This document shows, piece after piece, positions 1-64,000 of a stretch of 64,000 nt of DNA. Position numbers and translations under genes: made by a program. Location: the NCBI GenBank assembly GCA_951812895.1, contig OX638333.1, forward strand, positions 1,044,366 through 1,108,365, in the 5' to 3' direction. The notes under the pieces were generated by a model that did no database searches, was not told the DNA's origin, and saw nothing but the letters and a program-made list of their open reading frames with translations. The number at the start of each line of letters is the position of its first letter. The first letter of the stretch is position 1. The stretch is from an uncultured Roseovarius sp. GTDB taxonomy: Bacteria; Pseudomonadota; Alphaproteobacteria; Rhodobacterales; Rhodobacteraceae.

Positions 1-347
1 GTTAGCCTTTCCTTGATCGACTTTGCTGAGGCCAACAGCAAAACCAGAACAGCATTTGACGAAAACCAATCAGTAATTGTGAAAGGCTTGGACGTTGAGG
101 CCAACCTGATCGGGTTGCACCTGGGATTGCAAAGGTTAGGGCGTGCAAAGTTAGGTCAAATTGCGATTTCCAGACGCTCAATGATTTTGACCCTAATGAG
201 CCAAACGTGGCTTAACAAAAGAGAAGTCACGAAAGCGCGGGAAAAAGAAATTGCCAATCTGGTTTCGGCCTTCGTGTTGGGCCTGCCGTCGCAAATGGCA
301 GAGTAATCACGCAAATCATATTGCCAATTTTCAGGAGCCATCGACAA
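1..347. other. Left edge, no recognised gene
   Basis: The plus strand is open from the window edge to a stop at 304-306, so this could be the 3' end of a gene cut by the window. The translation (about 100 residues) resembles no family I know, and the opposite strand also has an open frame. I see no convincing start signal and cannot say which strand, if either, is coding. Confidence 0.3.
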
Positions 348-1307
348 ATGCGCCGAATGATCGAAGGGGCGTGGTTTCCGGATGTTAGCCGCGAACAGAT
401 AAGCGAAAACACCGCTATCGCCGCAAATTTCCATACACCGCGATATATTCTCGGAATCGACGAAGGTCGTTTAGCCGCCGAACCCCAGAGTTTCCATCTG
501 TATGGTTGTTATGCCTGTCCATTTGCGCATCGTGCAGTGCTTGGGCGTGCCATTCTTGATGTCGACCTTCCCATGACCCTGGCGAATCCATGGTTGGGTG
601 GTCCTGACGGATGGCACTTTGACGAAGACCCCAACGCGCCAATCAAAGGCGCAACGACTTTGTGGGAAATCTACCGCGCTTGCGACCCCAAGTATTCAGG
701 AAAGGTCACAGTGCCGGTTTTGTGGGACAAGACTGCCAATGCAATGGCATCCAACAACTCAGGCGAAATTCTTGAGGCTTTAATCCGGGCATTTGACAGT
801 CAGAACAAGCTGAACATCACGCTGGACGGTCCTGGTCTTGCTGAACGATGCGACTGGATCAATGAGCGTATTAACATCGACATTTACAAAATTGGCTTCG
901 CGACATCGCAAGAGGCTTACGATGACGCATATGACACCTTTGCCGCAAGCCTTCTGGAACTGAACGCTTTGCTTGAAGGGCAAGACTATCTCTGGGGAGA
1001 TAGGTTAAGCCTTGCCGACTTGTTGTTGTTCCCAACAGCGATCAGATTTGACGCCGGATACCAAGGCGCGTTTCACATGCACACTTTAAGCTGGCGACAA
1101 TTTCCGAACCTTTGGAGGCATATGCAACTTATCTCGAAGCTACCGGGCGTGATGGAAACGGTATCCCCGCAAGACTACCGCATTCACTACTTCGATGACT
1201 CTGCATTCCCTCTTCGCCACAAGATGTCAGATGGTCACTATGTCGTACCCAAAACGCCTGAGCCGTTCTTACTTCCAGTGGACCTAGGGATGTTTCGGGC
1301 AAGGTAA
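348..1307 (+). CDS. Glutathionyl-hydroquinone reductase-like GST family protein
   Basis: This probably reduces glutathionyl-hydroquinones or related conjugates in the cytoplasm, the reaction of the YqjG/PcpF/ECM4 branch of the glutathione transferases. The thioredoxin-fold half has the signature YACPFAHR around residues 55-62. The family normally reads CPWAHR, and the Cys before Pro (Cys57) is the catalytic one. A long insert with an NPWLGG-type stretch follows, then the all-helical domain with LWGDRLSLADLLLFPT near residues 215-230. The length, 319 residues, is normal for the family (about 320). I chose the ATG at 348 because AGGAG sits 10 bases upstream at 333-337; an in-frame ATG at 357 is an alternative. 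It stands alone, with a small membrane protein gene downstream. The Phe in place of Trp in the motif is a mild variation. Confidence 0.82.
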   Translation: MRRMIEGAWFPDVSREQISENTAIAANFHTPRYILGIDEGRLAAEPQSFHLYGCYACPFAHRAVLGRAILDVDLPMTLANPWLGGPDGWHFDEDPNAPIKGATTLWEIYRACDPKYSGKVTVPVLWDKTANAMASNNSGEILEALIRAFDSQNKLNITLDGPGLAERCDWINERINIDIYKIGFATSQEAYDDAYDTFAASLLELNALLEGQDYLWGDRLSLADLLLFPTAIRFDAGYQGAFHMHTLSWRQFPNLWRHMQLISKLPGVMETVSPQDYRIHYFDDSAFPLRHKMSDGHYVVPKTPEPFLLPVDLGMFRAR

Positions 1308-1438
1308 ATTCGTTCAAAGGCACCTGGCCGAAGGATTATGTCGCATTCAATTCGCTGCGCTGCGGCAGTTCGACAAGAGCGTTTGGAAACGCGGAAAATG
1401 TGAATGTGCATTTCGCACCAGATAAAGGAGAAAATGGA

Positions 1439-1858
1439 ATGGATCTTAGAGATATCTTACTGATCGTGCACTTCATCGGTCTGCTGACAACCGGTGCAGC
1501 GATCTTGACGATGCCGGTTTTGGTGGCGACGGCACGTGGAACTTTGGATGAGCATCGCGCAACGATAGGCAAGGCGACTAAATCGGTCGTGATGATCGGG
1601 CGCATTGGCTTGACCTTGTTGCTGGTGACGGGTGTGATAATGGCGACGATTAATGGCTACTGGAGCATTGGTGGTTGGTTTTACGTCAAACTGGGCCTGA
1701 TTGTTCTACTGGCGGTTACGACATCTGTTGCCGATAGCGGTGCTGAAAAAGTTGGCGCCGGTGACAGTGCAAAGGCTGATCAGGCCAAGATGTTTGGATA
1801 TGTAAATATCCTGGTGGTTGCTTTCATCATATTGTCAGCAGTAATGACGTTTCACTAA
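1439..1858 (+). CDS. Small four-helix membrane protein
   Basis: A 139-residue integral membrane protein with four predicted hydrophobic segments, at roughly residues 5-27, 48-70, 75-95 and 115-138. The arrangement (short loops, an early His in the first helix, Arg/Lys-rich second loop) recalls DUF2269/CopD-like integral membrane proteins, but I cannot assign it to a family with certainty. The start at 1439 is chosen because AAAGGAG at 1424-1430 lies 8 bases upstream; a longer reading from 1400 would add a hydrophilic leader without a ribosome binding site. The frame stays open after the stop for 49 further codons that also look hydrophobic (see findings). Function unknown. Confidence 0.6.
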   Translation: MDLRDILLIVHFIGLLTTGAAILTMPVLVATARGTLDEHRATIGKATKSVVMIGRIGLTLLLVTGVIMATINGYWSIGGWFYVKLGLIVLLAVTTSVADSGAEKVGAGDSAKADQAKMFGYVNILVVAFIILSAVMTFH

Positions 1859-1870
1859 CCAATCCACGGT

Positions 1871-1910
1871 AGGCCCAAGTTCGCAATAATCGAAACCCCG
1901 GCTTGGGCCT
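1871..1910. terminator. Hairpin downstream of membrane protein gene
   Basis: AGGCCCAAG (1871-1879) and CTTGGGCCT (1902-1910) are perfect 9-base inverted arms with a 22-base loop, starting 13 bases after the stop codon. No strong T-run follows, so termination is plausible but not certain. Confidence 0.4.
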
Positions 1911-2610
1911 TCTATCTGGTCGTGCTGTACACGCCAGTCACAATTGCCTCGTATTTCTTAATCCGGTTGGTACATTGGTTCCTGCGCCCAAGAATATCGA
2001 ATAGTTAAGTTCACAGGTTCCCAGCAAGTGGTCGTCAGGGCAAAATCACTGAATTGTGGATGCGGGTTTGGATGACAATAAATAACATTCTAGAGGTCAA
2101 ATAGAACGCCGGATTCGTCCCACGTCTCGAAGATTCCAGCTACTTGCGGCGAAATTACAGTTTGAATTTGTATCTCGTGAAGGCATCGAATGACCGTATT
2201 GACGTCCTGAGCTGCAACACAGCGATAAAAAGACCGTAACTGCGAAGAGTTTCATCCTGAGCGAAAGCCGCACCCGCACAAGTCGGCTTTGTCGGCGACC
2301 TGCAATTTAGACATCTAATCCATGCTGCGACCTGTACGAATGGCCGTTTCTTCCGCTGCGCGTTGGCATTGAATTTTTCGCTTATGCCGCATTTTTCGCG
2401 CTGCGAGCGCACGCAGCACGAAATAGAAATGGCTGGGATGGGCTCTTCGGTAGCTTTTGCCGCGCGGTCAACGAACGGCTGGTCCTATGCCGAGTGCCCT
2501 TCGCTGCACCTTGCACCAACTGGAAAGACGCGGGACGAAGGGTAATTTCGCTGCACGTGCACCAATGCCCGCTTCGGTAAACCGTTCAACAAACGGTCAT
2601 TTGTTGCCCC
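1911..2610. repeat. Non-coding stretch with diverged dispersed repeat
   Basis: About 700 bases without a supportable gene. From roughly 2395 to 2600 it carries units of the accessory-region repeat: GCTGCGAGCGCACGCAGC at about 2400-2418 closely matches a sequence at about 26,874-26,893. A TTCGCTGCACGTGCACCAATG-type string near 2550 recalls the copies at 3.8 and 13.1 kb. Short open frames on both strands look like chance frames within the repeat. Confidence 0.45.
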
Positions 2611-3561
2611 TCAGTCATCCAAGAAGTTCACGCCGGTTTGCCTGCGCCGGTCGACCGTGATTTGGAGCACGTCAGGCCGTGCGTAATGCCCGGTCGGATC
2701 AAAGTTTTGTCGCTCGCCACGAACGCGCTTATGGTCGACCTCAGCGAAGATCAACTCTTCACGATCGGTGACGGGGCTGACGATCCACTGACCGTCGGGT
2801 CCAGCAATACAGCTTCCGCCGTTGTATATCGTTTCGCCTTTCGTACACATTTCACTTCGGTGCGGGATTCCGCCGGGGATATCGCTTTCACGAATGACGC
2901 TGCCGACAGACAGAACGAATGAGCGCGACTCGCGTGCGATGAAGCGTGTGATGTCTTCCGTCAGCACTGATCCCCCAGGCCAAATCGCAACGTGTAAGTC
3001 CTCCCCACCAGCATACAACGCAGTACGCGCTAGGGGCATCCAGTTTTCCCAGCAGTTTAACGCGCCTACCGTGAACGGCCCGACCGGATGTGTGACGAGT
3101 CCAGCGCCGTCGCCAGTGCCCCAACTAAGGCGTTCCTCATATGTCGGCATCAGTTTGCGATGGATCGATGCAATTAGGCCGTCGGTGTCAATGAAAACGC
3201 ACGAACAATAAATCGTGTGGTTGCCGCGGTCAGCTGTGCGTTCGGCGATGCCGAGCACGACCGCGATCTTTCGTTCGCCTGCGATCTTACAGATTGGCGA
3301 AAGGTGCTCGTCGGGTATTGAGACCGATTGCGCGAGATAAAGTGCATGCAAGTCTTTTTGAATGTCGGAATCAAATTGCGCAGCATCAGTGCGCGTCAAC
3401 CACAAAGGATATGCGGGCAATAGTGTTTCACCGAACGCAACCAGCTGCGCGCCATCGTCTGCAGCCCGCCCGATCGTATCGACGATTTTCTTTGTCGTTG
3501 CGTCGCGGTCGAGAAAGACCGGTGCTATCTGTGCAGCAGCAATTTTGAGAATGTCGGTCAT
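2611..3561 (-). CDS. Nitrilase-family carbon-nitrogen hydrolase
   Basis: A 316-residue cytoplasmic hydrolase that should act on a nitrile or amide by thioester catalysis. The full nitrilase triad is visible: Glu45 in AFGETLLPAYP, Lys136 in HRKLMPTYEER, and Cys170 in ALNCWENWMPLAR. The CWEN motif and the HRKLMPTYEE stretch are typical of true nitrilases (branch 1) rather than of plain amidases. The start has a good ribosome binding site (GGGAG, 5 bases upstream of the ATG). It is not in an operon; both flanks are non-coding and repeat-bearing. Natural substrates of such nitrilases (aryl, aliphatic or cyano-amino-acid nitriles) cannot be told from the sequence. The product would be a carboxylic acid plus ammonia, in keeping with the nitrogen-scavenging theme around it. 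Confidence 0.88.
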   Translation of the reverse strand: MTDILKIAAAQIAPVFLDRDATTKKIVDTIGRAADDGAQLVAFGETLLPAYPLWLTRTDAAQFDSDIQKDLHALYLAQSVSIPDEHLSPICKIAGERKIAVVLGIAERTADRGNHTIYCSCVFIDTDGLIASIHRKLMPTYEERLSWGTGDGAGLVTHPVGPFTVGALNCWENWMPLARTALYAGGEDLHVAIWPGGSVLTEDITRFIARESRSFVLSVGSVIRESDIPGGIPHRSEMCTKGETIYNGGSCIAGPDGQWIVSPVTDREELIFAEVDHKRVRGERQNFDPTGHYARPDVLQITVDRRRQTGVNFLDD

Positions 3562-4209
3562 GTCGACTCCCTTTGTTTCGTTTTTGAATGATGCGCCGCA
3601 CCGTTCACCGGGGCAACTCGAACTTTCAAGAGAGATCGTGAAAACAAGGTTGCGAATCGAGGTTTTTCGGGATGATCAGCGAAAGAAGCGGACACTCGTT
3701 TGTAGCGCAGAATATGTTAGTTGGAGCTCTTCGCGGTCATTGGAGCCGGTGCCGCATTGGCCCAAGATCGACTGCAACGGACAGCTGGGACGGCCCATTG
3801 CCGCGTCCACAGGTGAACTCGGATGCTGCGGTGCGGCCCGTCAGACCGGCCGTTCGCTGCAGGCGCAAAAACCAGCCGACAGCGAACTGGTAGTCTGCCG
3901 ACGATGCGGGCTTTCGCTGAATCGGAACCAACGACCGTATCTGAGGATTTGAGCACGAACAAAAATACGATACTTTGGGGCTCTATTCTTCGCTGACGCG
4001 GATAGAAGAACGACATCTATGATTTGCAACTTCTTGCAATTTAAACACATACATCAAGGATCATGTTTGACAGTTTTTGTTGACATGCCTCACATTGGAG
4101 AAAAAGGCAAAACGTTCATATTGTCCAATCCGTTTCGGCTTCTCTTTTCCAAGAAAAAACCGAAACAGACTGTACCACATTGTTTGTTGTTAAACGGTTG
4201 GATGGCTGT
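3562..4209. repeat. Non-coding stretch with dispersed repeat unit
   Basis: About 650 bases without a gene. The segment 3735-3880 is a diverged copy of the segment at about 12,990-13,140, in the same orientation. Both begin with a TCATYGGAGC-type string, pass through GATGCYGCGGTGCGRCCCGT followed by GACCGG, and reach TTCGCTGCA. The remainder is AT-rich and holds the nitrilase promoter and the 3' flank of the binding-protein gene. Confidence 0.55.
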
Positions 4210-5766
4210 CTACACAAACCACCAACGTTCTGCCCACCTGGTGCCATCAAGATCTGCATTGCTGGCAATGATGTCTGGCTTCCCGACCTTTTTAGAGGTT
4301 GCGAAAACATAGTTTGCGAACATCGGAACTATCGCACCACTTTGATTATGGACGATTTCTTGCATCTCAAAATACATCTCGCGTCGTTTTTCTGTGTCGA
4401 GCTCCGCGCTCGCCGCGACTAGCAGTTCCTCAAAACGTTCATTGCAGAAGAACGTTTCATTCCAGTCCGCACCACAGGTATAAACCATAGTAAACATCTG
4501 GTCCTGAACCGGCCGCCCAAACCAATAGGACGCCGAAAGCGGTTCTTGCATCCAGACATCTGCCCAATAGCCATCGTTTGGTTTGCGCTCAACTTTAATG
4601 TTGATGCCAGCATCTTTGGCCGAGTTCTGGAACAGCAACGCCGCGTCTACGGCACCGGGAAATGCTGCGTCGGCAGCGGGGAAGGTAATGCCGAGGCTAT
4701 CAAGTCCCGACTGCGCAAGGTACCACTTGGCCTTTTCAGGATCGTATTCCCGTTGCGGCAGATCAGTGTTGTAAAACAACTGACCCTTGCCAATTGGGAT
4801 GTCATTGCCCACGGTGCCGTATCCGAACAGAATCTTGTCAACCAACTCTTGTCGGTTCACCGCATATTTCATCGCCATACGAACGTTGTTGTCGTCGTAT
4901 GGCGCCTTGTTGGTAGACATCGGGAACGTGTAGTGCTGATTGCCCGCAATGTTCGAGATCTCAAAGTTAGGATTGCGTGCCAGGAGATCGATCGTTTTCA
5001 GGTCCGGGCGGTCTATGACATCGAGGTCGCCAGAGACCATTGCAGTCGTGCGAGCGTTTACGTCGATGATGGAAAGAACCTCAATGCTGTCAAACCAGGC
5101 AACATCATCGCGCCAATGATTGGGATTGCGGATCAATTTTGCCGACACTCCGAAATCTACACTTTCCAGCATGTAGCTGCCGCATCCATCATTAGATTGC
5201 CAGTCAGCCGTGTCGCCTTTGGCAGGAACAATGACCAGATGCAGATCGGACATGACGAAGGGGAAATCCGCATTCCCGCCTTGCAGTTCGAATACAATTG
5301 TATCGCTGCCTTCGATCTTGATGTCCTTGATCTCGGCAATGACGGGACCGCCCGCCGAGGTCGACCCCTCGCCTCGGTGGAAATTCATAGACGCCACGAC
5401 GTCGCCGGCAGTCACCGGTTTGCCAGAGTGGAATGTCACACCACCGCGTAGCTTGAACCGCCAAACAGAAGCATCGGGTGTTGTTTCCCAGCTCTCCGCA
5501 ACTTCTGGAACAACCGATCCGTCTGCTGAGACTTCAACCAGGCGACCGTGAATTGCATAAGCTATGCCGATGGTGAACTCATTTTCGATCATACCTGGGT
5601 TCAAAGTGTCGGTAGTCTCACCGTGGCCTAAACCGATACGAAGATTACCCCCGCGTTTCGGCGTGGCATGCGCTGCCCCCATTGGCAGGGATGCTGCAAG
5701 TGCCGTTGCGGCTGTGGTCTTTAGAAAACCGCGGCGGTCTAATTGGTTACTCGTGATTAGTGGCAT
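4210..5766 (-). CDS. Peptide/nickel-type ABC substrate-binding protein (Tat-exported)
   Basis: A 518-residue periplasmic binding protein of the SBP_bac_5 (DppA/OppA/NikA) family. It starts with a Tat-type signal: DRRGFLKT at residues 10-17, then a hydrophobic stretch ending in AHA near residue 34. The mature protein shows typical features of the family: RGGNLRIGL at its start, WETTPDASVWRFKLR followed by VTFHSGKPVTAGDVV, and YDPEKAKWYL in the second lobe. A strong GGAGGAGGT precedes the ATG. It is the last gene of an operon running from 8501, so it probably delivers the substrate processed by the three upstream enzymes. No permease or ATPase gene lies nearby, so it must use a transporter encoded elsewhere. 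It is clearly homologous to the binding protein at 25,031-26,644. Confidence 0.9.
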   Translation of the reverse strand: MPLITSNQLDRRGFLKTTAATALAASLPMGAAHATPKRGGNLRIGLGHGETTDTLNPGMIENEFTIGIAYAIHGRLVEVSADGSVVPEVAESWETTPDASVWRFKLRGGVTFHSGKPVTAGDVVASMNFHRGEGSTSAGGPVIAEIKDIKIEGSDTIVFELQGGNADFPFVMSDLHLVIVPAKGDTADWQSNDGCGSYMLESVDFGVSAKLIRNPNHWRDDVAWFDSIEVLSIIDVNARTTAMVSGDLDVIDRPDLKTIDLLARNPNFEISNIAGNQHYTFPMSTNKAPYDDNNVRMAMKYAVNRQELVDKILFGYGTVGNDIPIGKGQLFYNTDLPQREYDPEKAKWYLAQSGLDSLGITFPAADAAFPGAVDAALLFQNSAKDAGINIKVERKPNDGYWADVWMQEPLSASYWFGRPVQDQMFTMVYTCGADWNETFFCNERFEELLVAASAELDTEKRREMYFEMQEIVHNQSGAIVPMFANYVFATSKKVGKPDIIASNADLDGTRWAERWWFV

Positions 5767-5847
5767 TTCAATACCTCCTCCATTTTCATTGATTTGTGAA
5801 ACCGGAACTGAATTGAGATCGAGGCACGGGCTCCGGTGACCGCATTG

Positions 5848-6633
5848 TTACGCCCTGTCGTACAAGGGCAACGTCATGAGTTTTCCGTATCCCTCTATCG
5901 GGTCGTCGATACCGGCCAACCGCAAGCAATCCCACATCATCGCCTGGTTGCTGACCACAGCTGGCTTGCCGACTTCGCGCTCTAGCTCGTCCACGATGTC
6001 CAATGTCCGAATGGCTCCACAGCAGAGGAACACCGCATCGGCATCTTCCCGGTCCAGGCTGGCGCCGAACTCTTTCAGGAATGCCGGATCGACCCGGCGC
6101 ATTTCATCATCAGTGGCCAGATTCAGACCCTGAAGGTCCAGAATCTCGAACCCGGCGTTTTCCAGAAACGCCAGAACATGATTGTTCACGTCATCCGTGT
6201 AAGGCGTGCCCACCACGATCCGGCGCGCACCAACGGCACGCAAGCCGCGCACAACATTGGTCATCACGGTGGTCGCAATGGTGTTTTTTCGCCCACGTTG
6301 CATGGCGCGGGCCACGTTGTTTTCGCCGATGACTGTCGTGGCGCAATTGCAGGTGTAACAGGCCACATCCAAGTCGCTGGATGGTAACAGCATGGATGCT
6401 GCGATATCGATGCCAGCCTCAAATGACAACAGTTCGGACACAGCATCATCGCCCGCACCTTCCGACTGTCGAGCGAAGAACGCCCCGACACCTTCAGGTG
6501 CCAGCTTGAAGCAATCGGATTCAACCGTGTGCTCGTCGGCCAGCACAACAAACCCAAGATTGGCCCGGTTGTGTCGTCCGTCGTCAAATCTGGCTTGGAA
6601 CTTCCGTGACTTGATAGGTGTAGTAGCAGTCAT
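5848..6633 (-). CDS. Maleate isomerase / arylmalonate decarboxylase-like protein
   Basis: A 261-residue enzyme of the Asp/Glu racemase superfamily, in the branch with maleate cis-trans isomerase, arylmalonate decarboxylase and hydantoin racemase. These enzymes use one or two Cys residues to move a proton or attack a substrate. The two expected Cys positions are present as small clusters: Cys92, Cys95 and Cys97 in ACYTCNCATT, and Cys204-Cys205 in VFLCCGAIRTLD. The VVGTPYTDDVN stretch near residue 140 is the family's mid-domain signature. The start has AGGAG upstream. It lies between the ureohydrolase and the binding protein in the same operon, which suggests it racemises, isomerises or decarboxylates an intermediate of the same pathway. 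The exact reaction cannot be assigned. Confidence 0.78.
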   Translation of the reverse strand: MTATTPIKSRKFQARFDDGRHNRANLGFVVLADEHTVESDCFKLAPEGVGAFFARQSEGAGDDAVSELLSFEAGIDIAASMLLPSSDLDVACYTCNCATTVIGENNVARAMQRGRKNTIATTVMTNVVRGLRAVGARRIVVGTPYTDDVNNHVLAFLENAGFEILDLQGLNLATDDEMRRVDPAFLKEFGASLDREDADAVFLCCGAIRTLDIVDELEREVGKPAVVSNQAMMWDCLRLAGIDDPIEGYGKLMTLPLYDRA

Positions 6634-6695
6634 AACTCCGGGCTCCTTTCCTAAGGAGCACGGTCACGCCATATGCTGGCGTGACCGCGCGGCGT

Positions 6696-7655
6696 TCAGT
6701 CGTAGTATCCGGCACGAACCGTTGCGCCGATGAAGTTGCAAATCAAACGTTCGGCGTGCACCATCGTGGTCAGCTGAACGTCTTGGGATGGGGCAATCTC
6801 GACTAGGTCCATGCCGACAACACGCCCCTTTCTCACCAGTCCGTGGATCAGCTTACGGATCTGAAGCCAGTTCAAACCGCCCGGCGTCTGGGAGATGACG
6901 CCGGGCATGATGGTTGGGTCCAAACCGTCTGCGTCGATCGTCAGATAGTAGGGGCCTCCATCTGGAATGCGGTCCAGCACGGCATCCATGCCAATGTCGT
7001 GCATTTCGTAAGCCGTGATCAGATCGGCCCCATAAGCCTTGGCATACTCAACCTCGGGCGCGCGGGCGCTGCCGACGCCGCGGATGCCGATCTGGACAAT
7101 GTCACCGATCCAATCCAACTCGGACGCCCGGCGGATTGGGCTGGAATAGCCATTGGTCTCGCCATTGATGTCATCGCGCCAGTCGATATGGGCATCAACC
7201 TGAATAAGCGTGAATTTTTCGCCGAATTCTTCAAGCGCGCGTGTGATCGGAACAGGAATGCCGTGATCGCCACCGATTGAAATCAGGATCGTGTTCTTCT
7301 TGAAGATCTTCCGACAGGCTTCCTCGGCCCGGCGGTAGTGTTCGGCATGGTCACCCATATTGGCGCTAACATTGCCGCAGTCCACAACTTTGATGTCACG
7401 ATGGTCCAGCAAGTGACCATCAAGATCGAAATCGTAATGCCCCACAACATAGCTGGAATCCAATCCGGCCTGACGCAGGGCATCGGGCGCGCGGCTTTGC
7501 TCATTCGCCATGGCATCGGGCGAATAAGGCATGCCGAACGGAATCCCTAGGATGGCGATGTCGGCTTCGAGGTTGTCTATATCAAGCTCCAGAGGAAAAT
7601 CGAGGAAGGTTCTGGCGGGGCCGGTCGGTTCGATCGTGAGGTTCTTCTTTGTCAT
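6696..7655 (-). CDS. Ureohydrolase (agmatinase/arginase family)
   Basis: A 319-residue binuclear manganese-type hydrolase that should remove urea (or ammonia) from a guanidino or ureido substrate. All three metal motifs are intact: GGDHG with His131, DAHIDW with Asp154, His156 and Asp158, and TIDADGLDP with Asp241 and Asp243. The sequence is agmatinase-like in length and layout, but the operon (PuuE-like deacetylase upstream, maleate isomerase-like enzyme downstream, binding protein last) makes simple agmatine breakdown unlikely. Guanidino acids or ureides such as allantoate-like compounds are alternatives. It follows the upstream gene after 15 bases, consistent with co-transcription. The ArgP-like regulator next door fits a basic or guanidino amino-acid signal. 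Family certain, substrate not. Confidence 0.88.
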   Translation of the reverse strand: MTKKNLTIEPTGPARTFLDFPLELDIDNLEADIAILGIPFGMPYSPDAMANEQSRAPDALRQAGLDSSYVVGHYDFDLDGHLLDHRDIKVVDCGNVSANMGDHAEHYRRAEEACRKIFKKNTILISIGGDHGIPVPITRALEEFGEKFTLIQVDAHIDWRDDINGETNGYSSPIRRASELDWIGDIVQIGIRGVGSARAPEVEYAKAYGADLITAYEMHDIGMDAVLDRIPDGGPYYLTIDADGLDPTIMPGVISQTPGGLNWLQIRKLIHGLVRKGRVVGMDLVEIAPSQDVQLTTMVHAERLICNFIGATVRAGYYD

Positions 7656-7670
7656 CTGTAAGTCCTGTGT

Positions 7671-8501
7671 TTACGTGTTCGCTTCAAACGCTTCGTAGGC
7701 TTGTGCAACCTGTGTTCCGGTCGCAAACCATGCGTCGTCAAAGCTTCTCATGTACTCCATGAACCGGCGGAACAGCAGCGTCCGGCTTGGCCGGCCGATC
7801 AGTTGCGGGTGCAGGGTTATGTTGACCAACCCACTCCAGTCGCGAAGGACGTCGAATTCGTCTTTCCAGACCTGAAAGATGTGATCGTTGGTCAGGATCG
7901 CGGCCTGGGTGTTGAAGTCGAAATAGGTAATAGCGGAATCGTCCAGGTTCCAATGGAATGGCAGCTCGATCGGGCCTTTGCTGCCGTCCTTCAACGTATG
8001 ACGATAAGGGTAGACGTCATCCAGAAACCCACTGTTGTAGAGAAAACCGCGCTGTTTGACCAAATCGAGCGTCATATCGCTCGATGTCGCTGCAGGTGCT
8101 CGATACCCTGTTGGAACGACACCGCAGGCTTTGAGTGCCTCCAGTCCCCGATCCATCTCACGAATTTCTTCCTCGGGATTGTCGGGGTTGATCCAGAGGT
8201 GGTCGTGCCCGTGATGACCAATTTCGTGACCATCCTTCAGGATTGCCTCGATTGCATAGGGGTGGTTCTCGGCTGTTGTGCCGGGAACGTAGAAACTAGC
8301 CGGTGCTTCGTAGTCACGTAGGATTTCCAGAGCCTTCCCCAGACCTCTGCGTGGCCCATAGCCGCCTTGTGACAGCATTGAGGGTTTGCGAAGGTTTGTT
8401 GTGTCTTCTGATGACCACATGGACTCGGCGTCGAAATCAAATGTCACCATGACGGCGCACTTTTTCCCGTCGGGCCAAATCATGTGTGTTTCTTCGTTCA
8501 T
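7671..8501 (-). CDS. Polysaccharide deacetylase-fold hydrolase, PuuE allantoinase-like
   Basis: A 276-residue cytoplasmic NodB-fold metal hydrolase. It shows the Asp motif (TFDFDAES, Asp22/Asp24), the HEIGHHGHDH motif at residues 92-101, and YRAPAAT. No signal peptide is present, which separates it from cell-wall chitin or peptidoglycan deacetylases and points to the PuuE branch, whose characterised members open cyclic amides such as allantoin. It is the first gene of the 8501-4210 operon and faces the LysR gene at 8682. The start is supported by GGAGG 6 bases upstream of the ATG. An intracellular cyclic ureide or N-acyl substrate, passed on to the ureohydrolase, is a reasonable inference. 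Confidence 0.82.
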   Translation of the reverse strand: MNEETHMIWPDGKKCAVMVTFDFDAESMWSSEDTTNLRKPSMLSQGGYGPRRGLGKALEILRDYEAPASFYVPGTTAENHPYAIEAILKDGHEIGHHGHDHLWINPDNPEEEIREMDRGLEALKACGVVPTGYRAPAATSSDMTLDLVKQRGFLYNSGFLDDVYPYRHTLKDGSKGPIELPFHWNLDDSAITYFDFNTQAAILTNDHIFQVWKDEFDVLRDWSGLVNITLHPQLIGRPSRTLLFRRFMEYMRSFDDAWFATGTQVAQAYEAFEANT

Positions 8502-8644
8502 GTTTACCTCCTCAAACGAAGCAGACGTCCGATGTGGGTCGGTAAACTGTCTGCTGTGGCAGTCTCAAAACCCGCGTCAAAGGCGCCTTATCCCGCGCTT
8601 TCAATAAAGAATACGCATATTCTCTTGTTCAGCATAACTATAAT

Positions 8645-8663
8645 ATCTAAAGTTTCTTTAGAT
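8645..8663. promoter_or_regulatory. Perfect inverted repeat before LysR gene
   Basis: ATCTAAAG, a 3-base spacer, then CTTTAGAT form an exact dyad 19 bases upstream of the LysR start codon, in the space between divergent genes. This is a likely operator, either for autoregulation or for the operon starting at 8501. The factor that binds it is not shown by the sequence. Confidence 0.45.
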
Positions 8664-8681
8664 TTGCTAAAGGTTTACACG

Positions 8682-9569
8682 ATGCTTGATCTCAAAGACT
8701 TGAAATGCCTGATTGAAGTAATTGATGAAGGTGGTTTTGAAGCCGCTGCAAAAAAGCTTTGCATATCTGCTGGCGCAGTTTCTCAACGGATCAGACGAAT
8801 GGAAACGCAGGTTGGAAAGCCACTTGTCATTCGCCGTAATCCTCCATACCTGACCGCGGCCGGCGAACGCGTGATGAGCTTTGCACGACGTATTTGGTCT
8901 ATGCAAATGGAGATGGATCAATCGATCCTCGGTGATGTCCCTCGAAATTCAAAAATCGCGATCGCTGTAAATCAGGACTCCCTGACGTGTTGGTTTTTGA
9001 AGGTTATAGAATCGTTCACTGAAGCGACGGGAATGTTCGTTGAAGTCATTACTGCAGACAGTGAAATGACCGAAGAGTTGTTCCAAAAAGGACGCGTGTT
9101 AGCAGCGGTCACGTCAAATCCTAAAGCGATCCCCGGATGCAAATCTAAACCATTGGGAGCGGCAGAGTATGAAATTGTTTGTTCCCGGGATTTTGCCCTG
9201 AAGTACTTTCCCAACGGACTATCGGCCGAGGCATTGAAACATGCCCCTGGCTTATACTTCGATCGCCAGGACCTCGTTGCGGCAGGCCTGCTAAAGAAAT
9301 TTGACGTCGACATTAGCGAGACCAATCGTCATTTCATTCCCGGCAGCGCCGAAATTAATAGAGCAGCTGAATTGGGGTTGGGGTGGTGCGCAAACTCAAT
9401 TCTGATCTCGCGATCGAACGGTGATGACAGCCCCCTAATCAAGCTATGTCCGGATACATATACGGTGAATTTGTACTGGAAGACCTGGGATCTAGCTACA
9501 AGCGAAATTCAGTCGTTGTCAGGACATGTCTACAAAATCTCCCGGGCATGCCTCAGTAAATCCGAGTGA
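8682..9569 (+). CDS. LysR-type regulator, ArgP-like
   Basis: A 295-residue transcription regulator with an N-terminal winged helix-turn-helix (residues 1-60, including GGFEAAAKKLCISAGAVSQR and VIRRNPPYLTAAG) and a periplasmic-binding-type effector domain. The phrases ISAGAVSQRIRRMET and PLVIRR are characteristic of the ArgP/LysG subgroup, which senses arginine or lysine in characterised members. I start at the ATG at 8682, where the HTH begins; the open frame extends 66 codons upstream without domain content. It is divergent from the deacetylase-ureohydrolase operon, so it very likely controls that operon. A guanidino or basic amino-acid effector would suit a ureohydrolase pathway. Confidence 0.88.
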   Translation: MLDLKDLKCLIEVIDEGGFEAAAKKLCISAGAVSQRIRRMETQVGKPLVIRRNPPYLTAAGERVMSFARRIWSMQMEMDQSILGDVPRNSKIAIAVNQDSLTCWFLKVIESFTEATGMFVEVITADSEMTEELFQKGRVLAAVTSNPKAIPGCKSKPLGAAEYEIVCSRDFALKYFPNGLSAEALKHAPGLYFDRQDLVAAGLLKKFDVDISETNRHFIPGSAEINRAAELGLGWCANSILISRSNGDDSPLIKLCPDTYTVNLYWKTWDLATSEIQSLSGHVYKISRACLSKSE

Positions 9570-9883
9570 ATTGCTGATCCACAAACAGCAGTTTCAGCAA
9601 TATTTTCTCATACATCTTCGACATGTTGGAGCACTTCTCCCCATCCGCTTCGAAATTTCGCTCTCGAAATCAAGCCCCTATCTTTAATAGAGAATTGAGA
9701 AGCGACGGAAAGCGGATTTTCATTCACAGGGCAGCATTTGGCATTTTAGGCTCACGTAACCGTCATCTGACATTTTCGGCCAGGCAGAAACCAAGCCCTG
9801 GGTGTTGAATAGCTGCTGAGCGGACAATACAGTCATTTGGTCAGTATGTAAAATTGGAGCCACATATCGAACTTCAGATACGA
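9570..9883. other. Non-coding gap
   Basis: About 310 bases between two convergent genes. It is AT-rich, has no supportable open frame, and I see no clear hairpin with a T-run. Confidence 0.4.
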
Positions 9884-10402
9884 TTATGGAGCGGGAGTTC
9901 CGGCTATTTCATGAAGCACAACCCGTCTCGCCAAACTCTTTGGCGACCACACGTCTTTGATTTTGGTCGCGAAAAACTCTTCAAAGGCGGGAACATCGGT
10001 TGGTAAAATAACCCACGGCTGTTTGGTTGAGGTGAAAATATGTACGTCAGGCGAAAACGGGTCTGGGTTATCAAGTGTTCCAACACGTATAAACCGGACA
10101 AGCTCGCCCAATCCACCACTCATGTCCAGATAGTTGGTCCATAGGGTGAGATGACATGTCGGACAGCGCGCAAACCTTTGTCCAACTCCACTTAACGACG
10201 GAGTATGAATTTCGATCACGTCGCCCTTGGTGACGTTCACCCGATCTGCTTCAATCAGGGCATTGACCGCATGCGCGCCGCCGCTTTCACGCTGACACCA
10301 ACGGCAATGGCAGCCGTGTACAATCATCGGAGTGGTCGTCATTTCATAGCGTACATTTCCACATGCGCACCCGCCTTTAAAAGGTCCAACGTGCTCTTCC
10401 AT
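9884..10402 (-). CDS. GFA (CENP-V/Gfa) domain protein
   Basis: A 172-residue zinc-binding protein of the glutathione-dependent formaldehyde-activating fold. The Cys motifs are in the expected order: GGCACGN near residue 12, HGCHCRWCQ near residue 30 and RCPTCH near residue 80. The start at 10,402 has AAGGAAG upstream; the frame extends 8 codons further without one. Most proteins with this domain are not true formaldehyde-activating enzymes and their role is unknown, so only the fold is assigned. The gene lies just left of an insertion element and has no operon partner. Confidence 0.8.
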   Translation of the reverse strand: MEEHVGPFKGGCACGNVRYEMTTTPMIVHGCHCRWCQRESGGAHAVNALIEADRVNVTKGDVIEIHTPSLSGVGQRFARCPTCHLTLWTNYLDMSGGLGELVRFIRVGTLDNPDPFSPDVHIFTSTKQPWVILPTDVPAFEEFFATKIKDVWSPKSLARRVVLHEIAGTPAP

Positions 10403-10580
10403 AGGTCGCTTCCTTCTACAATGCATGACGCCCCCGACGCGACAACGCGGGAGTAAACAAGGATAAAACGAACTGTATCAACCAATTTTCAAAACTCAAA
10501 CTTAGGTAGGTAATGGGATGTACCGGCTGCTTCACCCAGCAGGTTAGGCTTGGCCTATTTCTGCAACATGGAGAAGTAGC

Positions 10581-11639
10581 ATGGCGAAGAACGATTTTAA
10601 TGAGTTGATGTCGGTTGGCATCGACATTGGCAAAGATGTCTTTCACTTGGTTGGTTTTGATTATGATGGCCAGCTCGTGCTGCGCAAGAAGATCAAACGG
10701 CTGGCACTGTTGGCAACGTTTGAGAATTTGCCGCGCTGCATTGTTGGTATGGAGGCCTGCTTGAGCGCGCATTTTGTCAGCCGGACGCTGCGCGAAATGG
10801 GTTTCGAGCCTCGTATTATTCCTGCGATTTACGTGAAGCCTTTCAACAAGGGTCAAAAGAACGACTACAATGATGCCGAAGCCATCGCAGAGGCTGCGTT
10901 GCGTCCCAATCTGAAAACAGTCTCAGAGAAAACCCAGGACCAGCTTGACCTTCAAGCACTACATCGCGTCCGGTCTCGCCTTGTGTCGCGGCGGACGGCA
11001 GCCATGAACCAAATCCGTGCCTTTTTGATCGAACAAGGCATCACCGTCCGGCGCAGTGTCGCCGCCCTGCGCAATTCCCTTGATGCTATTCTGGACAACC
11101 GCAGTGGCGAGATGTCCCTGCGCATGCGGAAGCTGATTTTGGGTCTTCAACAGGATTGGATCTGGCTGGATAAACGGATCGAGATGACGACATCAGAAAT
11201 CAAAAAGGTCAGTGAAACTGAGCCGGGTTGCCAGCGCCTCATGACCATCCCAGGCATCGGCCCCCTGATCTCGACAGCAATGGTCGCCGCCATCGGCAAA
11301 GGCGAGGCCTATGACCGAGGGCGTGACTTTGCGGCCTGGCTTGGATTGGTGCCACGGCAACACAGCACTGGGGGACGCACCATATTAGGCAGCATCACAA
11401 AACGCGGAAGTAGATATCTGCGCATGCTCTTTGTGCAGGCAGCACAGGTCATCATGATGCGGCCAAAGAACTGGCACAAGTTCAGCTTTGGCGTTTGGCT
11501 GGAGGCGGCCTCAACGCGCATGCAGCACAACAAGCTTGGTGTCGCACTGGCCAACAAACTGGCCCGGATCGCATGGAGCGTTCTAAGCTCCGGCAAGGAT
11601 TTTGATTGGAAGGAAAGAGAGACAGCGTCAGCGATCTAA
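10581..11639 (+). CDS. IS110/IS1111-type DEDD transposase
   Basis: A 352-residue recombinase that moves its own element by RNA-guided DNA recombination. The N-terminal RuvC-like DEDD domain shows GIDIGKDVFHLVGFD, GMEAC and NDYNDAEAIAEAA, supplying Asp, Glu and the Asp pair. The C-terminal transposase_20 domain begins at MTIPGIGPLISTAMVAAIG and contains HSTGGRTILGSITKRGSRY, with the conserved Ser used in strand exchange. The length is normal and the frame is intact, so the element may be active. It has its own promoter region at about 10,490-10,570. Confidence 0.93.
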   Translation: MAKNDFNELMSVGIDIGKDVFHLVGFDYDGQLVLRKKIKRLALLATFENLPRCIVGMEACLSAHFVSRTLREMGFEPRIIPAIYVKPFNKGQKNDYNDAEAIAEAALRPNLKTVSEKTQDQLDLQALHRVRSRLVSRRTAAMNQIRAFLIEQGITVRRSVAALRNSLDAILDNRSGEMSLRMRKLILGLQQDWIWLDKRIEMTTSEIKKVSETEPGCQRLMTIPGIGPLISTAMVAAIGKGEAYDRGRDFAAWLGLVPRQHSTGGRTILGSITKRGSRYLRMLFVQAAQVIMMRPKNWHKFSFGVWLEAASTRMQHNKLGVALANKLARIAWSVLSSGKDFDWKERETASAI

Positions 11640-11860
11640 GCAGACCGCTGACACAACGATGTTCGTAAACCTCAAATGCATGGAACGGGAATAAGACGCA
11701 CCCAAAGTCTGAGAGCCCAAATGGTCATCAATGATCTGGTAAGTAATGAGACAGCGGCGCGTGCGCACTCCCAACAGGGCCACGGCAATCAACAAGCCGA
11801 TACAAAGGCCGGATACATATCAGCGACTTCCTGAAGACGTGCAATTTATCACTTGCGAAC
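11640..11860 (+). ncRNA. Candidate guide (seekRNA/bridge RNA) region of IS1111-type element
   Basis: The 220 bases between the transposase stop and the right subterminal repeat have no open frame. In studied IS1111-group elements this position encodes the small guide RNA that pairs with target and donor DNA. The assignment here rests on position and family alone; I did not fold the RNA or identify guide loops. Confidence 0.35.
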
Positions 11861-12100
11861 AGCAGCCGGTACATACAAATGGGCTCGTTGGAGACTTTAG
11901 CTGCTGAACATTCAGATGGCGGCAGAGCCGGGCTTTGTTGCCGTCAACGGCAATTGTACGAACATCCGCTGTACCGTTTGATCATTTTCCTTTCGTGGAA
12001 CCCCGGATGCTTTGTTGAAGTAACAAGAGTTAGGGCCAAGAATTGAGCCAAAAACGAAAACGTTGTAGACTATCCTGATTACATCTCGGGAAGGAAATCT

Positions 12101-12792
12101 ATGCGCATCCTGTTGATAGCCGCCCTTAGTTTTTTTCCGTTTGTGGCGCAGGCTGAAAGCTTACTTTTTGAATATGAGATTGCCAACTCTGGCGCCTTGG
12201 CCAATGTCGAATTACACATCCACCCAGATGAACTCTCCGCCCTGGTTGGCCCATCCGGCAGCGGGAAAACGACGGCGATCCAGTTGTTGGGACCAATCCT
12301 TCAGCCGACGGGCGGAAAATTCACTGTGATTGTCTCGGACGAACCCAATGGGCGTTTCGGCGAATTCAACATTTCCAGCGGGCTGGAGTTTGCAAAAATG
12401 CCAAAACGGCGAAATCCGGATGGGCAAGGGGATCGAACTAAAGGTCGGAGATTTTTGGGTTAATCCAACGAATGATATGACTGTCATTGGGCCTGTCAGT
12501 CTTGTGGCCTCGATCATGGCAAAGATCGACAAGCTTCTGGGCGATCAAGCCCCGCCGCCCTTTGATCGGGGGATCATCCCGGCGGGCACGACGCTGGTGC
12601 GCATGTCTGGCGGCCAAGCTCAGCGAATAAGCGTCGCGGCATATGGCCTTTGACCCGATCATCATTTTGATGGATGAGCCGACCAGCAGCTTGGATCCAG
12701 CAGTGGACACGACAACGGGAGTCTCCGGTGCCACAACTTCCACGCTGGGTGCTAGTGAGGCCGTCTCCGGCGCCGCCGCTACTGGAAACTAA
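12101..12792 (+). pseudogene. Decayed chimera of secreted protein and ABC ATPase
   Basis: The first frame opens with a clear signal peptide (ending FPFVAQAES, residues 12-20). At about codon 40 it runs into an ABC ATPase Walker A region (ALVGPSGSGKTT) and then leaves ABC sequence again. After a frameshift near 12,400-12,425 another frame continues with non-ABC sequence, then meets the ABC signature (MSGGQAQRIS, 12,603). A second frameshift at about 12,645 leads into Walker B (IIILMDEPTSSLDP) and a Ser/Thr/Ala-rich tail ending at 12,792. The ABC Q-loop and helical domain are missing. It reads as two genes mixed together and frameshifted at least twice, so no functional product is expected. It lies between an IS element and a repeat. 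Confidence 0.72.
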
Positions 12793-13275
12793 GCGGTATC
12801 AAGTTTGTAGGTCACCACGTGCGACCTCCTAGCTGCGACAGAGGTTTTGGAGACATCCGATTTCCGCACAGTTTGGGCGATCATTACGGTGTCTTTGAAG
12901 GCGATTTTTCGGACGCGTTGAAATCCTGATTTGTTGCTGAAAACAATGAAGCCGACGTCCGATATCGCTAGTCTAATGCACAGGCTGGGCTCTCACCGGT
13001 CATCGGAGCAGGTGCAGTATCTGCATTGCAGGAAACCGAGACCACCATCGTGGACGGCCCTGATCTGCCGTTCGACCGACCTTCGCGATGCCGCGGTGCG
13101 ACCCGTGGGACCGGATATTCGCTGCACCTGCGAAAATTTACGTGAACCGAATTCACATACCGCGGGACATTGTGGAAATTCGCCACAGCTCCACCAATGG
13201 CCGATTGTGAGGCTTAACAACAAAAGCGATATCTGAGTGGCGCGCCGGAAGGGCACGACGCTGTCGGTCGGTTGA
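12793..13275. repeat. Non-coding stretch with dispersed repeat unit
   Basis: No supportable gene. The part from about 12,990 to 13,140 is the diverged partner of 3735-3880. It has TCATCGGAGCAGGTGCAGTA-like sequence at its start, GATGCCGCGGTGCGACCCGT at about 13,087, and TTCGCTGCA near 13,119. Confidence 0.55.
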
Positions 13276-14175
13276 TCAAAGGTTAATGTTTAGTTCGTAT
13301 TCTGAAACAACTGCCAACAATTCACGTACGAAAACATCAACAAGGTCTGACGCCTCTCCTGATGGAGGGTGAAGAAGAACGACTTCGTGAAATATTTCCA
13401 AGTCGATTGGTACAGCTATCAAATTTCGACTTTGAAAGTGTGCCGCCGTAATGGGATCAATAACTGAAATCCCTACTCCTTTTTCAACCAGTTCACAATT
13501 GGTGGCAAAAAACTGAGTATGTATCGATGGTGCCCAATCGAAGCCGGCAAGAGCAAATGCGGCGGACAATTGCCGACTGGTGGAATGGTCGTTGAATAGA
13601 GCCACAATTTTTTCTGGCGCTAGGTCGTCGATGGATAGCACCTCACGCGTCGCTAATTCGTGATCTGCAGGGACTGCACAAACACATCGCAGGCGAATTT
13701 CACGATAGACGTTTCCCGAGGGTTCCACCGGCGGTTCGACCAGGGCGATGTCATATTGCTGCGAGGGAAACAAACTGCGGACCATGTGCGAACTTCGGGT
13801 TTGGATATCGAACTTTACATCTGGATAGTTGACGTGCATTCGAGCAATCGCCTGCGGCAAAACCGTTAGACCATAACCAGGAAGCGTGGCGATCGTTATA
13901 GCGCCGAATTTCCCCTGACGGATCTGGCTGGCAACTTGATTGGCAAGATCTACGTCGCTCAATAACCGGTCTGTGATCTCATAGAAATAAGTCGCTTCGA
14001 CCGTTGGGTGCAGCCGGCCAGACCGACGATCGAAAAGCGAAAAGCCCAGTTGATGCTCCAGATTTGAGATCATGGTGCTGACACCAGGTTGGGACATATT
14101 AAGCACGTCGGCAGCCTTTGAAACTGTCTTGTGCAGCATGATCATCTTAAAACATTGGAGTTGCTTTAAGTTCAT
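13276..14175 (-). CDS. LysR-type regulator of the TRAP cluster
   Basis: A 299-residue LysR-family regulator. The winged HTH is at residues 1-60 (KTVSKAADVLNMSQPGVSTM, then LGFSLFDRRSGRLHPT), followed by an effector-binding domain that contains CVCAVPADHELAT and ELVEKGVGISVIDP. The gene faces dctPQM and the second ureohydrolase. An inverted repeat lies in the 129-base space between them, so it most likely controls that operon in response to its transported substrate. GAGGG lies upstream of the ATG. Confidence 0.88.
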   Translation of the reverse strand: MNLKQLQCFKMIMLHKTVSKAADVLNMSQPGVSTMISNLEHQLGFSLFDRRSGRLHPTVEATYFYEITDRLLSDVDLANQVASQIRQGKFGAITIATLPGYGLTVLPQAIARMHVNYPDVKFDIQTRSSHMVRSLFPSQQYDIALVEPPVEPSGNVYREIRLRCVCAVPADHELATREVLSIDDLAPEKIVALFNDHSTSRQLSAAFALAGFDWAPSIHTQFFATNCELVEKGVGISVIDPITAAHFQSRNLIAVPIDLEIFHEVVLLHPPSGEASDLVDVFVRELLAVVSEYELNINL

Positions 14176-14202
14176 AACATCCCTCGCGTTGGTTCTCTAT
14201 GT

Positions 14203-14257
14203 ATTTCAATTTCGTATACTAAACACAAATCATATTATTATTTTTGTATATTGAAAT
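14203..14257. promoter_or_regulatory. Inverted repeat in LysR/dctP intergenic region
   Basis: ATTTCAAT (14,203-14,210) is repeated in inverse as ATTGAAAT (14,250-14,257), and both arms are next to GTATA-type sequence on their inner side. The layout, between divergent LysR and target genes, suits a LysR binding region overlapping the dctP promoter. Confidence 0.45.
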
Positions 14258-14304
14258 TGTCTACGCTCACCCAATGACAAGCATCAAATCAAGGGGAACT
14301 GATC

Positions 14305-15300
14305 ATGATCAACAAATTCAAATTCACTCTATCGGGCTTGGCTTTCGCCATTGGCTCTAGTGCTGCGTTTGCAGGCGATGTCGCGATAAACTTGGGCTTT
14401 GCAGCGCCGGAAGAAAGCGCCTATGGCGTTCTCGCCGCGAAATTCGAAGAACTGGCCGAGGAGTATTCCGGAGGATCCATCGATGTAAAAGTCCGGTGCT
14501 GCACGCAACTGGCCACGGAAGACGAAGCCTTTAAAGCAATGCAACTCGGCACGGTGGACATGTACATCATGACCCACAACAATATTTCTCCTCACTTCGC
14601 GCCAATGGAAGCATTTGTGCTGCCGTACATTTTCCAAAGTACGAATCACGCCTACAAGGTGCTGGACGGTGAGGTCGGTGCGGGCATTGCCGAGCAAATC
14701 AAACAAAAGACGTCTCTCGATCTGCTGACATTTGGTTATGTCGAATATCGTGATTTCTACAATACTGAACGGCCCATCAACAGCATCGAGGACATTCAGG
14801 GCATTCGCGTACGCGTGCCACAGAACAACGTAATGATCAAAACGCACGAGGCGTTTGGATCCGTGCCGTTACCGATTGCATGGTCTGAAACTCTGGCCGC
14901 CTTGCAAACTGGCGCGGTTTCAGCGGGCGACAGTGGCGCGTCCTTTGTTCGGTCACAGAAGTTTTACGAGATCGCCGACAACCTGGCGGTTCTGGAACAT
15001 TTCGCCTTTTTCACTCCGATGCTGGCAAGCAACCGGATTATGGGAAAGCTCGACGAATCTCAGCAGGATGCTGTGCGTCGGGCGGCGCGTGATGCAGGTC
15101 AGCACCAGCGCGTAGAAATGGCACGGCAACTGGAAGATGCACGCGAATTTCTCGCAGCGGATGGTGGCATGACGATTACCTTCCCGGACAAGGATGGCTT
15201 TATTGCAGCTGGCATCAAAGTGCAGGATGAATTCATTGCAGAAGGCGCCAATGACGCAACCAGGGCGCTGATCCTCGATATCCGCGCTGCCGCTGAATAA
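14305..15300 (+). CDS. dctP: TRAP transporter substrate-binding protein
   Basis: A 331-residue periplasmic solute receptor of a TRAP transporter. It has a signal peptide cleaved after AFA at about residue 23. The DctP core is visible: FAAPEESAYGVLAAKFEELAEE, then IQGIRVRVPQNNVMIKTHEAFGSVPLP, where the Arg that grips a substrate carboxylate is expected, and a terminal helix with VQDEFIAEG. The Arg in RVRVPQN suggests an organic-acid or amino-acid-like ligand. It is the first gene of the operon with dctQ, dctM, a ureohydrolase and a TauE-type protein. A hairpin after the gene should make it more abundant than the membrane parts. Confidence 0.93.
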   Translation: MINKFKFTLSGLAFAIGSSAAFAGDVAINLGFAAPEESAYGVLAAKFEELAEEYSGGSIDVKVRCCTQLATEDEAFKAMQLGTVDMYIMTHNNISPHFAPMEAFVLPYIFQSTNHAYKVLDGEVGAGIAEQIKQKTSLDLLTFGYVEYRDFYNTERPINSIEDIQGIRVRVPQNNVMIKTHEAFGSVPLPIAWSETLAALQTGAVSAGDSGASFVRSQKFYEIADNLAVLEHFAFFTPMLASNRIMGKLDESQQDAVRRAARDAGQHQRVEMARQLEDAREFLAADGGMTITFPDKDGFIAAGIKVQDEFIAEGANDATRALILDIRAAAE

Positions 15301-15337
15301 CCAAATTCTCCCTGTGGCCCCTGCGGCCCACCTTTTT

Positions 15338-15368
15338 GGGGCGCGTGCAATAAGCGCGCCCCCTTTTT
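15338..15368 (+). terminator. Intra-operon hairpin after dctP
   Basis: GGGGCGCG (15,338-15,345) pairs with CGCGCCCC (15,355-15,362) across a 9-base loop and is followed by a run of five T. It lies between dctP and dctQ and is probably a partial terminator or mRNA stabiliser that raises receptor expression over the permease. Confidence 0.7.
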
Positions 15369-15386
15369 CTAGAATTGGAGAGAAGC

Positions 15387-15884
15387 ATGTTTGCGAATGC
15401 TCTGTTTAAACTTGATACGCGTTTCGAAGAGATATTTTGTGTAATCGGCTTGTCGATCATGGCCATATGTATCTTCACACAAGTCATTCTGCGCGTGTTC
15501 TTTGAATCCGCGTTTCATGGCGCCGAAGAACTCGCCGTCTACGGTATGGTAACGGCCATCTACCTCGGGTGTTCGCTGGCCATTCGCGAACGCGCGCATA
15601 TCCGCATTACCTTTCTCGTCGAGAAGCTCCCGCATAAAGGGCAGGTTTTCTGCATCGTTCTGGCGGATCTGCTTTGGATGGCCTTCATCGTGTTGTTGCT
15701 TAAGGAAAGCATCACCTGGATCCAGCTGTTAATCCAATTCGACTACATTTCACCTGCTTTGGGTATCAACCAAAAATACCCCCAATCCATCGTTCCGCTC
15801 GCCCTGTGCCTGATGATCGGGCGCATGGTTCAGGTTTACTACCGATGGATCATCCGGGACAAAAAAGAAGGATTGCCGCTATGA
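15387..15884 (+). CDS. dctQ: TRAP transporter small permease subunit
   Basis: A 165-residue membrane protein with four hydrophobic helices, matching the DctQ small subunit that scaffolds the large permease. The helices lie near residues 17-38, 50-70, 90-110 and 130-150, with the usual IREAHI-like stretch present as IRERAHIRITF after helix two. I use the ATG at 15,387, preceded by GGAGAG; a TTG at 15,375 is in frame but overlaps that site. It overlaps dctM by four bases. Confidence 0.9.
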   Translation: MFANALFKLDTRFEEIFCVIGLSIMAICIFTQVILRVFFESAFHGAEELAVYGMVTAIYLGCSLAIRERAHIRITFLVEKLPHKGQVFCIVLADLLWMAFIVLLLKESITWIQLLIQFDYISPALGINQKYPQSIVPLALCLMIGRMVQVYYRWIIRDKKEGLPL

Positions 15885-17176
15885 ACGGTCCAACGTGGAT
15901 GGCAGCAGTCTTTCTGTTCACCATCGTCATCGGGGTCCCAATCCCTTTCGCCGCGGGTATCGCCACTGTTATCGGGCTCTATATCGCGGATATCCCGCTC
16001 GCGCTGTTGGCACAAAGTGCCTACAACGCCTTTGAGCCTTTTCCGCTGACCACAATTCCGCTTTTTGTTCTGGCGGGTCAGCTCATGGAAAAGGGCGGCA
16101 TGTCCGAAAAACTGATCCAGATCGCACAACGAATGATCGGAGCATATAAAGGCGGCATCGGTCTGGTGACCGTTGTGGCCTGCATGTTTTTCTCGGCGCT
16201 CTCAGGCTCCGGCCCGGCGACAACTGCCGCCATCGGGTCGATCACAATTCCAACTATGCTGAAGGAAAAGTACCGCCCGCGCTTCGCCGGAGCTGTAGCG
16301 GCAGCGGCAGGTGCCATGGGCAGCATGATACCGCCCAGCAACCTGCTGATCATTTATGGCCTCGTCACAGACGAAAGCATTCCGCGTCTCTTTCTTGCGG
16401 GCATTGTGCCGGGGTTGTTCCTGGGCTTCCTTCTTTGCGTCGTTACTTACGGTATTGCCAAAAAGAATGATTATGGCGGTACCGGTGAAAAATTCACACT
16501 TGTCCCGCTCATGTGGGCACTTTGGGAAGGCAAATGGGCCATTGGTGCGCCAGTCTTTATTTTGGGTGGAATCTATGCTGGTTTCTTCACACCATCAGAA
16601 GCTGCTGCTGCCGCCGTTTTCTATGGTCTTTTTGTCGGCCTCTTCATCTACAAGGGCCTGACCTGGCGCGGTGTCTACGAATCTCTTCGGTTTACCGCTA
16701 TTCTCGCCGGATCGATCCTGTTCATCTTGGGTTCGACAAAGGCGTTTGGGCAGTTGGTCACGATCTTTGACATCCCGGACATGGTAGGGGCGGCATTCCA
16801 GGGGATCATCGACTATCCGTGGCTCGTGATGCTTTGCATCGGTGTTGTCTACATCTTCGTCGGCATGTGGTTGGAGTCGATCCCGCAGATCATCATTTTC
16901 ACTGCAGTCATGCTTCCAATTGCAACTCAGATTGGCATAGACCCGATTGTCTTTGGCGTCTTTACGGTGATGACTTGTGAAGTGGGTTTCCTGACACCAC
17001 CAATCGGAGTGAACCTCTTTGTTGCCTCCAAACTGACGAAGACATCCGTCGAGGATATTTCAGTGGGCGTTATTCCACTGCTTATTCCTTACCTCTTCAT
17101 CATCGTTCTGCTCTGCTTCTGGGGGGACTGGGTAACGTGGTTGCCAGATCTCGTCATGGGCCCTTCACTGGATTAG
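15881..17176 (+). CDS. dctM: TRAP transporter large permease subunit
   Basis: A 431-residue integral membrane protein, the sodium-coupled transport subunit of the TRAP system. Typical DctM features are FFSALSGSGPATTAAIGSIT, AAAAGAMGSMIPPSNLLIIYG and the late PPIGVNLFVASKL motif, spread over about 11-12 helices. The ATG at 15,881 overlaps the dctQ stop as ATGA, indicating coupled translation. Ten bases separate it from the ureohydrolase gene, so the imported compound is probably that enzyme's substrate. Confidence 0.93.
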   Translation: MNGPTWMAAVFLFTIVIGVPIPFAAGIATVIGLYIADIPLALLAQSAYNAFEPFPLTTIPLFVLAGQLMEKGGMSEKLIQIAQRMIGAYKGGIGLVTVVACMFFSALSGSGPATTAAIGSITIPTMLKEKYRPRFAGAVAAAAGAMGSMIPPSNLLIIYGLVTDESIPRLFLAGIVPGLFLGFLLCVVTYGIAKKNDYGGTGEKFTLVPLMWALWEGKWAIGAPVFILGGIYAGFFTPSEAAAAAVFYGLFVGLFIYKGLTWRGVYESLRFTAILAGSILFILGSTKAFGQLVTIFDIPDMVGAAFQGIIDYPWLVMLCIGVVYIFVGMWLESIPQIIIFTAVMLPIATQIGIDPIVFGVFTVMTCEVGFLTPPIGVNLFVASKLTKTSVEDISVGVIPLLIPYLFIIVLLCFWGDWVTWLPDLVMGPSLD

Positions 17177-17185
17177 GAGAAATCA

Positions 17186-18181
17186 ATGACCAATAACAAT
17201 GATCATCCGTTCCTACGCGGTATGAGTGAACCTGCTACGTTCATGAGCGTCCCATACTCATCGAGTGTGACAGAAAGCAAGGCCGCAATCCTAGGCATTC
17301 CCTTTGATTGCGGCCAACACCCGACACGCATTGGGGCCCGTGGTGGGCCCCGTGCGATCCGCGCACAATCTTCACTCGTGCGCCGATACCAACCTCCCTT
17401 TGCTGATTTTGATCCGCTAGAGGACTTGGGAGTTGTGGACATGGGAGACGTGGCCGTGACATCAGCCAAGTTGAAAGATGCCATGCAGTTAATTGAAGCA
17501 GCCATGAGCCACATTTTTGAGCAAGATGTAGTGCCGATTACTTTTGGAGGTGATGGAGCAGTAACGCTTCCTCAGTTACGGGCGACCCAAAGCAAATATC
17601 CCGATCTTTGTGCGGTCCACTTGGATGCCCATGCAGATGCAAGTCTTGGGAATGGACCAGGTTTCGATGAGCGATACAACACAGCCACCACATTCACTCG
17701 CGCCGCTGAAGAACAGCTGGTTGATACACCCCGCTCGTATCACATCGGAGCGCGAGGCACATTGCCATTGCAAGGCACGTACAAGCACGCACAGGGACTA
17801 GGATATCAATTGATCACTACTGATGTGATGCTTGAGCGTGGTATTCCAAACGTCGCAGAGGAAGTGCACCAAACCATTGGCAACAGGCCGGTTTATCTAT
17901 GCTTCGACATGGATTTCTTCGACCCTTCTTGTGCGCCGGGTGTCTGTACACCGACCTGGGGTGGTCCGACGGCCCGCGAGGGCTTGGCCTTGTTACGATG
18001 GCTTTCCGGGCTAAACATCGTCGCGGTAGATATCAATACCGTCAGCCCCGATCACGACGTAGGGGGCATGACGGCGTTTCTGGCTGGCACAGTTGCGATG
18101 GAATGCGCCACTCTGATCGCTATGAAAAAACGACAAGACGCGCAAAGTGACAAATCTGTTGCGGCCACTCAAACAAGCTAA
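17186..18181 (+). CDS. Ureohydrolase-family protein with altered metal site
   Basis: A 331-residue member of the arginase/agmatinase family. Two metal motifs are normal: LDAHADAS (Asp147, His149, Asp151) and CFDMDFFDP (Asp241, Asp243). The first motif, usually GGDH, reads GGDGAVTLPQ, so the first metal-binding His is Gly124. Either the site holds one metal, another residue substitutes, or the chemistry differs. The rest of the fold is intact and the C-terminal NTVSPDHD motif is present, so this is not a decayed gene. It is co-transcribed with a TRAP transporter, suggesting hydrolysis of an imported guanidino or ureido acid. It is only distantly related to the ureohydrolase at 6696-7655. Confidence 0.85.
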   Translation: MTNNNDHPFLRGMSEPATFMSVPYSSSVTESKAAILGIPFDCGQHPTRIGARGGPRAIRAQSSLVRRYQPPFADFDPLEDLGVVDMGDVAVTSAKLKDAMQLIEAAMSHIFEQDVVPITFGGDGAVTLPQLRATQSKYPDLCAVHLDAHADASLGNGPGFDERYNTATTFTRAAEEQLVDTPRSYHIGARGTLPLQGTYKHAQGLGYQLITTDVMLERGIPNVAEEVHQTIGNRPVYLCFDMDFFDPSCAPGVCTPTWGGPTAREGLALLRWLSGLNIVAVDINTVSPDHDVGGMTAFLAGTVAMECATLIAMKKRQDAQSDKSVAATQTS

Positions 18182-18195
18182 AGTGGATTGATGAA

Positions 18196-18948
18196 TTGAT
18201 CATCTTTGACATCTCTCTGCTGGCTATGGCCGCATTCTTTGCGGGCATCGTTAATTCAATCGCGGGCGGCGGCAGTTTTCTGACATTCCCCGCGCTAGTG
18301 TTCACGGGCGTGCCGACCATTGCAGCTAATGCCACGAGCGCAGTGGCAGTCTTTCCTGGTTATCTCAGCGGTGCATTGGGCTTTCATAAAGAACTGCGGG
18401 ATTTACCGCTACGGCAATTGATTGTGCTTTTGGGCTTGTCGTTATTAGGCGGCGTGCTGGGAGCGCTTCTGCTATTGATAACACCCGCAAGTGTGTTTTC
18501 GGCAGTAGTGCCATGGCTTCTTGGTTTTGCGACCCTCATATTTGCCCTCGGCAACCGCATCTCGGCGTGGGCTGGTCGGAACGTAAAGGCTGAAGGCTTC
18601 ACGGGAAATTTCGCGACGTTGTTGGTCTGCGTTTACGGGGGGTATTTCAACGGAGGCTTGGGGATTGTTCTCCTTGCATTGTTTTCCGCGTTGGGAATGC
18701 GGGACATCAATTTGATGAACGGGCTTAAGAATGGCATGTCGTTTGTTCTCTCAGGCGCATCCGTCGTCACCTTCGCCTTGGCTGGCATCGTATTCTGGCC
18801 GCAAGCCCTATTGATGATGGTTGCCGCTACTATTGGCGGCTATTGCGGTGCTATCGTTGCACGGCGTCTTTCAGCGGGCGTCGTTCGGACAATTGTCGTT
18901 TGTATTGGTGTCGCAATGACTGTGGTATTCGCGCTCAGATTTCTGTGA
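18196..18948 (+). CDS. TauE/SafE-family membrane permease
   Basis: A 250-residue membrane protein with about eight hydrophobic helices and the two half-repeat motifs of the TauE/SafE family: GIVNSIAGGGSFLTFPAL in the first half and GYFNGGLGIVLLAL in the second. Characterised relatives export sulfite or sulfoacetate or move other small organic anions. It is the last gene of the TRAP-ureohydrolase operon, 14 bases after the ureohydrolase, so it may export a waste product of the pathway. The start is a TTG at 18,196 because the upstream ATG at 18,191 meets a stop at once; the ribosome binding site is weak. Confidence 0.85.
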   Translation: MIIFDISLLAMAAFFAGIVNSIAGGGSFLTFPALVFTGVPTIAANATSAVAVFPGYLSGALGFHKELRDLPLRQLIVLLGLSLLGGVLGALLLLITPASVFSAVVPWLLGFATLIFALGNRISAWAGRNVKAEGFTGNFATLLVCVYGGYFNGGLGIVLLALFSALGMRDINLMNGLKNGMSFVLSGASVVTFALAGIVFWPQALLMMVAATIGGYCGAIVARRLSAGVVRTIVVCIGVAMTVVFALRFL

Positions 18949-19327
18949 ATGTCTTTCACCAAATGCCTGTAGTTGAGAATGTAGAGACATGGTACGATGT
19001 CTTCTTTGAATTGCACTTCCGCCGTTCATGCTCAATGCAGCATCTGTAAAGTTGGGCTCTTCCGACACCTTTGATGCACTGATCACGAGCGTTTGGTTCG
19101 GGGAACAGCGCCTTTCGCTGCAAAGCGCATGAACTGGCAGGATGCGGGACTTTCCCGACCTTCGATTTCCTGACCTTGCTGTCGCAGCATCCATTCGCAG
19201 GCGCAGCGAGTAAACCGTTGCGACGCGGCGCGTGTCGCCAAACCGGTCGTTCGCCGCATCGTGTGTGGACACGGTGGACGCAGACTTCGCCGCCTTTTGT
19301 TCTGCTACGCCCTGCTGCCAGACTGAG
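18949..19327. repeat. Non-coding stretch with repeat-like sequence
   Basis: No gene seen. From about 19,045 to 19,275 the sequence has the composition and short strings of the accessory-region repeat (TTTCGCTGCAAAGCGCATGA, GCAGCATCCATTCGCAGG), but it is more diverged than the copies at 27.0 and 30.4 kb. Confidence 0.4.
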
Positions 19328-20011
19328 CTATCGCACTTTCTTCAAATGAGCCAAAACTAATCCCAGATGCGCTTTATGAATCGAAGAGGCTAGTTTGATA
19401 TCCCCCAATTCCAGACTGCGATGTAGCATCTCCATCTCATGAAGCAGTTCATCGGTCTGCTCGTCGAAATCGACGTCGTCCAGCAGTAAAAACCAGAACC
19501 GGGCGGATTGATAGAAGAGCGTATCGTTGAATTCTCTCAGGATTTGGTTGCTAACGAGCCCATGGAGTATCTCGTGCAGCCTGATGATAATGCGCGCGAA
19601 TTCTTCCTTATCGCGTGTCACTCTCAGTTTTAGACAACGCCCGATCAACGCTTCAACACTTTCAAGTATGGAGGCGTCGATCTCAACTGGCGTTGAGTCT
19701 GCGACCGCATCCATCAGGTGCATACGGATGACATAGATGTCCCGCATAGCCCCTAGGTCAATCGGAGCCACGACTGTTCCACGGCCATGTTGACTGATGA
19801 TGAAACCGTCATTCTCGAGGCGTTGCAGGACAGATCTCAACGGTGTTCTGCTGATCCCAAATTCCTGGGCCAGATCACGCTCATTCAGCCGAGAGTCGGG
19901 CTCGTAAGTCAAAAGACAGATGCGTTTTCGCAGAATTTGATAAATCTCTGCTTTACTGTAACGAATGGCCTCTGGCGCGCTCTCTTTGTATTTCACATTA
20001 TCCACCGACAA
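19328..20011 (-). CDS. GntR-family regulator (FCD type)
   Basis: A 227-residue regulator with an N-terminal winged HTH (ERDLAQEFGISRTPLRSVLQ, then LENDGFIISQHGRGTVVAPI) and a helical FCD effector domain with the expected metal-ligand positions around Asp, His and His. The start is a TTG at 20,011 preceded by AGGGAGAG; the frame runs further upstream but only inside the preceding gene. It overlaps the dehydratase gene by 19 bases and is the last gene of a six-gene operon, so it is very probably the operon's own regulator. FadR-type GntR proteins bind palindromes built on GTATAC, and such a site lies at the operon promoter (24,802-24,815). Confidence 0.87.
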   Translation of the reverse strand: MSVDNVKYKESAPEAIRYSKAEIYQILRKRICLLTYEPDSRLNERDLAQEFGISRTPLRSVLQRLENDGFIISQHGRGTVVAPIDLGAMRDIYVIRMHLMDAVADSTPVEIDASILESVEALIGRCLKLRVTRDKEEFARIIIRLHEILHGLVSNQILREFNDTLFYQSARFWFLLLDDVDFDEQTDELLHEMEMLHRSLELGDIKLASSIHKAHLGLVLAHLKKVR

Positions 20012-20943
20012 AAACTCTCCCTGTCGACGTTTCCGCCGGATACAATGGCGACGACTACTTTGCCCGCCCAATCTTGCCTTCCCTTCATCGCGGCCGATAC
20101 TGCAACTGCGCCTCCGGGTTCCGCAACAATCTTGAATTCCTCGAAAAGGGCTTTCATGCCTGCTATCACCTCTGACTCTTTAACAACGAATCCCTCAGAA
20201 AGCAGCTTTTGATTGATGGCGAATGTAAGCTTCCCGGGGATTTGGGTCACGATCGAATCGCAAATCGAAGAATTGCCCGGCGTGTTTGCAACTCGCGCCG
20301 CTTGTGCCAATGACCTCGCCGTATCGTCGAAATGCTCCGGTTCGACGGGGTGAACAGATGTCCGTTCACTGAGCGCTGCAAAGGCAGTCGCCACGCCAGC
20401 GATCAGACCGCCGCCTCCGACAGGACAAAAAAGGGCGTCAGGACGAATATTCAACTGCGCAAGTTGCTCAATGATTTCCAAACCAACAGTCCCTTGGCCC
20501 GACATCAAGACAAAATCGTCGTATGGCGGGATCAATATCGCCCCGGTGCGCCCCGCGATGTCGCTCGCGATCATTGTGCGATCCTCGTTTAGACGATCAT
20601 AGGTGATGACGTGCGCACCATACTCTGCTGTGCGCTGCAGCTTTATGGTCGGCGCATCTGATGGCATGACAATGCTTGCTTGCACATTGAGCATGGAGGC
20701 CGCCTTTGCCACCCCTTGCGCGTGGTTTCCCGAAGAAAAAGCGACAACGCCAGCGGCCCGTTCCCGGGGTCTCAAAGTTGCGATTTTCGTATACGCCCCG
20801 CGAATTTTAAACGACCCGGTTTCCTGAAGACATTCCGGCTTGATTATCAGCCGAAACCCCAGCTTTTGGTTCAACAATTCAGATTCAAGCAACGGAGTGA
20901 CCCGGCTGACGCCTCGCAATGTTTCCGAAGCAGCATGGATCAT
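19993..20943 (-). CDS. Threonine dehydratase-like PLP enzyme
   Basis: A 316-residue fold-type II PLP enzyme. Lys46 in ETGSFKIRGAY is the cofactor lysine, FSSGNHAQGVA binds the substrate carboxylate, and CPVGGGGLIAG holds the phosphate. It lacks the C-terminal regulatory domain of biosynthetic IlvA, so it is catabolic in type: threonine/serine dehydratase, hydroxyaspartate dehydratase (BhcB-like) or EutB-like. It lies directly after an aspartate dehydrogenase gene with 17 bases between them. That makes a beta-hydroxyaspartate-type substrate attractive, because its dehydration gives iminosuccinate. I use the ATG at 20,943; a TTG four codons earlier is also possible. The upstream extension in the same frame only overlaps the dehydrogenase. 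Confidence 0.85.
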   Translation of the reverse strand: MIHAASETLRGVSRVTPLLESELLNQKLGFRLIIKPECLQETGSFKIRGAYTKIATLRPRERAAGVVAFSSGNHAQGVAKAASMLNVQASIVMPSDAPTIKLQRTAEYGAHVITYDRLNEDRTMIASDIAGRTGAILIPPYDDFVLMSGQGTVGLEIIEQLAQLNIRPDALFCPVGGGGLIAGVATAFAALSERTSVHPVEPEHFDDTARSLAQAARVANTPGNSSICDSIVTQIPGKLTFAINQKLLSEGFVVKESEVIAGMKALFEEFKIVAEPGGAVAVSAAMKGRQDWAGKVVVAIVSGGNVDRESFCRWIM

Positions 20944-20960
20944 ATCGATTGTCAGCAACT

Positions 20961-21776
20961 TCAGGTCCCGATTTGCAATGTTGCTGACTGGTTTTGTAGC
21001 ATCGCTATGACGCTCAATGGCGTAATCCGGCCGGTTGCCGGGTTTTTTGCAGAGGGCCGACCTTGAATCGCGACCGTGAAATCCGAGCTGTCTGAGGTGA
21101 CCCTTACCGTGTGTGTGTTGCGATCCAGAGTTGGGTCTGCCCAAACTTCCATACGAGTCCGGTCAGGGCCAATACCCGCAAGGCTGAGCGCGGCGGCTAC
21201 GTTGACGTTGGCGGGAAACACGCGCGCCACCTCGGTGACGGATCCTTCGATGATTCTGACCGCTTCGGTGATCCCGGTCAGATCAATCTTCTCTTGGGCC
21301 AGATACGGAGCTTTGATCAAACCGGCAACGGGTTTGCGGGTTTCAATGACGACTGAATGAATCTCACCAACCGCGGTCGCTTTGAGGGCATCAAGACCAA
21401 GCATTGCGCCGGATGGAACGACGATCCGCGCGCCGTGTTCTTGCGCATGCGAGATTAAATCTTGATGCTCCAAGAGCTGGCTGCAAGACAGCACGATCAA
21501 TATCTTGCCGGCCGACAGAACAGGGCGCGCCAGATCAGCGAATAATGCCGGAGGGAGGCCCTCTAGCGCCCAATCGCACTCGTTTGCTAATTCAGCGAAA
21601 TTCATGAAAGGCACAGGTGTCGACAGCGTTGCATTCAATGCGTCCAACCGTGTCTGGCTGCTCGCAGCGATACCCGCCAGTTTGAACCCTGGTATGTCGC
21701 CCCGGCTCAACGCCTGGGCCACGGTGGTTCCAATTGCGCCGGTTCCGGCAATTCCAATTTTTTGTATTTTTTCCAT
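20961..21776 (-). CDS. nadX: L-aspartate dehydrogenase
   Basis: A 271-residue NAD(P)-dependent enzyme that interconverts L-aspartate and iminosuccinate/oxaloacetate. The Rossmann motif GIAGTGAIGTTVAQAL is at residues 8-23. The family signatures are ARVFPANVNVAAALSLAGIG and PSAKNPATGRITPLSVIA, the latter with the usual catalytic-site residues. Length and ends match the family (about 265-270). In characterised bacteria this enzyme serves NAD synthesis or aspartate catabolism. Its place among amidase, M24 hydrolase and dehydratase genes speaks for catabolism here. It starts 33 bases after the amidase stop and precedes the dehydratase with almost no gap. Confidence 0.88.
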   Translation of the reverse strand: MEKIQKIGIAGTGAIGTTVAQALSRGDIPGFKLAGIAASSQTRLDALNATLSTPVPFMNFAELANECDWALEGLPPALFADLARPVLSAGKILIVLSCSQLLEHQDLISHAQEHGARIVVPSGAMLGLDALKATAVGEIHSVVIETRKPVAGLIKAPYLAQEKIDLTGITEAVRIIEGSVTEVARVFPANVNVAAALSLAGIGPDRTRMEVWADPTLDRNTHTVRVTSDSSDFTVAIQGRPSAKNPATGRITPLSVIAMLQNQSATLQIGT

Positions 21777-21809
21777 AAGCTTTTACGTTTTACGATGTTT
21801 ATCTGGAAA

Positions 21810-23225
21810 TCAACCGGCGCCACCGTCAATCTTTGGCAGCGGTATTGCGAACTTTTCGTTTCGTTCGATGAAGTGACCGACCCTGAGGATTGTACTCTCT
21901 TCAAAGTAACGACCAACAAGTTGCAATGCGACCGGCAAGCCGTCTGAATGCATGCCGCAGGGCATTGTCAGGGCTGGATGCCCTGTCATGTTGAAGAATG
22001 TTGTGAAGCGGGTGATCGCATTCCCGATCGCTTCTTCGACACCGTCGCGCATGGTCTTCACCGTCCCAAGCTTTTGTGCAATTTCCGGCGTTGCCGGTGT
22101 CAAGATCACGTCGACATCTTCAAACAATGCGTTGGTCTGCTGCCGATACATTTCGATAAATCGCCTGGCGCGTACGTAGTGCTCGGCCAACAGGCACTGA
22201 CCGAGCGCCAAGCCTGCGCGAAAGTCTTTCCCGTAAAGTTCTCCCCGCTCTTGCAGGAATGCGGAATGTGCGCTCAAGGCTTCTGGCATCTGAACTGTCA
22301 GCGAAATGGTGCGGCTGTGTTCCATGTCCGGAAAGGTAACAGGCCGCAATTGCGCGCCGTGCTCCGAAAGGTGTGATTTGACCCTTTCCACAGCCTCCAG
22401 GATTTCCGGATCGGTACGCTCGTAATAGAAATTCGCAGGAATACCCACGCGCAGGCCTTTAATACCGCCACCAAGGTGCTCGGCATAGTTATCGACAGGA
22501 TGGTTGGAGGATGCCGGATCGCATGGGTCAAAACCCGCAACGATACCCAACAGATCGGCGCAGTCGGCGATGGTACGTGTGATCAGGCCTACATGATCCA
22601 GTGTCCAGCAATAGGGCACGACACCGGTAGTTGGCACGCGTCCAATCGTGGGTTTCAGTCCGACCAGGCCATTTAGGGCCGCGGGTGCACGCACTGATCC
22701 GCCTGTATCCGTTCCCAAGGCGGCGGGCACCAAACCGAAAGCGACGGCAGCGGCCGAACCGCTGGAGGAGCCCCCTGCAAGACGCGTCGGATCATAGGCG
22801 TTGACACAAGTGCCGTAGACGTCGTTTTCTCCGGTTGCTCCATAGGCAAATTCGTGCAGGTTGGTCTTGCCCATGCTCAAGGCACCGGCGGCACGCAGCT
22901 GCCTGATCGTGAATGCATCTTCCGAGGCGACCCGGTCGTGAAACACACGGGATCCGGCTGTTGTCAACACACCTTCAACATCGAACAGATCCTTGCTGGC
23001 AAATGGAATGCCGGCAAAAGGTGATCTTGCAAGGTCTTTAGTCGTAAGCCTCGCCGCGTCCCCAGTTGCAGATTTATCCGTGACGGTGATGAACGCGTGA
23101 GAGAGATCATTGAAACGTGCAATGCGGTCAGCGAAGGTCTCAACAAGTTCGCTTGGTGTTATCTTTCCCGTATCAAGGAGCCGTTTCAGGGATTGTACGT
23201 CAAGGAATGAAAGCTCTTCCGGCAT
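21810..23225 (-). CDS. Amidase-signature hydrolase
   Basis: A 471-residue amidase-signature enzyme with the full Ser-cisSer-Lys triad: Lys78 in FASKDLFDV, the cis-Ser in GGSSSGSAAAVAFG near residue 154, and the nucleophile Ser177 in GTDTGGSVRAP. It is GatA/AtzE-like in layout. The gene just upstream encodes a 69-residue GatC/AtzG-like protein ending four bases before this start, as seen for amidases that work with a small partner. The start at 23,225 avoids a 15-codon extension that overlaps the partner gene. Its substrate is probably an acyclic amide or carbamoyl compound made by the M24-family hydrolase, but this is inference. Confidence 0.9.
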   Translation of the reverse strand: MPEELSFLDVQSLKRLLDTGKITPSELVETFADRIARFNDLSHAFITVTDKSATGDAARLTTKDLARSPFAGIPFASKDLFDVEGVLTTAGSRVFHDRVASEDAFTIRQLRAAGALSMGKTNLHEFAYGATGENDVYGTCVNAYDPTRLAGGSSSGSAAAVAFGLVPAALGTDTGGSVRAPAALNGLVGLKPTIGRVPTTGVVPYCWTLDHVGLITRTIADCADLLGIVAGFDPCDPASSNHPVDNYAEHLGGGIKGLRVGIPANFYYERTDPEILEAVERVKSHLSEHGAQLRPVTFPDMEHSRTISLTVQMPEALSAHSAFLQERGELYGKDFRAGLALGQCLLAEHYVRARRFIEMYRQQTNALFEDVDVILTPATPEIAQKLGTVKTMRDGVEEAIGNAITRFTTFFNMTGHPALTMPCGMHSDGLPVALQLVGRYFEESTILRVGHFIERNEKFAIPLPKIDGGAG

Positions 23226-23229
23226 GGGC

Positions 23230-23439
23230 TTATCTTTTCTGAACTGTAAGCGCGGGGGGCGTTGTTCCAAGGTCGATCTGTCGTAATGTTTCCAATTCGT
23301 CCAGAAGCTCTTGAAAACCAGTGATTATGCCCAATTTAGGCTCCACCAGTTCATCCAGTTCCTCTTCGGTCCACGTATGGCTCGCCATTTGTGCGCACAC
23401 GTTGGTCAGGGTCTGTTTGGTCAATGGTTTCATATGCAT
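23230..23439 (-). CDS. Small AtzG/GatC-like amidase partner
   Basis: A 69-residue acidic helical protein. After a helical stretch (EEELDELVEPKLGIITGFQE) it ends with LETLRQIDLGTTPPALTV. The pattern of a short helix followed by a Leu-Arg-x-Ile-Asp-Leu/Pro-Pro tail recalls DUF4089/AtzG and GatC, which wrap around an amidase-signature subunit and stabilise it. The similarity is by pattern only and needs a profile search. Gene order and the four-base gap to the amidase strongly support a two-subunit amidase. No good ribosome binding site precedes the ATG; a second ATG follows two codons later. Confidence 0.65.
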   Translation of the reverse strand: MHMKPLTKQTLTNVCAQMASHTWTEEELDELVEPKLGIITGFQELLDELETLRQIDLGTTPPALTVQKR

Positions 23440-23490
23440 TATCCGTTCCGGGGCACGAGGGAGAGCGCACCCCGGAGCAATTGGAGTCCC

Positions 23491-24669
23491 TCATCGAATG
23501 ATGAGGGTCTCAGGTGTTTGATTGGTCAGGATTTCGGCGCCGTTTTCTGTCAGCAGCACAGTGTTCGAAATGAAATAATCAACCACATCGGTGTTGGTGA
23601 ACCAGGAATGGGCATGGAAAACCATGCCAACTTCGAGCGTGCGTTGTGAATTCGGAAACAGCGATGTCACCATTGATCCGCCTGTCCAGCTGGGCGGGAA
23701 ACCAATGCCGACCATATAACCGCAATGATGACGTTCGTAATCATGCAGGCCAGCAGAAGCGGCAACGTCTCGCCAGGCTGCGTATGCGTCACCAGCTTTG
23801 CCCCCCGGTTTCAGAGCACCGCAAATCGCCTTCATCCCGTCGATCGCCAACTCGGCGGATTTTTCAGCCCCCTCTGGCGCAGACCCAACGTAGACCAAAC
23901 GCCCCATCGGTGCCTGATACTTGCGATAGGCGCCGCAAGTTTCCATGAACACGGCATCACCATTGTGAAAGGTGTCGCCGCGCCATGTGGTGTGTTCTTC
24001 ACCCAGCCGGGTTGTCGGGCGGAAAAACGGTCCGAAGCCGGGGTATTCGCTTCCCTCCAGGATCGTCTTGTGGTGGTAGGCGGCAGAAATCTCGTAATCT
24101 GACGCGCCGTCTCGCACCGCTTCGATCGCGGCCAGAGTTCCAAGATCAGCGGCACGTGCCGCAGCGCGCGTGTACTCCATCTCCAAAGGCGATTTGACTT
24201 GCCGAAGATCGTCGATGATGCCGGACCCGTCGATCCAGTCTGCCTCAGTATCGCCTGCCTGGATCAGTTCCGCATGACGAGGGGTTAGAAACAGGCTGCG
24301 CTTTTCTATTCCGACGCGCCCGCCCTTCAAGCCCAGATCAGACATTGCGCGTAGGACATGATCCGAAAGTTCTTCATGATCCTTGTGCCCATAAAAGCGC
24401 GCATTCGAAACTTGGTTGTCAAAAGTGATCTTCTCCATCGCGCGACAGACAAGGCCCATCTCGCCATTTCGGTTCAGCACCAAAACATGCGCAGCGAAGA
24501 ACCCCCAGTGATCCATCCCGGTCAACCAGTAGATGCTTTCGGGTACGGAAATCAAAATCCCATCGAGGTGGTTTGCCGACAGGGCGGCAGTGGCACGCTG
24601 AACACGCGCGGATAGTTCCGAAATGGGAAACGGAGCCGTTCCTCCGGGTTCTTTTTTTGCAACGTTCAT
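23491..24669 (-). CDS. M24-family creatinase/ectoine hydrolase-like protein
   Basis: A 392-residue pita-bread-fold protein. The N-terminal domain (residues 1-155) carries SIYWLTGMDHWGFFAAH-type creatinase_N sequence and the C-terminal domain is M24. The five metal ligands of Xaa-Pro peptidases are not there: the Asp-Asp region reads ETCGAYRKYQAPMGR, the first Glu position reads FHAHSWF, and the last Glu region reads DYFISNTVLL. This matches the metal-free members (creatinase, DoeA/EutD ectoine hydrolase), which cleave C-N bonds in guanidino or cyclic amidine compounds. AAGGAG precedes the ATG at 24,669; the 38-codon extension upstream is not supported. It is the first gene of the six-gene operon and faces a binding-protein gene. 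Confidence 0.82.
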   Translation of the reverse strand: MNVAKKEPGGTAPFPISELSARVQRATAALSANHLDGILISVPESIYWLTGMDHWGFFAAHVLVLNRNGEMGLVCRAMEKITFDNQVSNARFYGHKDHEELSDHVLRAMSDLGLKGGRVGIEKRSLFLTPRHAELIQAGDTEADWIDGSGIIDDLRQVKSPLEMEYTRAAARAADLGTLAAIEAVRDGASDYEISAAYHHKTILEGSEYPGFGPFFRPTTRLGEEHTTWRGDTFHNGDAVFMETCGAYRKYQAPMGRLVYVGSAPEGAEKSAELAIDGMKAICGALKPGGKAGDAYAAWRDVAASAGLHDYERHHCGYMVGIGFPPSWTGGSMVTSLFPNSQRTLEVGMVFHAHSWFTNTDVVDYFISNTVLLTENGAEILTNQTPETLIIR

Positions 24670-24707
24670 GGAGAACTCCTTTTGGGTGTGGTGATGAGAA
24701 AAAGCCA

Positions 24708-24815
24708 TTAGGTACACCAATAAATTGATATAGCGGCGAACTGCAAGGGTAAATTGCCATATAGTGGCTCTATATCGAATCATCTTGCGCTTATTATTTC
24801 AATTGGTATACCATT
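24708..24815. promoter_or_regulatory. Paired GntR-type operator candidates
   Basis: Between the divergent M24 and binding-protein genes lie ATTGGTATACCATT (24,802-24,815), with the exact 10-base palindrome TGGTATACCA, and a weaker copy TTAGGTACACCAAT (24,708-24,721). GTATAC-centred palindromes are typical targets of FadR-type GntR regulators, and such a regulator is the last gene of the operon. A further dyad, ATATAG-5-CTATAT, lies at 24,759-24,775. Both promoters of the region could be controlled from here. Confidence 0.6.
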
Positions 24816-25030
24816 TAAGGCGCATCAATGTCCCAGGGAGTACCAAAAACCTCACGCTCGCATTCCAGAAATTCGAATACCGCAGCCCAGATGTGTCCAA
24901 GACGTCCGTTGCTGCGACGAGAAAAGTCAGCCTGTTTTTCTTCGCCCGACAAGCCACTTGGGGAATGCCAGAAAACTTGGATGACACGTGCACAGCCTAC
25001 GAAACGAAACCCAACTGGAAAGGTGTCTTT

Positions 25031-26644
25031 ATGACCAAGAAAACCGATCAAATTTTATTAGATAAATTGGCCTATGCTGCAAAGATGGGCGGAATCTCAC
25101 GCCGATCTTTCATGCACTATTCGATGGTGGCAGGAGTGACAGCAAGCGCAGCCACCGGCTTATGGACCAGCAGTGCCCACGCGCAGGAACCTCGCCGGGG
25201 CGGCACCTTCAAGGTTGGAATGCACGATGGCAACACATCAGATACTCACGACCCGGGCACATACTCCTCGCGTCAGCAGATCTATCTGGCACACCAATAC
25301 CGTAGCTACCTGACATTGATCGAGCCAGACGGCACGCTTGGACCAGATCTTGCGACCAATTGGGCGGCAAACTCGGATGCATCTGTCTGGACGTTTGAGC
25401 TTAACCGTAATGCGTCCTTCCACAGCGGCAGCAAGGTCACATCAAAAGATGTCATCGCCTCGCTCAACCATCACAGAGGAGACGATTCCACGTCGGCGGC
25501 GAAGGCGTTGCTGGCTTCAGTGACGGACATGCAGGCCGATGGGGACAATACTGTCGTCGTCACATTGGATAGCGGCAACGCTGATCTTCCGTGGTTGATG
25601 ACAGACTACCACCTGCCCATCTGTCCGGCCAATGACGACGGAACCATGAACTGGCAAAGCGGCGACGGATCGGGCCCCTACAAGATCGAAAATGGCGAGT
25701 GGGGCGTAAGCTGGAGTCTGAGCCGCCACGAAGGCTGGCATCTCGAAGGTGCCTATTTCGACAAAGTTGAGATGTTGGTTCTCAACGACCCGAACGCGCG
25801 GCAATCCGCATTGGTCACAGGCGACGTGGATGCGGTGACATCAATTGACCTCAAGACTTCGGCGCTCATGGAACGTGATCCGAACATTGCAATTGACAAT
25901 GTGCCTTCCGGCGCGGCGATCACCATGCCGATGCATTGCAACACAGTCCCCTTCGACGACGTCAACGTGCGCAATGCACTCAAGCTGTCGATTGACCGCA
26001 ATGAGATCATCGAGAAGATTGCGTTTGGTGCAGCATCAATCGGCAATGATTTCCACCATTCTCCGGCCCAGCCGTATTGGCCAGACGATGTCGAACAGCG
26101 CGAATATGACCCGGATCAATCCAAGGCGCTTCTCAAGAAAGCTGGCATGGAGGGTCTCACCGTCGACATTTCGACGGCAGACAGCCTGTTCTCGGGAGCA
26201 GTCGACATGTGCGTGCTATACGCGGCGCAAGCAAAGGCCGCCGGCATTACTGTCAACGTGGTGCGTGAGGCCAATGACGGCTACTATAACGATGTTTGGT
26301 TGCAGAAACCGTTTTGTGCAGTGTCTTGGGGGGCACGTCCGACACCGGATGTTATGTACACTTTGGCCTACAAAGATGACGCCGCATGGAACGAGAGCTT
26401 TTGGCAGAATGAGCGGTTTAACGAGTTGCTTCTTCAAGCGAAGGGCGAGCTTGACGACGGCTTGCGTGCAGAAATGTACCGCGAAATGGTGGTCATTGCC
26501 CGCGATGACGGCGGTACCATCATTCCGATGTTCAATAACTTTGTCTATGCACGGCGCAGCAATGTCATGCACGGCCCCAACCTAGCTGCAAGTTGGGAAC
26601 TTGATGGCGCCCGCGGCCCAAGCCGTTGGTGGTTCTCTGGCTGA
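25031..26644 (+). CDS. Peptide/nickel-type ABC substrate-binding protein (Tat-exported)
   Basis: A 537-residue SBP_bac_5 periplasmic binding protein, homologous to the one at 4210-5766. The Tat signal is at residues 24-57 (SRRSFMHYS, a hydrophobic run, then SAHAQEPRRGG). Mature landmarks are SDASVWTFELNRNASFHSGS, YHLPICPAND and YDPDQSKALLKKAGM. The start at 25,031 has AAAGGTG upstream; a much longer frame from 24,764 has no signal-like content. It faces the M24-amidase operon and shares its operator region, so it likely binds the compound that operon breaks down. Permease and ATPase genes are absent. Confidence 0.9.
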   Translation: MTKKTDQILLDKLAYAAKMGGISRRSFMHYSMVAGVTASAATGLWTSSAHAQEPRRGGTFKVGMHDGNTSDTHDPGTYSSRQQIYLAHQYRSYLTLIEPDGTLGPDLATNWAANSDASVWTFELNRNASFHSGSKVTSKDVIASLNHHRGDDSTSAAKALLASVTDMQADGDNTVVVTLDSGNADLPWLMTDYHLPICPANDDGTMNWQSGDGSGPYKIENGEWGVSWSLSRHEGWHLEGAYFDKVEMLVLNDPNARQSALVTGDVDAVTSIDLKTSALMERDPNIAIDNVPSGAAITMPMHCNTVPFDDVNVRNALKLSIDRNEIIEKIAFGAASIGNDFHHSPAQPYWPDDVEQREYDPDQSKALLKKAGMEGLTVDISTADSLFSGAVDMCVLYAAQAKAAGITVNVVREANDGYYNDVWLQKPFCAVSWGARPTPDVMYTLAYKDDAAWNESFWQNERFNELLLQAKGELDDGLRAEMYREMVVIARDDGGTIIPMFNNFVYARRSNVMHGPNLAASWELDGARGPSRWWFSG

Positions 26645-27146
26645 ACATTAGAAAATTCGCGCACAGCCCTATTCCTGGGGCTGTGCCATTCAGCGGTGTA
26701 ATGGTGACGACCGACATACAGAATTGGCTTCCGGGAATACGGCGTGTCGTACTCGCCAATGGCAAAGTTCGCGCACTGATTCGTGCCTGATTGATCTTCG
26801 CAGCGCCTTGGACGAACAGCTGGTTTTTCTGCAACAGGCGGTGCAAGACTTCGCGCATCTGCAGCATTTCGCTTGCTGCGAGCGCGCGCAGCGGGAATTT
26901 CGAATTTAGAGGTTGGGCTCACTGCCGCCATCGGAGCACACGCAGCATTCCTTTGCTGAGCCACGCCAGCGGCTATCGAACGGCCCATTCCGGACATTTA
27001 GCGTGTTCGTCGAATGCTGCGCTCGCAGCCCGCATAGTCGCCATTCGTGCAACACACAGCATTCCTTGCCCGCCGCATGAGCAATCTGCAGTCAAAGCAA
27101 GCTTTGGCTATACAATCGCGGCAGGCACTGCAGCGAGGGTTCGAGA
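26645..27146. repeat. Non-coding stretch with two repeat units
   Basis: About 500 bases between convergent genes with no supportable gene. GCTGCGAGCGCGCGCAGC at about 26,875 matches the copy near 2400. The segment 27,011-27,052 (core GCTGCGCTCGCAGCCCGCAT) matches 30,374-30,415 at all but a few positions. CAGCATTCCTTTGC at about 26,943 and CAGCATTCCTTGCC at 27,057 are an internal near-duplicate. Confidence 0.6.
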
Positions 27147-28088
27147 TCACAAACCCGCAGCCTCGTTCAGGATCACGGCCGCAAAGACGTCCTGATGCGC
27201 GCCACCGATGTTCTTGTAAACGGTGATTTGATCTTCCCTGGTCCGCCCAGCATCTCGTCCTTGAACGAGGTCGAACGCGTCGCCCTGAATATCGTCCCAG
27301 CTAAGTGCACCGGAGGCAACTGGCAGCGTCAGTTCGCCCACCTCATCGCGGCCACGGTCGCAACAGGTAAAGACCGTTCCGCGCCGCATCGCATCATCAT
27401 CCGTCTCGCGCATATCCGGCAGGTAGGATCCCACCAGATCGAGGTGGGCCCCGGGTTTCAGCATTGCACCTTTTACCAGTGGTGCGCGCGACATGGTCAC
27501 GCAGCTGATCACATCCGCCTCTGCCACCGCAGCATCAAGATCCGGCGCGGCCTCGGCATTGATACCCTGCGTGCGCAGCGTGGCCGCCAAGGCCTCGGCC
27601 CGGCGAGCGGTGCGATTCCAAATCCATACACGAGCGATTGACGGGCGTGCCGCAATATGGGCCAAGGCCACATGCGGGCCCAGCCCGCCCGCGCCAACTA
27701 TCAGCAGCTCCTGTGGTTCAGGTGGGGCCAGCAACGCTGTGCCAAGCCCCGAGATGGCAGCGGTCTTGCGATAGGTCATGGCCTCCCCATCAGCCACCAA
27801 CACCGGCGCACCGGTGTGTGCGTCGAACGCCGCAACTGCACCAAGGACCGAACCGATAGGAGGATCAAGATCACGATTGCCGGGAAAGACACCTACCATC
27901 TTGACCACGATCAGTTGCCCGCCCAACCAGCCGGGCAAAGTGACGAACATATTGCCGGTCCCGTTCGGATCCTCGGTATAGACACCGTCTCCCTCTGGCA
28001 TCTTTCCTTCGTGTAGCTTTTGCAGTGCTGGGATCAGGCTGTCGTAAGGAAGCAGCCGATGAACGGTTTCGGCATCAAACATCTGCAT
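27147..28088 (-). CDS. Ornithine cyclodeaminase/mu-crystallin family oxidoreductase
   Basis: A 313-residue NAD(P)-binding enzyme of the OCD/mu-crystallin family, which also includes alanine dehydrogenase (Ala), ketimine reductases and EutC/BhcD-type iminosuccinate reductases. The glycine-rich loop is LLIVGAGGLGPHVALAH (about residues 127-143). The expected N-terminal Lys (VVKMVGVFPGN) and the substrate-binding Arg (MTYRKTAA, followed by GLGTALLAP) are present. The C-terminal motif DLVQGR-x-AGRTREDQITVYKN is standard. It stands between the binding-protein gene and a divergent flavoprotein gene. With a dehydratase and an aspartate dehydrogenase 6 kb away, an imine-reducing role is possible. Specific reaction unknown. 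Confidence 0.85.
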   Translation of the reverse strand: MQMFDAETVHRLLPYDSLIPALQKLHEGKMPEGDGVYTEDPNGTGNMFVTLPGWLGGQLIVVKMVGVFPGNRDLDPPIGSVLGAVAAFDAHTGAPVLVADGEAMTYRKTAAISGLGTALLAPPEPQELLIVGAGGLGPHVALAHIAARPSIARVWIWNRTARRAEALAATLRTQGINAEAAPDLDAAVAEADVISCVTMSRAPLVKGAMLKPGAHLDLVGSYLPDMRETDDDAMRRGTVFTCCDRGRDEVGELTLPVASGALSWDDIQGDAFDLVQGRDAGRTREDQITVYKNIGGAHQDVFAAVILNEAAGL

Positions 28089-28225
28089 GGCACGACTCCT
28101 TCAGGCAAAAACCGGATTCACACCCACCCTAAAGCTCTGAAGCAGAATGCCAAAATTTTCTTTGACCGGATCGCGCGCTGAGACCAGACTTGTCTCTAGC
28201 AATTTATGGGATGAGGACTGCTATC

Positions 28226-30259
28226 ATGAACGCACCTGCCGATGTCTCCAGAACCGATCCGCTTCTTCAACCTTTCAAACTGGGACATCTAAAGCTGCGC
28301 AACCGGATCATGAGCACTTCGCATGCCATAGGTTTTGGCGAGGATGGTATGCCTGCAGGGCGTTACCAGCGCTATCACGAGGCCAAAGCGCAAGGAGGGA
28401 TCGGGCTGACCATGTTTGGCGGGTCGACTAATGTGTCGCGCGACAGTGCCAACACGTTTGGCCAGCTCAGCGCCAGCGATGATCGCGTCATTCCTTTCTT
28501 CCAAGAGTTTGCGGATCGTATTCACAAACATGGGGCGGCTCTCATGTGCCAACTCACCCATCTGGGCGGTCGTAGCCAATGGCGCGGGGACAACTGGCTG
28601 CCAACCATCTCACCCAGCCGGTTCCGCGAGCCACTGCACCGCGGTTTCACCAAGGAAATGCAAGCCGAGGATATCACCCGCGTGATCACAGATTTTGGTC
28701 AGGCCGCGCGGCGCTGTTATGAAGGTGGGCTCGACGGATGCGAACTGCACATCGCCGGGCATCTTATCGGTCAGTTCTGGTCACCCGCCACTAACCAACG
28801 CAGTGACGACTTTGGCGGCAGCCTTGAGAACCGCGCTCGGTTCGGCCTCATGGTACTTGAGGAGATACGTCGTGTGGTCCCGCAGCCCTACCTCGTCGGG
28901 GTGCGCATGGCAGTGGGCGAAGGCGATGGCGGTGTGATGCCGGATGAGGAGTATCTGGCGATGGCCGAGATACTCGAACGTTCCGGCCTGATCGATTTTT
29001 TCAATTTCACTTACGGGCGCATCGACACCGAGGTGGGGCTTGCCCGCTACATGCCGGGCATGGCGTTGGGGTTGGCCCCGCAACTGCGACCGGTGGCAAA
29101 TTTCCGGCAGCATGTGGATTTACCTGTCTTTCACGCAGCCCGGATCAACGACATGGCCACTGCCCGTTTCGCAGTGGCCGAAGGCCATGTCGATCTCATT
29201 GGCATGACACGCGCGCATATTGCCGATCCCCATATCGCGCGAAAGCTTTCGGAAGGGGTGGAGGAGACGATCCGCCCCTGCGTCGGTGCAACTTATTGCT
29301 CATGGCACGGCAGTTGCATTCATAATCCCGCCATCGGCCGCGAGGATGTGCTGCCACATGTGGTCAAAAAGGCCGATACGCCGAAACGTGTCACTGTGGT
29401 CGGTGCAGGCCCCGGCGGGCTGGAAGCCGCGCGCGTCGCCGCTGAACGGGGCCATACCGTTACCCTACTGGAGGCTGCGCCCAAGGCGGGCGGTCAGATC
29501 CTGCTGGCGTCGCAGCTTGACCTGCGTCGCGATCTGATCGGTATTGTCGACTGGCGGGTCAGTGAGTTGGAGCGCCTCGGCGCGACGGTGCGCTACAACA
29601 TGTTGGCGGGCCCCGACCAGGTCGCCGAGACTGAGCCCGACACCGTCGTCATTGCCACTGGCGGCTTGCCCGACCGGCTAGAGGACATCCCCGGCACCGA
29701 GCTTGGGATGCCTCTCTGGGAGGCGCTTGAAGCCACCGCCCCGCCCGAGGGCGACGTTATCTTTTACGATGGGACTGGCACGGCTGCGGGATTGAACGGC
29801 GCGCATACACTGGCAACGGCAGGCACAGCGTTGATTTACGTGACCCCCGACAGAACCGCTGGTGTTGAGATCAGCGAAATCGAACGGCCCCTACAAATGC
29901 GTGCATTCTATAACTCTGGCGCAATACTGTGCCCCGACCTCACACTGCGTCGTGTAGCACGCGACGAAAATCGCCTGCGCCTGACTTTCGAGAACAGCTA
30001 CAGCGGCGACAAAATAGAGATGAACTGCGACACACTGATCTACGAACATGGTACGCTGCCCGCCGATGAGCTCTATCTTGAATTGGCGGGTGTATCGCGT
30101 AATCACGGCTTACCGGACTTGACGGCATGGACAGCCGCGCAGCCGCAACCCGAAAGTGATAGGGAAGGCTTCGATCTCTACCGGATAGGGGATGCCAACT
30201 CGTCGCGAGACATCCACGCCGCGATGCTCGATGCCGCACGGCTCTGCGCGCAACTCTAG
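28226..30259 (+). CDS. OYE/TMADH-family flavin oxidoreductase with FAD/NAD domain
   Basis: A 677-residue two-domain oxidoreductase related to 2,4-dienoyl-CoA reductase, trimethylamine dehydrogenase and amine demethylases. Residues 1-330 form the FMN-binding TIM barrel (FNFTYGRID, ARINDMATARFAVAEGHVDLIGMTRA). From about residue 385 there is a Rossmann domain (VTVVGAGPGGLEAARVAAE) and later an NAD-site region. The [4Fe-4S] region reads PCVGATYCSWHGSC, with Cys at about 352, 358 and 363 and Ala at about 355, where the family usually has the second Cys. The ATG at 28,226 is preceded by GAGG; 28,211 and 28,190 are alternatives. Oxidative N-demethylation of a methylated amine or betaine is a plausible role, given relatives in such pathways. 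Confidence 0.83.
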   Translation: MNAPADVSRTDPLLQPFKLGHLKLRNRIMSTSHAIGFGEDGMPAGRYQRYHEAKAQGGIGLTMFGGSTNVSRDSANTFGQLSASDDRVIPFFQEFADRIHKHGAALMCQLTHLGGRSQWRGDNWLPTISPSRFREPLHRGFTKEMQAEDITRVITDFGQAARRCYEGGLDGCELHIAGHLIGQFWSPATNQRSDDFGGSLENRARFGLMVLEEIRRVVPQPYLVGVRMAVGEGDGGVMPDEEYLAMAEILERSGLIDFFNFTYGRIDTEVGLARYMPGMALGLAPQLRPVANFRQHVDLPVFHAARINDMATARFAVAEGHVDLIGMTRAHIADPHIARKLSEGVEETIRPCVGATYCSWHGSCIHNPAIGREDVLPHVVKKADTPKRVTVVGAGPGGLEAARVAAERGHTVTLLEAAPKAGGQILLASQLDLRRDLIGIVDWRVSELERLGATVRYNMLAGPDQVAETEPDTVVIATGGLPDRLEDIPGTELGMPLWEALEATAPPEGDVIFYDGTGTAAGLNGAHTLATAGTALIYVTPDRTAGVEISEIERPLQMRAFYNSGAILCPDLTLRRVARDENRLRLTFENSYSGDKIEMNCDTLIYEHGTLPADELYLELAGVSRNHGLPDLTAWTAAQPQPESDREGFDLYRIGDANSSRDIHAAMLDAARLCAQL

Positions 30260-30595
30260 CCTGACCCAATGCGGAAATAGAAGCAACTGACATCAGGCCG
30301 ACCAAGCAATCGCACTCGACTGCGGACGGTTTAGAGTTAAAGACGGCCCTTACCGGTCTTTGGACATGGTGTTCGGATGCTGCGCTCGCAGCCCGCATTG
30401 CCGCCATTCGCTGCAAACGTAAAAATCGAGGATGGACGAACTCACGCAACGCGAGACAAAGCGACATCAGTAATTGAATGAATTAGTCAGTCAGTCAGCG
30501 ACAAAATCGCGATGTCCGATGTGGCGCCAACAACGGGCATTGCCGTTGATGAACAAGAGGTGGATTATCGATGATGTCTAAACAAAAAAATCCAA
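30260..30595. repeat. Non-coding stretch with repeat unit
   Basis: Between convergent genes. The segment 30,374-30,415 is the closest partner of 27,011-27,052. TCAGTCAGTCAG at about 30,485 is a short tandem run. No gene seen. Confidence 0.55.
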
Positions 30596-30886
30596 CTAAA
30601 CGATTGCTTTCCCGCGATTAACTGTCCATTTCACGTCGATATCGTCAATTGCACTAAAAAATTCTTTAAAATGAATATGGTCACCATGCTTATCAAATGC
30701 CTCTTGATCGGCAAATACCTCGATGAAAGCACCACGTCCTTCACCTTCTTCGAAAACCAAAACATCAAAACGCAAACAACCTGGCTCATTCGCGCGTGCC
30801 GCTTGTAACTCCTGTCGTGCGGCACCAAGAAATCTCTCCAAGTCTTTCGTCGGAACTTCAAACTCGGCAACCAATCCGCGTTGCAT
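30596..30886 (-). CDS. Antibiotic biosynthesis monooxygenase (ABM) domain protein
   Basis: A 96-residue single-domain protein of the dimeric ferredoxin-like ABM fold. The typical core is EPGCLRFDVLVFEEGEGRG followed by FIEVFADQEAFDKH and a later HFKEFF. The start at 30,886 has GGAG 7 bases upstream. Members act as cofactor-free monooxygenases, heme-degrading enzymes, LsrG-like isomerases or have no known role, so only the fold is assigned. It is a single gene between two repeat-bearing stretches. Confidence 0.8.
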   Translation of the reverse strand: MQRGLVAEFEVPTKDLERFLGAARQELQAARANEPGCLRFDVLVFEEGEGRGAFIEVFADQEAFDKHGDHIHFKEFFSAIDDIDVKWTVNRGKAIV

Positions 30887-31269
30887 AATTGATCTCCTTT
30901 CAATTTTGTACGGACCATTCTTGTCTTGCAGTATTAGCACATTACGCAGAGCTAAGCATCCAACGTGGAAACCGCTCAGAAACTTCCGCTTTGGGTCACT
31001 TAGTTGACATCAATCCAATTTCAGATTGTCCAATTCGAGACTGGATGGTGGTGTCAGCCAAGGGCTCACAGCCGCCTTGCGGCGGTGCAGAGAATGCCAA
31101 GTACTGCAGCTCGCCGAATGTCCGCTCTTTGCGAGGTGCCCAGTTTGATTTGCCAGTGCAGCAAATTCACAATTTCCGTCCCTTGATCATAAACAACCAA
31201 TCTTTCATCTGTTCTTCCGAAGTGATCTTGACGTCCGAATCTGGATGAAATAGGTGGTAATTCTGCTGA
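30887..31269. repeat. Non-coding stretch with repeat-like unit
   Basis: No gene. From about 31,060 to 31,165 there is repeat-like sequence (GGGCTCACAGCCGCCTTGCG, CGAATGTCCGCTCTTTGCGA) that shares the opening string with the unit at about 26,910. Confidence 0.4.
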
Positions 31270-31308
31270 GCGGGCGTTGTGTAGTGGTAAGACCTTAGCC
31301 TTCCAAGC
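31270..31308 (+). pseudogene. 5' half of a tRNA-Gly (TCC), truncated
   Basis: The sequence begins GCGGGCG (5' acceptor strand) and has a D-arm with AGTGGTAAGAC. It continues through the anticodon stem TTAGC and the loop CTTCCAA (anticodon TCC) and stops two bases into the 3' anticodon stem. No matching 3' half with a CGCCCGC acceptor strand follows. An integrase gene starts 127 bases downstream, so this is best read as a tRNA broken at a phage or island attachment site. Confidence 0.7.
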
Positions 31309-31434
31309 ATGCAACATATATTTCCCTGACATTCCCTATGTTGCCAAGCCATTCATTATATGAAATAAATTACCTCTTAGACATTCCTGTAGTTTCCCTA
31401 ATTTTCAATTCATTACCTACAAAAAACGGACAAA

Positions 31435-32421
31435 ATGCCAAAGCTCACAGAAACCTTTGCCCGCAAGGTTCCACAGACAAAAACAGGCACCGACAAGCAC
31501 TGGGATAGCGAGATCAAGGGGCTCGTCCTTTTCGTCGGCAAGCGGTCGAAGACCTGGTACTTCCAAAAGGACGTTGGCGGTCAAACTAAGCGTGTGCTGA
31601 TTGGTCGATTCCCGGTCATCTCTGCCCAAGCCGCGCGTCGGACAGCCATGGGTCTAGCTCTCGAAATGGGACGCGGAGCAGGGAAGATGGCCCAGATCGG
31701 GGCGCCCACTCTAGACGCTGCGTTGGAACGTTATCTGGCGCGTCCCAGGTTGAGGTCCGAGGCACACAAGAGATCTCTTCGCCAACAGTTCGAATTACAT
31801 TTAAAAGAGTGGCTTCAATTGCCGCTAGACGAAATTTCTAAGAAAATGGTGACTGAGAAACATCGCTCTCTTGGCGATCGGCCATCAACTGCAAATCATA
31901 CATTGAAATACTTTCGTACTGTCTGGAACCACGCCCGGCGAGTGTACGATCTGCCGGAGTCCCCAACTCTTGCTGTAGAATGGTATGATGAACGCCCAAA
32001 TGATCAGATCATTGATGATTTGAAGGAATGGAGCAATTCCATCGAAGCTCTGCTCAACCCTATCCACCGTGTCTTTTATGAACTGCTCCTGTTTACAGGC
32101 CTTCGGAAATCTGAAGCGTTCACGCTTGAGTGGGAGAACATCTACGAGGATCGGATCCACCTGCCGATAACAAAGAACGGGAGGAGTTTTGATTTGCCAA
32201 TCTTGCAGGTTCATCATGAAATCTTGGCGCCAGTACGGGGTCTGAGCAGGAAATGGGTGTTTCCGTCGCCTAAATCAGCGACGGGTTACATAACGAACCC
32301 GGCACGGATTGCCTGGAGCCCGCATGCACACAGACGCACTTTTGCGACGGTTGCGATGGAGGCTGGAATTCTAGAGGAAATCGTCGGTCGCCTGGGGGCG
32401 CCGGTAGTGCCCGACGTATAG
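31435..32421 (+). pseudogene. Tyrosine recombinase (integrase), 3'-truncated
   Basis: The 328-codon frame starts with an N-terminal DUF4102-like arm-binding domain (DSEIKGLVLFVGKRSKTWYF). A core-binding domain follows, then a catalytic domain with Arg in FTGLRKSEAF, Lys in PITKNGRSF and the box HAHRRTFATVAMEAG. The frame should continue through LNH and the catalytic Tyr. Instead, after EEIVGRL at about position 32,390 it runs into the antisense strand of acetoacetyl-CoA synthetase and stops at 32,421. The nucleophilic Tyr is therefore lost and the protein should be inactive. The gene follows the truncated tRNA-Gly. Confidence 0.85.
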
Positions 32422-33197
32422 AGAATGTAGGCCGGATGATCGAAAGGCAGTCGCGCAAATTCGGGCTCCGTAATCATGCCGAACGCATCCATGGGCACGG
32501 ATGAGGTAACAGGCGCCTCGCCCTCCCCGCTCAATACCAGGATTTTGACCGACGGCATCTGTGCCATGATCTCGGCGATACGCGTTCCAATGTCATGCTC
32601 CTTGCCACCGTATCGGTAACGCGGTGCGGCAAACAGAACCTTGGGGTCCACCTGACCGATACGATCCACGATCGCGGCTGTCCCGAAATCCGGAGAACAC
32701 GATGTCCAGACGGCCCCGATTGACAGGGCAGCCTGTACGGCCACCAGTCCATCAATCGTGTTTGGCATGACACCCGCCACCCGATCCCCCGGCATCACGC
32801 CTTCAGACCTGAGCCCTTGTGCGACACGGCCAACCCGCTGGCGCAGTTCCGCGCGCGTAATCATATGCTGGGTGCCATCTTCGAGCGCCTCATACACCAC
32901 GACATCCGCCCCCGGACCGCACAACAGGTTCTCGGCGAGGTTCAATCGGGCGTCCGGGAAAAACCGGGCGCCGGTCATCCAGGCGGTTTCATCCGGTACG
33001 AAAAAAACATCGCCCTTCTCACCCTGAACATCCGCAAAATCCCATACCGCGGACCAGAAACGCCCCGGATCGCGGACCGACCAGCGGTGAAGGTCAGTGT
33101 AATTCTTGGGATCAAACCCACAGGCGGTGGCAAATCGCGCCAAGCCGCTTTTGGAAAAGGCCGCCTCACCAGGGGCCCATAGGATATCTTCGTTCAT
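32286..33197 (-). pseudogene. Acetoacetyl-CoA synthetase, C-terminal half deleted
   Basis: The first 270 or so residues are clearly an acetoacetyl-CoA synthetase: FATACGFDPKNYTDLHRWSV near the start, ARLNLAENLL, GAVWTSCSPDFGTAAIVDRI, and then the AMP-binding P-loop YILYTSGTTGAP. Right after the P-loop, at about position 32,395, the frame enters antisense integrase sequence and ends at 32,286. The family is about 650 residues, so more than half, including the adenylate-forming active-site core, is gone. A remnant enzyme would be inactive. The ATG overlaps the stop of a 53-codon frame upstream. The junction marks a deletion or illegitimate recombination. Confidence 0.87.
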
Positions 33198-33355
33198 GTC
33201 AGAACCTTGTCTAGTGCATCAAACCGCGTGGGTTTCGGTGTGCGCGCTTCGCCATCTTTCAGAAAAACCAGGCGGTTGCGCCCTTCCTCCTGAAAACCAG
33301 CGCGCGCATTTTTTGGCGTATCTGCCTGCAGATTAGCGCTATTGGAGAAATCCAT
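33194..33355 (-). CDS. Short ORF translationally coupled to the AACS remnant
   Basis: A 53-codon frame whose TGA overlaps the ATG of the synthetase remnant. The protein ends with RNRLVFLKDGEARTPKPTRF and a DALDKVLT tail, and looks coding rather than random. It may be the tail of a larger gene lost upstream or a genuine small protein. No clear ribosome binding site precedes the ATG at 33,355. I do not recognise a family. Confidence 0.4.
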   Translation of the reverse strand: MDFSNSANLQADTPKNARAGFQEEGRNRLVFLKDGEARTPKPTRFDALDKVLT

Positions 33356-33406
33356 TTAGCCATATGATCTGAACGCTAAACGTAGAAAATCTGACTGCTT
33401 GAGCAT

Positions 33407-34402
33407 TTAGGTACAGGCGTCGATCTCCGCTCGATCCCGCATCTGTGACGGGGTTAGCTTGAAACATCGTTTGAACATCCGGCTCAACGCACCAGACGAT
33501 GCAAACCCTGACGCCACCGCAATATCCAGTATCGGCATGTCGGTTTGCGTAACCAAGTCATGTGCATGTTCGGTTCGAAACTGCTTGTAATACTGCATCG
33601 GTGATGTGCCGAGATTCTGCTGGAACAGCCTTTCCAGCTTGCGTACCGACACATCGCAACGCGCCGCAATCGCATCGGCCCGCAATGGCTCTTCGATGTG
33701 ATCCGCCATTACGCGAATAGCGTCGGACAGTAGCGTCGGCAGACCCCGTAAGCGATTTGCACGGGCGCCGGGCTGGGTCGCCATTCCGGCACGAGGATAA
33801 GACACCAGCAAGTAATTGGCCGTTTGCTCCGCCGCAATCGGTGAAATTCCTGAGATTAGATCAAGCACCATATCGAGAGTGGCTGATTCTCCGGCACAAC
33901 TGGCGGTCTTGTGGGACGGCTCGAAAAGAGTATCGCGCGTATCAACGTCGCCGTATCGCTCCGAGAATGCCGCGTGAGAGGACCAGTGGACTGTGATCGC
34001 GCGGCCGTCCAACAGCCCGGTTTCAGCCATCTGCCATGTGGCGCCGCCGATACTGCAGATAGGTGCGCCGCAGCGCTTCGCAAAACGCAAGACCGACATC
34101 AACCATCGATCCTCGACAGGCCGCGCATCGGTCGGACCACACAATATTATCCGTGCCGGAGCCCGCCCACGACTGAGCCGCGCCAGCAATGCATCACTGG
34201 CCTCGTCACAAGTAACCTTCAACTTGCTTTGTGACCAGACCTGATGACCATCAAGGCCGTAGAGGATTAGCTTTGGCGCAATTTCGGGATAGTTGCGTGA
34301 CAAATACGAAAATGGCTCAACAATTGCGCCGAGGCTTAGAGCCGAAAACCCGTTCATCACGACAACAGCAACGTATCCGTTAGGGTCTGTAGCATGAAAC
34401 AT
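33407..34402 (-). CDS. GlxA-type AraC-family regulator
   Basis: A 331-residue regulator with an N-terminal DJ-1/PfpI-like domain (residues 10-190, with ICSIGGATWQMAETGLLDGR in the place of the catalytic-Cys loop) and a C-terminal AraC double HTH (DAIAARCDVSVRKLERLFQQ, then ILDIAVASGFASSGALSRMF). Such proteins control catabolism of carnitine, glycine betaine, dimethylglycine or arginine in characterised bacteria. The gene is divergent from a LysR gene and lies upstream, on the same strand, of the short ORF and the broken synthetase gene. The original target may have been lost in the deletion. Confidence 0.88.
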   Translation of the reverse strand: MFHATDPNGYVAVVVMNGFSALSLGAIVEPFSYLSRNYPEIAPKLILYGLDGHQVWSQSKLKVTCDEASDALLARLSRGRAPARIILCGPTDARPVEDRWLMSVLRFAKRCGAPICSIGGATWQMAETGLLDGRAITVHWSSHAAFSERYGDVDTRDTLFEPSHKTASCAGESATLDMVLDLISGISPIAAEQTANYLLVSYPRAGMATQPGARANRLRGLPTLLSDAIRVMADHIEEPLRADAIAARCDVSVRKLERLFQQNLGTSPMQYYKQFRTEHAHDLVTQTDMPILDIAVASGFASSGALSRMFKRCFKLTPSQMRDRAEIDACT

Positions 34403-34458
34403 GGTTCAGATAATTTCCCCTTGATCTTGCCTGCGATCACATTGAGCATGACACCAAT

Positions 34459-34477
34459 ATTAGTTAGTAAAACTAAT
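34459..34477. promoter_or_regulatory. Inverted repeat between divergent regulators
   Basis: ATTAGTT and AACTAAT (7-base perfect arms, 5-base spacer) lie 57 bases upstream of the GlxA-type start and about 120 bases upstream of the LysR start. It is a plausible operator for either regulator. Confidence 0.4.
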
Positions 34478-34599
34478 CCTGCAGCGGGCCGCATCCAAAA
34501 ACTGGAAATCACAAAAGCCTTCTAAAGCATAAATTACGGGTGATCCATAGAAATAAGAAGCAGTTTGATCTGTGTGTCTCATTTAGGTAAACTTAACGA

Positions 34600-35517
34600 A
34601 TGTCGCGTTGGCTCCCCTCCCTGAACGCTCTGCGGGCCTTTGAGGCCACGGCCAGGCTTCGCAGCTACAAAAAGGCTGCGGATGAACTGGCCGTAACCCC
34701 TGCTGCCGTGAAGCAACTGGTTGCGAAACTTGAAGATACCTTTGGCGAGCCGTTATTGAGGTTCGAGGGTCGGAAGATGGAGCTGACCCGTATCGGGGCG
34801 CAGGCTCATGACGATCTCAGCAGCGCCTTTAGCCAAATCAATTTCGCCGTCCAGCGCATTCGAAATGCGTGCGAAAATGACCGTTTGATTGTCTCAGTAG
34901 AGCCGTCTATCGCCTCCGCCTGGCTTGTCCCTCGGCTGCAACATTTCCGTGAACAGCACCCGGATATCGAAATCCTTGTAGATTCCTCCTTAACCGTGGT
35001 CGATCTGACAGACGGTGGCGTAAGTCTAGCAGTACGTTTTGGCGTGCAAGATCATGGAGAGCTTATTGCTTACAGGCTCTTTGACGAACATTTGAGCGCA
35101 CTGTGCAGCCCGAGCCTGGCAGCGGGTCCGCCCCCGGTAACAGAGATTTCAGATTTACAAGGTGCAGCCTTGCTGCGTTGGGATCTCTCTGCATACCCAT
35201 GGGCAACAACCACGACAAAGTGGAATTTCTGGCACACATGGCTTGAGGCGGTTGGTGCGGGCCACGTCCAACCAGGAACGGGAGTAAACTACACCGACTA
35301 CAATCAGGCGGTTCAGGCAGCAGTCGCCGGACAGGGCTTTATTCTGGGCAGCAAACCCATTCTGGAAAGCTATATTAACAATGGCCTTTTGATCGATCCT
35401 TTCGATGTTTCTGCGCATCCAGGTATCGGGTATGACGTCGTCACGACAAGGCGCTCTATTGATCGCCCAAAGGTCAGAAAATTCGTGGATTGGTTGCTGA
35501 AAGAAGCTCAATTTTAG
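34600..35517 (+). CDS. LysR-type regulator, GcvA-like
   Basis: A 305-residue regulator of the GcvA/AmpR subgroup, recognised from SLNALRAFEATARLRSYKKA, the helix AADELAVTPAAVKQLVAKLE and FEGRKMELTRIG. The effector domain has SVEPSIASAWLVPRL and later VAGQGFILGSKPIL. GcvA-like proteins control amino-acid (glycine) or beta-lactamase genes, but the group is broad. The gene has no downstream partner, and the nearest neighbour is the divergent GlxA-type gene. Confidence 0.88.
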   Translation: MSRWLPSLNALRAFEATARLRSYKKAADELAVTPAAVKQLVAKLEDTFGEPLLRFEGRKMELTRIGAQAHDDLSSAFSQINFAVQRIRNACENDRLIVSVEPSIASAWLVPRLQHFREQHPDIEILVDSSLTVVDLTDGGVSLAVRFGVQDHGELIAYRLFDEHLSALCSPSLAAGPPPVTEISDLQGAALLRWDLSAYPWATTTTKWNFWHTWLEAVGAGHVQPGTGVNYTDYNQAVQAAVAGQGFILGSKPILESYINNGLLIDPFDVSAHPGIGYDVVTTRRSIDRPKVRKFVDWLLKEAQF

Positions 35518-35894
35518 GCCGCGCAGCCGGCCTTCCTATTCAAATTCTCGCGGCCGTACGCATACTGTTTGCCCGACATGATGAATGAGTCCATACCTCC
35601 GGCAACCGCAGGCCCATCTCAATTGATCTTCTTTAGTATGACTGAATCAAAAGAGTTGTCCGTATCATCGCGCCTGTATCTCCACACAGGCGAACGCGAC
35701 TCTAGGTTTTCTGCACGTGTAAGGGCTGTTTTGCGCTCATAGAGCATTGCACAACATTAGACTAATTGGACTCGAAGGCGGCGCAGCATCCCTGCGCCAT
35801 GCCATCGGGAAGGACATCGCGCACGGCCCATACCCGCGATTGATCTGTTGTTCTTGTGTTGCGTTGCCACTTTCGCATTGCAGACATCGGTCAA
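35518..35894. other. Non-coding gap
   Basis: About 375 bases between convergent genes. I see no gene, repeat unit or clear terminator beyond weak GC-rich hairpins directly after the LysR stop (GCCGCGCAGCCGGC at about 35,518). Confidence 0.35.
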
Positions 35895-36437
35895 CTACGC
35901 AGCATTGTTCCAAATGATCGGGGTCACGTAAACGATGTTCTCATCCACGCTGACCATAACGTCTCCGTCCTGAACATTTACCTGCAATTTCATCGTACGA
36001 CGTGCCAAGTCGCCCAGCTCGCCGGTGTTGTTTTCTGAAAAATTGATGACCTGAAGATTATCGAACCGAGTGGTGCTGTTTCTGATCTTCTCCCACCATA
36101 TCTCAGCGGTCCTGCCGTAAGAATAGACAATCACCTTGTTGGCTTTACCACAGGATTGCCGGACAACCTTCTCGCTGGGAAGTCCCAATGCGACCCACAA
36201 TTCAAGCTCGCCGCTCAGGCTTTTCCGCCAAATGTCTGGCTCGTCATCCGTTGACAGACCTTTCGTCATTTCCAATTGCTCATGGGCGTTCAGTGCAAAC
36301 GCAAGAATACGCACCATCAAACGTTCGTCCGTTTCCGAGGGATGTTTGGCAACGGTTAGTTTATGGGTCTCATAATAATGACGATCCATGTCGGAAACGG
36401 AAAGTTCAACTTTGTAAATGGTGGCTTTTTGCGCCAT
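35895..36437 (-). CDS. yaeQ: YaeQ family protein
   Basis: A 180-residue protein of the YaeQ family, which has a PD-(D/E)XK-nuclease-like fold and no established function. The family is recognised from KATIYKVELSVSDMDRHYYE, the ETDERLMVRILAFALNAHE stretch, and LPSEKVVRQSCGKANKVIVY. The start at 36,437 has AGGAAA upstream; the 49-codon extension to 36,584 is unsupported. The length is normal for the family. An IS element inserted about 110 bases upstream may have separated it from its original promoter. Confidence 0.88.
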   Translation of the reverse strand: MAQKATIYKVELSVSDMDRHYYETHKLTVAKHPSETDERLMVRILAFALNAHEQLEMTKGLSTDDEPDIWRKSLSGELELWVALGLPSEKVVRQSCGKANKVIVYSYGRTAEIWWEKIRNSTTRFDNLQVINFSENNTGELGDLARRTMKLQVNVQDGDVMVSVDENIVYVTPIIWNNAA

Positions 36438-36561
36438 GATTTTTCCTGGAATTGCAAAGATGGAGATGCCTAATGCGTTTGGTGTCTTTGTGAAAGCAAA
36501 TAAAGAAGGGTCACTGAACTTCCGGCCCCTAGCATGTGTAATTGGGCTGACCCTGATCTGA

Positions 36562-37881
36562 GGTTGAGCTCCCGGTAGGATCACAGGATAGCTGTGAACA
36601 AGGGAGACTGATGATGGAATATTTTGCCGGACTGGATGTGTCGCTGCGGTCGTGCGCGCTTTGCATCGTTGATAGCAAGGGCAAGGTGATGCTTGAGCGC
36701 GATCTGCTGTGCGAGGTTGGCGACATTGCGGAGTGCTTGACGGATTTTGCTTATCCGATTGAGCGAGTTGGCTTCGAGGCGGGCACGATGAGCCAGCACC
36801 TTTTCTTTGGCTTGACCAATGAGGGCTTCGACGTCGTGTGCATGGAAGCGCGTCAGGTGAATGCGGCGCTGTCTGCGATGCGCAACAAGACCGACAAGAA
36901 TGACGCCCGAGGAATTGCGCAGATCCTGCGCACCGGATGGTTCAGCCCTGTGCACATGAAGAGCCGGAAGGCCCATGGCTATCGTGCATTGCTCAGCACC
37001 CGTAAAGCCCTACTTAACAAAACGATTGATCTGGCCAATGAAGTTCGCGGGTTGCTGAAAATCTTCGGCATCCGCCTGCCCAAGACCGTGAAGCATGGCA
37101 GCTTTGACGGTGTTGTCCGCCCGATGATCGAGATGGATGATGTTCTGGCACATGCTATGCTTCCGCTGCTAGATGCACGCCTTGTTCTGTATCAGCACTT
37201 CCTGGAACTGGACCGGCGCGTCAAACGCGCTGCAAGTCACGATGAGGTCTGCATGCGGATGATGACTGTGCCGGGTGTCGGGCCGATCGCAGCGCTGACC
37301 TTCAAGGCGGCTGTCGATGATCCTGACCGCTTCAAGCGATCCCGCACGGTGGCCGCACATTTTGGGCTGACACCGCGCCGTTTCCAGTCGGGTGAACATG
37401 ACAATCCCGGCCGAATATCAAAGGCGGGTGACAGAGACGTTCGCGCAACTTTATACGCGGCGGCAAATGCACTGCTCATGCGCACGATGGCCGGGTCACA
37501 GATCAAAACCTGGGGGACGCGCCTGATGCGGACCAAAGGCAGACGTCGCGCTGTCGTCGCCGTCGCACGTAAACTGGCTGTTTTGCTACACCGCATGTGG
37601 GCAGATGGCACTGAATTCCGTCCGGAAATGGTGGAGGGTACGGCATGATCTGAACCACCCACCACCAAACCGAGCGGGGTCGTCCCTCACCGGACGAGGT
37701 TCGTGGATGAAGCCGAAAATGACTGCTGCGCCACGTGAAGCGCGTCTCTTAGCGGGGCTCTCCACAACCGATCCGACATATGCGTGCAGCGGTGCCACCT
37801 GAGCATCAATCAGACTGCGAAGAGAAGCGTGACCCGGATGAGCGACAAAACCCAAAACTAAAAAGGAAAATGAGCTTGACC
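36562..37881 (+). mobile_element. IS110-family element (probably IS1111 group)
   Basis: A transposase gene is flanked by imperfect subterminal inverted repeats: GGTTGAGCTC at 36,562-36,571 and GAGCTTGACC at 37,872-37,881 (8 of 10 pair). TAATTGGG at about 36,540 and CCCAATTA at about 37,888 may mark the outer region. About 220 bases of non-coding right end follow the transposase gene, as in IS1111-group elements. The exact ends are uncertain. Confidence 0.6.
36611..37648 (+). CDS. IS110-family DEDD transposase
   Basis: A 345-residue recombinase. The DEDD residues are in GLDVSLRSCALCIVD, GFEAGTMS and KTDKNDARGIAQIL. The transposase_20 domain follows with MTVPGVGPIAALTFKAAVDD, and the Ser-bearing loop is FQSGEHDNPGRISKAGDRDV. 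The frame is intact and the length usual. It is not closely related to the transposase at 10,581 (different spacing and motifs). GGGAGACTG precedes two consecutive ATG codons; either may be the start. Confidence 0.92.
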   Translation: MMEYFAGLDVSLRSCALCIVDSKGKVMLERDLLCEVGDIAECLTDFAYPIERVGFEAGTMSQHLFFGLTNEGFDVVCMEARQVNAALSAMRNKTDKNDARGIAQILRTGWFSPVHMKSRKAHGYRALLSTRKALLNKTIDLANEVRGLLKIFGIRLPKTVKHGSFDGVVRPMIEMDDVLAHAMLPLLDARLVLYQHFLELDRRVKRAASHDEVCMRMMTVPGVGPIAALTFKAAVDDPDRFKRSRTVAAHFGLTPRRFQSGEHDNPGRISKAGDRDVRATLYAAANALLMRTMAGSQIKTWGTRLMRTKGRRRAVVAVARKLAVLLHRMWADGTEFRPEMVEGTA

Positions 37882-38244
37882 CAAACACCCAATTAGAGAA
37901 GACCTTCGGGCCCGTGTATTGATCATGTTCTCCTGGATGGTGCGGCAGGGATAGCGCGACCGCTCCATTTGGCGCTTGCACACTCAGATAATGCGAAGTG
38001 AGTCTGAAAATCCCGAGGCCAAACGCGGTAAAGCGACCTTCTTTACCACCCTGCGGAGCCATGAGACGCTAACGAAGCGAAAAGAACAGGCAGGCAAGTT
38101 GAACAGACACAGGAACAAACCCGGGAAATCTAGATACGAAACGTCGTGCCACAACACCGTTGCCGGAGGTCCTTTCCATATCCAGTGCTCTGGTCTGCGC
38201 CTTCGAATCCTTGCAAACACGTCGGTCGCGACCGGCGGCAGGTT
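37649..38244. other. IS right end and non-coding gap
   Basis: The first 230 bases are the non-coding right end of the IS110-type element and may encode its guide RNA. CGTCCCTCACCGGACGAGG-type sequence just after the gene can fold. From 37,900 to 38,244 I see no gene and no repeat. Confidence 0.4.
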
Positions 38245-38598
38245 TTATTCGTAAATGCCCCAGTGATCTTGGTCCGCGGTCATGCGAAAGACCACCACAC
38301 AAGCGCCCGCGGCATCCCCGACCTCGAACGTGGTTCCGGGAGCGGCTTGGACGTCTCTCTGCCCGCCATTTTCCGGGACGTTGCCGATATATTGGCTCGC
38401 CCCGCTGCTATCCACCCAATAGACATGGTAGAGGTTCGGAGTATAGTTCGTGAAATTCATAGTTTGTGTCTGGCCCGCACCTTGCGTCGGTGAGTTTTTT
38501 CCAGTGGCGCAGCTTAGCTGCACCTGTGCAGATGCTGAAAAACTGCCAACGCTGCACAAGAGAGCAAGGATCGCGCTGGTCAAGATTGTCGTTCGCAT
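38245..38598 (-). CDS. Small secreted protein, VHL-beta-domain-like
   Basis: A 117-residue protein with a Sec signal peptide (residues 1-27, ending SFSASA-QVQ) and a beta-rich mature part. The middle, MNFTNYTPNLYHVYWVDSSG followed by QYIGNVPENGGQRDVQAAPG and TTFEVGD, resembles bacterial pVHL beta-sandwich domains (N-x-T, then VYWxD, then a Pro-Gly turn and a late VVF strand). Two Cys residues (LSC and AGAC) could form a disulfide. The start at 38,598 has GGAG upstream. It stands alone within an island-like region. Function unknown, and the fold assignment is by eye. Confidence 0.6.
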   Translation of the reverse strand: MRTTILTSAILALLCSVGSFSASAQVQLSCATGKNSPTQGAGQTQTMNFTNYTPNLYHVYWVDSSGASQYIGNVPENGGQRDVQAAPGTTFEVGDAAGACVVVFRMTADQDHWGIYE

Positions 38599-39115
38599 CC
38601 GGTCGCTCCAAACATATTTTTGATAAATGACTGTTGACGATGTGCACTGTGAAAGCAAGCGACGTTTTCCCGCTCGCGGCACAGAAACCGCGAGGGGATA
38701 GCATTAGGCTGTGGGAATCGCGTGGGTATCGGGCAACGATAACGCCTGGGTCTAGTAGGACTCCCCAATCCCAAGTGGCTTCACTTGGCGCTGCCCCTGC
38801 GACTGCCTTCCCGGGTGCCTCTGACCCAAACAGCTATGTGCTTGGCGTTCCAACGTCGAATGCGTGACAACTGGACTCTGAGGGTGGGCTTATCGCGTTG
38901 CCTAACGGCACCATTGCCGCAGAGCGGGAGTAAGCATCGCGCGCAGCGAACGGTAGTTACCCACCCTCAATTGCCAATCCCTAGGGAACAATTCACTGGA
39001 GTTCGCTCACTAACGGAGCGGCCTTTTTGAAATTGCCAAACTTTCGGTTTGAATGGCGGCTTTCGACATTGCGGTTCGGTTCTCTCGCATTTGCAGCGAA
39101 TTCACACTTTCCGCC
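38599..39115. other. Non-coding gap
   Basis: About 515 bases. A plus-strand frame ends at 38,867 with GAAPATAFPGASDPNSYVL, which could be a remnant of a coding sequence, but I cannot assign it. CTCACTAACGGAGCGGCCTTTTTGA at about 39,007-39,031 may be a weak terminator. Confidence 0.3.
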
Positions 39116-40258
39116 CTACCTTCGAGGCTTTCTCACATTAATCGCCGCCGCATCGAGGCTATTCTTAAGATGCACAGCGTAGTGCTTTTCAATCATCTCA
39201 ACACTTGTTCGGCAGTTCTTGGCGATCTGGTAGATATCTGCGCCCTCCAGCAACCGAAATGAAATATAGCTATGCCGCAGTGAATAAAGCGTTCGCCGGT
39301 TTCCCTGGCGATCAAACTTCAATCCCTGATCTTCCAAAATTCGGTTGAACTGTTTCTTGTGATCTACCGAGAACAGACGGTCGGTCGGTTCCGGCTGATT
39401 GCGTTCAACCATCCTCACAAAAGGTCGGACGGCACCGGTGGTGCTTTTGCAGTAGCCGACCCCGCGCTTGCCGCGCACTTCGATTTCGAGGATCGTCTCG
39501 CCGGTGGCGTCGTCTTCGACGATCTCGATATCCCGGTATTCCAGCCAGTTGGCTTCGTCAGGACGAATACCGGTATTGGCCATAAACAGCACCTTGTCGT
39601 GCAGTTGCTCGGCAAGATGTCGATGGTAGGAATTTCCTGCCCGCTTAATATTGCGCCGCGTCGCTTCATACAGGTTTTTGTATTCTTTGGGAGAGAACCA
39701 TGCTCGGTGAGATATCTTTTCCACCTTTCGGTACAACTCCGATAGATCCGGCAGCCCAGCTAACCAGCCACGCCGAATGGCTGACTTGAGAACCTGCCGC
39801 AGAGTGACAATTTCTTGGTGCATTGTTGACTTTGCTGGGGGCTTAAAATTGGGATCATCATTGCGTCGGTAAATTCGATAGTCTTGAACTGCACCGGCAG
39901 TTACCTGCGAAATGCCCATCTTTCCAAAATAGGGAACAAGATGGTTGCGCAACCTTGCCTTATGCCCACGGACATAGACCTCGTTGCGTTCACCATCTGT
40001 CATCAGTTCGTATTCTTTTTCAAACCGCTCCGCTGCTTGCGCAAAAGTTGGTTCTGAAAGTAGCTCTCCCCGCGTCTTTTTAGCTCGAAGTTCGAGATAC
40101 CAATCTTCGGCAAAATCTTTGGCCTTAGCTAAACTTCTCTCTTTGGTGCTGACACGGCGATTGCGGCCATTGAGATAGGAGGAACATTGCCACAACGGGC
40201 TGTTTTCACGCTTATAAACATGAACTTTTCCACCCAGAATCGTGTGCTTCTCTACCAT
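39116..40258 (-). CDS. Tyrosine recombinase (integrase) at tRNA-Phe
   Basis: A 380-residue site-specific integrase. The N-terminal part (residues 1-95) is a DNA-arm and core-binding region. The catalytic residues are visible: Arg in MANTGIRPDEANWLEYRD, His-x-x-Arg within YSLRHSYISFRLLEG, and the nucleophile Tyr in EMIEKHYAVHL. The gene is intact. It begins 112 bases from the 3' end of a tRNA-Phe gene on the same strand, the classic layout of a genomic island or prophage integrated at a tRNA 3' end. It probably inserted the region to its left, but no second attachment copy is visible in this window. Confidence 0.9.
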   Translation of the reverse strand: MVEKHTILGGKVHVYKRENSPLWQCSSYLNGRNRRVSTKERSLAKAKDFAEDWYLELRAKKTRGELLSEPTFAQAAERFEKEYELMTDGERNEVYVRGHKARLRNHLVPYFGKMGISQVTAGAVQDYRIYRRNDDPNFKPPAKSTMHQEIVTLRQVLKSAIRRGWLAGLPDLSELYRKVEKISHRAWFSPKEYKNLYEATRRNIKRAGNSYHRHLAEQLHDKVLFMANTGIRPDEANWLEYRDIEIVEDDATGETILEIEVRGKRGVGYCKSTTGAVRPFVRMVERNQPEPTDRLFSVDHKKQFNRILEDQGLKFDRQGNRRTLYSLRHSYISFRLLEGADIYQIAKNCRTSVEMIEKHYAVHLKNSLDAAAINVRKPRR

Positions 40259-40369
40259 TCCCTCTCACCAGCAAAAATGTGCCGCTTTGTGTAAGGTATG
40301 TGTAAGCCAGATTTGGCGCAACATGCAGTCAGTAGTTGTCATGCAATGCGTTGTTTTATATATAATAAA

Positions 40370-40445
40370 TGGTGCCCGGGGGCGGAATCGAACCACCGAC
40401 ACGAGGATTTTCAGTCCACTGCTCTACCCCTGAGCTACCCGGGCA
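40370..40445 (-). tRNA. tRNA-Phe (GAA)
   Basis: On the minus strand the gene begins TGCCCGG and ends CCGGGCA with CCA encoded (73 bases plus CCA). The D-arm AGCTCAGGGGTAGAGC, the anticodon loop CTGAAAA (anticodon GAA) and the T-arm GGTTCGATTCC are all standard. It is the probable integration site for the element whose integrase starts at 40,258. Confidence 0.95.
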
Positions 40446-40521
40446 CGGGGAACGTGATCACGTTCGGGTGGAGGCCTTCTAGGCGAGGTTGCGGGGGCTG
40501 TCCAGAGGATATGGCAATATT

Positions 40522-40704
40522 TCAGTGCGGTTTTGAAGTTTGCCGTTCGACTTCATCTAAAGCCTTTTCAAAATCTTCCGGATCCTGTGATGGCACAGCA
40601 TAATCTCCGCGCATCCAGCGGCCCAGATCAATGTCCGCACAGCGTTTCGAACAAAAGGGACGGAAATCGTTGGCAGTGTTCTTGCTGCAGATCGGACACC
40701 CCAT
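40522..40704 (-). CDS. yacG: YacG, zinc-binding DNA gyrase inhibitor
   Basis: A 60-residue protein with the four zinc Cys of the YacG family: CPIC at residues 3-6 and FCSKRC at residues 17-22, followed by DLGRWMRGDYAVP, the family's standard tail motif. E. coli YacG binds gyrase. The ATG shares one base with the stop codon of the RNase G gene (TGATG), so it is translationally coupled to it. Confidence 0.92.
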   Translation of the reverse strand: MGCPICSKNTANDFRPFCSKRCADIDLGRWMRGDYAVPSQDPEDFEKALDEVERQTSKPH

Positions 40705-41723
40705 CAGACCAAGGCTTTCAAGGGCATTCTGTCGCGTTTGCGTTGAAGCTCATAATGCCCGAGAGGTGTCCAACCGACCAACGCTGTTTCAATTGTATCA
40801 GCGCGAAATGCGGCACGCAGGGCGGTCTCGAACTGGCGTCGGTCTTTTTTCGCCATCGGGGCAAGGTCGAGCGTGATTTGACCGCCGAGGCCCCTTAAAC
40901 GCAGTTGTCGTGGTAGGTCGCGGGCAGCTGCAAGGTTGGCCTTTAATCCCGCGGCAGGAGAGGTGTCTCCACCAGTGTTAATATCAACGGCCACAAGGGC
41001 GCGGGTTGGTTCGACAAACATGCCTGCGCCACCGGAAAGCGCAACGTGATCAGCGCGCGACTGCTCGATTATGTCAATGATATCATGACGTTCGAACGAT
41101 CCTTCGCCACTGTCCAGAGCAGCATCTACAGGCCATTCGCGCCAGGCGAGGATGTGGGGGCCGTCGCCTTCGGTGAGTTTGGCGGCGTCTTTGTCTTCAT
41201 CTTCAACAATGGCATGGGCGAGATCGGCCATGGCCTGGATATCTTCGGCAATTTCATCGTCTTGTGCGGTTGCGCAGGAGGACCGAAGGATGAGACCCAT
41301 ACCGTCCTGATCCATAGATTCATGAGCGATTTCAAGGAGATGGTCGCGGATATCTTCATCACGAATTGAGCGAGAGATGTTCAGCCCCGGGGCATCGGGG
41401 GTGACGATGGCATAACGGCTTTTGAACAGCAGTTTGGATGTCACAGGTATGGCCTTGCCGGGTTCTGCAAAGCCTGTCACCTGAACCAGAATTGTTTGAC
41501 CGGGAGATAACCCTTTGATTTTGCGCAGAAAAGCAGGGCCATCCGGTGTACGAAGGAACATGCCGCCCTGCCCCTTGACCGGGCGGTCAGCAATAGCGCG
41601 ATAGATGGATCCGGGACGTGGATGGTCGCAATCGACGAGCAAATCGTTAACGCGGCCATCTTCGATAAGCGCTGCGGCCTCTAAACCGTTAACGTGATCC
41701 AGTGCTATAAGTCGGCCCTTCAT
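40704..41723 (-). CDS. rng: Ribonuclease E/G family protein (short form)
   Basis: A 339-residue single-strand-specific endoribonuclease of the RNase E/G family. An S1-like domain occupies the first 100 residues, and the catalytic DNase-I-like part contains [14 protein letters not shown] and [14 protein letters not shown], which supply the two metal-binding Asp residues. The usual closing motif appears as [14 protein letters not shown]. The Zn-link Cys pair (CPxCxG) and everything beyond are absent, so it is shorter than E. coli RNase G (489). The start at 41,723 overlaps maf by four bases. Confidence 0.88.
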
Positions 41724-42298
41724 GTGCCATCTCCATAAACAGGGTATCCTGCGGCCAGCAATAGCCCTGCGGTCTCGGCAAGGGGCAAGCCAACAACAGC
41801 CGTAAAAGACCCCTGAATCCAAGGGATTAGCGCACCGGCTGGTCCCTGAATCCCGTATGCGCCAGCCTTGCCCTGCCAATCGCCGGATTTCAGATAGGCC
41901 TGCAGTTCCAGATCAGACAGCCGTTTCATCTTAACACTTGTCACGACATTGTGTTCCCAAAGCCGATCTTTTTTGCGCACCGCGACCGCTGTGATCACTT
42001 TATGGCGGCGGCCAGACATCAGCCGGAGAAACTGCTCTGCTTCGGCGGCATTTTCCGGCTTTCCCAGAATGCGGCGACCAAGGGCGACGGTGGTATCTGC
42101 GGACAGAACCACCTCATCCTCAGCCACTGAAATAGCCAGTGCCTTTTCCCGCGCCATGCGCACGCAATAGGGCCGGGGCAATTCTGCCTTGTGGGGTGTT
42201 TCGTCGATGTCCGGCGGGCGGATTTCATCCGCCACGACACCGATTTGCGCCAACAGCTCGCGTCGCCGCGGGCTGCCTGATCCGAGAATTAACTTCAT
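41720..42298 (-). CDS. maf: Maf family nucleotide pyrophosphatase
   Basis: A 192-residue Maf protein, which hydrolyses nucleoside triphosphates, often modified or non-canonical ones, to monophosphates. The family motif [18 protein letters not shown] is at residues 3-20, [18 protein letters not shown] near residue 64, and [16 protein letters not shown] near residue 145. Length and motifs are normal. It follows infA on the same strand with 24 bases between, in the common alphaproteobacterial order infA-maf-rng-yacG. Confidence 0.93.
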
Positions 42299-42322
42299 GG
42301 ATTCCGGTGGGTTAGACCCATC

Positions 42323-42541
42323 CTACTTGAAGCGATAGTTGATCCGACCCTTGGTCAGGTCATAAGGGGTCATCTCTACCTGCACCTTGTCGCCTGCCAG
42401 AACCCGAATACGGTTCTTGCGCATCTTGCCTGCCGTGTGTGCGATGATCTCATGGCCGTTTTCCAGCTCGACCCGAAACGTCGCGTTAGGCAGGAGTTCC
42501 TTCACGACACCGGGGAATTCGAGCGTATCTTCCTTGGCCAT
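42323..42541 (-). CDS. infA: Translation initiation factor IF-1
   Basis: The 72-residue IF-1, an OB-fold protein that binds the A site of the 30S subunit. The sequence [20 protein letters not shown] and the end [12 protein letters not shown] are standard. I use the ATG at 42,541, which gives the universal MAKE start and has GGAGA upstream; the frame extends seven codons further. First gene of the infA-maf-rng-yacG operon. Confidence 0.97.
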
Positions 42542-42624
42542 GGTCTCTCCTTTGTTAATCATTCCGTTTCAGAACGGAACGAGGCCCTAAATGGTCCTAT
42601 TTCGAGGGATTTTCAAGGGGTTTA

Positions 42625-43509
42625 TCATCCCAATCGTACGGATGTGACACCGCTGTCGCGGCCCGATTGCTCTGTCCAGTGGGTCCGGTTGAGCACGGTT
42701 CCGTCCGCGCGCACCTGTGCGATGGCATCGAGGTCCACCTCAGCAAAGGACCAGCCGGGCTGGCCCAGCACACCTTCGGCGAGAACACCCGTGGGAGGAA
42801 ATCCGTTGTCTGGCGGTCCGAATATTCCGCCCATTCCGGTGTTGCCTTCGATGGTTTCACTCCACGGTGCGGGGCCCAGCGTGGAGGCCATCACCGTCAC
42901 GCATTGGTTTTCAAGCGCCCGAGCCATAGCCCCGATGCGGACACGCGAATACCCCGCAAGAGCGGCAGTGCAGGAGGGCACAAGGATCAGATCTGCCTCA
43001 CTTAACGCTCTGCCAAGCAAGGGAATTTCCGCGTCATAGCAGGTCAGAATACCGATCCGCCCAAGAGCCGTTTCGAACAACTGAAGTGGCCCGCCGGGCA
43101 CCACGTTCATTGGTGAGCGTTCAAAGCGGGTCATGATTTGTTTGTCCTGAATCGCCACATCGCCACCCGGCGTGAAGAGGCGCGCGCGGTTGACCGGGCG
43201 CGGGCCCAATGTGTCGTCATAGACAGGGGCAGATGCTGCGCAGATATGCACGCCGTATTTTTCTGCCAGCCCCGCATGCAGCGCGTCCGCATCCGGGATA
43301 AAGGAGGATACTGTTTGCAGACTGGCCTCAACCACGTTTTGAGAAGCACCGCCAGCCAGCGATGCAAGCTCAATCGAACCATATTCAGGAAAGACCAACA
43401 AACTGGCCCCCTGCCCCGCCGCATCGGCCACCCACGACTCGATTTTGGAGGCGTAATCAGCCCAAGACGTTAACAGATCGAGCGGATAGGCCGCAGTGGC
43501 AATTTTCAT
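42625..43509 (-). CDS. Carbon-nitrogen hydrolase (amidase branch)
   Basis: A 294-residue nitrilase-superfamily enzyme with the Glu-Lys-Cys triad: Glu in LLVFPEYGSIE (about residue 42), Lys in AIQDKQIMTRFE (about 125), and Cys in GILTCYDAEIPL (about 157). The TCYDAE motif and length suit an amidase or omega-amidase-type branch, unlike the CWEN-type nitrilase at 2611. It lies upstream of infA on the same strand with a gap of 83 bases. Substrate unknown. Confidence 0.85.
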   Translation of the reverse strand: MKIATAAYPLDLLTSWADYASKIESWVADAAGQGASLLVFPEYGSIELASLAGGASQNVVEASLQTVSSFIPDADALHAGLAEKYGVHICAASAPVYDDTLGPRPVNRARLFTPGGDVAIQDKQIMTRFERSPMNVVPGGPLQLFETALGRIGILTCYDAEIPLLGRALSEADLILVPSCTAALAGYSRVRIGAMARALENQCVTVMASTLGPAPWSETIEGNTGMGGIFGPPDNGFPPTGVLAEGVLGQPGWSFAEVDLDAIAQVRADGTVLNRTHWTEQSGRDSGVTSVRLG

Positions 43510-43658
43510 GGGCGTTGGTCCGGAATGGTAAGGTGCAACAGTTGCAATTGTTTACACGGTTAATTGCAACAATGACCAGAGCAGCGTTCGATGGTGCAGG
43601 GAGTTGTTAACCAACCCCGGTCAAATTGGCCATGAATGCGAAAGGCAGGAGTTCCGAT

Positions 43659-43922
43659 ATGCACGAAGAGATTGGAGCCCGGGAACTGCGGCGGGACTTG
43701 CGGTCTGTGCTGGATCACATCGCCGCGGGGGGCGACAGGTTGATGGTGCTTCGAAACGGGCAGGAAATAGCGGCGATTGTCCGACCTTCGGATCTGACAG
43801 CACTGGAGACTGCAGATCATAGCAGCATGGAGTATCACGAGACACTGCAGCAGGCGAAGCTGCGCGAGATCAAGTGGCTGCGTGATGGTCTGGATATCTC
43901 ACGCTACGAAAACGGCCAGTGA
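43659..43922 (+). CDS. Phd/YefM-type antitoxin-like protein, no adjacent toxin
   Basis: An 87-residue protein with the Phd antitoxin fold: EIGARELRRDLRSVLDHIAA followed by DRLMVLRNGQEIAAIVRPSD. The tail has a charged helix (KLREIKWLRDGLDISRYE). The ATG at 43,659 has AGGAG 7 bases upstream. Such proteins usually sit before a Doc, RelE or PIN toxin gene, but here the next gene is convergent and unrelated. It may act as a solitary regulator or partner with a toxin elsewhere. Confidence 0.75.
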   Translation: MHEEIGARELRRDLRSVLDHIAAGGDRLMVLRNGQEIAAIVRPSDLTALETADHSSMEYHETLQQAKLREIKWLRDGLDISRYENGQ

Positions 43923-43946
43923 TGTTTTAGGGTGATCAGAAGACCG

Positions 43947-45167
43947 TCACATGTTCCCGACACCGACCTGTTTTCTGCTTTGCAGGCTAAGCCGAAGCGG
44001 ATCAGGCAGAGAGTCGTAGGTCTGGAACATTTCACGCGGGCCCGAAGGTGCGGCATGGCCATGTTGAATGGTCAGCAGCTTTTTCATCGCCGCCTGTTTG
44101 ATTGCAGCACCTGCGCCAACCTCTAACGCGACATCGGCGCGGAACCCATCTACCGCACCACGGTCAGAGCCAAGCGGCATGAGCAGAACGTCAGAGGGCT
44201 GAATTATCTGGTCTTCCAGATAGAGTGCTGCACGAATGGCGCGGTTTTCATGGGCTGCCGGGTAAGGGGCAAAGAGCCGGACATTGCTGGCAGAATTCAC
44301 CGGTGTAAACGCCGATGCCTGTTCAAGTGGCAAAATCCGTGCGGTCGGGAACGGTGCCAATGCGGCGTCAAGTATGCGGGTTGCTTTATCCGTTGGTTGA
44401 CCCAGATACACGTTCACCGGCCCGCCAAATCGCGAGCGCGCGGCCAGCACACCCAGGCAATTGTCAATCACCTGACTGGCGTCTTCGGCCATCACAACCA
44501 GCTCTTCTGTAATGCGGCGTTCCTGTTGTTCAAGGAAATGGGCCATGATGACCTCGGCCATCGCATTGTAGTGGCCAATGTTGCGTGAATCATGGGCGAT
44601 TTGCCCGATCTCAACCTCAACCACGTCCGCACCAGCGGCGTAGACGCGCAGCATTACATCCAGATCGGCGGCATAGGTGCCGACAATTTCCTGATCGGCG
44701 ATCCAGCTGCGGTCAAACAGGTACAACCCGGAATTTGGCGCGCGCAGGTGCGACAGACCCGGGAACATCTGATTGATAGCCGGAGTGACCAAGAGCCGGG
44801 TCATTGGCATATTGTCTTTGGGATCGTGCCAGGCGCCTTTGACCAGGCCGACACCCGGTGCACGTGCTGCGGGCATACGTGCGAAAAGAGATGTGTCGAA
44901 CTTTTCCAGATCGGCATCAAGCTTCATGATCCAGTCGTTCCGCGCCGCACCAAACCCGGTGCGGATCGCATTGCCAAAACCGGGCTTGCCCTCAAACACA
45001 CTACGGGCGCCGGCACGTTCCGCGATTTCGGCCGTGCCGTCATCGGAGGCATTGTCGACAACAACGACCTCGTCCACCCAGTCGAGTGAAGTCAGCTTAG
45101 TCACAACTTTCGCTATCGTGTGCGCCTCGTTTCGCGCGGGCACCACGACCGATATGGGATCGGACAT
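43947..45167 (-). CDS. GT-A glycosyltransferase with extra C-terminal domain
   Basis: A 406-residue protein. Residues 1-240 are a family-2 GT-A glycosyltransferase: SVVVPARNEAHTIAKVV, EVVVVDNASDDGTAEIA, and the metal-binding Asp-Ala-Asp in MKLDADLEKF. The layout recalls glucosyl-3-phosphoglycerate synthase-like enzymes, but the match is not decisive. Residues 240-400 form a second domain containing NVYLGQPTDKATRILDAAL and RIRAALYLEDQ-type sequence that I do not recognise. The GT half should transfer a sugar from a nucleotide donor in the cytoplasm. No pathway neighbours give the acceptor. Confidence 0.75.
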   Translation of the reverse strand: MSDPISVVVPARNEAHTIAKVVTKLTSLDWVDEVVVVDNASDDGTAEIAERAGARSVFEGKPGFGNAIRTGFGAARNDWIMKLDADLEKFDTSLFARMPAARAPGVGLVKGAWHDPKDNMPMTRLLVTPAINQMFPGLSHLRAPNSGLYLFDRSWIADQEIVGTYAADLDVMLRVYAAGADVVEVEIGQIAHDSRNIGHYNAMAEVIMAHFLEQQERRITEELVVMAEDASQVIDNCLGVLAARSRFGGPVNVYLGQPTDKATRILDAALAPFPTARILPLEQASAFTPVNSASNVRLFAPYPAAHENRAIRAALYLEDQIIQPSDVLLMPLGSDRGAVDGFRADVALEVGAGAAIKQAAMKKLLTIQHGHAAPSGPREMFQTYDSLPDPLRLSLQSRKQVGVGNM

Positions 45168-45342
45168 TTTTATTCCCCAATTTCTCCAAGGCCGCTCGGC
45201 CTCTTGTCTTGGTGTGGAATGTAGCCTTGGGCAGAGCGCATAACAAGGTTTCGGCTTTGCAACATTTGGAAAGCTTTCGTGACCCAGAGGGCACGGCGAA
45301 AAACACTTATGTGAGAAACGTTACATTGGGGCCTGCGGGCAC

Positions 45343-46263
45343 CTATGGCGCCAACTTTCCACTGCGTTGAAGTTTAACGGGAATTTCACGGGCAAGGCGG
45401 ATTAAATGCGCCATAAAGGGCTTGGCCGCGTCATCTGTACGGATGGCGGCATAGAGCCGTTTGGTCACTCCGCCCGGGGTAAGCGGCCGGGTGATGTAGT
45501 CAGAGCTTGTGCGCTGTTCCCGCAGAACCCAGTCGGGCAGAACCGACACGCCGCGGTTCGACGCCACCAGCAACAGGATCACCGCCGTAAGCTCAACCTG
45601 ACGCACGGCGCGGGGTTCGACCTTGGCCGGGGTCAGCATTTCGGTGAATACATCAAGGCGGGCACGGTCGACCGGGTATGTGATCAGCACCTCATCGCGG
45701 AAATCCGTGGCCACGACATGATCTTTGTTGGCCAGAGGATGCTGGCTGGAGGCGACGAACAGGGGTTCGTAATCAAACAACGGCTTAAACTCGACACCTT
45801 GCAGATCCTCGGGGTCGGAAGACACCACGAGATCAACCTCTTCTTTTTGCAGTGCCGGTAAGGCGTCAAAGGCCAGGCCGGGGCGGATATCGACATCCAC
45901 ATCGGCCCAGGTTTTGCGGAATTGTTCCAGCACCGGGAACAGCCATTCAAAACAGGCGTGGCATTCAATCGCGATGTGCAAACGCCCGGCGCTGCCTTCT
46001 CGCAGGCCTTCGAATTCGGCCTGCAGCGCCTCGATTTCCGGCAGGATTTTTTCCGCAACCCGCAGCAACCGCAGCCCGGCCGCGGACAGTTTCAGCGGTT
46101 TTGAGCGGCGCACGAACAGCTCTACCCCGGCCTGATCTTCCAACCCTTTGATCTGGTGACTGAGCGCCGATTGGGTGATGTGCAGAAGATCCGCTGCGCG
46201 GGCCAGTCCACCGGCCTGATGGATGGCCCGAATGGTTCTGAGATGTCGAAAGTCGATGTGCAT
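45343..46263 (-). CDS. metR: LysR regulator MetR
   Basis: A 306-residue LysR-type activator of methionine biosynthesis, responsive to homocysteine in characterised bacteria. MHIDFRHLRTIRAIHQAGG, the HTH AADLLHITQSALSHQIKGLE, and HIAIECHACFEWLFPVLEQF match MetR closely. It faces metF across a 100-base gap with an exact MetR box, so assignment and target are consistent. Confidence 0.93.
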   Translation of the reverse strand: MHIDFRHLRTIRAIHQAGGLARAADLLHITQSALSHQIKGLEDQAGVELFVRRSKPLKLSAAGLRLLRVAEKILPEIEALQAEFEGLREGSAGRLHIAIECHACFEWLFPVLEQFRKTWADVDVDIRPGLAFDALPALQKEEVDLVVSSDPEDLQGVEFKPLFDYEPLFVASSQHPLANKDHVVATDFRDEVLITYPVDRARLDVFTEMLTPAKVEPRAVRQVELTAVILLLVASNRGVSVLPDWVLREQRTSSDYITRPLTPGGVTKRLYAAIRTDDAAKPFMAHLIRLAREIPVKLQRSGKLAP

Positions 46264-46270
46264 ATATTAG

Positions 46271-46283
46271 TGAACCTCATTCA
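46271..46283. promoter_or_regulatory. MetR box
   Basis: TGAACCTCATTCA fits the known MetR consensus TGAAnnnnnTTCA exactly. It lies 8 bases upstream of the metR start and 81 bases upstream of the metF start. A second half-like element, TGAATTTTATGAAA, follows at about 46,289. Confidence 0.75.
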
Positions 46284-46363
46284 AACCATGAATTTTATGA
46301 AATTGTCTCACAATCCAGGAGGTGCAACAAGAGAGGCAACACGACTTTTATCAGGATACCGCC

Positions 46364-47230
46364 ATGACAACGCCTGCGATTTCATTTGAGTTCTTCCCGC
46401 CCCGGTCGCTGGAAGCATCGTTTCGCCTTTGGGATACTGTGCAGACACTGGCCCCACTGGACCCGAGATTTGTATCCGTGACCTATGGTGCGGGCGGCAC
46501 AACGCGCGAACTGACCCGGGACGCGGTGCAGACACTGCACAAATCTGCGGGGCTGAACGTGGCCGCACATCTGACATGCGTGGATGCCTCCAAGGCTGAA
46601 ACATTGGCCATCGCAGATGAATTTGCAGCATGCGGCGTGCGCGATATCGTGGCGCTGCGGGGTGATCCGCCCAAGAGTGCCGCGAATTTTGAGCCGCATC
46701 CCGAAGGGTTTTCCGACAGCTGTGAGCTGATATCAGCGCTGGCAGATCGTGGAACATTCAACATCCGGGTCGGGGCCTATCCGGAGAAGCATCCCGAAGC
46801 GGCGGACCAGACCGCCGATATCGAATGGCTGAAGCGCAAGATTGATGCGGGGGCGTCCGAAGCGATCACCCAGTTCTTTTTTGAGGCTGAGACTTTTTTC
46901 CGCTTTCGCGATGCCTGTGAAAAGGCCGGTATTGATGCGCCGATTGTTCCGGGAATTCTGCCGATTGAGAACTGGCAGGGCGCGCGAAAATTTGCCGCGG
47001 GTTGTGGCTCGAGCATCCCCGCATGGTTGGAGGATACATTTGAAAAGGCCGTTCGTGATGACCGCGAGGAATTGCTGGCAACCGCGCTGGCGACGGAGCT
47101 GTGCAGCGACCTGATTGATGGTGGTGTAGAGCATCTGCATTTCTACACGCTCAACCGGCCGGATCTGACGCGTAATATCTGCCATGCCCTTGGCGTGCAG
47201 CCGCAGGTCGAGCTGCGCGACGTGGCGTAA
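46364..47230 (+). CDS. metF: 5,10-methylenetetrahydrofolate reductase
   Basis: A 288-residue FAD-dependent TIM-barrel enzyme that makes 5-methyl-THF for methionine synthesis. SFEFFPPRS is at the start, with the catalytic Glu. The sequence FVSVTYGAGGTTRELT, then DIVALRGDPPK and, later, EAITQFFFEAETFFRF are standard. The ATG at 46,364 gives the usual N-terminus. Controlled by the divergent metR. A Rho-independent terminator follows. Confidence 0.96.
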   Translation: MTTPAISFEFFPPRSLEASFRLWDTVQTLAPLDPRFVSVTYGAGGTTRELTRDAVQTLHKSAGLNVAAHLTCVDASKAETLAIADEFAACGVRDIVALRGDPPKSAANFEPHPEGFSDSCELISALADRGTFNIRVGAYPEKHPEAADQTADIEWLKRKIDAGASEAITQFFFEAETFFRFRDACEKAGIDAPIVPGILPIENWQGARKFAAGCGSSIPAWLEDTFEKAVRDDREELLATALATELCSDLIDGGVEHLHFYTLNRPDLTRNICHALGVQPQVELRDVA

Positions 47231-47273
47231 CGCGAATTAACGATCCCTAGTGCCGGATTGTCCCGGCACCCTT

Positions 47274-47301
47274 CCCCGGTCCATGTGCCGGGGATTTTTT
47301 T
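47274..47301 (+). terminator. metF terminator
   Basis: CCCCGG (47,274-47,279) and CCGGGG (47,288-47,293) form a stem, followed by ATTTTTTT. A second GC hairpin (TGCCGG/CCGGCA) lies just upstream at about 47,250-47,268. Confidence 0.82.
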
Positions 47302-47371
47302 GATGGATAGAGCGCACTGTACATTTAATCAGCAACACTTAGCCTTTTGCAGACCTTAGCCACTTTGGCAT

Positions 47372-47558
47372 CGAGCCGCGCATTGACGCCGCGCGTGGTG
47401 GCGATCATGACCTTTGCGCAGCAGCGCTTTATCCCAGCAAAACCAGTAAAAGATCAGTGCTTTGCGCCAACTGAACCCAAATCGCCGCTGCGTTCGGGCG
47501 CGTCGGCGATGCGCGGCGGGCTGCGCCCGCTGTTTCGCGCAGGGGATTTGCTCGAAGG
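47372..47558. repeat. Core-region intergenic repeat, copy A
   Basis: Closely similar to 56,586-56,770 in the same orientation. The best-conserved part starts GCTTTGCGCCAACTGAACCC at 47,459 and runs to GCTGTTTCG. It contains GCGGGCTGCGCCCGC, a perfect hairpin with a 3-base loop. The stretch lies in the 437-base gap between metF and the convergent gene and has no supportable coding sequence. Confidence 0.8.
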
Positions 47559-47666
47559 GCCGCTACATGCCAAGTGTTGCAGATTTTCGGGGCGGAACTC
47601 CAGAGCTTTCTTAGAGCGGCTTTCCGAAGCCTGACAGCGATACGCCGTGGTATCCGGCGAAGCAGA

Positions 47667-48656
47667 TCAACCTTTCTTCCGTTTACGGCGTCCTGCCAGA
47701 ACACCCGATTCAAGGATGATGCTGGAAACAAGGTGTTCGCGTCGATAGGCCATGACATGTACCCCTGAGACGCCGACGATCTCGCGCAGTTGCTGGATCA
47801 GCTCGATGCAGATTTTCTTGCCCTCGTCCGAAGGTTTTTCTGCACTTTCCATCCGCTCGATGATGTCATCGGGGATGTGAATGCCTGGCACGTTGCTGCG
47901 CATCCAGCGCGCCGCCCTGGCCGAGGCAAGAGGGCCGACGCCTGCGATGATAAAGACGCGTTTGTCCATGCCAGCATCGCGTGCCCGCTGCATGAATGCC
48001 TCAAAAAGGGGAATGTCAAAGATATAATTGGTTTGGATAAAATCGGCCCCCGCCTCGACTTTTTTGGCAAGGCGGTCTGCGCGCCACTCATAAGGCGGGA
48101 TGCATGGGTTTTCAGCAGCACCAAGGAACAACTGGGGTGGGCTGGAGAGTTTGCGCCCTGACAGAAACACACCTTCATCGCGCATGGTGCGCAGGGTGCG
48201 CAGCAGGTTGAGGCTGTCAAAATCGAACACGGGTTTCGCGCCGGGTTGGTCGCCCACCCCCACCCCATCGCCCGTCAGGCAAAGCACGTTACTGACACCC
48301 AGTGCTGCGGCCCCCAAAACATCCCCCTGAATGGCGATGCGGTTCCGGTCGCGACAGGAAATTTGGTAAACCGGGGAATAGCCCGCACGGGTCAGCAGCG
48401 CACAGATGCCGATGGAAGACATATGGCAATTGGCCCCCGATGCATCGGTGGCGTTAATTGCATCTGCGACTTCTCCCAAAGGCTGGGCCGCATCGAAGAC
48501 ATCCGCGGCATTGGCGCTGTCTGGCGGGTTCAGTTCAGCCGTCACGGCAAAACGGCCCGAACGTAAAACACGCTCAAGTCTGCTGTGAGAGACATGCCCT
48601 TCGGGGGGGGTGGCATAGGGCAGAAGCGTTTCTTCGATGGGTGAGGGATCGCTCAT
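47667..48656 (-). CDS. Second methylenetetrahydrofolate reductase-like protein
   Basis: A 329-residue MetF-fold protein that is distinct from metF above. The key features are RFAVTAELNPPDSANAADVF near residue 35, NVLCLTGDGVGVGDQPGAKP near 142 and a FIQTNYIFDIPLFEAF stretch near 210. It overlaps by four bases with an upstream gene for a MTHFR C-terminal zinc-domain protein, forming a two-part system. Such pairs occur in C1 metabolism of methylotrophs and DMSP- or betaine-degrading bacteria, where methyl-THF is oxidised. That direction of the reaction is an inference. Confidence 0.85.
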   Translation of the reverse strand: MSDPSPIEETLLPYATPPEGHVSHSRLERVLRSGRFAVTAELNPPDSANAADVFDAAQPLGEVADAINATDASGANCHMSSIGICALLTRAGYSPVYQISCRDRNRIAIQGDVLGAAALGVSNVLCLTGDGVGVGDQPGAKPVFDFDSLNLLRTLRTMRDEGVFLSGRKLSSPPQLFLGAAENPCIPPYEWRADRLAKKVEAGADFIQTNYIFDIPLFEAFMQRARDAGMDKRVFIIAGVGPLASARAARWMRSNVPGIHIPDDIIERMESAEKPSDEGKKICIELIQQLREIVGVSGVHVMAYRREHLVSSIILESGVLAGRRKRKKG

Positions 48657-49234
48657 GCGCCGCGCCCCGTGTTCGTCGCCTTGGGCGGCTCTTCTGCCAG
48701 TGGGGCAGCGCTTGGTTCCTGCAACCTTGCCTCTGGAAAGGCCTCGGCCAGTGCCATGCGGGCCGCATCCCGTGTTTCGCGGTTTTGTGCCGCCACCTCG
48801 CGGCTGGCACGCAACCAGGAAGACGAACCCTGCAGACTACGATCTACAGGCGGCAGAACCTCCCTGATCTTCGTGGCCCCCTCTTTCATGCGGCTGGCCC
48901 CGTCCCAACCCAGCGCCCAAACGCATTTCATTTCGGGTTTAACTTCGCAAAAGCCTCCTTGCCGGACGCCACCACACGGACCGTTTCGCAACTGTTTAGG
49001 GCAGTTCATCGGACAGGACATACCAGTTGAGGACAAAACGCACTGACCGCACATTTTGCAGTCGAAAAGAAGCGTCTTCACGCCCTTTTCTATAAGCGCT
49101 ATCGGTCGTTCGACACGGTTGTAACCAATTTTTGCAAAAAGCGGGTCCAGCGCCACCATGACTTGTTCGACGCGTTTGTAGATCCATTCAAAAGCACGCG
49201 CACGGCGGACGGCAAAAAGTCGAATACGGTACAT
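48653..49234 (-). CDS. MTHFR C-terminal zinc-binding domain protein
   Basis: A 193-residue protein with a Cys-rich motif series in the middle: FDCKMCGQCVLSSTGMSCPM, then NCPKQLRNGPCGGV and FCEVKPEMKCVW. This is the pattern of the MTHFR_C (PF12225-type) domain that accompanies some methylene-THF reductases and corrinoid enzymes. At least eight Cys could hold a zinc or Fe-S centre. The tail (residues 125-193) is Ala/Pro/Glu-rich and probably flexible. It overlaps by four bases with the MetF-like gene that follows, so the two likely form a complex. The start at 49,234 is the one nearest to the conserved region. Confidence 0.82.
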   Translation of the reverse strand: MYRIRLFAVRRARAFEWIYKRVEQVMVALDPLFAKIGYNRVERPIALIEKGVKTLLFDCKMCGQCVLSSTGMSCPMNCPKQLRNGPCGGVRQGGFCEVKPEMKCVWALGWDGASRMKEGATKIREVLPPVDRSLQGSSSWLRASREVAAQNRETRDAARMALAEAFPEARLQEPSAAPLAEEPPKATNTGRGA

Positions 49235-49376
49235 AGAATTCTTCCTCGTGGAGCCTGAGCTTAACATGTGCAGGACAATTTCCATACGGAAAGTAGGGAC
49301 TGCATGTCATTATCACCCGACCTGCCTTTTCAAGCAGCGCTGCGATTTAGCGAGTTTCTTAAAACTGCGTCTCTAC

Positions 49377-50441
49377 CTACCCAACCGCAGCCGGAGTTTC
49401 AGGCAATTCGCCCGCCTCTTCCGCAACCGTTTCGTGCAAACGCTCTGACCGGTCACGGCCAATGGTGCGGGCGCCGCGGATCAGGAAAATCTTGGCCCAG
49501 TCCCGCCATGTGCCGACAGAGGGCGCATCCGGGTCTGTTTCGAACCGGGCCTGCCATCCGTCGGGCAGTGCTATCCCACAGCCCTCAATCCGACCGAGCA
49601 TCCAGACAAGTGGAATATTGGACAGCGGTCGGGCCGCGTGAAATCCGTTGAGCTGTCCGCCAATGTCGCCATGGGTGCCGCGAAACCAGACTTGTTCGAT
49701 CACGCCGTCAAAGTCATCGGGGCATTCCCAGAGGACCGGCTCGAACACTTTGCGCGTCTCGTTCAGGGCCAATGCATGATATCCATGGCGGATTGCCGGG
49801 CCGAGACGGTGGTTATGGAAGGCGTGGGCGGGTTCGCTCCACCGCCACAGGATCGGCAGGCGCAGGCCCAGTGCCTTGACCGTATCCCAGACGCCGATCA
49901 TCTCAATCCCGACCCCGTTGTGGCAATAGGATTGGGCAAATTCCGTGGCGGCGGGGCTGTCTTTGGAACATTGGTAGTGGCGATAGGCGGTTTTGATATT
50001 CCGTTCTGTTGCGCATTCGGCCCGGAGCAGACCCACCTGATCAATCACGCCAGCCAGTGACCGCACCGCATAGGCGCCGCGGGAATAGCCAAGCAGAAAT
50101 ATTCTGTCGCCTTCGTGGTAGCGGCTTGCCAGATAGCCGTAGGCGCGTCTGATCTGTCGATTGATGCCACGCCCCATCATGACAGCGGGCGTGTCGCGCC
50201 AATCCTGCCATTGAATTCCGGCCTCGTAATAAAGTGACAGATCGCTGGCGGCGACCTCGTTCAGAAGCTTAAAAGTCAGTCCCGCATTGCTTTCGCACCC
50301 ATCGGTGAGGGTGGACAGGGTGCCGTCAAGGATGATGACATGTGTGACCTGCCCGCGCGCACCGGCATAGGTGGTCTGTTGCTTTCGCAGGCCGGGCCTG
50401 AGCAGATTAAAAAGCGATTTTGTCCAGTTTCGCCAAAACAT
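49377..50441 (-). CDS. DUF2235 alpha/beta-hydrolase
   Basis: A 354-residue DUF2235 protein. The nucleophile elbow GYSRGAYAVRSLAG (Ser at about residue 119) and the acid region in IEMIGVWDTVKALGL are visible, along with WFRGTHGDIGGQ near the end (catalytic His). Family members include Tle1-type phospholipase effectors of type VI secretion and enzymes of unknown role. No VgrG, PAAR or immunity gene lies next to it, so an effector role is not supported here. A single gene in the core half, without signal peptide. Confidence 0.85.
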   Translation of the reverse strand: MFWRNWTKSLFNLLRPGLRKQQTTYAGARGQVTHVIILDGTLSTLTDGCESNAGLTFKLLNEVAASDLSLYYEAGIQWQDWRDTPAVMMGRGINRQIRRAYGYLASRYHEGDRIFLLGYSRGAYAVRSLAGVIDQVGLLRAECATERNIKTAYRHYQCSKDSPAATEFAQSYCHNGVGIEMIGVWDTVKALGLRLPILWRWSEPAHAFHNHRLGPAIRHGYHALALNETRKVFEPVLWECPDDFDGVIEQVWFRGTHGDIGGQLNGFHAARPLSNIPLVWMLGRIEGCGIALPDGWQARFETDPDAPSVGTWRDWAKIFLIRGARTIGRDRSERLHETVAEEAGELPETPAAVG

Positions 50442-50597
50442 AGCTTGTCATTTTCCGGTCCGACATCCGACACGCATGCAAAATGGCCGGGCCCTTATCA
50501 TTATATCTATAGTATATATGATTGGCACCCGGCTGTTCATATTCCATGAAACTTGCCGTGAGATTTTTGCCGGTAATGTTACAGGCGGGTGTGAATG

Positions 50598-51731
50598 TCA
50601 GCTCAGACAGTCCACGGTAACGGGTTCTTCGGGGCCGTAGCCGTTGAACCGGGTTGCGATGCTTTGCGAATAGGCGCCGAGCCCGTCAAACAGGACATAA
50701 TCCCCCGCCGCGATGTCACCGGGAAGTGCCACCGGGTCAGGCAACCGGTCCAGGCTGTCGCAGGTGGGTCCGTAGATTACCCGCGCGATGGGCTGGGCGT
50801 TGCGTGTGGTCCCGTCGGCCGCAGAAATGACCCGGATGCGATCGCCGCAGCCGATGTCGCGTGCTTCGCTGAGACCGCCATAAATACCGTCGTTCAGGAA
50901 CACGGAACCACCTTCGCGCAAGGCTTTGACCCGGGTGGCAAGAGCGAAGGCGTCGGCCACCATGGCGCGGCCCGGTTCGCAGACCAGAGCGGGTGGGGTC
51001 GGCCCAAAATGGAGTTTTGTCTGGGTTGAGATGTGGTCGAATATCGCTTCGAGATCCGGAGCAGGCCCGTTGCGGTGTGCCGCGAAACCGCCACCGACAT
51101 TCAGGCGGGCGATGCGGACGTCCGCCGTGCGGGCCACTTCTGCGGCGCAAGCGATGTAGCTGCCCCATGCCGCAGGATCGGCGCATTGTGTGCCGGGGTG
51201 GAAGGTGATGGCCGGGGTAAAGCCGCGCTTGGCAACCTCACGAAGCAGCGCTATCGCGCGTTCTGGTCCGACACCGAATTTCTCTCCGAAATCATAGGCG
51301 GCGCCGGGGACGGGAAGCGCAAGCCTGACAGTGATTTCGGTGTGCTTTGGCAGAACGCTCAGCTTGTCCAGCTCTGTCGGGCAGTCGACCGAACAGGACG
51401 CCACGCCGATTGCTGCAGCCAGAGCCACCTCATCCGGGCTGCGTACCGGGTTGTTGTAATGCAGAACCGCATCGGGGCACACGGCCCGAACCGCGCGCAT
51501 CTCGACCGGGCTGGCCACGTCGAATGTACGGACACCAGCGGCCACAAGATTGGTCAGCACTTCTTCGCTAGCATTGGCTTTGACCGCGTAGGTGACAAGT
51601 CCGTTAAACCCGGATTGAAAACGCAGTGCTGTAGCGTGGAGCGTTGCCGGACAGAAGTAATACCGGGCCGTATCCGGCTGGTGCCGAATCAGGTGGGCAA
51701 TCGGATTTGACCAATTTTGAGAAGCGCGCAT
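50598..51731 (-). CDS. Ornithine/lysine decarboxylase, fold type III
   Basis: A 377-residue PLP enzyme of the Orn/DAP/Arg decarboxylase group 2 family. Lys51 in TYAVKANASEEVL binds PLP, LNVGGGFAAHR and CEPGRAMV hold the phosphate, and the late Cys lies in YGPTCDSLDRL. The HPGTQC region and short length match bacterial ornithine or ornithine/lysine decarboxylases of alphaproteobacteria. It makes putrescine for polyamine synthesis in the cytoplasm. It faces an Lrp/AsnC gene across 108 bases. Confidence 0.9.
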   Translation of the reverse strand: MRASQNWSNPIAHLIRHQPDTARYYFCPATLHATALRFQSGFNGLVTYAVKANASEEVLTNLVAAGVRTFDVASPVEMRAVRAVCPDAVLHYNNPVRSPDEVALAAAIGVASCSVDCPTELDKLSVLPKHTEITVRLALPVPGAAYDFGEKFGVGPERAIALLREVAKRGFTPAITFHPGTQCADPAAWGSYIACAAEVARTADVRIARLNVGGGFAAHRNGPAPDLEAIFDHISTQTKLHFGPTPPALVCEPGRAMVADAFALATRVKALREGGSVFLNDGIYGGLSEARDIGCGDRIRVISAADGTTRNAQPIARVIYGPTCDSLDRLPDPVALPGDIAAGDYVLFDGLGAYSQSIATRFNGYGPEEPVTVDCLS

Positions 51732-51839
51732 TTCAGAACCTCAATCTGCTTTTCTGTAAGTATGCGGGCGGAAACGGTCGATTACACCGGTCAGTTCGTA
51801 TATTCTGACGGAAAGAATCGTCATATCGACAAAATCAAA

Positions 51840-52274
51840 ATGCAATTAGACGAATTAGATCAGGCGCTGATCGCGCTGCTGCAGGAAAACGCCCGGATGC
51901 CGGTGGCGATGCTGGCCCGGCGGCTTGGCCTTGCGCGGACCACGGTTCAGGCGCGGCTGGAGCGGTTGGAAAGCTCTGGTGCGATCCAAGGCTATACGCT
52001 GCGCCTGAACGCGGCAATCCGCGCGCCGTTGCAGGCGACAGCGTTGCTGAGCATTGAGCCCAGAAGCGCACCGGCGGTATTGTCCCGGCTCAAGACAATG
52101 CCAGGTGTGCGCCGCGTGCACACAACGTCAGGCCGGTTTGATCTGATCGTGCGTCTGGAGGCGGACAGTACCCAAGAGCTGGACGAAGCGCTTGATCAGA
52201 TTGGAGAAGCCAAGGGGGTTAAAAGCTCTGAAAGCCTGATCCATCTGTCGACCAAGCTTGATCGTCGGGGGTGA
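51840..52274 (+). CDS. Lrp/AsnC-family regulator
   Basis: A 144-residue regulator with an AsnC-type HTH (DELDQALIALLQENARMPVA, then LARTTVQARLERLESSGAIQ) and a RAM effector domain (RRVHTTSGRFDLIVRLEADS). I use the ATG at 51,840, the last before the HTH; the longer frame overlaps the divergent decarboxylase gene. Its place suggests that it senses an amino acid and controls the decarboxylase. Confidence 0.87.
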   Translation: MQLDELDQALIALLQENARMPVAMLARRLGLARTTVQARLERLESSGAIQGYTLRLNAAIRAPLQATALLSIEPRSAPAVLSRLKTMPGVRRVHTTSGRFDLIVRLEADSTQELDEALDQIGEAKGVKSSESLIHLSTKLDRRG

Positions 52275-52366
52275 GATCCAGAGCGCGGACAAGAAGTGCT
52301 GAAGCTGGTTGGCGAATGGCCTGATGCATACCTTCAAGCAAAGCACCCGGCGCGGAATCAAGGGCG

Positions 52367-52440
52367 AAGCCCGCCGCGCATCGCCAGACCGCCCACAGGG
52401 CTGGCGATTTGGTGAAGCTTGGTGCACCGAATGGGTCTTA
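52367..52440. repeat. Core-region intergenic repeat, diverged copy C (inverted)
   Basis: CCCGCCGCGCATCGCC near 52,376 is the reverse complement of the core of copies A and B, and GGCGATTTGGTGAAGCTTGG follows where those copies have GGCGATTTGGGTTCAGTTGG. The stretch lies in a 302-base gap between convergent genes that holds no coding sequence I can support. Confidence 0.55.
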
Positions 52441-52576
52441 GATGTATGTGGCGGCATAAAGTATTGTTGAACTGGTGTTGGGTCGCCATCCCGCGGTCTG
52501 ACGATGCGCGGCTTGGTGCCAAGGTGTCCAAGGTCAGCTCAAGGCCAATGCCGCTGGTTTGCGACAATGCTCGCCC

Positions 52577-54067
52577 CTAGCTTCCGTAAACAGTACTCCA
52601 GCGTTCAATCAGCTGCTGCTGCAGTGTTTTGGCACGCCTGTTCCAGCTGCGCGATCCCACGGGTCTGTCACCCCCTGCACGGTCAATTCCGGCACGAAGT
52701 TTGGTGTTGGCTGCGAAGATTGCAAAGGCCAGCTCGGTCCCGTCAGGGGCCGTCATGTATCCTGCAAGGGAGCTGACAAAATAGAGCGTTCCGGTTTTCG
52801 CCTTGACCTTGACCGGGTGCGATTTGTTGACCTTGCCGTTTTCGTGCCGGAGCGGGATGTCCTTCAGAATTGGCTTGAGCCTGCCGGATTTGTGAACAGC
52901 GGCAAGGGCCTTTGCCAGTGCGCCTGTGGAAAGGCGCGATGCCTCTCCCAGACCGGAGTGATCCACCAGTGCTGCGTCCTGAAGACCCAGCTTTGCCTTG
53001 GCCCAGCGGTTCATTTCCTGTGCCGATGCACGTAGCGACTTGGGCTTGCCCTTGCGCCGGGTTGTGGCGGTCATGCCCACCAGTTCAGCGGTGATGTTGG
53101 TCGAATATCGCAGCATCCCGCGCAGAATCTCCTGCAATGCTGCACTTTTGTGGGTCGCCAGCACCTGACCACCGGGCGTGCCACGCAAGGCGCCACCGGA
53201 TTTCAGCACAATGCCATGAGAGCGGGCGAAGGTGGAAAAGACCTCGGCGGCGTAGGCCTCTGGCCGTCTTACGGGCAGCCAGCGCGAGCCGCCGTTGCCC
53301 AAAGCCGCGCGGGCAACGGTCCAGCTGTCGTGATCGTTTTTGTCTTTGTATGTGTAAACCGGGGTTTTGCGTTGGGCGACAGAGATACGTGCGACGCGCA
53401 CCTCGGGGCGGTATTTCTCGGTGCGGGCATCCAATGTAACGGAATAGTCGTTGCCCGAACGCTTCCATTCAAAAAACACCCGGTTGTAATTCAGGTTCAG
53501 CCCGGACATCGACGGGTTGTATCCGACGTGATTGGGTTGGGTTTTATCAATCTGCCGGGCAAAGGGGAGCGCCCCGCCCCATGTTTTCAGCTTACCGCGC
53601 ACCTCCCGGATCCCGGCCTTTTTCAGATCAGCCGCCATTTTGGCCAGCCCGTTGGTGTCCAGCGTCGGGTCGCCGCCACCTGCCAGAATCAAATCGCCAT
53701 TCAGCACTCCGTCCTGAATTTTTCCGGTGCTGAGCAGGCGGGTTTCAAAACGGAATTTTGGCCCCAGCACATCAAGGGCATAAAGAGCGGTAACTGCCTT
53801 TGCCACGCTGGCGGGGGGGTGCCCGCCCTTTTCATCGAGTGCTTCCAGAACCCTGCCGGTTCTCACGTCCACAACCGAAAAGGCCAGATCGCCACCCAGC
53901 TTTGCACTGTCGATCAGAGCCTGTGCGCCGGGGGCCGAGGCTGCCGTGACACCAACCGGCCGGGCGACAGGGCGCAGGGAAACTGTAGGCGCGCCGGCAA
54001 AACCGGCGCTGGCGCAGGTGCCAAGCAAACCGCCTAAAATTGCCCGTCTCGAATATTGCCCTGACAT
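52577..54067 (-). CDS. dacB: D-alanyl-D-alanine carboxypeptidase/endopeptidase (PBP4 type)
   Basis: A 496-residue class C penicillin-binding protein of the DacB/S13 family, acting on peptidoglycan in the periplasm. The three active-site motifs are present: Ser-Val-Ala-Lys at residues 87-90 (HPPASVAKAV), Ser-Thr-Asn in RYSTNITAELVG, and Lys-Thr-Gly in VKAKTGTLYFV. The insert typical of the family (GDLILAGGGDPTLDT) is also there. The N-terminus (QYSRRAILGGLLG) is a twin-Arg-type signal. The start at 54,067 is preferred over 54,100 because the signal begins there. Confidence 0.92.
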   Translation of the reverse strand: MSGQYSRRAILGGLLGTCASAGFAGAPTVSLRPVARPVGVTAASAPGAQALIDSAKLGGDLAFSVVDVRTGRVLEALDEKGGHPPASVAKAVTALYALDVLGPKFRFETRLLSTGKIQDGVLNGDLILAGGGDPTLDTNGLAKMAADLKKAGIREVRGKLKTWGGALPFARQIDKTQPNHVGYNPSMSGLNLNYNRVFFEWKRSGNDYSVTLDARTEKYRPEVRVARISVAQRKTPVYTYKDKNDHDSWTVARAALGNGGSRWLPVRRPEAYAAEVFSTFARSHGIVLKSGGALRGTPGGQVLATHKSAALQEILRGMLRYSTNITAELVGMTATTRRKGKPKSLRASAQEMNRWAKAKLGLQDAALVDHSGLGEASRLSTGALAKALAAVHKSGRLKPILKDIPLRHENGKVNKSHPVKVKAKTGTLYFVSSLAGYMTAPDGTELAFAIFAANTKLRAGIDRAGGDRPVGSRSWNRRAKTLQQQLIERWSTVYGS

Positions 54068-54126
54068 ATGCACAATTAAACGCAGGCAACGGCGCTGCAC
54101 AATCCGCTTTCCACGCTACAATACCA

Positions 54127-54741
54127 CTAGATTTCTGAAACTGTTTCCCAAGCGCCCTGTTCTCTGAGTTTGGTTGAGGATACAGCGCGCATCGGGACGT
54201 TGACAAAACACCAGACTGGCGGCGCATATTCTGCCAAGAGCTGACAGCGCCGTCCTTTGAGTTTTGCAGAGCGGTAAACGCGCGCGGCCTTGGACATTCT
54301 GGCCGAAATGCGTTGCCCCGGGCGGGCAAGGACACCCACCGGCACAGTCTCCATGATCTCGCGCCAGTCGCGCCACTGATCAAGCTGTGCCAGATTGTCT
54401 GCCCCCATGAGCCAGACAAATTGCACCCCGGGGCGGGCCGCCTGAAGCAGGGCCAAGGTACGCGCGGTGTAGCGCGTGCCTGCCTGTGCTTCAAAATCGC
54501 TCACCTCGATTTTGGGGTGCTGCGTAATGGCCCGGCAAGCCGCCATACGCCGGGCAAGCGGAGCGGGGCCATTGGTCTTGAGTGGATTGCCGGGGCTAAC
54601 CAACCACCAGACACGATCAAGACCAAAGCGCCTAAGTGCTTCGACACTGATATGCACATGGCCCTGATGCGGCGGATCAAATGACCCGCCCAACAGCCCG
54701 ATCACCTGACCGGGGCGCGTGTGTGGTAGCTCAAACCTCAT
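54127..54741 (-). CDS. nadD: Nicotinate-nucleotide adenylyltransferase
   Basis: A 204-residue enzyme that adenylates nicotinate mononucleotide in NAD synthesis. GLLGGSFDPPHQGHVHIS carries the nucleotide-binding GxFDPxHxGH motif, WWLVSPGNPLK follows, and the C-terminal SSTKLRE corresponds to the ISSTxIR motif. The ATG at 54,741 gives the normal length; the 37-codon extension is antisense to the nitrile hydratase leader. In many alphaproteobacteria nadD precedes rsfS, but not here. Confidence 0.93.
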   Translation of the reverse strand: MRFELPHTRPGQVIGLLGGSFDPPHQGHVHISVEALRRFGLDRVWWLVSPGNPLKTNGPAPLARRMAACRAITQHPKIEVSDFEAQAGTRYTARTLALLQAARPGVQFVWLMGADNLAQLDQWRDWREIMETVPVGVLARPGQRISARMSKAARVYRSAKLKGRRCQLLAEYAPPVWCFVNVPMRAVSSTKLREQGAWETVSEI

Positions 54742-54853
54742 GACGTTTCTATTTGCCCTACGTTTAAAACTGTCCAGTGTTTTCCACCCATCCAAGACAG
54801 GTTTGACAGAAACACCGTTTGCTGCGCAAGTTTCTCGGACAGGGAGATACATT

Positions 54854-55495
54854 ATGCCAACATTTGACAGCGAAGAGGCCGCGCGGCTTCATCGTGAATT
54901 GCACAGCCACCTGCCTTCTGATCCCGCGCTGCGGGTAAAGACACTGGAAAGCCTTGCCATTGATCGCGGGCTTGTTGTGCCGGAGAGCATTGATGCCTGG
55001 ATCGAAGCCTATTCCGAACATATCGGCCCAAAGCGTGGTGCGCAGGTGGTGGCACGGGCTTGGGTTGATGCGGGTTTCAGAGACCGCCTGCTTGAAAACG
55101 CGGCCGAAGCGATCAGGGAATTCGGTTTTCAGGGCAGTGCCACCGGGCATCTGAAGGCGGTCGAGAACAGTGATGATCAGCACAATATGGTCGTTTGCAC
55201 GCTGTGTTCATGTTATCCGTTTGCGATCCTCGGCATGTCGCCGTCGTGGTACAAATCCACCGAATACCGCGCCCGTGCTGTGCATGAGCCGCGCAAGGTG
55301 TTGGAAGAATTCGGCATTTCGCTTGCCGAGGACATCGGCGTGCGTGTCTGGGACAGCACGGCAGAGCTGCGATATATCGTGATCCCACAGCGCCCAAAAG
55401 GCACCGAAGGGTGGGATGAAGAACGGCTGGCATCAATTGTTACCCGGAATTCGATGATCGGCACCGACCGTGATCTGAAGACGGAGGCAGGCTGA
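54854..55495 (+). CDS. nthA: Nitrile hydratase alpha subunit, cobalt type
   Basis: A 213-residue catalytic subunit that hydrates nitriles to amides. The metal motif VCTLCSCYPF is at residues 114-123, with Cys115, Cys118, Ser119 and Cys120 as ligands. Thr in the second position (CTLCSC) is the cobalt-type form; iron enzymes have CSLCSC. AGGGAGA lies upstream of the ATG at 54,854; the longer frame overlaps nadD. The stop overlaps the beta start (TGATG). No cobalt transporter lies in the window. Confidence 0.94.
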   Translation: MPTFDSEEAARLHRELHSHLPSDPALRVKTLESLAIDRGLVVPESIDAWIEAYSEHIGPKRGAQVVARAWVDAGFRDRLLENAAEAIREFGFQGSATGHLKAVENSDDQHNMVVCTLCSCYPFAILGMSPSWYKSTEYRARAVHEPRKVLEEFGISLAEDIGVRVWDSTAELRYIVIPQRPKGTEGWDEERLASIVTRNSMIGTDRDLKTEAG

Positions 55496-56154
55496 TGGAT
55501 GGCATACATGACCTGGGCGGGATGGAAGGGTTCGGCCCGATCCCTATAGCGACGGGTGACAAGGATTTTCCCGGCCTTGCCGAATGGGAAAAACGGATGT
55601 GGGGCCTTGCCCGCAATCCGCTGGCACCGGGGATCACCATTGACTGGTTCCGCCATGGGCTGGAGCGCATGGTACCTGCGGATTACCTGAGCTTTGGGTA
55701 TTTCAACAAATGGTGTGCGAATTACCTGATGCTGATGCTGGATAATGGCACCATCACCATGGACGACGTCAGGCGTGGTCATGTGGAAAACCCCGATCCG
55801 CAGGCCAGTCCGAAAACGCTTGAGGATGTGCTAGCCAGCACCAGAGGCGCCGATGTCAGCTTTGAAACCGAGGCTGCGACCAAACCGGGTTTTGCGGTTG
55901 GCGATGTTGTTAAAACATTGCCCACCCTGCCGGCGAACCACACGCGGTTGCCACGCTATGCCCGTGGGGCAAAGGGTACGGTGATAGCATATCATGGTGC
56001 GCATGCCCTGCCCGATGAGGGTGCACAGGGCCATCATGTGGGCGATCACCTTTATACCGTTTCCTTTGCAGCTACAGAGCTTTGGGGTGAGGGTGCCAAT
56101 CCGCGCGACACGGTCACGCTGGAACTTTGGGAATGCTACCTTGTTTCAGCCTGA
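55495..56154 (+). CDS. nthB: Nitrile hydratase beta subunit
   Basis: A 219-residue structural subunit. MDGIHDLGGMEGFGPI is the standard start, WEKRMWGLARN and the C-terminal YTVSFAATELWGEGANPRDTV are family signatures of the SH3-like end. It overlaps the alpha stop by one base and the accessory gene by 14 bases, so the three genes are translated in a coupled way. It forms the heterotetramer with the alpha subunit in the cytoplasm. Confidence 0.94.
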   Translation: MDGIHDLGGMEGFGPIPIATGDKDFPGLAEWEKRMWGLARNPLAPGITIDWFRHGLERMVPADYLSFGYFNKWCANYLMLMLDNGTITMDDVRRGHVENPDPQASPKTLEDVLASTRGADVSFETEAATKPGFAVGDVVKTLPTLPANHTRLPRYARGAKGTVIAYHGAHALPDEGAQGHHVGDHLYTVSFAATELWGEGANPRDTVTLELWECYLVSA

Positions 56155-56476
56155 CGACCCGCTTACCCCGCCCATACCGGTATTTGACGAACCATGGCAG
56201 GCGCAGGCACTGGCCCTGGCTGACAGTATGGTGCGTGCGGGACATTTCACAGCAGCAGAGTGGGCCGAAACACTGGGCCGTGCTTTGCAAAAGGCGGATG
56301 CACGTGGTGAGCCGGATACGTTGGCGACTTATTATGGGGCTGTAATCTCTGCGCTTGAGGCGCTTTCTGAGGCGCGTGTTGGGATTACAGGGGACGAAAG
56401 AGATCAGCGTCGTGCAGATTGGGAGGCGGCCTATCGGCGGACGCCGCATGGGCAGCCGGTTGTACTTGATCAGTAG
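56141..56476 (+). CDS. Nitrile hydratase accessory protein (activator)
   Basis: A 111-residue protein of the NHase accessory family, which helps insert cobalt by swapping alpha subunits. The core FDEPWQAQALALADSMVRAG followed by FTAAEWAETLGRAL and TYYGAVISALE matches the family. I start at the TTG at 56,141, since ATG codons in this frame lie either far upstream inside the beta gene or too late. It is the last gene of the nitrile hydratase operon. Confidence 0.85.
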   Translation: MFQPDDPLTPPIPVFDEPWQAQALALADSMVRAGHFTAAEWAETLGRALQKADARGEPDTLATYYGAVISALEALSEARVGITGDERDQRRADWEAAYRRTPHGQPVVLDQ

Positions 56477-56585
56477 CAAACGGGCCGGCCTGAGATAAAG
56501 GTCAGGCAGGTGATGTTAGAGCGCTGCTTTGATAATCTGAAACAGGCTCGCAACCGGCCTTTTGCAAATATTAGGCGATCTGTCT

Positions 56586-56770
56586 CCGAGCCGCGCATTG
56601 CTGACGCGCGCGGTGGCGATCCCACTGTTGAGCAGAGAATTTTATACCAGCCAAATCCGAAAAAGATCAGAGCTTTGCGCCAACTGAACCCAAATCGCCG
56701 CCGCGTTGGGGCGCGTCGGCGATGCGCGGCGGGCTGCGCCCGCTGTTTCGTGCGGGGGTTTTGCTCAGAG
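56586..56770. repeat. Core-region intergenic repeat, copy B
   Basis: Matches copy A (47,372-47,558) in the same orientation. From GCTTTGCGCCAACTGAACCC to GCTGTTTCG only a few bases differ over about 78 positions, while the left part shows indels. It fills most of the 390-base gap between the nitrile hydratase accessory gene and ettA. Confidence 0.8.
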
Positions 56771-56868
56771 GTCAGCAACCAACCGATGCTGCAGAAGCAA
56801 TTCCACGCATTGCCCTTGCCGGTCTCTGTCTCTAATAACGCCGGGAACATTCGCACAAGAGGTCGACC

Positions 56869-58524
<1,656 letters not shown>

Positions 58525-58730
58525 CGAACCTGTTTCCACAGTCGCAATCTCTGCGAAAAACAATGTTACACATCCCCACAGTGATGTGAGCGCTAGATCA
58601 CAGCTTCTCACATCGCTTTTAGATGCGTTGAATAGGGTGTGCCAAACGTCCCATGTCATAGTGGCGAGGACCGGAATGTGATTCCGCCAGACGCTCACCA
58701 GCGGGTAACACCCCGGGAAAGGACTGTTTC

Positions 58731-58916
58731 ATGGCAATTTTTGTCATCTTATTCGGCGCATTATGCGGATCACTCGCAGCCATTTTGGCAGCGATGTTGA
58801 TCAATATAGGTATGATCGGCGCGGTTGCTGTGTTTCTGGGGACGTCATTTGCCGTGGCATCGATCCCATTTGTTACGGATATTATGAGCGCCGGCAAACG
58901 CGATATTCAACGTTGA
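58731..58916 (+). CDS. Small membrane protein
   Basis: A 61-residue protein that is nearly all hydrophobic, with two helices (residues 2-24 and 27-48) and a short charged tail (SAGKRDIQR). GGAAAGGA lies 7-8 bases before the ATG. No family recognised; it is the only frame of note between ettA and the convergent secreted-protein genes. It may be a real small protein, as the start signal is good. Confidence 0.5.
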   Translation: MAIFVILFGALCGSLAAILAAMLINIGMIGAVAVFLGTSFAVASIPFVTDIMSAGKRDIQR

Positions 58917-59000
58917 GCATAGGCTCTTTGGACGACCTTTTTGACTGGCATCCGTCTCAGATGCCTTTGATCCGTCGCATCAAAACTGCCGACATTTCTG

Positions 59001-59363
59001 TCAGTCAAAGGATTCCCAAATTGCCTTGATCCGTTCAGAAATTCTTTTGCCATGGCCGTCATCTGTTCCATCACCGCCATGAACCACCAAGGTCGCGCGG
59101 GTCGGTCCATTCGGTCCGTAAGCGCAGGTGATGATCGCATCGAATTCTGAATCGGTAATATCAAACATCACCACCACCCAGGTGCTTGAGTCCACCTTTC
59201 CGGCCCCTACTTCACCTTTGTAAAACTGAAAAGTTTCGCGACCCTGGCTGACGCATGCCGGGTCGTCAGAGATAGAGCCGAGGTCCTGGTAACTGAACCC
59301 TGCGGCATTCGCAAATTGTGGTATTGTGAGCGCTGCCAGAGCAGCAATTATAGCTTTGCGCAT
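59001..59363 (-). CDS. Small secreted protein, intact copy of tandem pair
   Basis: A 120-residue protein with a Sec signal (residues 1-20, ending FANA) and a mature part of about 100 residues. Two Cys residues (DPACVSQG and IITCAYGPNG) may pair. It is a tandem paralogue of the damaged gene at 59,424-59,781, with most positions identical. I recognise no family; it is probably periplasmic. The start at 59,363 coincides with the signal peptide. Confidence 0.65.
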   Translation of the reverse strand: MRKAIIAALAALTIPQFANAAGFSYQDLGSISDDPACVSQGRETFQFYKGEVGAGKVDSSTWVVVMFDITDSEFDAIITCAYGPNGPTRATLVVHGGDGTDDGHGKRISERIKAIWESFD

Positions 59364-59423
59364 TTTTTGGGCATCCTCTTCATCTTCTTTCACCCGCAAC
59401 AGTACCGGCGAAACTGTTATCGT

Positions 59424-59781
59424 TCAGCGGGTTTTCCAAACCTCTTTGATCCGCTCTGAAATGCGTGTGCGCATATCATCGTCGGTTCCGTCTGCGCCAT
59501 AGACCACCAAGGTTGCGCGGGTTTCTCCATTGGGTCCGTAGGCGCAAGTGATAATGGCGTCAAAATCGGGATTGATGATATCAAACATCACCACGGCCCA
59601 GATGCCAGCTTCTATGGTCCCGGCCCCTACTTCACCCTTATAATATTGAAGGGTTTCCCGCCCCTGACTCAGGCAAGCAGGATCGTCAGCAATGGAGCCG
59701 AGGCCTGGTAACTGAACCCTTCGGCAGTGGCGAATTGTGGTATTGTGAACGCTGCCAGAGCAGCAATTATAGCTTTGCGCA
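59424..59781 (-). pseudogene. Tandem secreted-protein paralogue, frameshifted
   Basis: This is the duplicate of 59,001-59,363, with the same signal-peptide start (at 59,781) and the same end. Where the intact copy has GAGGTCCTGGTAACTGAACC, this copy has GAGGCCTGGTAACTGAACC at about 59,698, one base fewer. The shift falls just after the signal peptide, so the mature part (LGSIADDPACLSQGRETLQY onward) is out of frame with the leader. An open frame from 59,930 covers the mature part but without a signal. Confidence 0.75.
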
Positions 59782-60025
59782 TTTTTTTGTTCCCCTCCCA
59801 TTTTTTGTTCGCCAACCAAATTGGCGGCTCTTTTATCCGCGACATTCAACCAGATTTTGAGCAAAATTGGTATGCTGAGGAGGATTTTCATAGAAAATTC
59901 ACCTGCGATCTGCCTTTCCAGCCCTTGCATGGACCCGGATGATTCTGCCGGAATAACCCAAAACTCTTCCCCTGCGTGTGGAACCGACCTAAAACACGGC
60001 TGAGATATTCGCCCGGATCAACCCC

Positions 60026-61195
60026 ATGCCGCATTACGACCTGATCATTATCGGAGCCGGACCGGCAGGGAGCGCTGCTGCTGTTACGGCGTGTGGGCAG
60101 GGCCTGTCGGTCGCACTGATTGATAAGGCGCAGTTTCCCCGGGACAAGCTGTGTGGCGGCATGCTGACCGGTCGATGCGCGAAGCATCTTGAACAGGTTT
60201 TTGGGCTGAGCCCTGCCGCCGACCTGTTTGAAACCCGGCGGCATTTTGAGTTTTTCATGCAAGGGCAATCGCTTGGTCGATTGTCGGATGTTCCGCCGCT
60301 GCATCTGACAACGCGGTGGAATTTTGATCATCAATTGCTGAAATGCGCGCTTGAGGCCGGTGCCGCGGACTACACGGCATGTCGCATCTCAACCTTGGAT
60401 TTCGATGAGAACAACGTGACCTTACAGGATGGCAATGTGTTGTCCTTTGGGGTTCTGATTGGCGCGGACGGGGTGCAAAGTATTGTCGCCAAAGAGTTAT
60501 TTGGACAGTCGTTTGATCCCGACAAGATCGGATTTGCATTGGAAATTGAAGGGCCGTCGCAAAATCCGGATGAGGAAACACCGGTTCGGATTGATTTCCG
60601 GGCAGCCGACTGGGGCTATGGCTGGAGCTTTCCAAAACAAGAGAGCACGACCATCGGCCTGGGTGGGGTGCATCCGCGCAACCCGGATATGAAGGAACGT
60701 CTTGCACGTTACCTCGACCTTCTGGGAGCTGGTCGCGACGCGAAGGTCAAAGGACATTTCCTGCCATTCGGAGATCACCGAGGCCGGCCCGGGCGCGGCA
60801 ATGTCTTGCTGGCAGGGGATGCCGCTGGCTTTGTCGATCCGATTACCGGTGAAGGGATCGGGCATGCCATTCATTCCGGGCACCTCGCGGCACAGGTCGC
60901 CATCAATTCCATTCGAAAAGGCAAACCGGAAAGTGCAGCGCGCCAATATTGCCATGCCTCTCGTCCGATCCGGAATTCGCTGCGGTGCGCACGCCTGTTG
61001 CGCCCGTTGATCTTTGCAGGCCCGCTGGAGCGGTTTTTTTCGTCTGCATTTGCAGGGTCTCAAACATTGAGAAGAGATTACATGCGCTTGCTTTCAGGTG
61101 AGGTTGAGTATCCAAACCTGCTGATGAATGCCGCGGCGCGGCTACCGCGTGCTGTGCTGCGGTGGCTGTTGAGAGGCAGGCGGCGTCACGGGTAG
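60026..61195 (+). CDS. Geranylgeranyl reductase-family FAD oxidoreductase
   Basis: A 389-residue flavoprotein. The FAD site is DLIIIGAGPAGSAAAVTACG at residues 5-24, the family motif FPRDKLCGGML is near residue 40, and GDAAGFVDPITGEGIGHAI near residue 265. Members of this family reduce isoprenoid chains of lipids, quinones or chlorophyll, and others are uncharacterised. No carotenoid or bacteriochlorophyll genes are adjacent, so a chlorophyll role is not implied. A hydrophobic end (RAVLRWLLRGRR) may touch the membrane. Confidence 0.83.
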   Translation: MPHYDLIIIGAGPAGSAAAVTACGQGLSVALIDKAQFPRDKLCGGMLTGRCAKHLEQVFGLSPAADLFETRRHFEFFMQGQSLGRLSDVPPLHLTTRWNFDHQLLKCALEAGAADYTACRISTLDFDENNVTLQDGNVLSFGVLIGADGVQSIVAKELFGQSFDPDKIGFALEIEGPSQNPDEETPVRIDFRAADWGYGWSFPKQESTTIGLGGVHPRNPDMKERLARYLDLLGAGRDAKVKGHFLPFGDHRGRPGRGNVLLAGDAAGFVDPITGEGIGHAIHSGHLAAQVAINSIRKGKPESAARQYCHASRPIRNSLRCARLLRPLIFAGPLERFFSSAFAGSQTLRRDYMRLLSGEVEYPNLLMNAAARLPRAVLRWLLRGRRRHG

Positions 61196-61287
61196 AAACG
61201 AGAAAAGCTACTAAACTCACCTGTTTTTGATTTTGTTCGCTGCCAGTGTCACTATAGATTCAACGCGAGGAATGAGGGATTCGAGAT

Positions 61288-61842
61288 ATGATAAAACGGC
61301 GCAATTTTCTTGCCACGGGCCTTGCGGCTGCAACTGTACCTGCTGCGGCGCGCGCATTTGAGGTTGAAGAAAAGTTCAAACCGACGCTGGTTCAGATTTC
61401 GCCAAAGTATGAGGCAGGCCAGTTGCTGGTTCTGCCAAAGGCGCATTTTCTGTATTTCATCACCGAACCCGGTAAGGCCATGCGCTATGGCGTGGGCGTA
61501 GGCAAAGCGGGTCTTGAATTTACCGGCACAGCGACGATTGATGTAAAGAAAAAATGGCCGACCTGGCGCCCGACGAATGAGATGATCGAGCGCGAGCCAA
61601 GGACCTATGCAAAGTTCGTCGACAATGAATACATTCAACCCGGAGGGCCGGGTAACCCATTGGGAGCGCGGGCGCTTTATCTGTTCCAGAACGGGCGTGA
61701 TACGTATTTCCGCATTCATGGCACGACTGCACCGCGGTCAATCGGGCGGTCTGTTTCCAACGGCTGTATCCGGATGCTGAATGAGCATGTGACCGACCTG
61801 TATGAGCGCGTGCCAATCGGTACAGTTGTTACGGTCATTTGA
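61288..61842 (+). CDS. L,D-transpeptidase (YkuD) with Tat-type signal
   Basis: A 184-residue periplasmic enzyme that cross-links peptidoglycan or links it to proteins. The signal is twin-Arg type (KRRNFLATG, then AAARA at about 19-23). The YkuD catalytic motif HGTTAPRSIGRSVSNGCIRM is at residues 144-163, with His144 and Cys160. Length and layout are typical of the alphaproteobacterial ErfK/YbiS-type enzymes. Confidence 0.9.
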   Translation: MIKRRNFLATGLAAATVPAAARAFEVEEKFKPTLVQISPKYEAGQLLVLPKAHFLYFITEPGKAMRYGVGVGKAGLEFTGTATIDVKKKWPTWRPTNEMIEREPRTYAKFVDNEYIQPGGPGNPLGARALYLFQNGRDTYFRIHGTTAPRSIGRSVSNGCIRMLNEHVTDLYERVPIGTVVTVI

Positions 61843-62080
61843 TCCGTTAGATCGTTCAATACTATTCCGCGACACCTTGTAAAACGCTCGGCATGAGTCG
61901 GTCGGTTTGTACATTTTGCACGCAAAACACTTGATTTTTTGCAATCTCTGTCCTCAAATCCGCCCTGCGACGTTACCACTATCGACCATCTGCTCCATCA
62001 ACGGCTCAGTGACTCGATCTTGCACTGACTACGCCGAGCTGCCGCAACGACGCGGGCAGAAGATACTAAGGAGAGACGGT

Positions 62081-62287
62081 ATGGCCAACGGCACCGTAAA
62101 ATGGTTCAACTCGACCAAAGGCTATGGTTTTATTGCCCCCGAAGACGGCGGCAGTGATGTGTTCGTGCACATTTCTGCGGTTGAGCGGGCAGGTTTGACC
62201 GGCCTGAAAGACGATCAGAAAGTGACTTTTGATATCGAAGCAGGCCGCGATGGTCGCAGTTCTGCATCCAATATCGCGCTGGCCTGA
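62081..62287 (+). CDS. Cold-shock domain protein
   Basis: A 68-residue CspA-type protein that binds single-stranded RNA and DNA. NGTVKWFNSTKGYGFIAPED contains RNP-1 (KGYGFI) and DVFVHISAVERAG contains RNP-2 (VFVHI). AAGGAGA lies just upstream of the ATG at 62,081. The 230-base leader after the previous gene could hold a regulatory 5' UTR, as is common for csp genes. Confidence 0.94.
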   Translation: MANGTVKWFNSTKGYGFIAPEDGGSDVFVHISAVERAGLTGLKDDQKVTFDIEAGRDGRSSASNIALA

Positions 62288-62309
62288 GCCAGAGTTAATA
62301 ACATTCCGG

Positions 62310-62338
62310 ATCGGGCGCTACTGCGCGCCCGGCCCGAT
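62310..62338. terminator. Hairpin between convergent csp and tesA
   Basis: ATCGGGC (62,310-62,316) and GCCCGAT (62,332-62,338) pair around GC-rich sequence and are followed by TTT. It overlaps the 3' end of the tesA-like gene and may serve both genes. Confidence 0.5.
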
Positions 62339-62983
62339 TTCGGAAATGAGTTCTAATGTCTGCGGGCCGATGGCTGCAACGATGCGGCCGACGCCATCGG
62401 CATTGGGGTGAATGCCGTCGGCCTGAAAGTAAGGCTGTAGTTCCGATAACCCTCCTTGCCCCAGTCCGGCAAAGAAGCTTTCAAAAAAATGCACGCCAAA
62501 TTCTGATGCCAGATCAGGGTAAATAGCGTCAAAGCTTTGTTTATACTCCGGCCCGAAATTACCCGGGGCCTGCATGCCGATTAACAACACCGGCACGCCG
62601 TTTGTTTTGGAAATCTCCAGGATCGTACGCAGATTTTCGCGAGACATCTCTGGCGGCAGTCCCCGCAAAAAATCGTTGCCCCCAAGGGTCACGATCATCG
62701 CATCGACATCCGGTGTCAGGCTCCATTCAACCCGCGCGGCCCCACCGGCAGTGGTATCGCCCGATACGCCGCCATTGATTACCTCAACCTCAGCCCCCTG
62801 CCCGCGCAGCCAGGTTTCCAGCTGTGGTACAAACCCCTGATCATGTGGCAGTCCAAAACCCTGGGTCAGGCTATCACCCAGCGCGAGCACCTTTACAGGT
62901 TCGGCAAGAACAGGCATGGCGAGGAAAAGCAGAACAAGAACCTTGCCCCCCACCGCTCTGACCCCATATGTCAGACACTTCAT
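62318..62983 (-). CDS. tesA: GDSL esterase/thioesterase I-like (TesA)
   Basis: A 221-residue SGNH hydrolase with a Sec signal (ending AMPVLA at about residue 27). The motifs are ALGDSLTQG with the catalytic Ser38, the Gly in NGGVSGDTTAGG, the Asn in LGGNDFLRG, and Asp/His in DGIHPNADG. It is a periplasmic lysophospholipase/thioesterase. It faces an ABC transporter gene pair of the YbbA/YbbP type, the same gene order as E. coli tesA-ybbA-ybbP. Starts at 63,004 and 62,983 are both possible; the latter begins the signal peptide. Confidence 0.92.
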   Translation of the reverse strand: MKCLTYGVRAVGGKVLVLLFLAMPVLAEPVKVLALGDSLTQGFGLPHDQGFVPQLETWLRGQGAEVEVINGGVSGDTTAGGAARVEWSLTPDVDAMIVTLGGNDFLRGLPPEMSRENLRTILEISKTNGVPVLLIGMQAPGNFGPEYKQSFDAIYPDLASEFGVHFFESFFAGLGQGGLSELQPYFQADGIHPNADGVGRIVAAIGPQTLELISEIGPGAQ

Positions 62984-63002
62984 TGCAATCAGGCACGTAT
63001 TC

Positions 63003-63692
63003 ATGACCAAACCCATTCTTTCACTCAACGGCGCCTGTCTGTCACTCGACGGCAATGCCGGACCTGTCCAGATACTTGATGCGATCACGCTGGATGTCCA
63101 CCGGCAAGAGACGATCGGCCTTGTCGGGGCATCGGGTTCCGGCAAATCTTCGCTGCTGATGCTGATGGGTGGGCTGGAGCGTGCGAGCTCTGGAAATGTC
63201 ACCGCATTGGGGCACAATCTGTCTGCCATGTCCGAGGATCAGCTTGCCCGGTTGCGGCGGGATCATTTTGGCATTGTGTTTCAGTCCTTTCACCTGATCC
63301 CGACAATGACCGCCCTGGAAAACGTCGCCACGCCGCTGGAACTGGCAGGAACGTCCGATGCCTATGACCGTGCTGCTGAGGAGCTGGAAACGGTTGGGCT
63401 TTCTGCGCGTTCCGGGCATTACCCATCGCAACTTTCGGGTGGCGAACAACAGCGCGTCGCACTGGCCCGCGCCGCGGCGCCAAGGCCGGATATCCTGCTT
63501 GCGGATGAACCCACCGGCAACCTCGACAGCGCCAATGGATCGGCCATCATCGAGATGTTGTTTGATCTGCGTGAGCGGCACAATTCCACGCTTGTCCTTG
63601 TCACTCATGCACCAGAACTGGCCCAGCGCTGTGATCGTGTAATCACATTGTCGGACGGACGGATCGAGACCGCAAAAGAGGCCGCCGCATGA
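63003..63692 (+). CDS. ybbA: ABC transporter ATP-binding protein (YbbA/LolD type)
   Basis: A 229-residue ATPase with Walker A GASGSGKSS (residues 42-50), a Q-loop region VFQSFHLIPTMTALEN, signature LSGGEQQRVALARA and Walker B ILLADEPTGNLD. This belongs to the MacB/LolD/YbbA group that drives FtsX-like permeases. It overlaps the next gene by four bases and is divergent from tesA, as in E. coli. The precise cargo is unknown; a role in lipid or lipoprotein handling is usual for the group. Confidence 0.9.
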   Translation: MTKPILSLNGACLSLDGNAGPVQILDAITLDVHRQETIGLVGASGSGKSSLLMLMGGLERASSGNVTALGHNLSAMSEDQLARLRRDHFGIVFQSFHLIPTMTALENVATPLELAGTSDAYDRAAEELETVGLSARSGHYPSQLSGGEQQRVALARAAAPRPDILLADEPTGNLDSANGSAIIEMLFDLRERHNSTLVLVTHAPELAQRCDRVITLSDGRIETAKEAAA

Positions 63693-64000
63693 CCCTGCGG
63701 GTCGCAGCGCGGCTGGCGCGCAGAGAACTGCGAGGCGGTATTCGGGGTTTTCGGATTTTTCTGGGTTGTGTGATTCTGGGTGTTGCCGCGATTGCCGCCG
63801 TTGGCACGGTTCGCGAAAGCATTTCCCAGGGCTTGGTTCAGGAAGGTGCGCGTCTTTTGGGCGGGGACGCCGAGATTGAACTTACCTATCGCTTTGCCAA
63901 TGAAGCAGAGCGCGAATGGATGGATGCCACTGCGCTGGCTGTGTCTGAAATCGTCGACTTCCGGTCGATGGCGGTGACAGAGGATGGCGCCCGTGGGTTA
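63689..64000 (+). CDS. ABC transporter permease, YbbP-like (partial)
   Basis: The 5' part of a permease gene; 104 codons are seen before the window edge. The start overlaps the ATPase stop (ATGA). LARRELRGGIRGFRIFLGCV and the first membrane helix through AAIAAVGTVRESI match the start of large FtsX-type permeases. GGDAEIELTYRFANEAER follows as the beginning of the periplasmic domain. The rest is outside the window. Confidence 0.85.
   Translation, partial: MTLRVAARLARRELRGGIRGFRIFLGCVILGVAAIAAVGTVRESISQGLVQEGARLLGGDAEIELTYRFANEAEREWMDATALAVSEIVDFRSMAVTEDGARGL

Follow-up and report, generated by a model that had tools for sequence, protein, structure and literature searches.

Which compound may be degraded by an operon that joins a creatinase-fold hydrolase to an amidase, an aspartate dehydrogenase and a dehydratase, and does its gene set belong to a pathway already described? 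The operon was found in a 64,000-nucleotide stretch of contig OX638333.1 from an uncultured Roseovarius sp. (the window), where all genes named in a preliminary description are present as open frames. Their identity and order can be read directly from the DNA:

19328..20011, minus strand: GntR/FCD regulator, predicted TTG start, overlapping the end of THD
19993..20943, minus strand: THD, a PLP dehydratase nearest to threo-3-hydroxyaspartate ammonia-lyase but below its cut-off, predicted start
20961..21776, minus strand: AspDH, aspartate dehydrogenase, exceeding the PRK13302 cut-off
21810..23225, minus strand: GatA/AtzE-like amidase, Lys and Ser motifs in 9/9 aligned relatives
23230..23433, minus strand: G, a conserved 67-aa protein without family match, presumed amidase partner
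23491..24669, minus strand: M24-2, the core gene, a creatinase-fold, metal-ligand-free, DoeA-like hydrolase, predicted start
24804..24813, no strand: TGGTATACCA palindrome in the divergent promoter, candidate GntR operator
25031..26644, plus strand: family 5 binding protein, twin-arginine motif near the N-terminus

Operon organization

M24-2, G, amidase, AspDH, THD and GntR form the operon, and the divergent binding protein gene lies opposite. A family search of the operon proteins returned GntR+FCD, PALP, Asp_DH_C, Amidase, Peptidase_M24+Creatinase_N and SBP_bac_5 domains, and none of the operon genes was assigned to DoeB, EutB, EutC, a transaminase or an aldehyde dehydrogenase. With the chosen starts (24669 being the most likely for M24-2), the gaps are 57 bp between M24-2 and G, 4 bp between G and the amidase, 33 bp between the amidase and AspDH and 17 bp between AspDH and THD, while THD and GntR overlap by 19 bp. 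For the binding protein, 25031 is the most likely start, not the mechanical ORF start of 24764. The proposed Tat export of this protein agrees with a visible RR motif, but the TAT domain model scored 16.4 bits, just under the cut-off of 16.7.

M24-2 resembles DoeA and lacks metal ligands

Aligned with the prolidase 1pv9, M24-2 is directly seen to be substituted at all five metal-ligand positions (D>E, D>P, H>Y, E>H and E>S), in line with the earlier reading of this protein as lacking such ligands. A peptidase role was therefore rejected, and the label 'Xaa-Pro peptidase family protein' given to its relatives in plasmid records is contradicted by the same loss. The Glu at the first metal-Asp position (position 243 of 392 aa) aligns with the glutamate of DoeA, which has a catalytic role in that enzyme. 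Among solved structures, the M24-2 profile matched DoeA best (167.8 bits), followed by a prolidase (123 bits), so that creatinase (1chm, 83.6 bits) is not its closest relative. M24-2 nevertheless stayed below both ectoine-hydrolase cut-offs (TIGR02993, 144 of 613 bits; NF038259, 183.6 of 575 bits). In the tree it belongs to a separate clade beside DoeA (16 rows, support 99/98), with two own-genome rows omitted and four others on very long branches of unsure placement. An AlphaFold model of low quality (pLDDT 62.8) adds nothing to this reading.

AspDH, THD and the amidase

With 306.5 bits, AspDH exceeded the cut-off of the NCBIfam equivalog PRK13302 (253). THD scored best against threo-3-hydroxy-L-aspartate ammonia-lyase (PRK07048, 307.8 of 452 bits), and lower against BhcB (226.2 of 550 bits) and EutB (203.1 of 413 bits), each time under the cut-off. 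Since both M24-2 and THD fail equivalog cut-offs, their substrates are not fixed by family. The combination of a dehydratase with an imine reductase to give aspartate recalls the beta-hydroxyaspartate cycle (BhcABCD), whereas the window operon has no BhcA, BhcC or BhcD.

The window amidase resembles AtzE (PRK09201, 350.5 of 461 bits) and GatA (326.5 of 481.1 bits) and, as in the AtzE/AtzG and GatA/GatC pairs, has a small protein encoded directly upstream; unlike them, it lies under both cut-offs and G has no detectable family. Pfam searches at E 10 with eight relatives of G found neither GatC nor AtzG (one chance match at 0.31), and no PDB entry matched the G profile at E 1. The AtzG/GatC likeness suggested earlier thus comes down to size and place, the profile searches being empty.

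The module is rare and variable

The window operon belongs to a rare module that takes several forms. A further 22 loci were found, most of them in marine Alphaproteobacteria or on large plasmids from Rhizobium and Mesorhizobium associated with legumes. Across the 23 loci (window included; neighbour genes by tblastn), the amidase occurs in 14, AspDH in 13, THD in 10 and a threonine-aldolase-like protein (LTA) in nine. Neither gene content nor order is constant, and the six genes cannot be treated as a fixed set; in Roseovarius albus, for instance, LTA is present and THD absent in an otherwise matching operon. THD in just 10/23 loci, AspDH in just 13/23, and a window operon in which tblastn found neither sarcosine oxidase nor LTA all speak against the catabolic reading developed below. 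The genes are nevertheless associated more than by chance, because the M24-G-amidase order recurs in other families and the same nine plasmid records share M24 (60-80% identity), amidase (60-80%) and AspDH (57-59%). No lead came from the gene surroundings of AspDH relatives on further plasmids, from Palleronia and Pseudoroseomonas, or of a distant amidase in Roseibium aggregatum.

A glutamine-amidotransferase-type (GATase) protein appears to replace the amidase and G, with the amidase in 14 loci, the GATase in seven, both in none and neither in two. This exclusion may go back to one or two events, since the four loci with a GATase that the tree includes group in a single clade. Cys and His-Glu motifs were found in 6/7 GATase loci; the translated stretch of L021 held stops and no Cys motif, that of L017 held one stop, and family scoring covered L015 only. 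tblastn found no amidase within the stretches read of L036 and L037, the former of which keeps a G-like ORF (38%), and G194 had no amidase match at 1e-60.

SoxB and SoxA are encoded near M24-2 in 11/23 loci. Creatinase pairs with heterotetrameric sarcosine oxidase, and the creatinase fold of the module together with in-line SoxBDAG in relatives resembles that pairing. M24-2 could be a creatinase analogue in a creatine or guanidino pathway, releasing sarcosine and urea for the sarcosine oxidase encoded next to it in relatives. SoxB and SoxA of L011 and L028 exceed the sarcosine-oxidase cut-offs, L028 and L041 combine EhuABCD with an M24-2b relative and Sox, and the window holds agmatinase-family genes at 17186-18181 and 6696-7655. 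However, the latter lie below the agmatinase cut-offs, as do L011 SoxG (77.6 of 143.95) and L024 SoxB and SoxA below theirs; the M24-2 profile is nearer DoeA than creatinase; and creatine needs no amidase, AspDH or THD, so we judge this pathway distinctly improbable. A 775-aa protein of L009 was dropped as a module N-demethylase, the matched piece scoring best as trimethylamine-N-oxide demethylase (533.1 of 1100 bits).

Directly after M24-2, L018-L020 encode a PhyH dioxygenase whose nearest solved relative is MysH (E 2.7e-25). This would suit mycosporine-like amino acids, whose vinylogous amidine M24-2 might hydrolyse while LTA or THD take the released Ser or Thr. But the dioxygenase occurs in just 3/23 loci and AspDH and the amidase are left unexplained, which makes such a substrate highly improbable; we also know of no mycosporine-like amino acid from legume nodules.

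A conserved palindrome and the transporters

All 17 loci with the module GntR (17/17) carry the palindrome GGTATACC, the core of TGGTATACCA, in a regulatory gap, a neighbouring one in L012 and L022. Since TGGTATACCA occurs at three places in the genome, the same frequency as a reversed control pattern, the argument rests on positional conservation; GntR would bind TGGTATACCA, a candidate operator. L038, one of the M24-2b loci, had no palindrome, and its stretch ends in a 75-aa piece resembling GntR (57%).

No membrane components were seen beside the window binding protein. A complete related transporter lies elsewhere in the genome, near 2.56 Mb of the chromosome, and may supply them; the 19.9 kb around it contain no GGTATACC and hence no palindrome that would tie it to the operon. 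Relatives carry EhuABCD transporters instead, with EhuB in 11 module loci. All 10 module loci in the EhuB alignment have the pocket residues E-W-W-Y-R, as do L040 and L042. These last two encode EutB-type proteins, L040 by tblastn only and L042 with 423.2 bits under PRK07476 (cut-off 413) but 401.3 under TIGR02991 (cut-off 413.35). L038, another locus where EhuB is encoded beside an EutB gene, departs from the module at 2/5 pocket positions.

Relation to ectoine catabolism

Ectoine catabolism (ehuABCD-eutABCDE, DoeA/DoeB) is usually traced through DoeA/EutD. The module shares with it a DoeA-like hydrolase without metal ligands, a dehydratase paired with an NAD(P)-dependent imine reductase and, in relatives, EhuABCD, EutA-like proteins and DoeB. 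EutA-like proteins (173-228 bits, cut-off 318) lie near M24-2 in L012, L013, L016, L022, L036 and L037; in L039 such a protein lies near the M24-2b relative. A regulator role of family F8 was rejected because it is EutA-like. In L016, DoeB is in line with M24-2 and over its cut-off (556.7, cut-off 402.7). The module differs in its separate M24 clade below the DoeA cut-offs, in amidase+G or a GATase-type protein in 21/23 loci, in AspDH instead of EutC, in the frequent SoxB and SoxA, and in an FCD-type GntR. The eut operon regulator EnuR, described as a member of the GntR superfamily, is of MocR type.

The module might degrade 5-hydroxyectoine or ectoine itself by substitute enzymes, with ring opening by M24-2, amidase+G standing in for DoeB, and LTA or THD+AspDH acting on 3-hydroxy-2,4-diaminobutyrate. 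The shared EhuB pocket and the EutA-like and DoeB neighbours are consistent with this, as is the conversion of 5-hydroxyectoine by EutD (DoeA) reported in PMC13188858. We nonetheless consider it unlikely. The own genome has DoeA over the cut-off at two other places (777.2 bits), L012 and L021 hold DoeA, DoeB, EutB and EutC besides M24-2 on one contig, the window operon has no transaminase or aldehyde dehydrogenase, and sarcosine oxidase would be left without a role. With M24-2 failing both cut-offs and two DoeA genes elsewhere, the earlier view that the operon is not already a defined pathway such as ectoine degradation stands; nor did open-licence PMC papers yield a description of this gene set, which is consistent with its claim to be undescribed.

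Proposed pathway

The module looks like a paralogous sister of (hydroxy)ectoine catabolism. We hold, at about even confidence, that it is a GntR-controlled catabolic operon parallel to that pathway, acting on an amidine or guanidine zwitterion akin to ectoine, though probably not ectoine itself. Because two over-cut-off DoeA genes exist elsewhere in the genome, the substrate is probably another amidine-like zwitterion. We infer the substrate, every reaction, the binding by GntR and the transporter link from the features above. The divergent binding protein would capture the compound; M24-2 would hydrolyse its amidine C-N bond via the DoeA-like glutamate, leaving an amide for amidase+G to hydrolyse. 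The product would be a 3-hydroxyaspartate-type amino acid, which THD may dehydrate to an imine (iminosuccinate) that AspDH may reduce to aspartate, by the logic of EutB+EutC or BhcB+BhcD. In relatives, the sarcosine-oxidase complex may N-demethylate a further intermediate. The preliminary outline of C-N opening by a creatinase fold, amide hydrolysis and a hydroxy- or amino-succinate-type product is supported to this conditional extent by the M24 profile closest to DoeA, the AspDH that passes and the best score of THD; it noted neither the ectoine tie nor the palindrome, and overlooked the sarcosine oxidases and the exchange of transporters.

A more specific and very unlikely version is that the module degrades a natural amidine joining sarcosine (N-methylglycine) to asparagine or 3-hydroxyasparagine. 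Cleavage by M24-2 would yield sarcosine plus a primary carboxamide, from which amidase+G, or the GATase-type hydrolase in its stead, would remove ammonia and form (3-hydroxy)aspartate. Sarcosine oxidase with PurU/FolD would take the N-methyl group, and THD+AspDH or the aldolase would finish 3-hydroxyaspartate. If true, almost every gene would be explained, by an undescribed osmolyte-like or opine-like compound common to marine and legume-associated habitats. Canavanine and other legume guanidines, homarine, imidazole-acetate, methylpurines and pyoverdine-type rings are presumably weaker guesses.

That seawater bacteria and plasmids of legume-associated rhizobia share a module parallel to (hydroxy)ectoine degradation, with its own regulation and a sister hydrolase at its core, suggests that a second class of nitrogen compounds similar to ectoine occurs where these bacteria live. 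The substrate can be searched for directly, by way of the palindrome common to the loci and of minimal relatives that combine a transporter, an M24 relative and sarcosine oxidase.

Operon layout and the M24 protein

We read the operon under study as a GntR-controlled module parallel to (hydroxy)ectoine catabolism, for an ectoine-like compound that is probably not ectoine. It has six genes and faces a divergent binding-protein gene:

24669-23491, minus: M24 protein, a creatinase-fold, DoeA-like hydrolase of the clade M24-2
23433-23230, minus: G, a 67-aa protein
23225-21810, minus: amidase
21776-20961, minus: aspartate dehydrogenase (AspDH)
20943-19993, minus: threonine-dehydratase-like enzyme (THD)
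20011-19328, minus: GntR regulator
starts at 25031, divergent from the operon: binding protein

The successive spacers from M24 to GntR measure 57, 4, 33, 17 and -19 bp. Pfam bore out the families named for the operon proteins in the preliminary description, except that of G, for which no Pfam family matched. Of the four enzymes, AspDH alone scored over an equivalog cut-off; M24, amidase and THD each fell under all those listed for them.

When the M24 profile was searched against solved proteins, the ectoine hydrolase DoeA ranked first (167.8 bits), followed by a prolidase (123 bits), with creatinase at 83.6 bits. All five aligned positions that we take to be the prolidase metal ligands are changed, and M24 shares with DoeA an aligned Glu, presumably the catalytic glutamate of DoeA. 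In a 38-row tree, the window protein falls in the M24-2 clade (16 rows, support 99/98), which is united at 92/100 with six more distant relatives (M24-2b); the DoeA proteins stand apart in a clade of their own (8 rows, 100/100).

Gene content across loci and proposed mechanism

Gene content was counted in 23 loci with an M24 identity of at least 60%, namely the window, 15 loci with M24 relatives from one scan of a GTDB genome collection, five plasmids, L036 and L037; several of these are near-duplicates and thus not independent, and gene absences are uncertain in L010, L017, L021 and L037, where the contig or stretch is cut. G was present in 15 loci, amidase in 14, AspDH in 13, THD in 10 and a threonine-aldolase-like gene (LTA) in nine. 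A glutamine-amidotransferase-type protein (GATase) was found in seven loci, of which the four included in the tree form one clade, and never together with the amidase (0/23); L036 and L037 have neither. Likewise, EhuB, the binding protein of the EhuABCD transporter (11/23), and a family 5 binding protein (SBP5; 7/23) never co-occurred, and five loci lack both. A PhyH dioxygenase was found in three loci (L018, L019 and L020), immediately after M24-2 at 11143; among solved proteins, the L018 dioxygenase is nearest to MysH, an enzyme of mycosporine metabolism (E 2.7e-25).

Judging from families and neighbours, the best-supported step would be amidine hydrolysis by M24-2, and the bond attacked next is suggested to be a carboxamide, because amidase plus G and the GATase-type protein seem to be mutual substitutes. 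THD and AspDH would convert a beta-hydroxy amino acid via an imine to an amino acid, mirroring the pair logic of EutB and EutC and, likewise, the dehydration-then-reduction logic of BhcB and BhcD; the AspDH family points to iminosuccinate as the imine.

Ties to ectoine and one-carbon genes

EutA-like proteins, all scoring under the cut-off for EutA, occur close to M24-2 in six loci (L012, L013, L016, L022, L036 and L037) and close to M24-2b in one (L039). In L016, M24-2 is in line with an over-cut-off DoeB, with LTA and with a protein that resembles DoeA (424.4 bits against a cut-off of 613), and the M24-2 contigs of L012 and L021 also hold EutB, EutC, DoeA and DoeB. EhuABCD and EutB-like genes adjoin the M24-2b relative in L038, L040 and L042, joined by an EutC-like gene in L038 and L040. 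In 2q88, the five positions that we take to form the ectoine site read Glu, Phe, Tyr, Phe, Arg; there EhuB has Glu, Trp, Trp, Tyr and Arg in all 10 module loci aligned; this set is identical in L040 and L042 and differs at two of five positions in L038. The window's genome holds two over-cut-off DoeA genes outside the operon, which argues that the operon serves a compound other than ectoine.

The sarcosine-oxidase genes SoxB and SoxA occur in 11 of the 23 loci. Those of L011 and L028 reach the sarcosine-oxidase cut-offs; SoxG of L011 and SoxB/SoxA of the rhizobial L024 remain under theirs. All five rhizobial loci analysed carry purU, and three of the five carry folD and RidA. The window operon has no SoxB/SoxA, purU, folD or RidA; elsewhere its genome encodes three full-length SoxA-like genes (36-37%) and an LTA relative (41%).

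Ectoine gene clusters are described in PMC13188858 and PMC5924519. PMC13188858 mentions clusters with two eutD homologs, and its main text uses "sarcosine" once and neither "amidase" nor "aspartate dehydrogenase". Searches of open-licence PMC papers revealed no description of the module gene combination.

A candidate operator

Within the 64-kb window, the palindrome GGTATACC has a single copy, at 24805 in the divergent promoter. All 17 loci with a module GntR, taken as one at least 48% identical to the GntR of the window or of the rhizobial loci, have it in a gap adjoining GntR, transporter or M24 genes, with 26 such sites in total; two extra sites lie elsewhere in these loci, one in the GATase-GntR gap of L020. 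It was not found in L013, L014, L017, L021, L036 and L037, nor in the M24-2b loci. The probability that a promoter region holds a GTATAC hexamer by chance was estimated at 0.05-0.11 for the 14 GntR loci tested. We read the palindrome as a candidate GntR operator.

Genomic surroundings

A 1366-bp IS110-family transposase stretch is 100% identical between window 10512-11877 and 9413-10778 of L061, another place in the same genome, where a piece of an M24-2b-type gene flanks it on either side; that gene is divergent from an EutA-like (Amdase) gene. This sister locus thus appears to have been broken by an element also present in the window. Also in this genome, L076 (8472-14134) holds a complete SBP5-permease-permease-ATPase operon; its binding protein is 66% identical to the window's orphan one, and the system is a possible membrane partner for it.

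Window 13276-18948, ending about 380 bp from the operon, encodes LysR, a TRAP transporter (DctP, DctM), an agmatinase-family hydrolase and a TauE-type exporter, and a further agmatinase-like gene lies at 6696-7655; the operon may neighbour a guanidino-compound system. At 27147-30259, an ornithine-cyclodeaminase/pyrroline-2-carboxylate-reductase-like gene is divergent from a long OYE-type flavin oxidoreductase, a pair that, we assume, resembles proline-betaine demethylation genes; L009 matched neither gene. A 328-aa integrase-like gene and a 303-aa AMP-binding (acetyl-CoA-synthetase-like) ORF near the operon region (31435-33197) are possible remains of an integration event.

Distribution

Nine plasmid records, five of which were analysed as loci, carry an M24 relative (60-80% identity) together with amidase (60-80%) and AspDH (57-59%); the hosts of the module plasmids are legume-associated members of Rhizobium and Mesorhizobium. 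In evenly drawn samples, M24 matches at 1e-90 were found in 7 of 394 genomes of the window's family (its own, two at 65-70% identity and four M24-2b at 44-47%), and matches in 2 of 385 genomes of its class (its own and one M24-2b at 43%). The module is therefore rare and accessory. Within the M24-2 clade, the window and Roseovarius albus proteins group with Roseibium/Labrenzia (96/97) and not with Shimia or Ruegeria, which suggests horizontal transfer.
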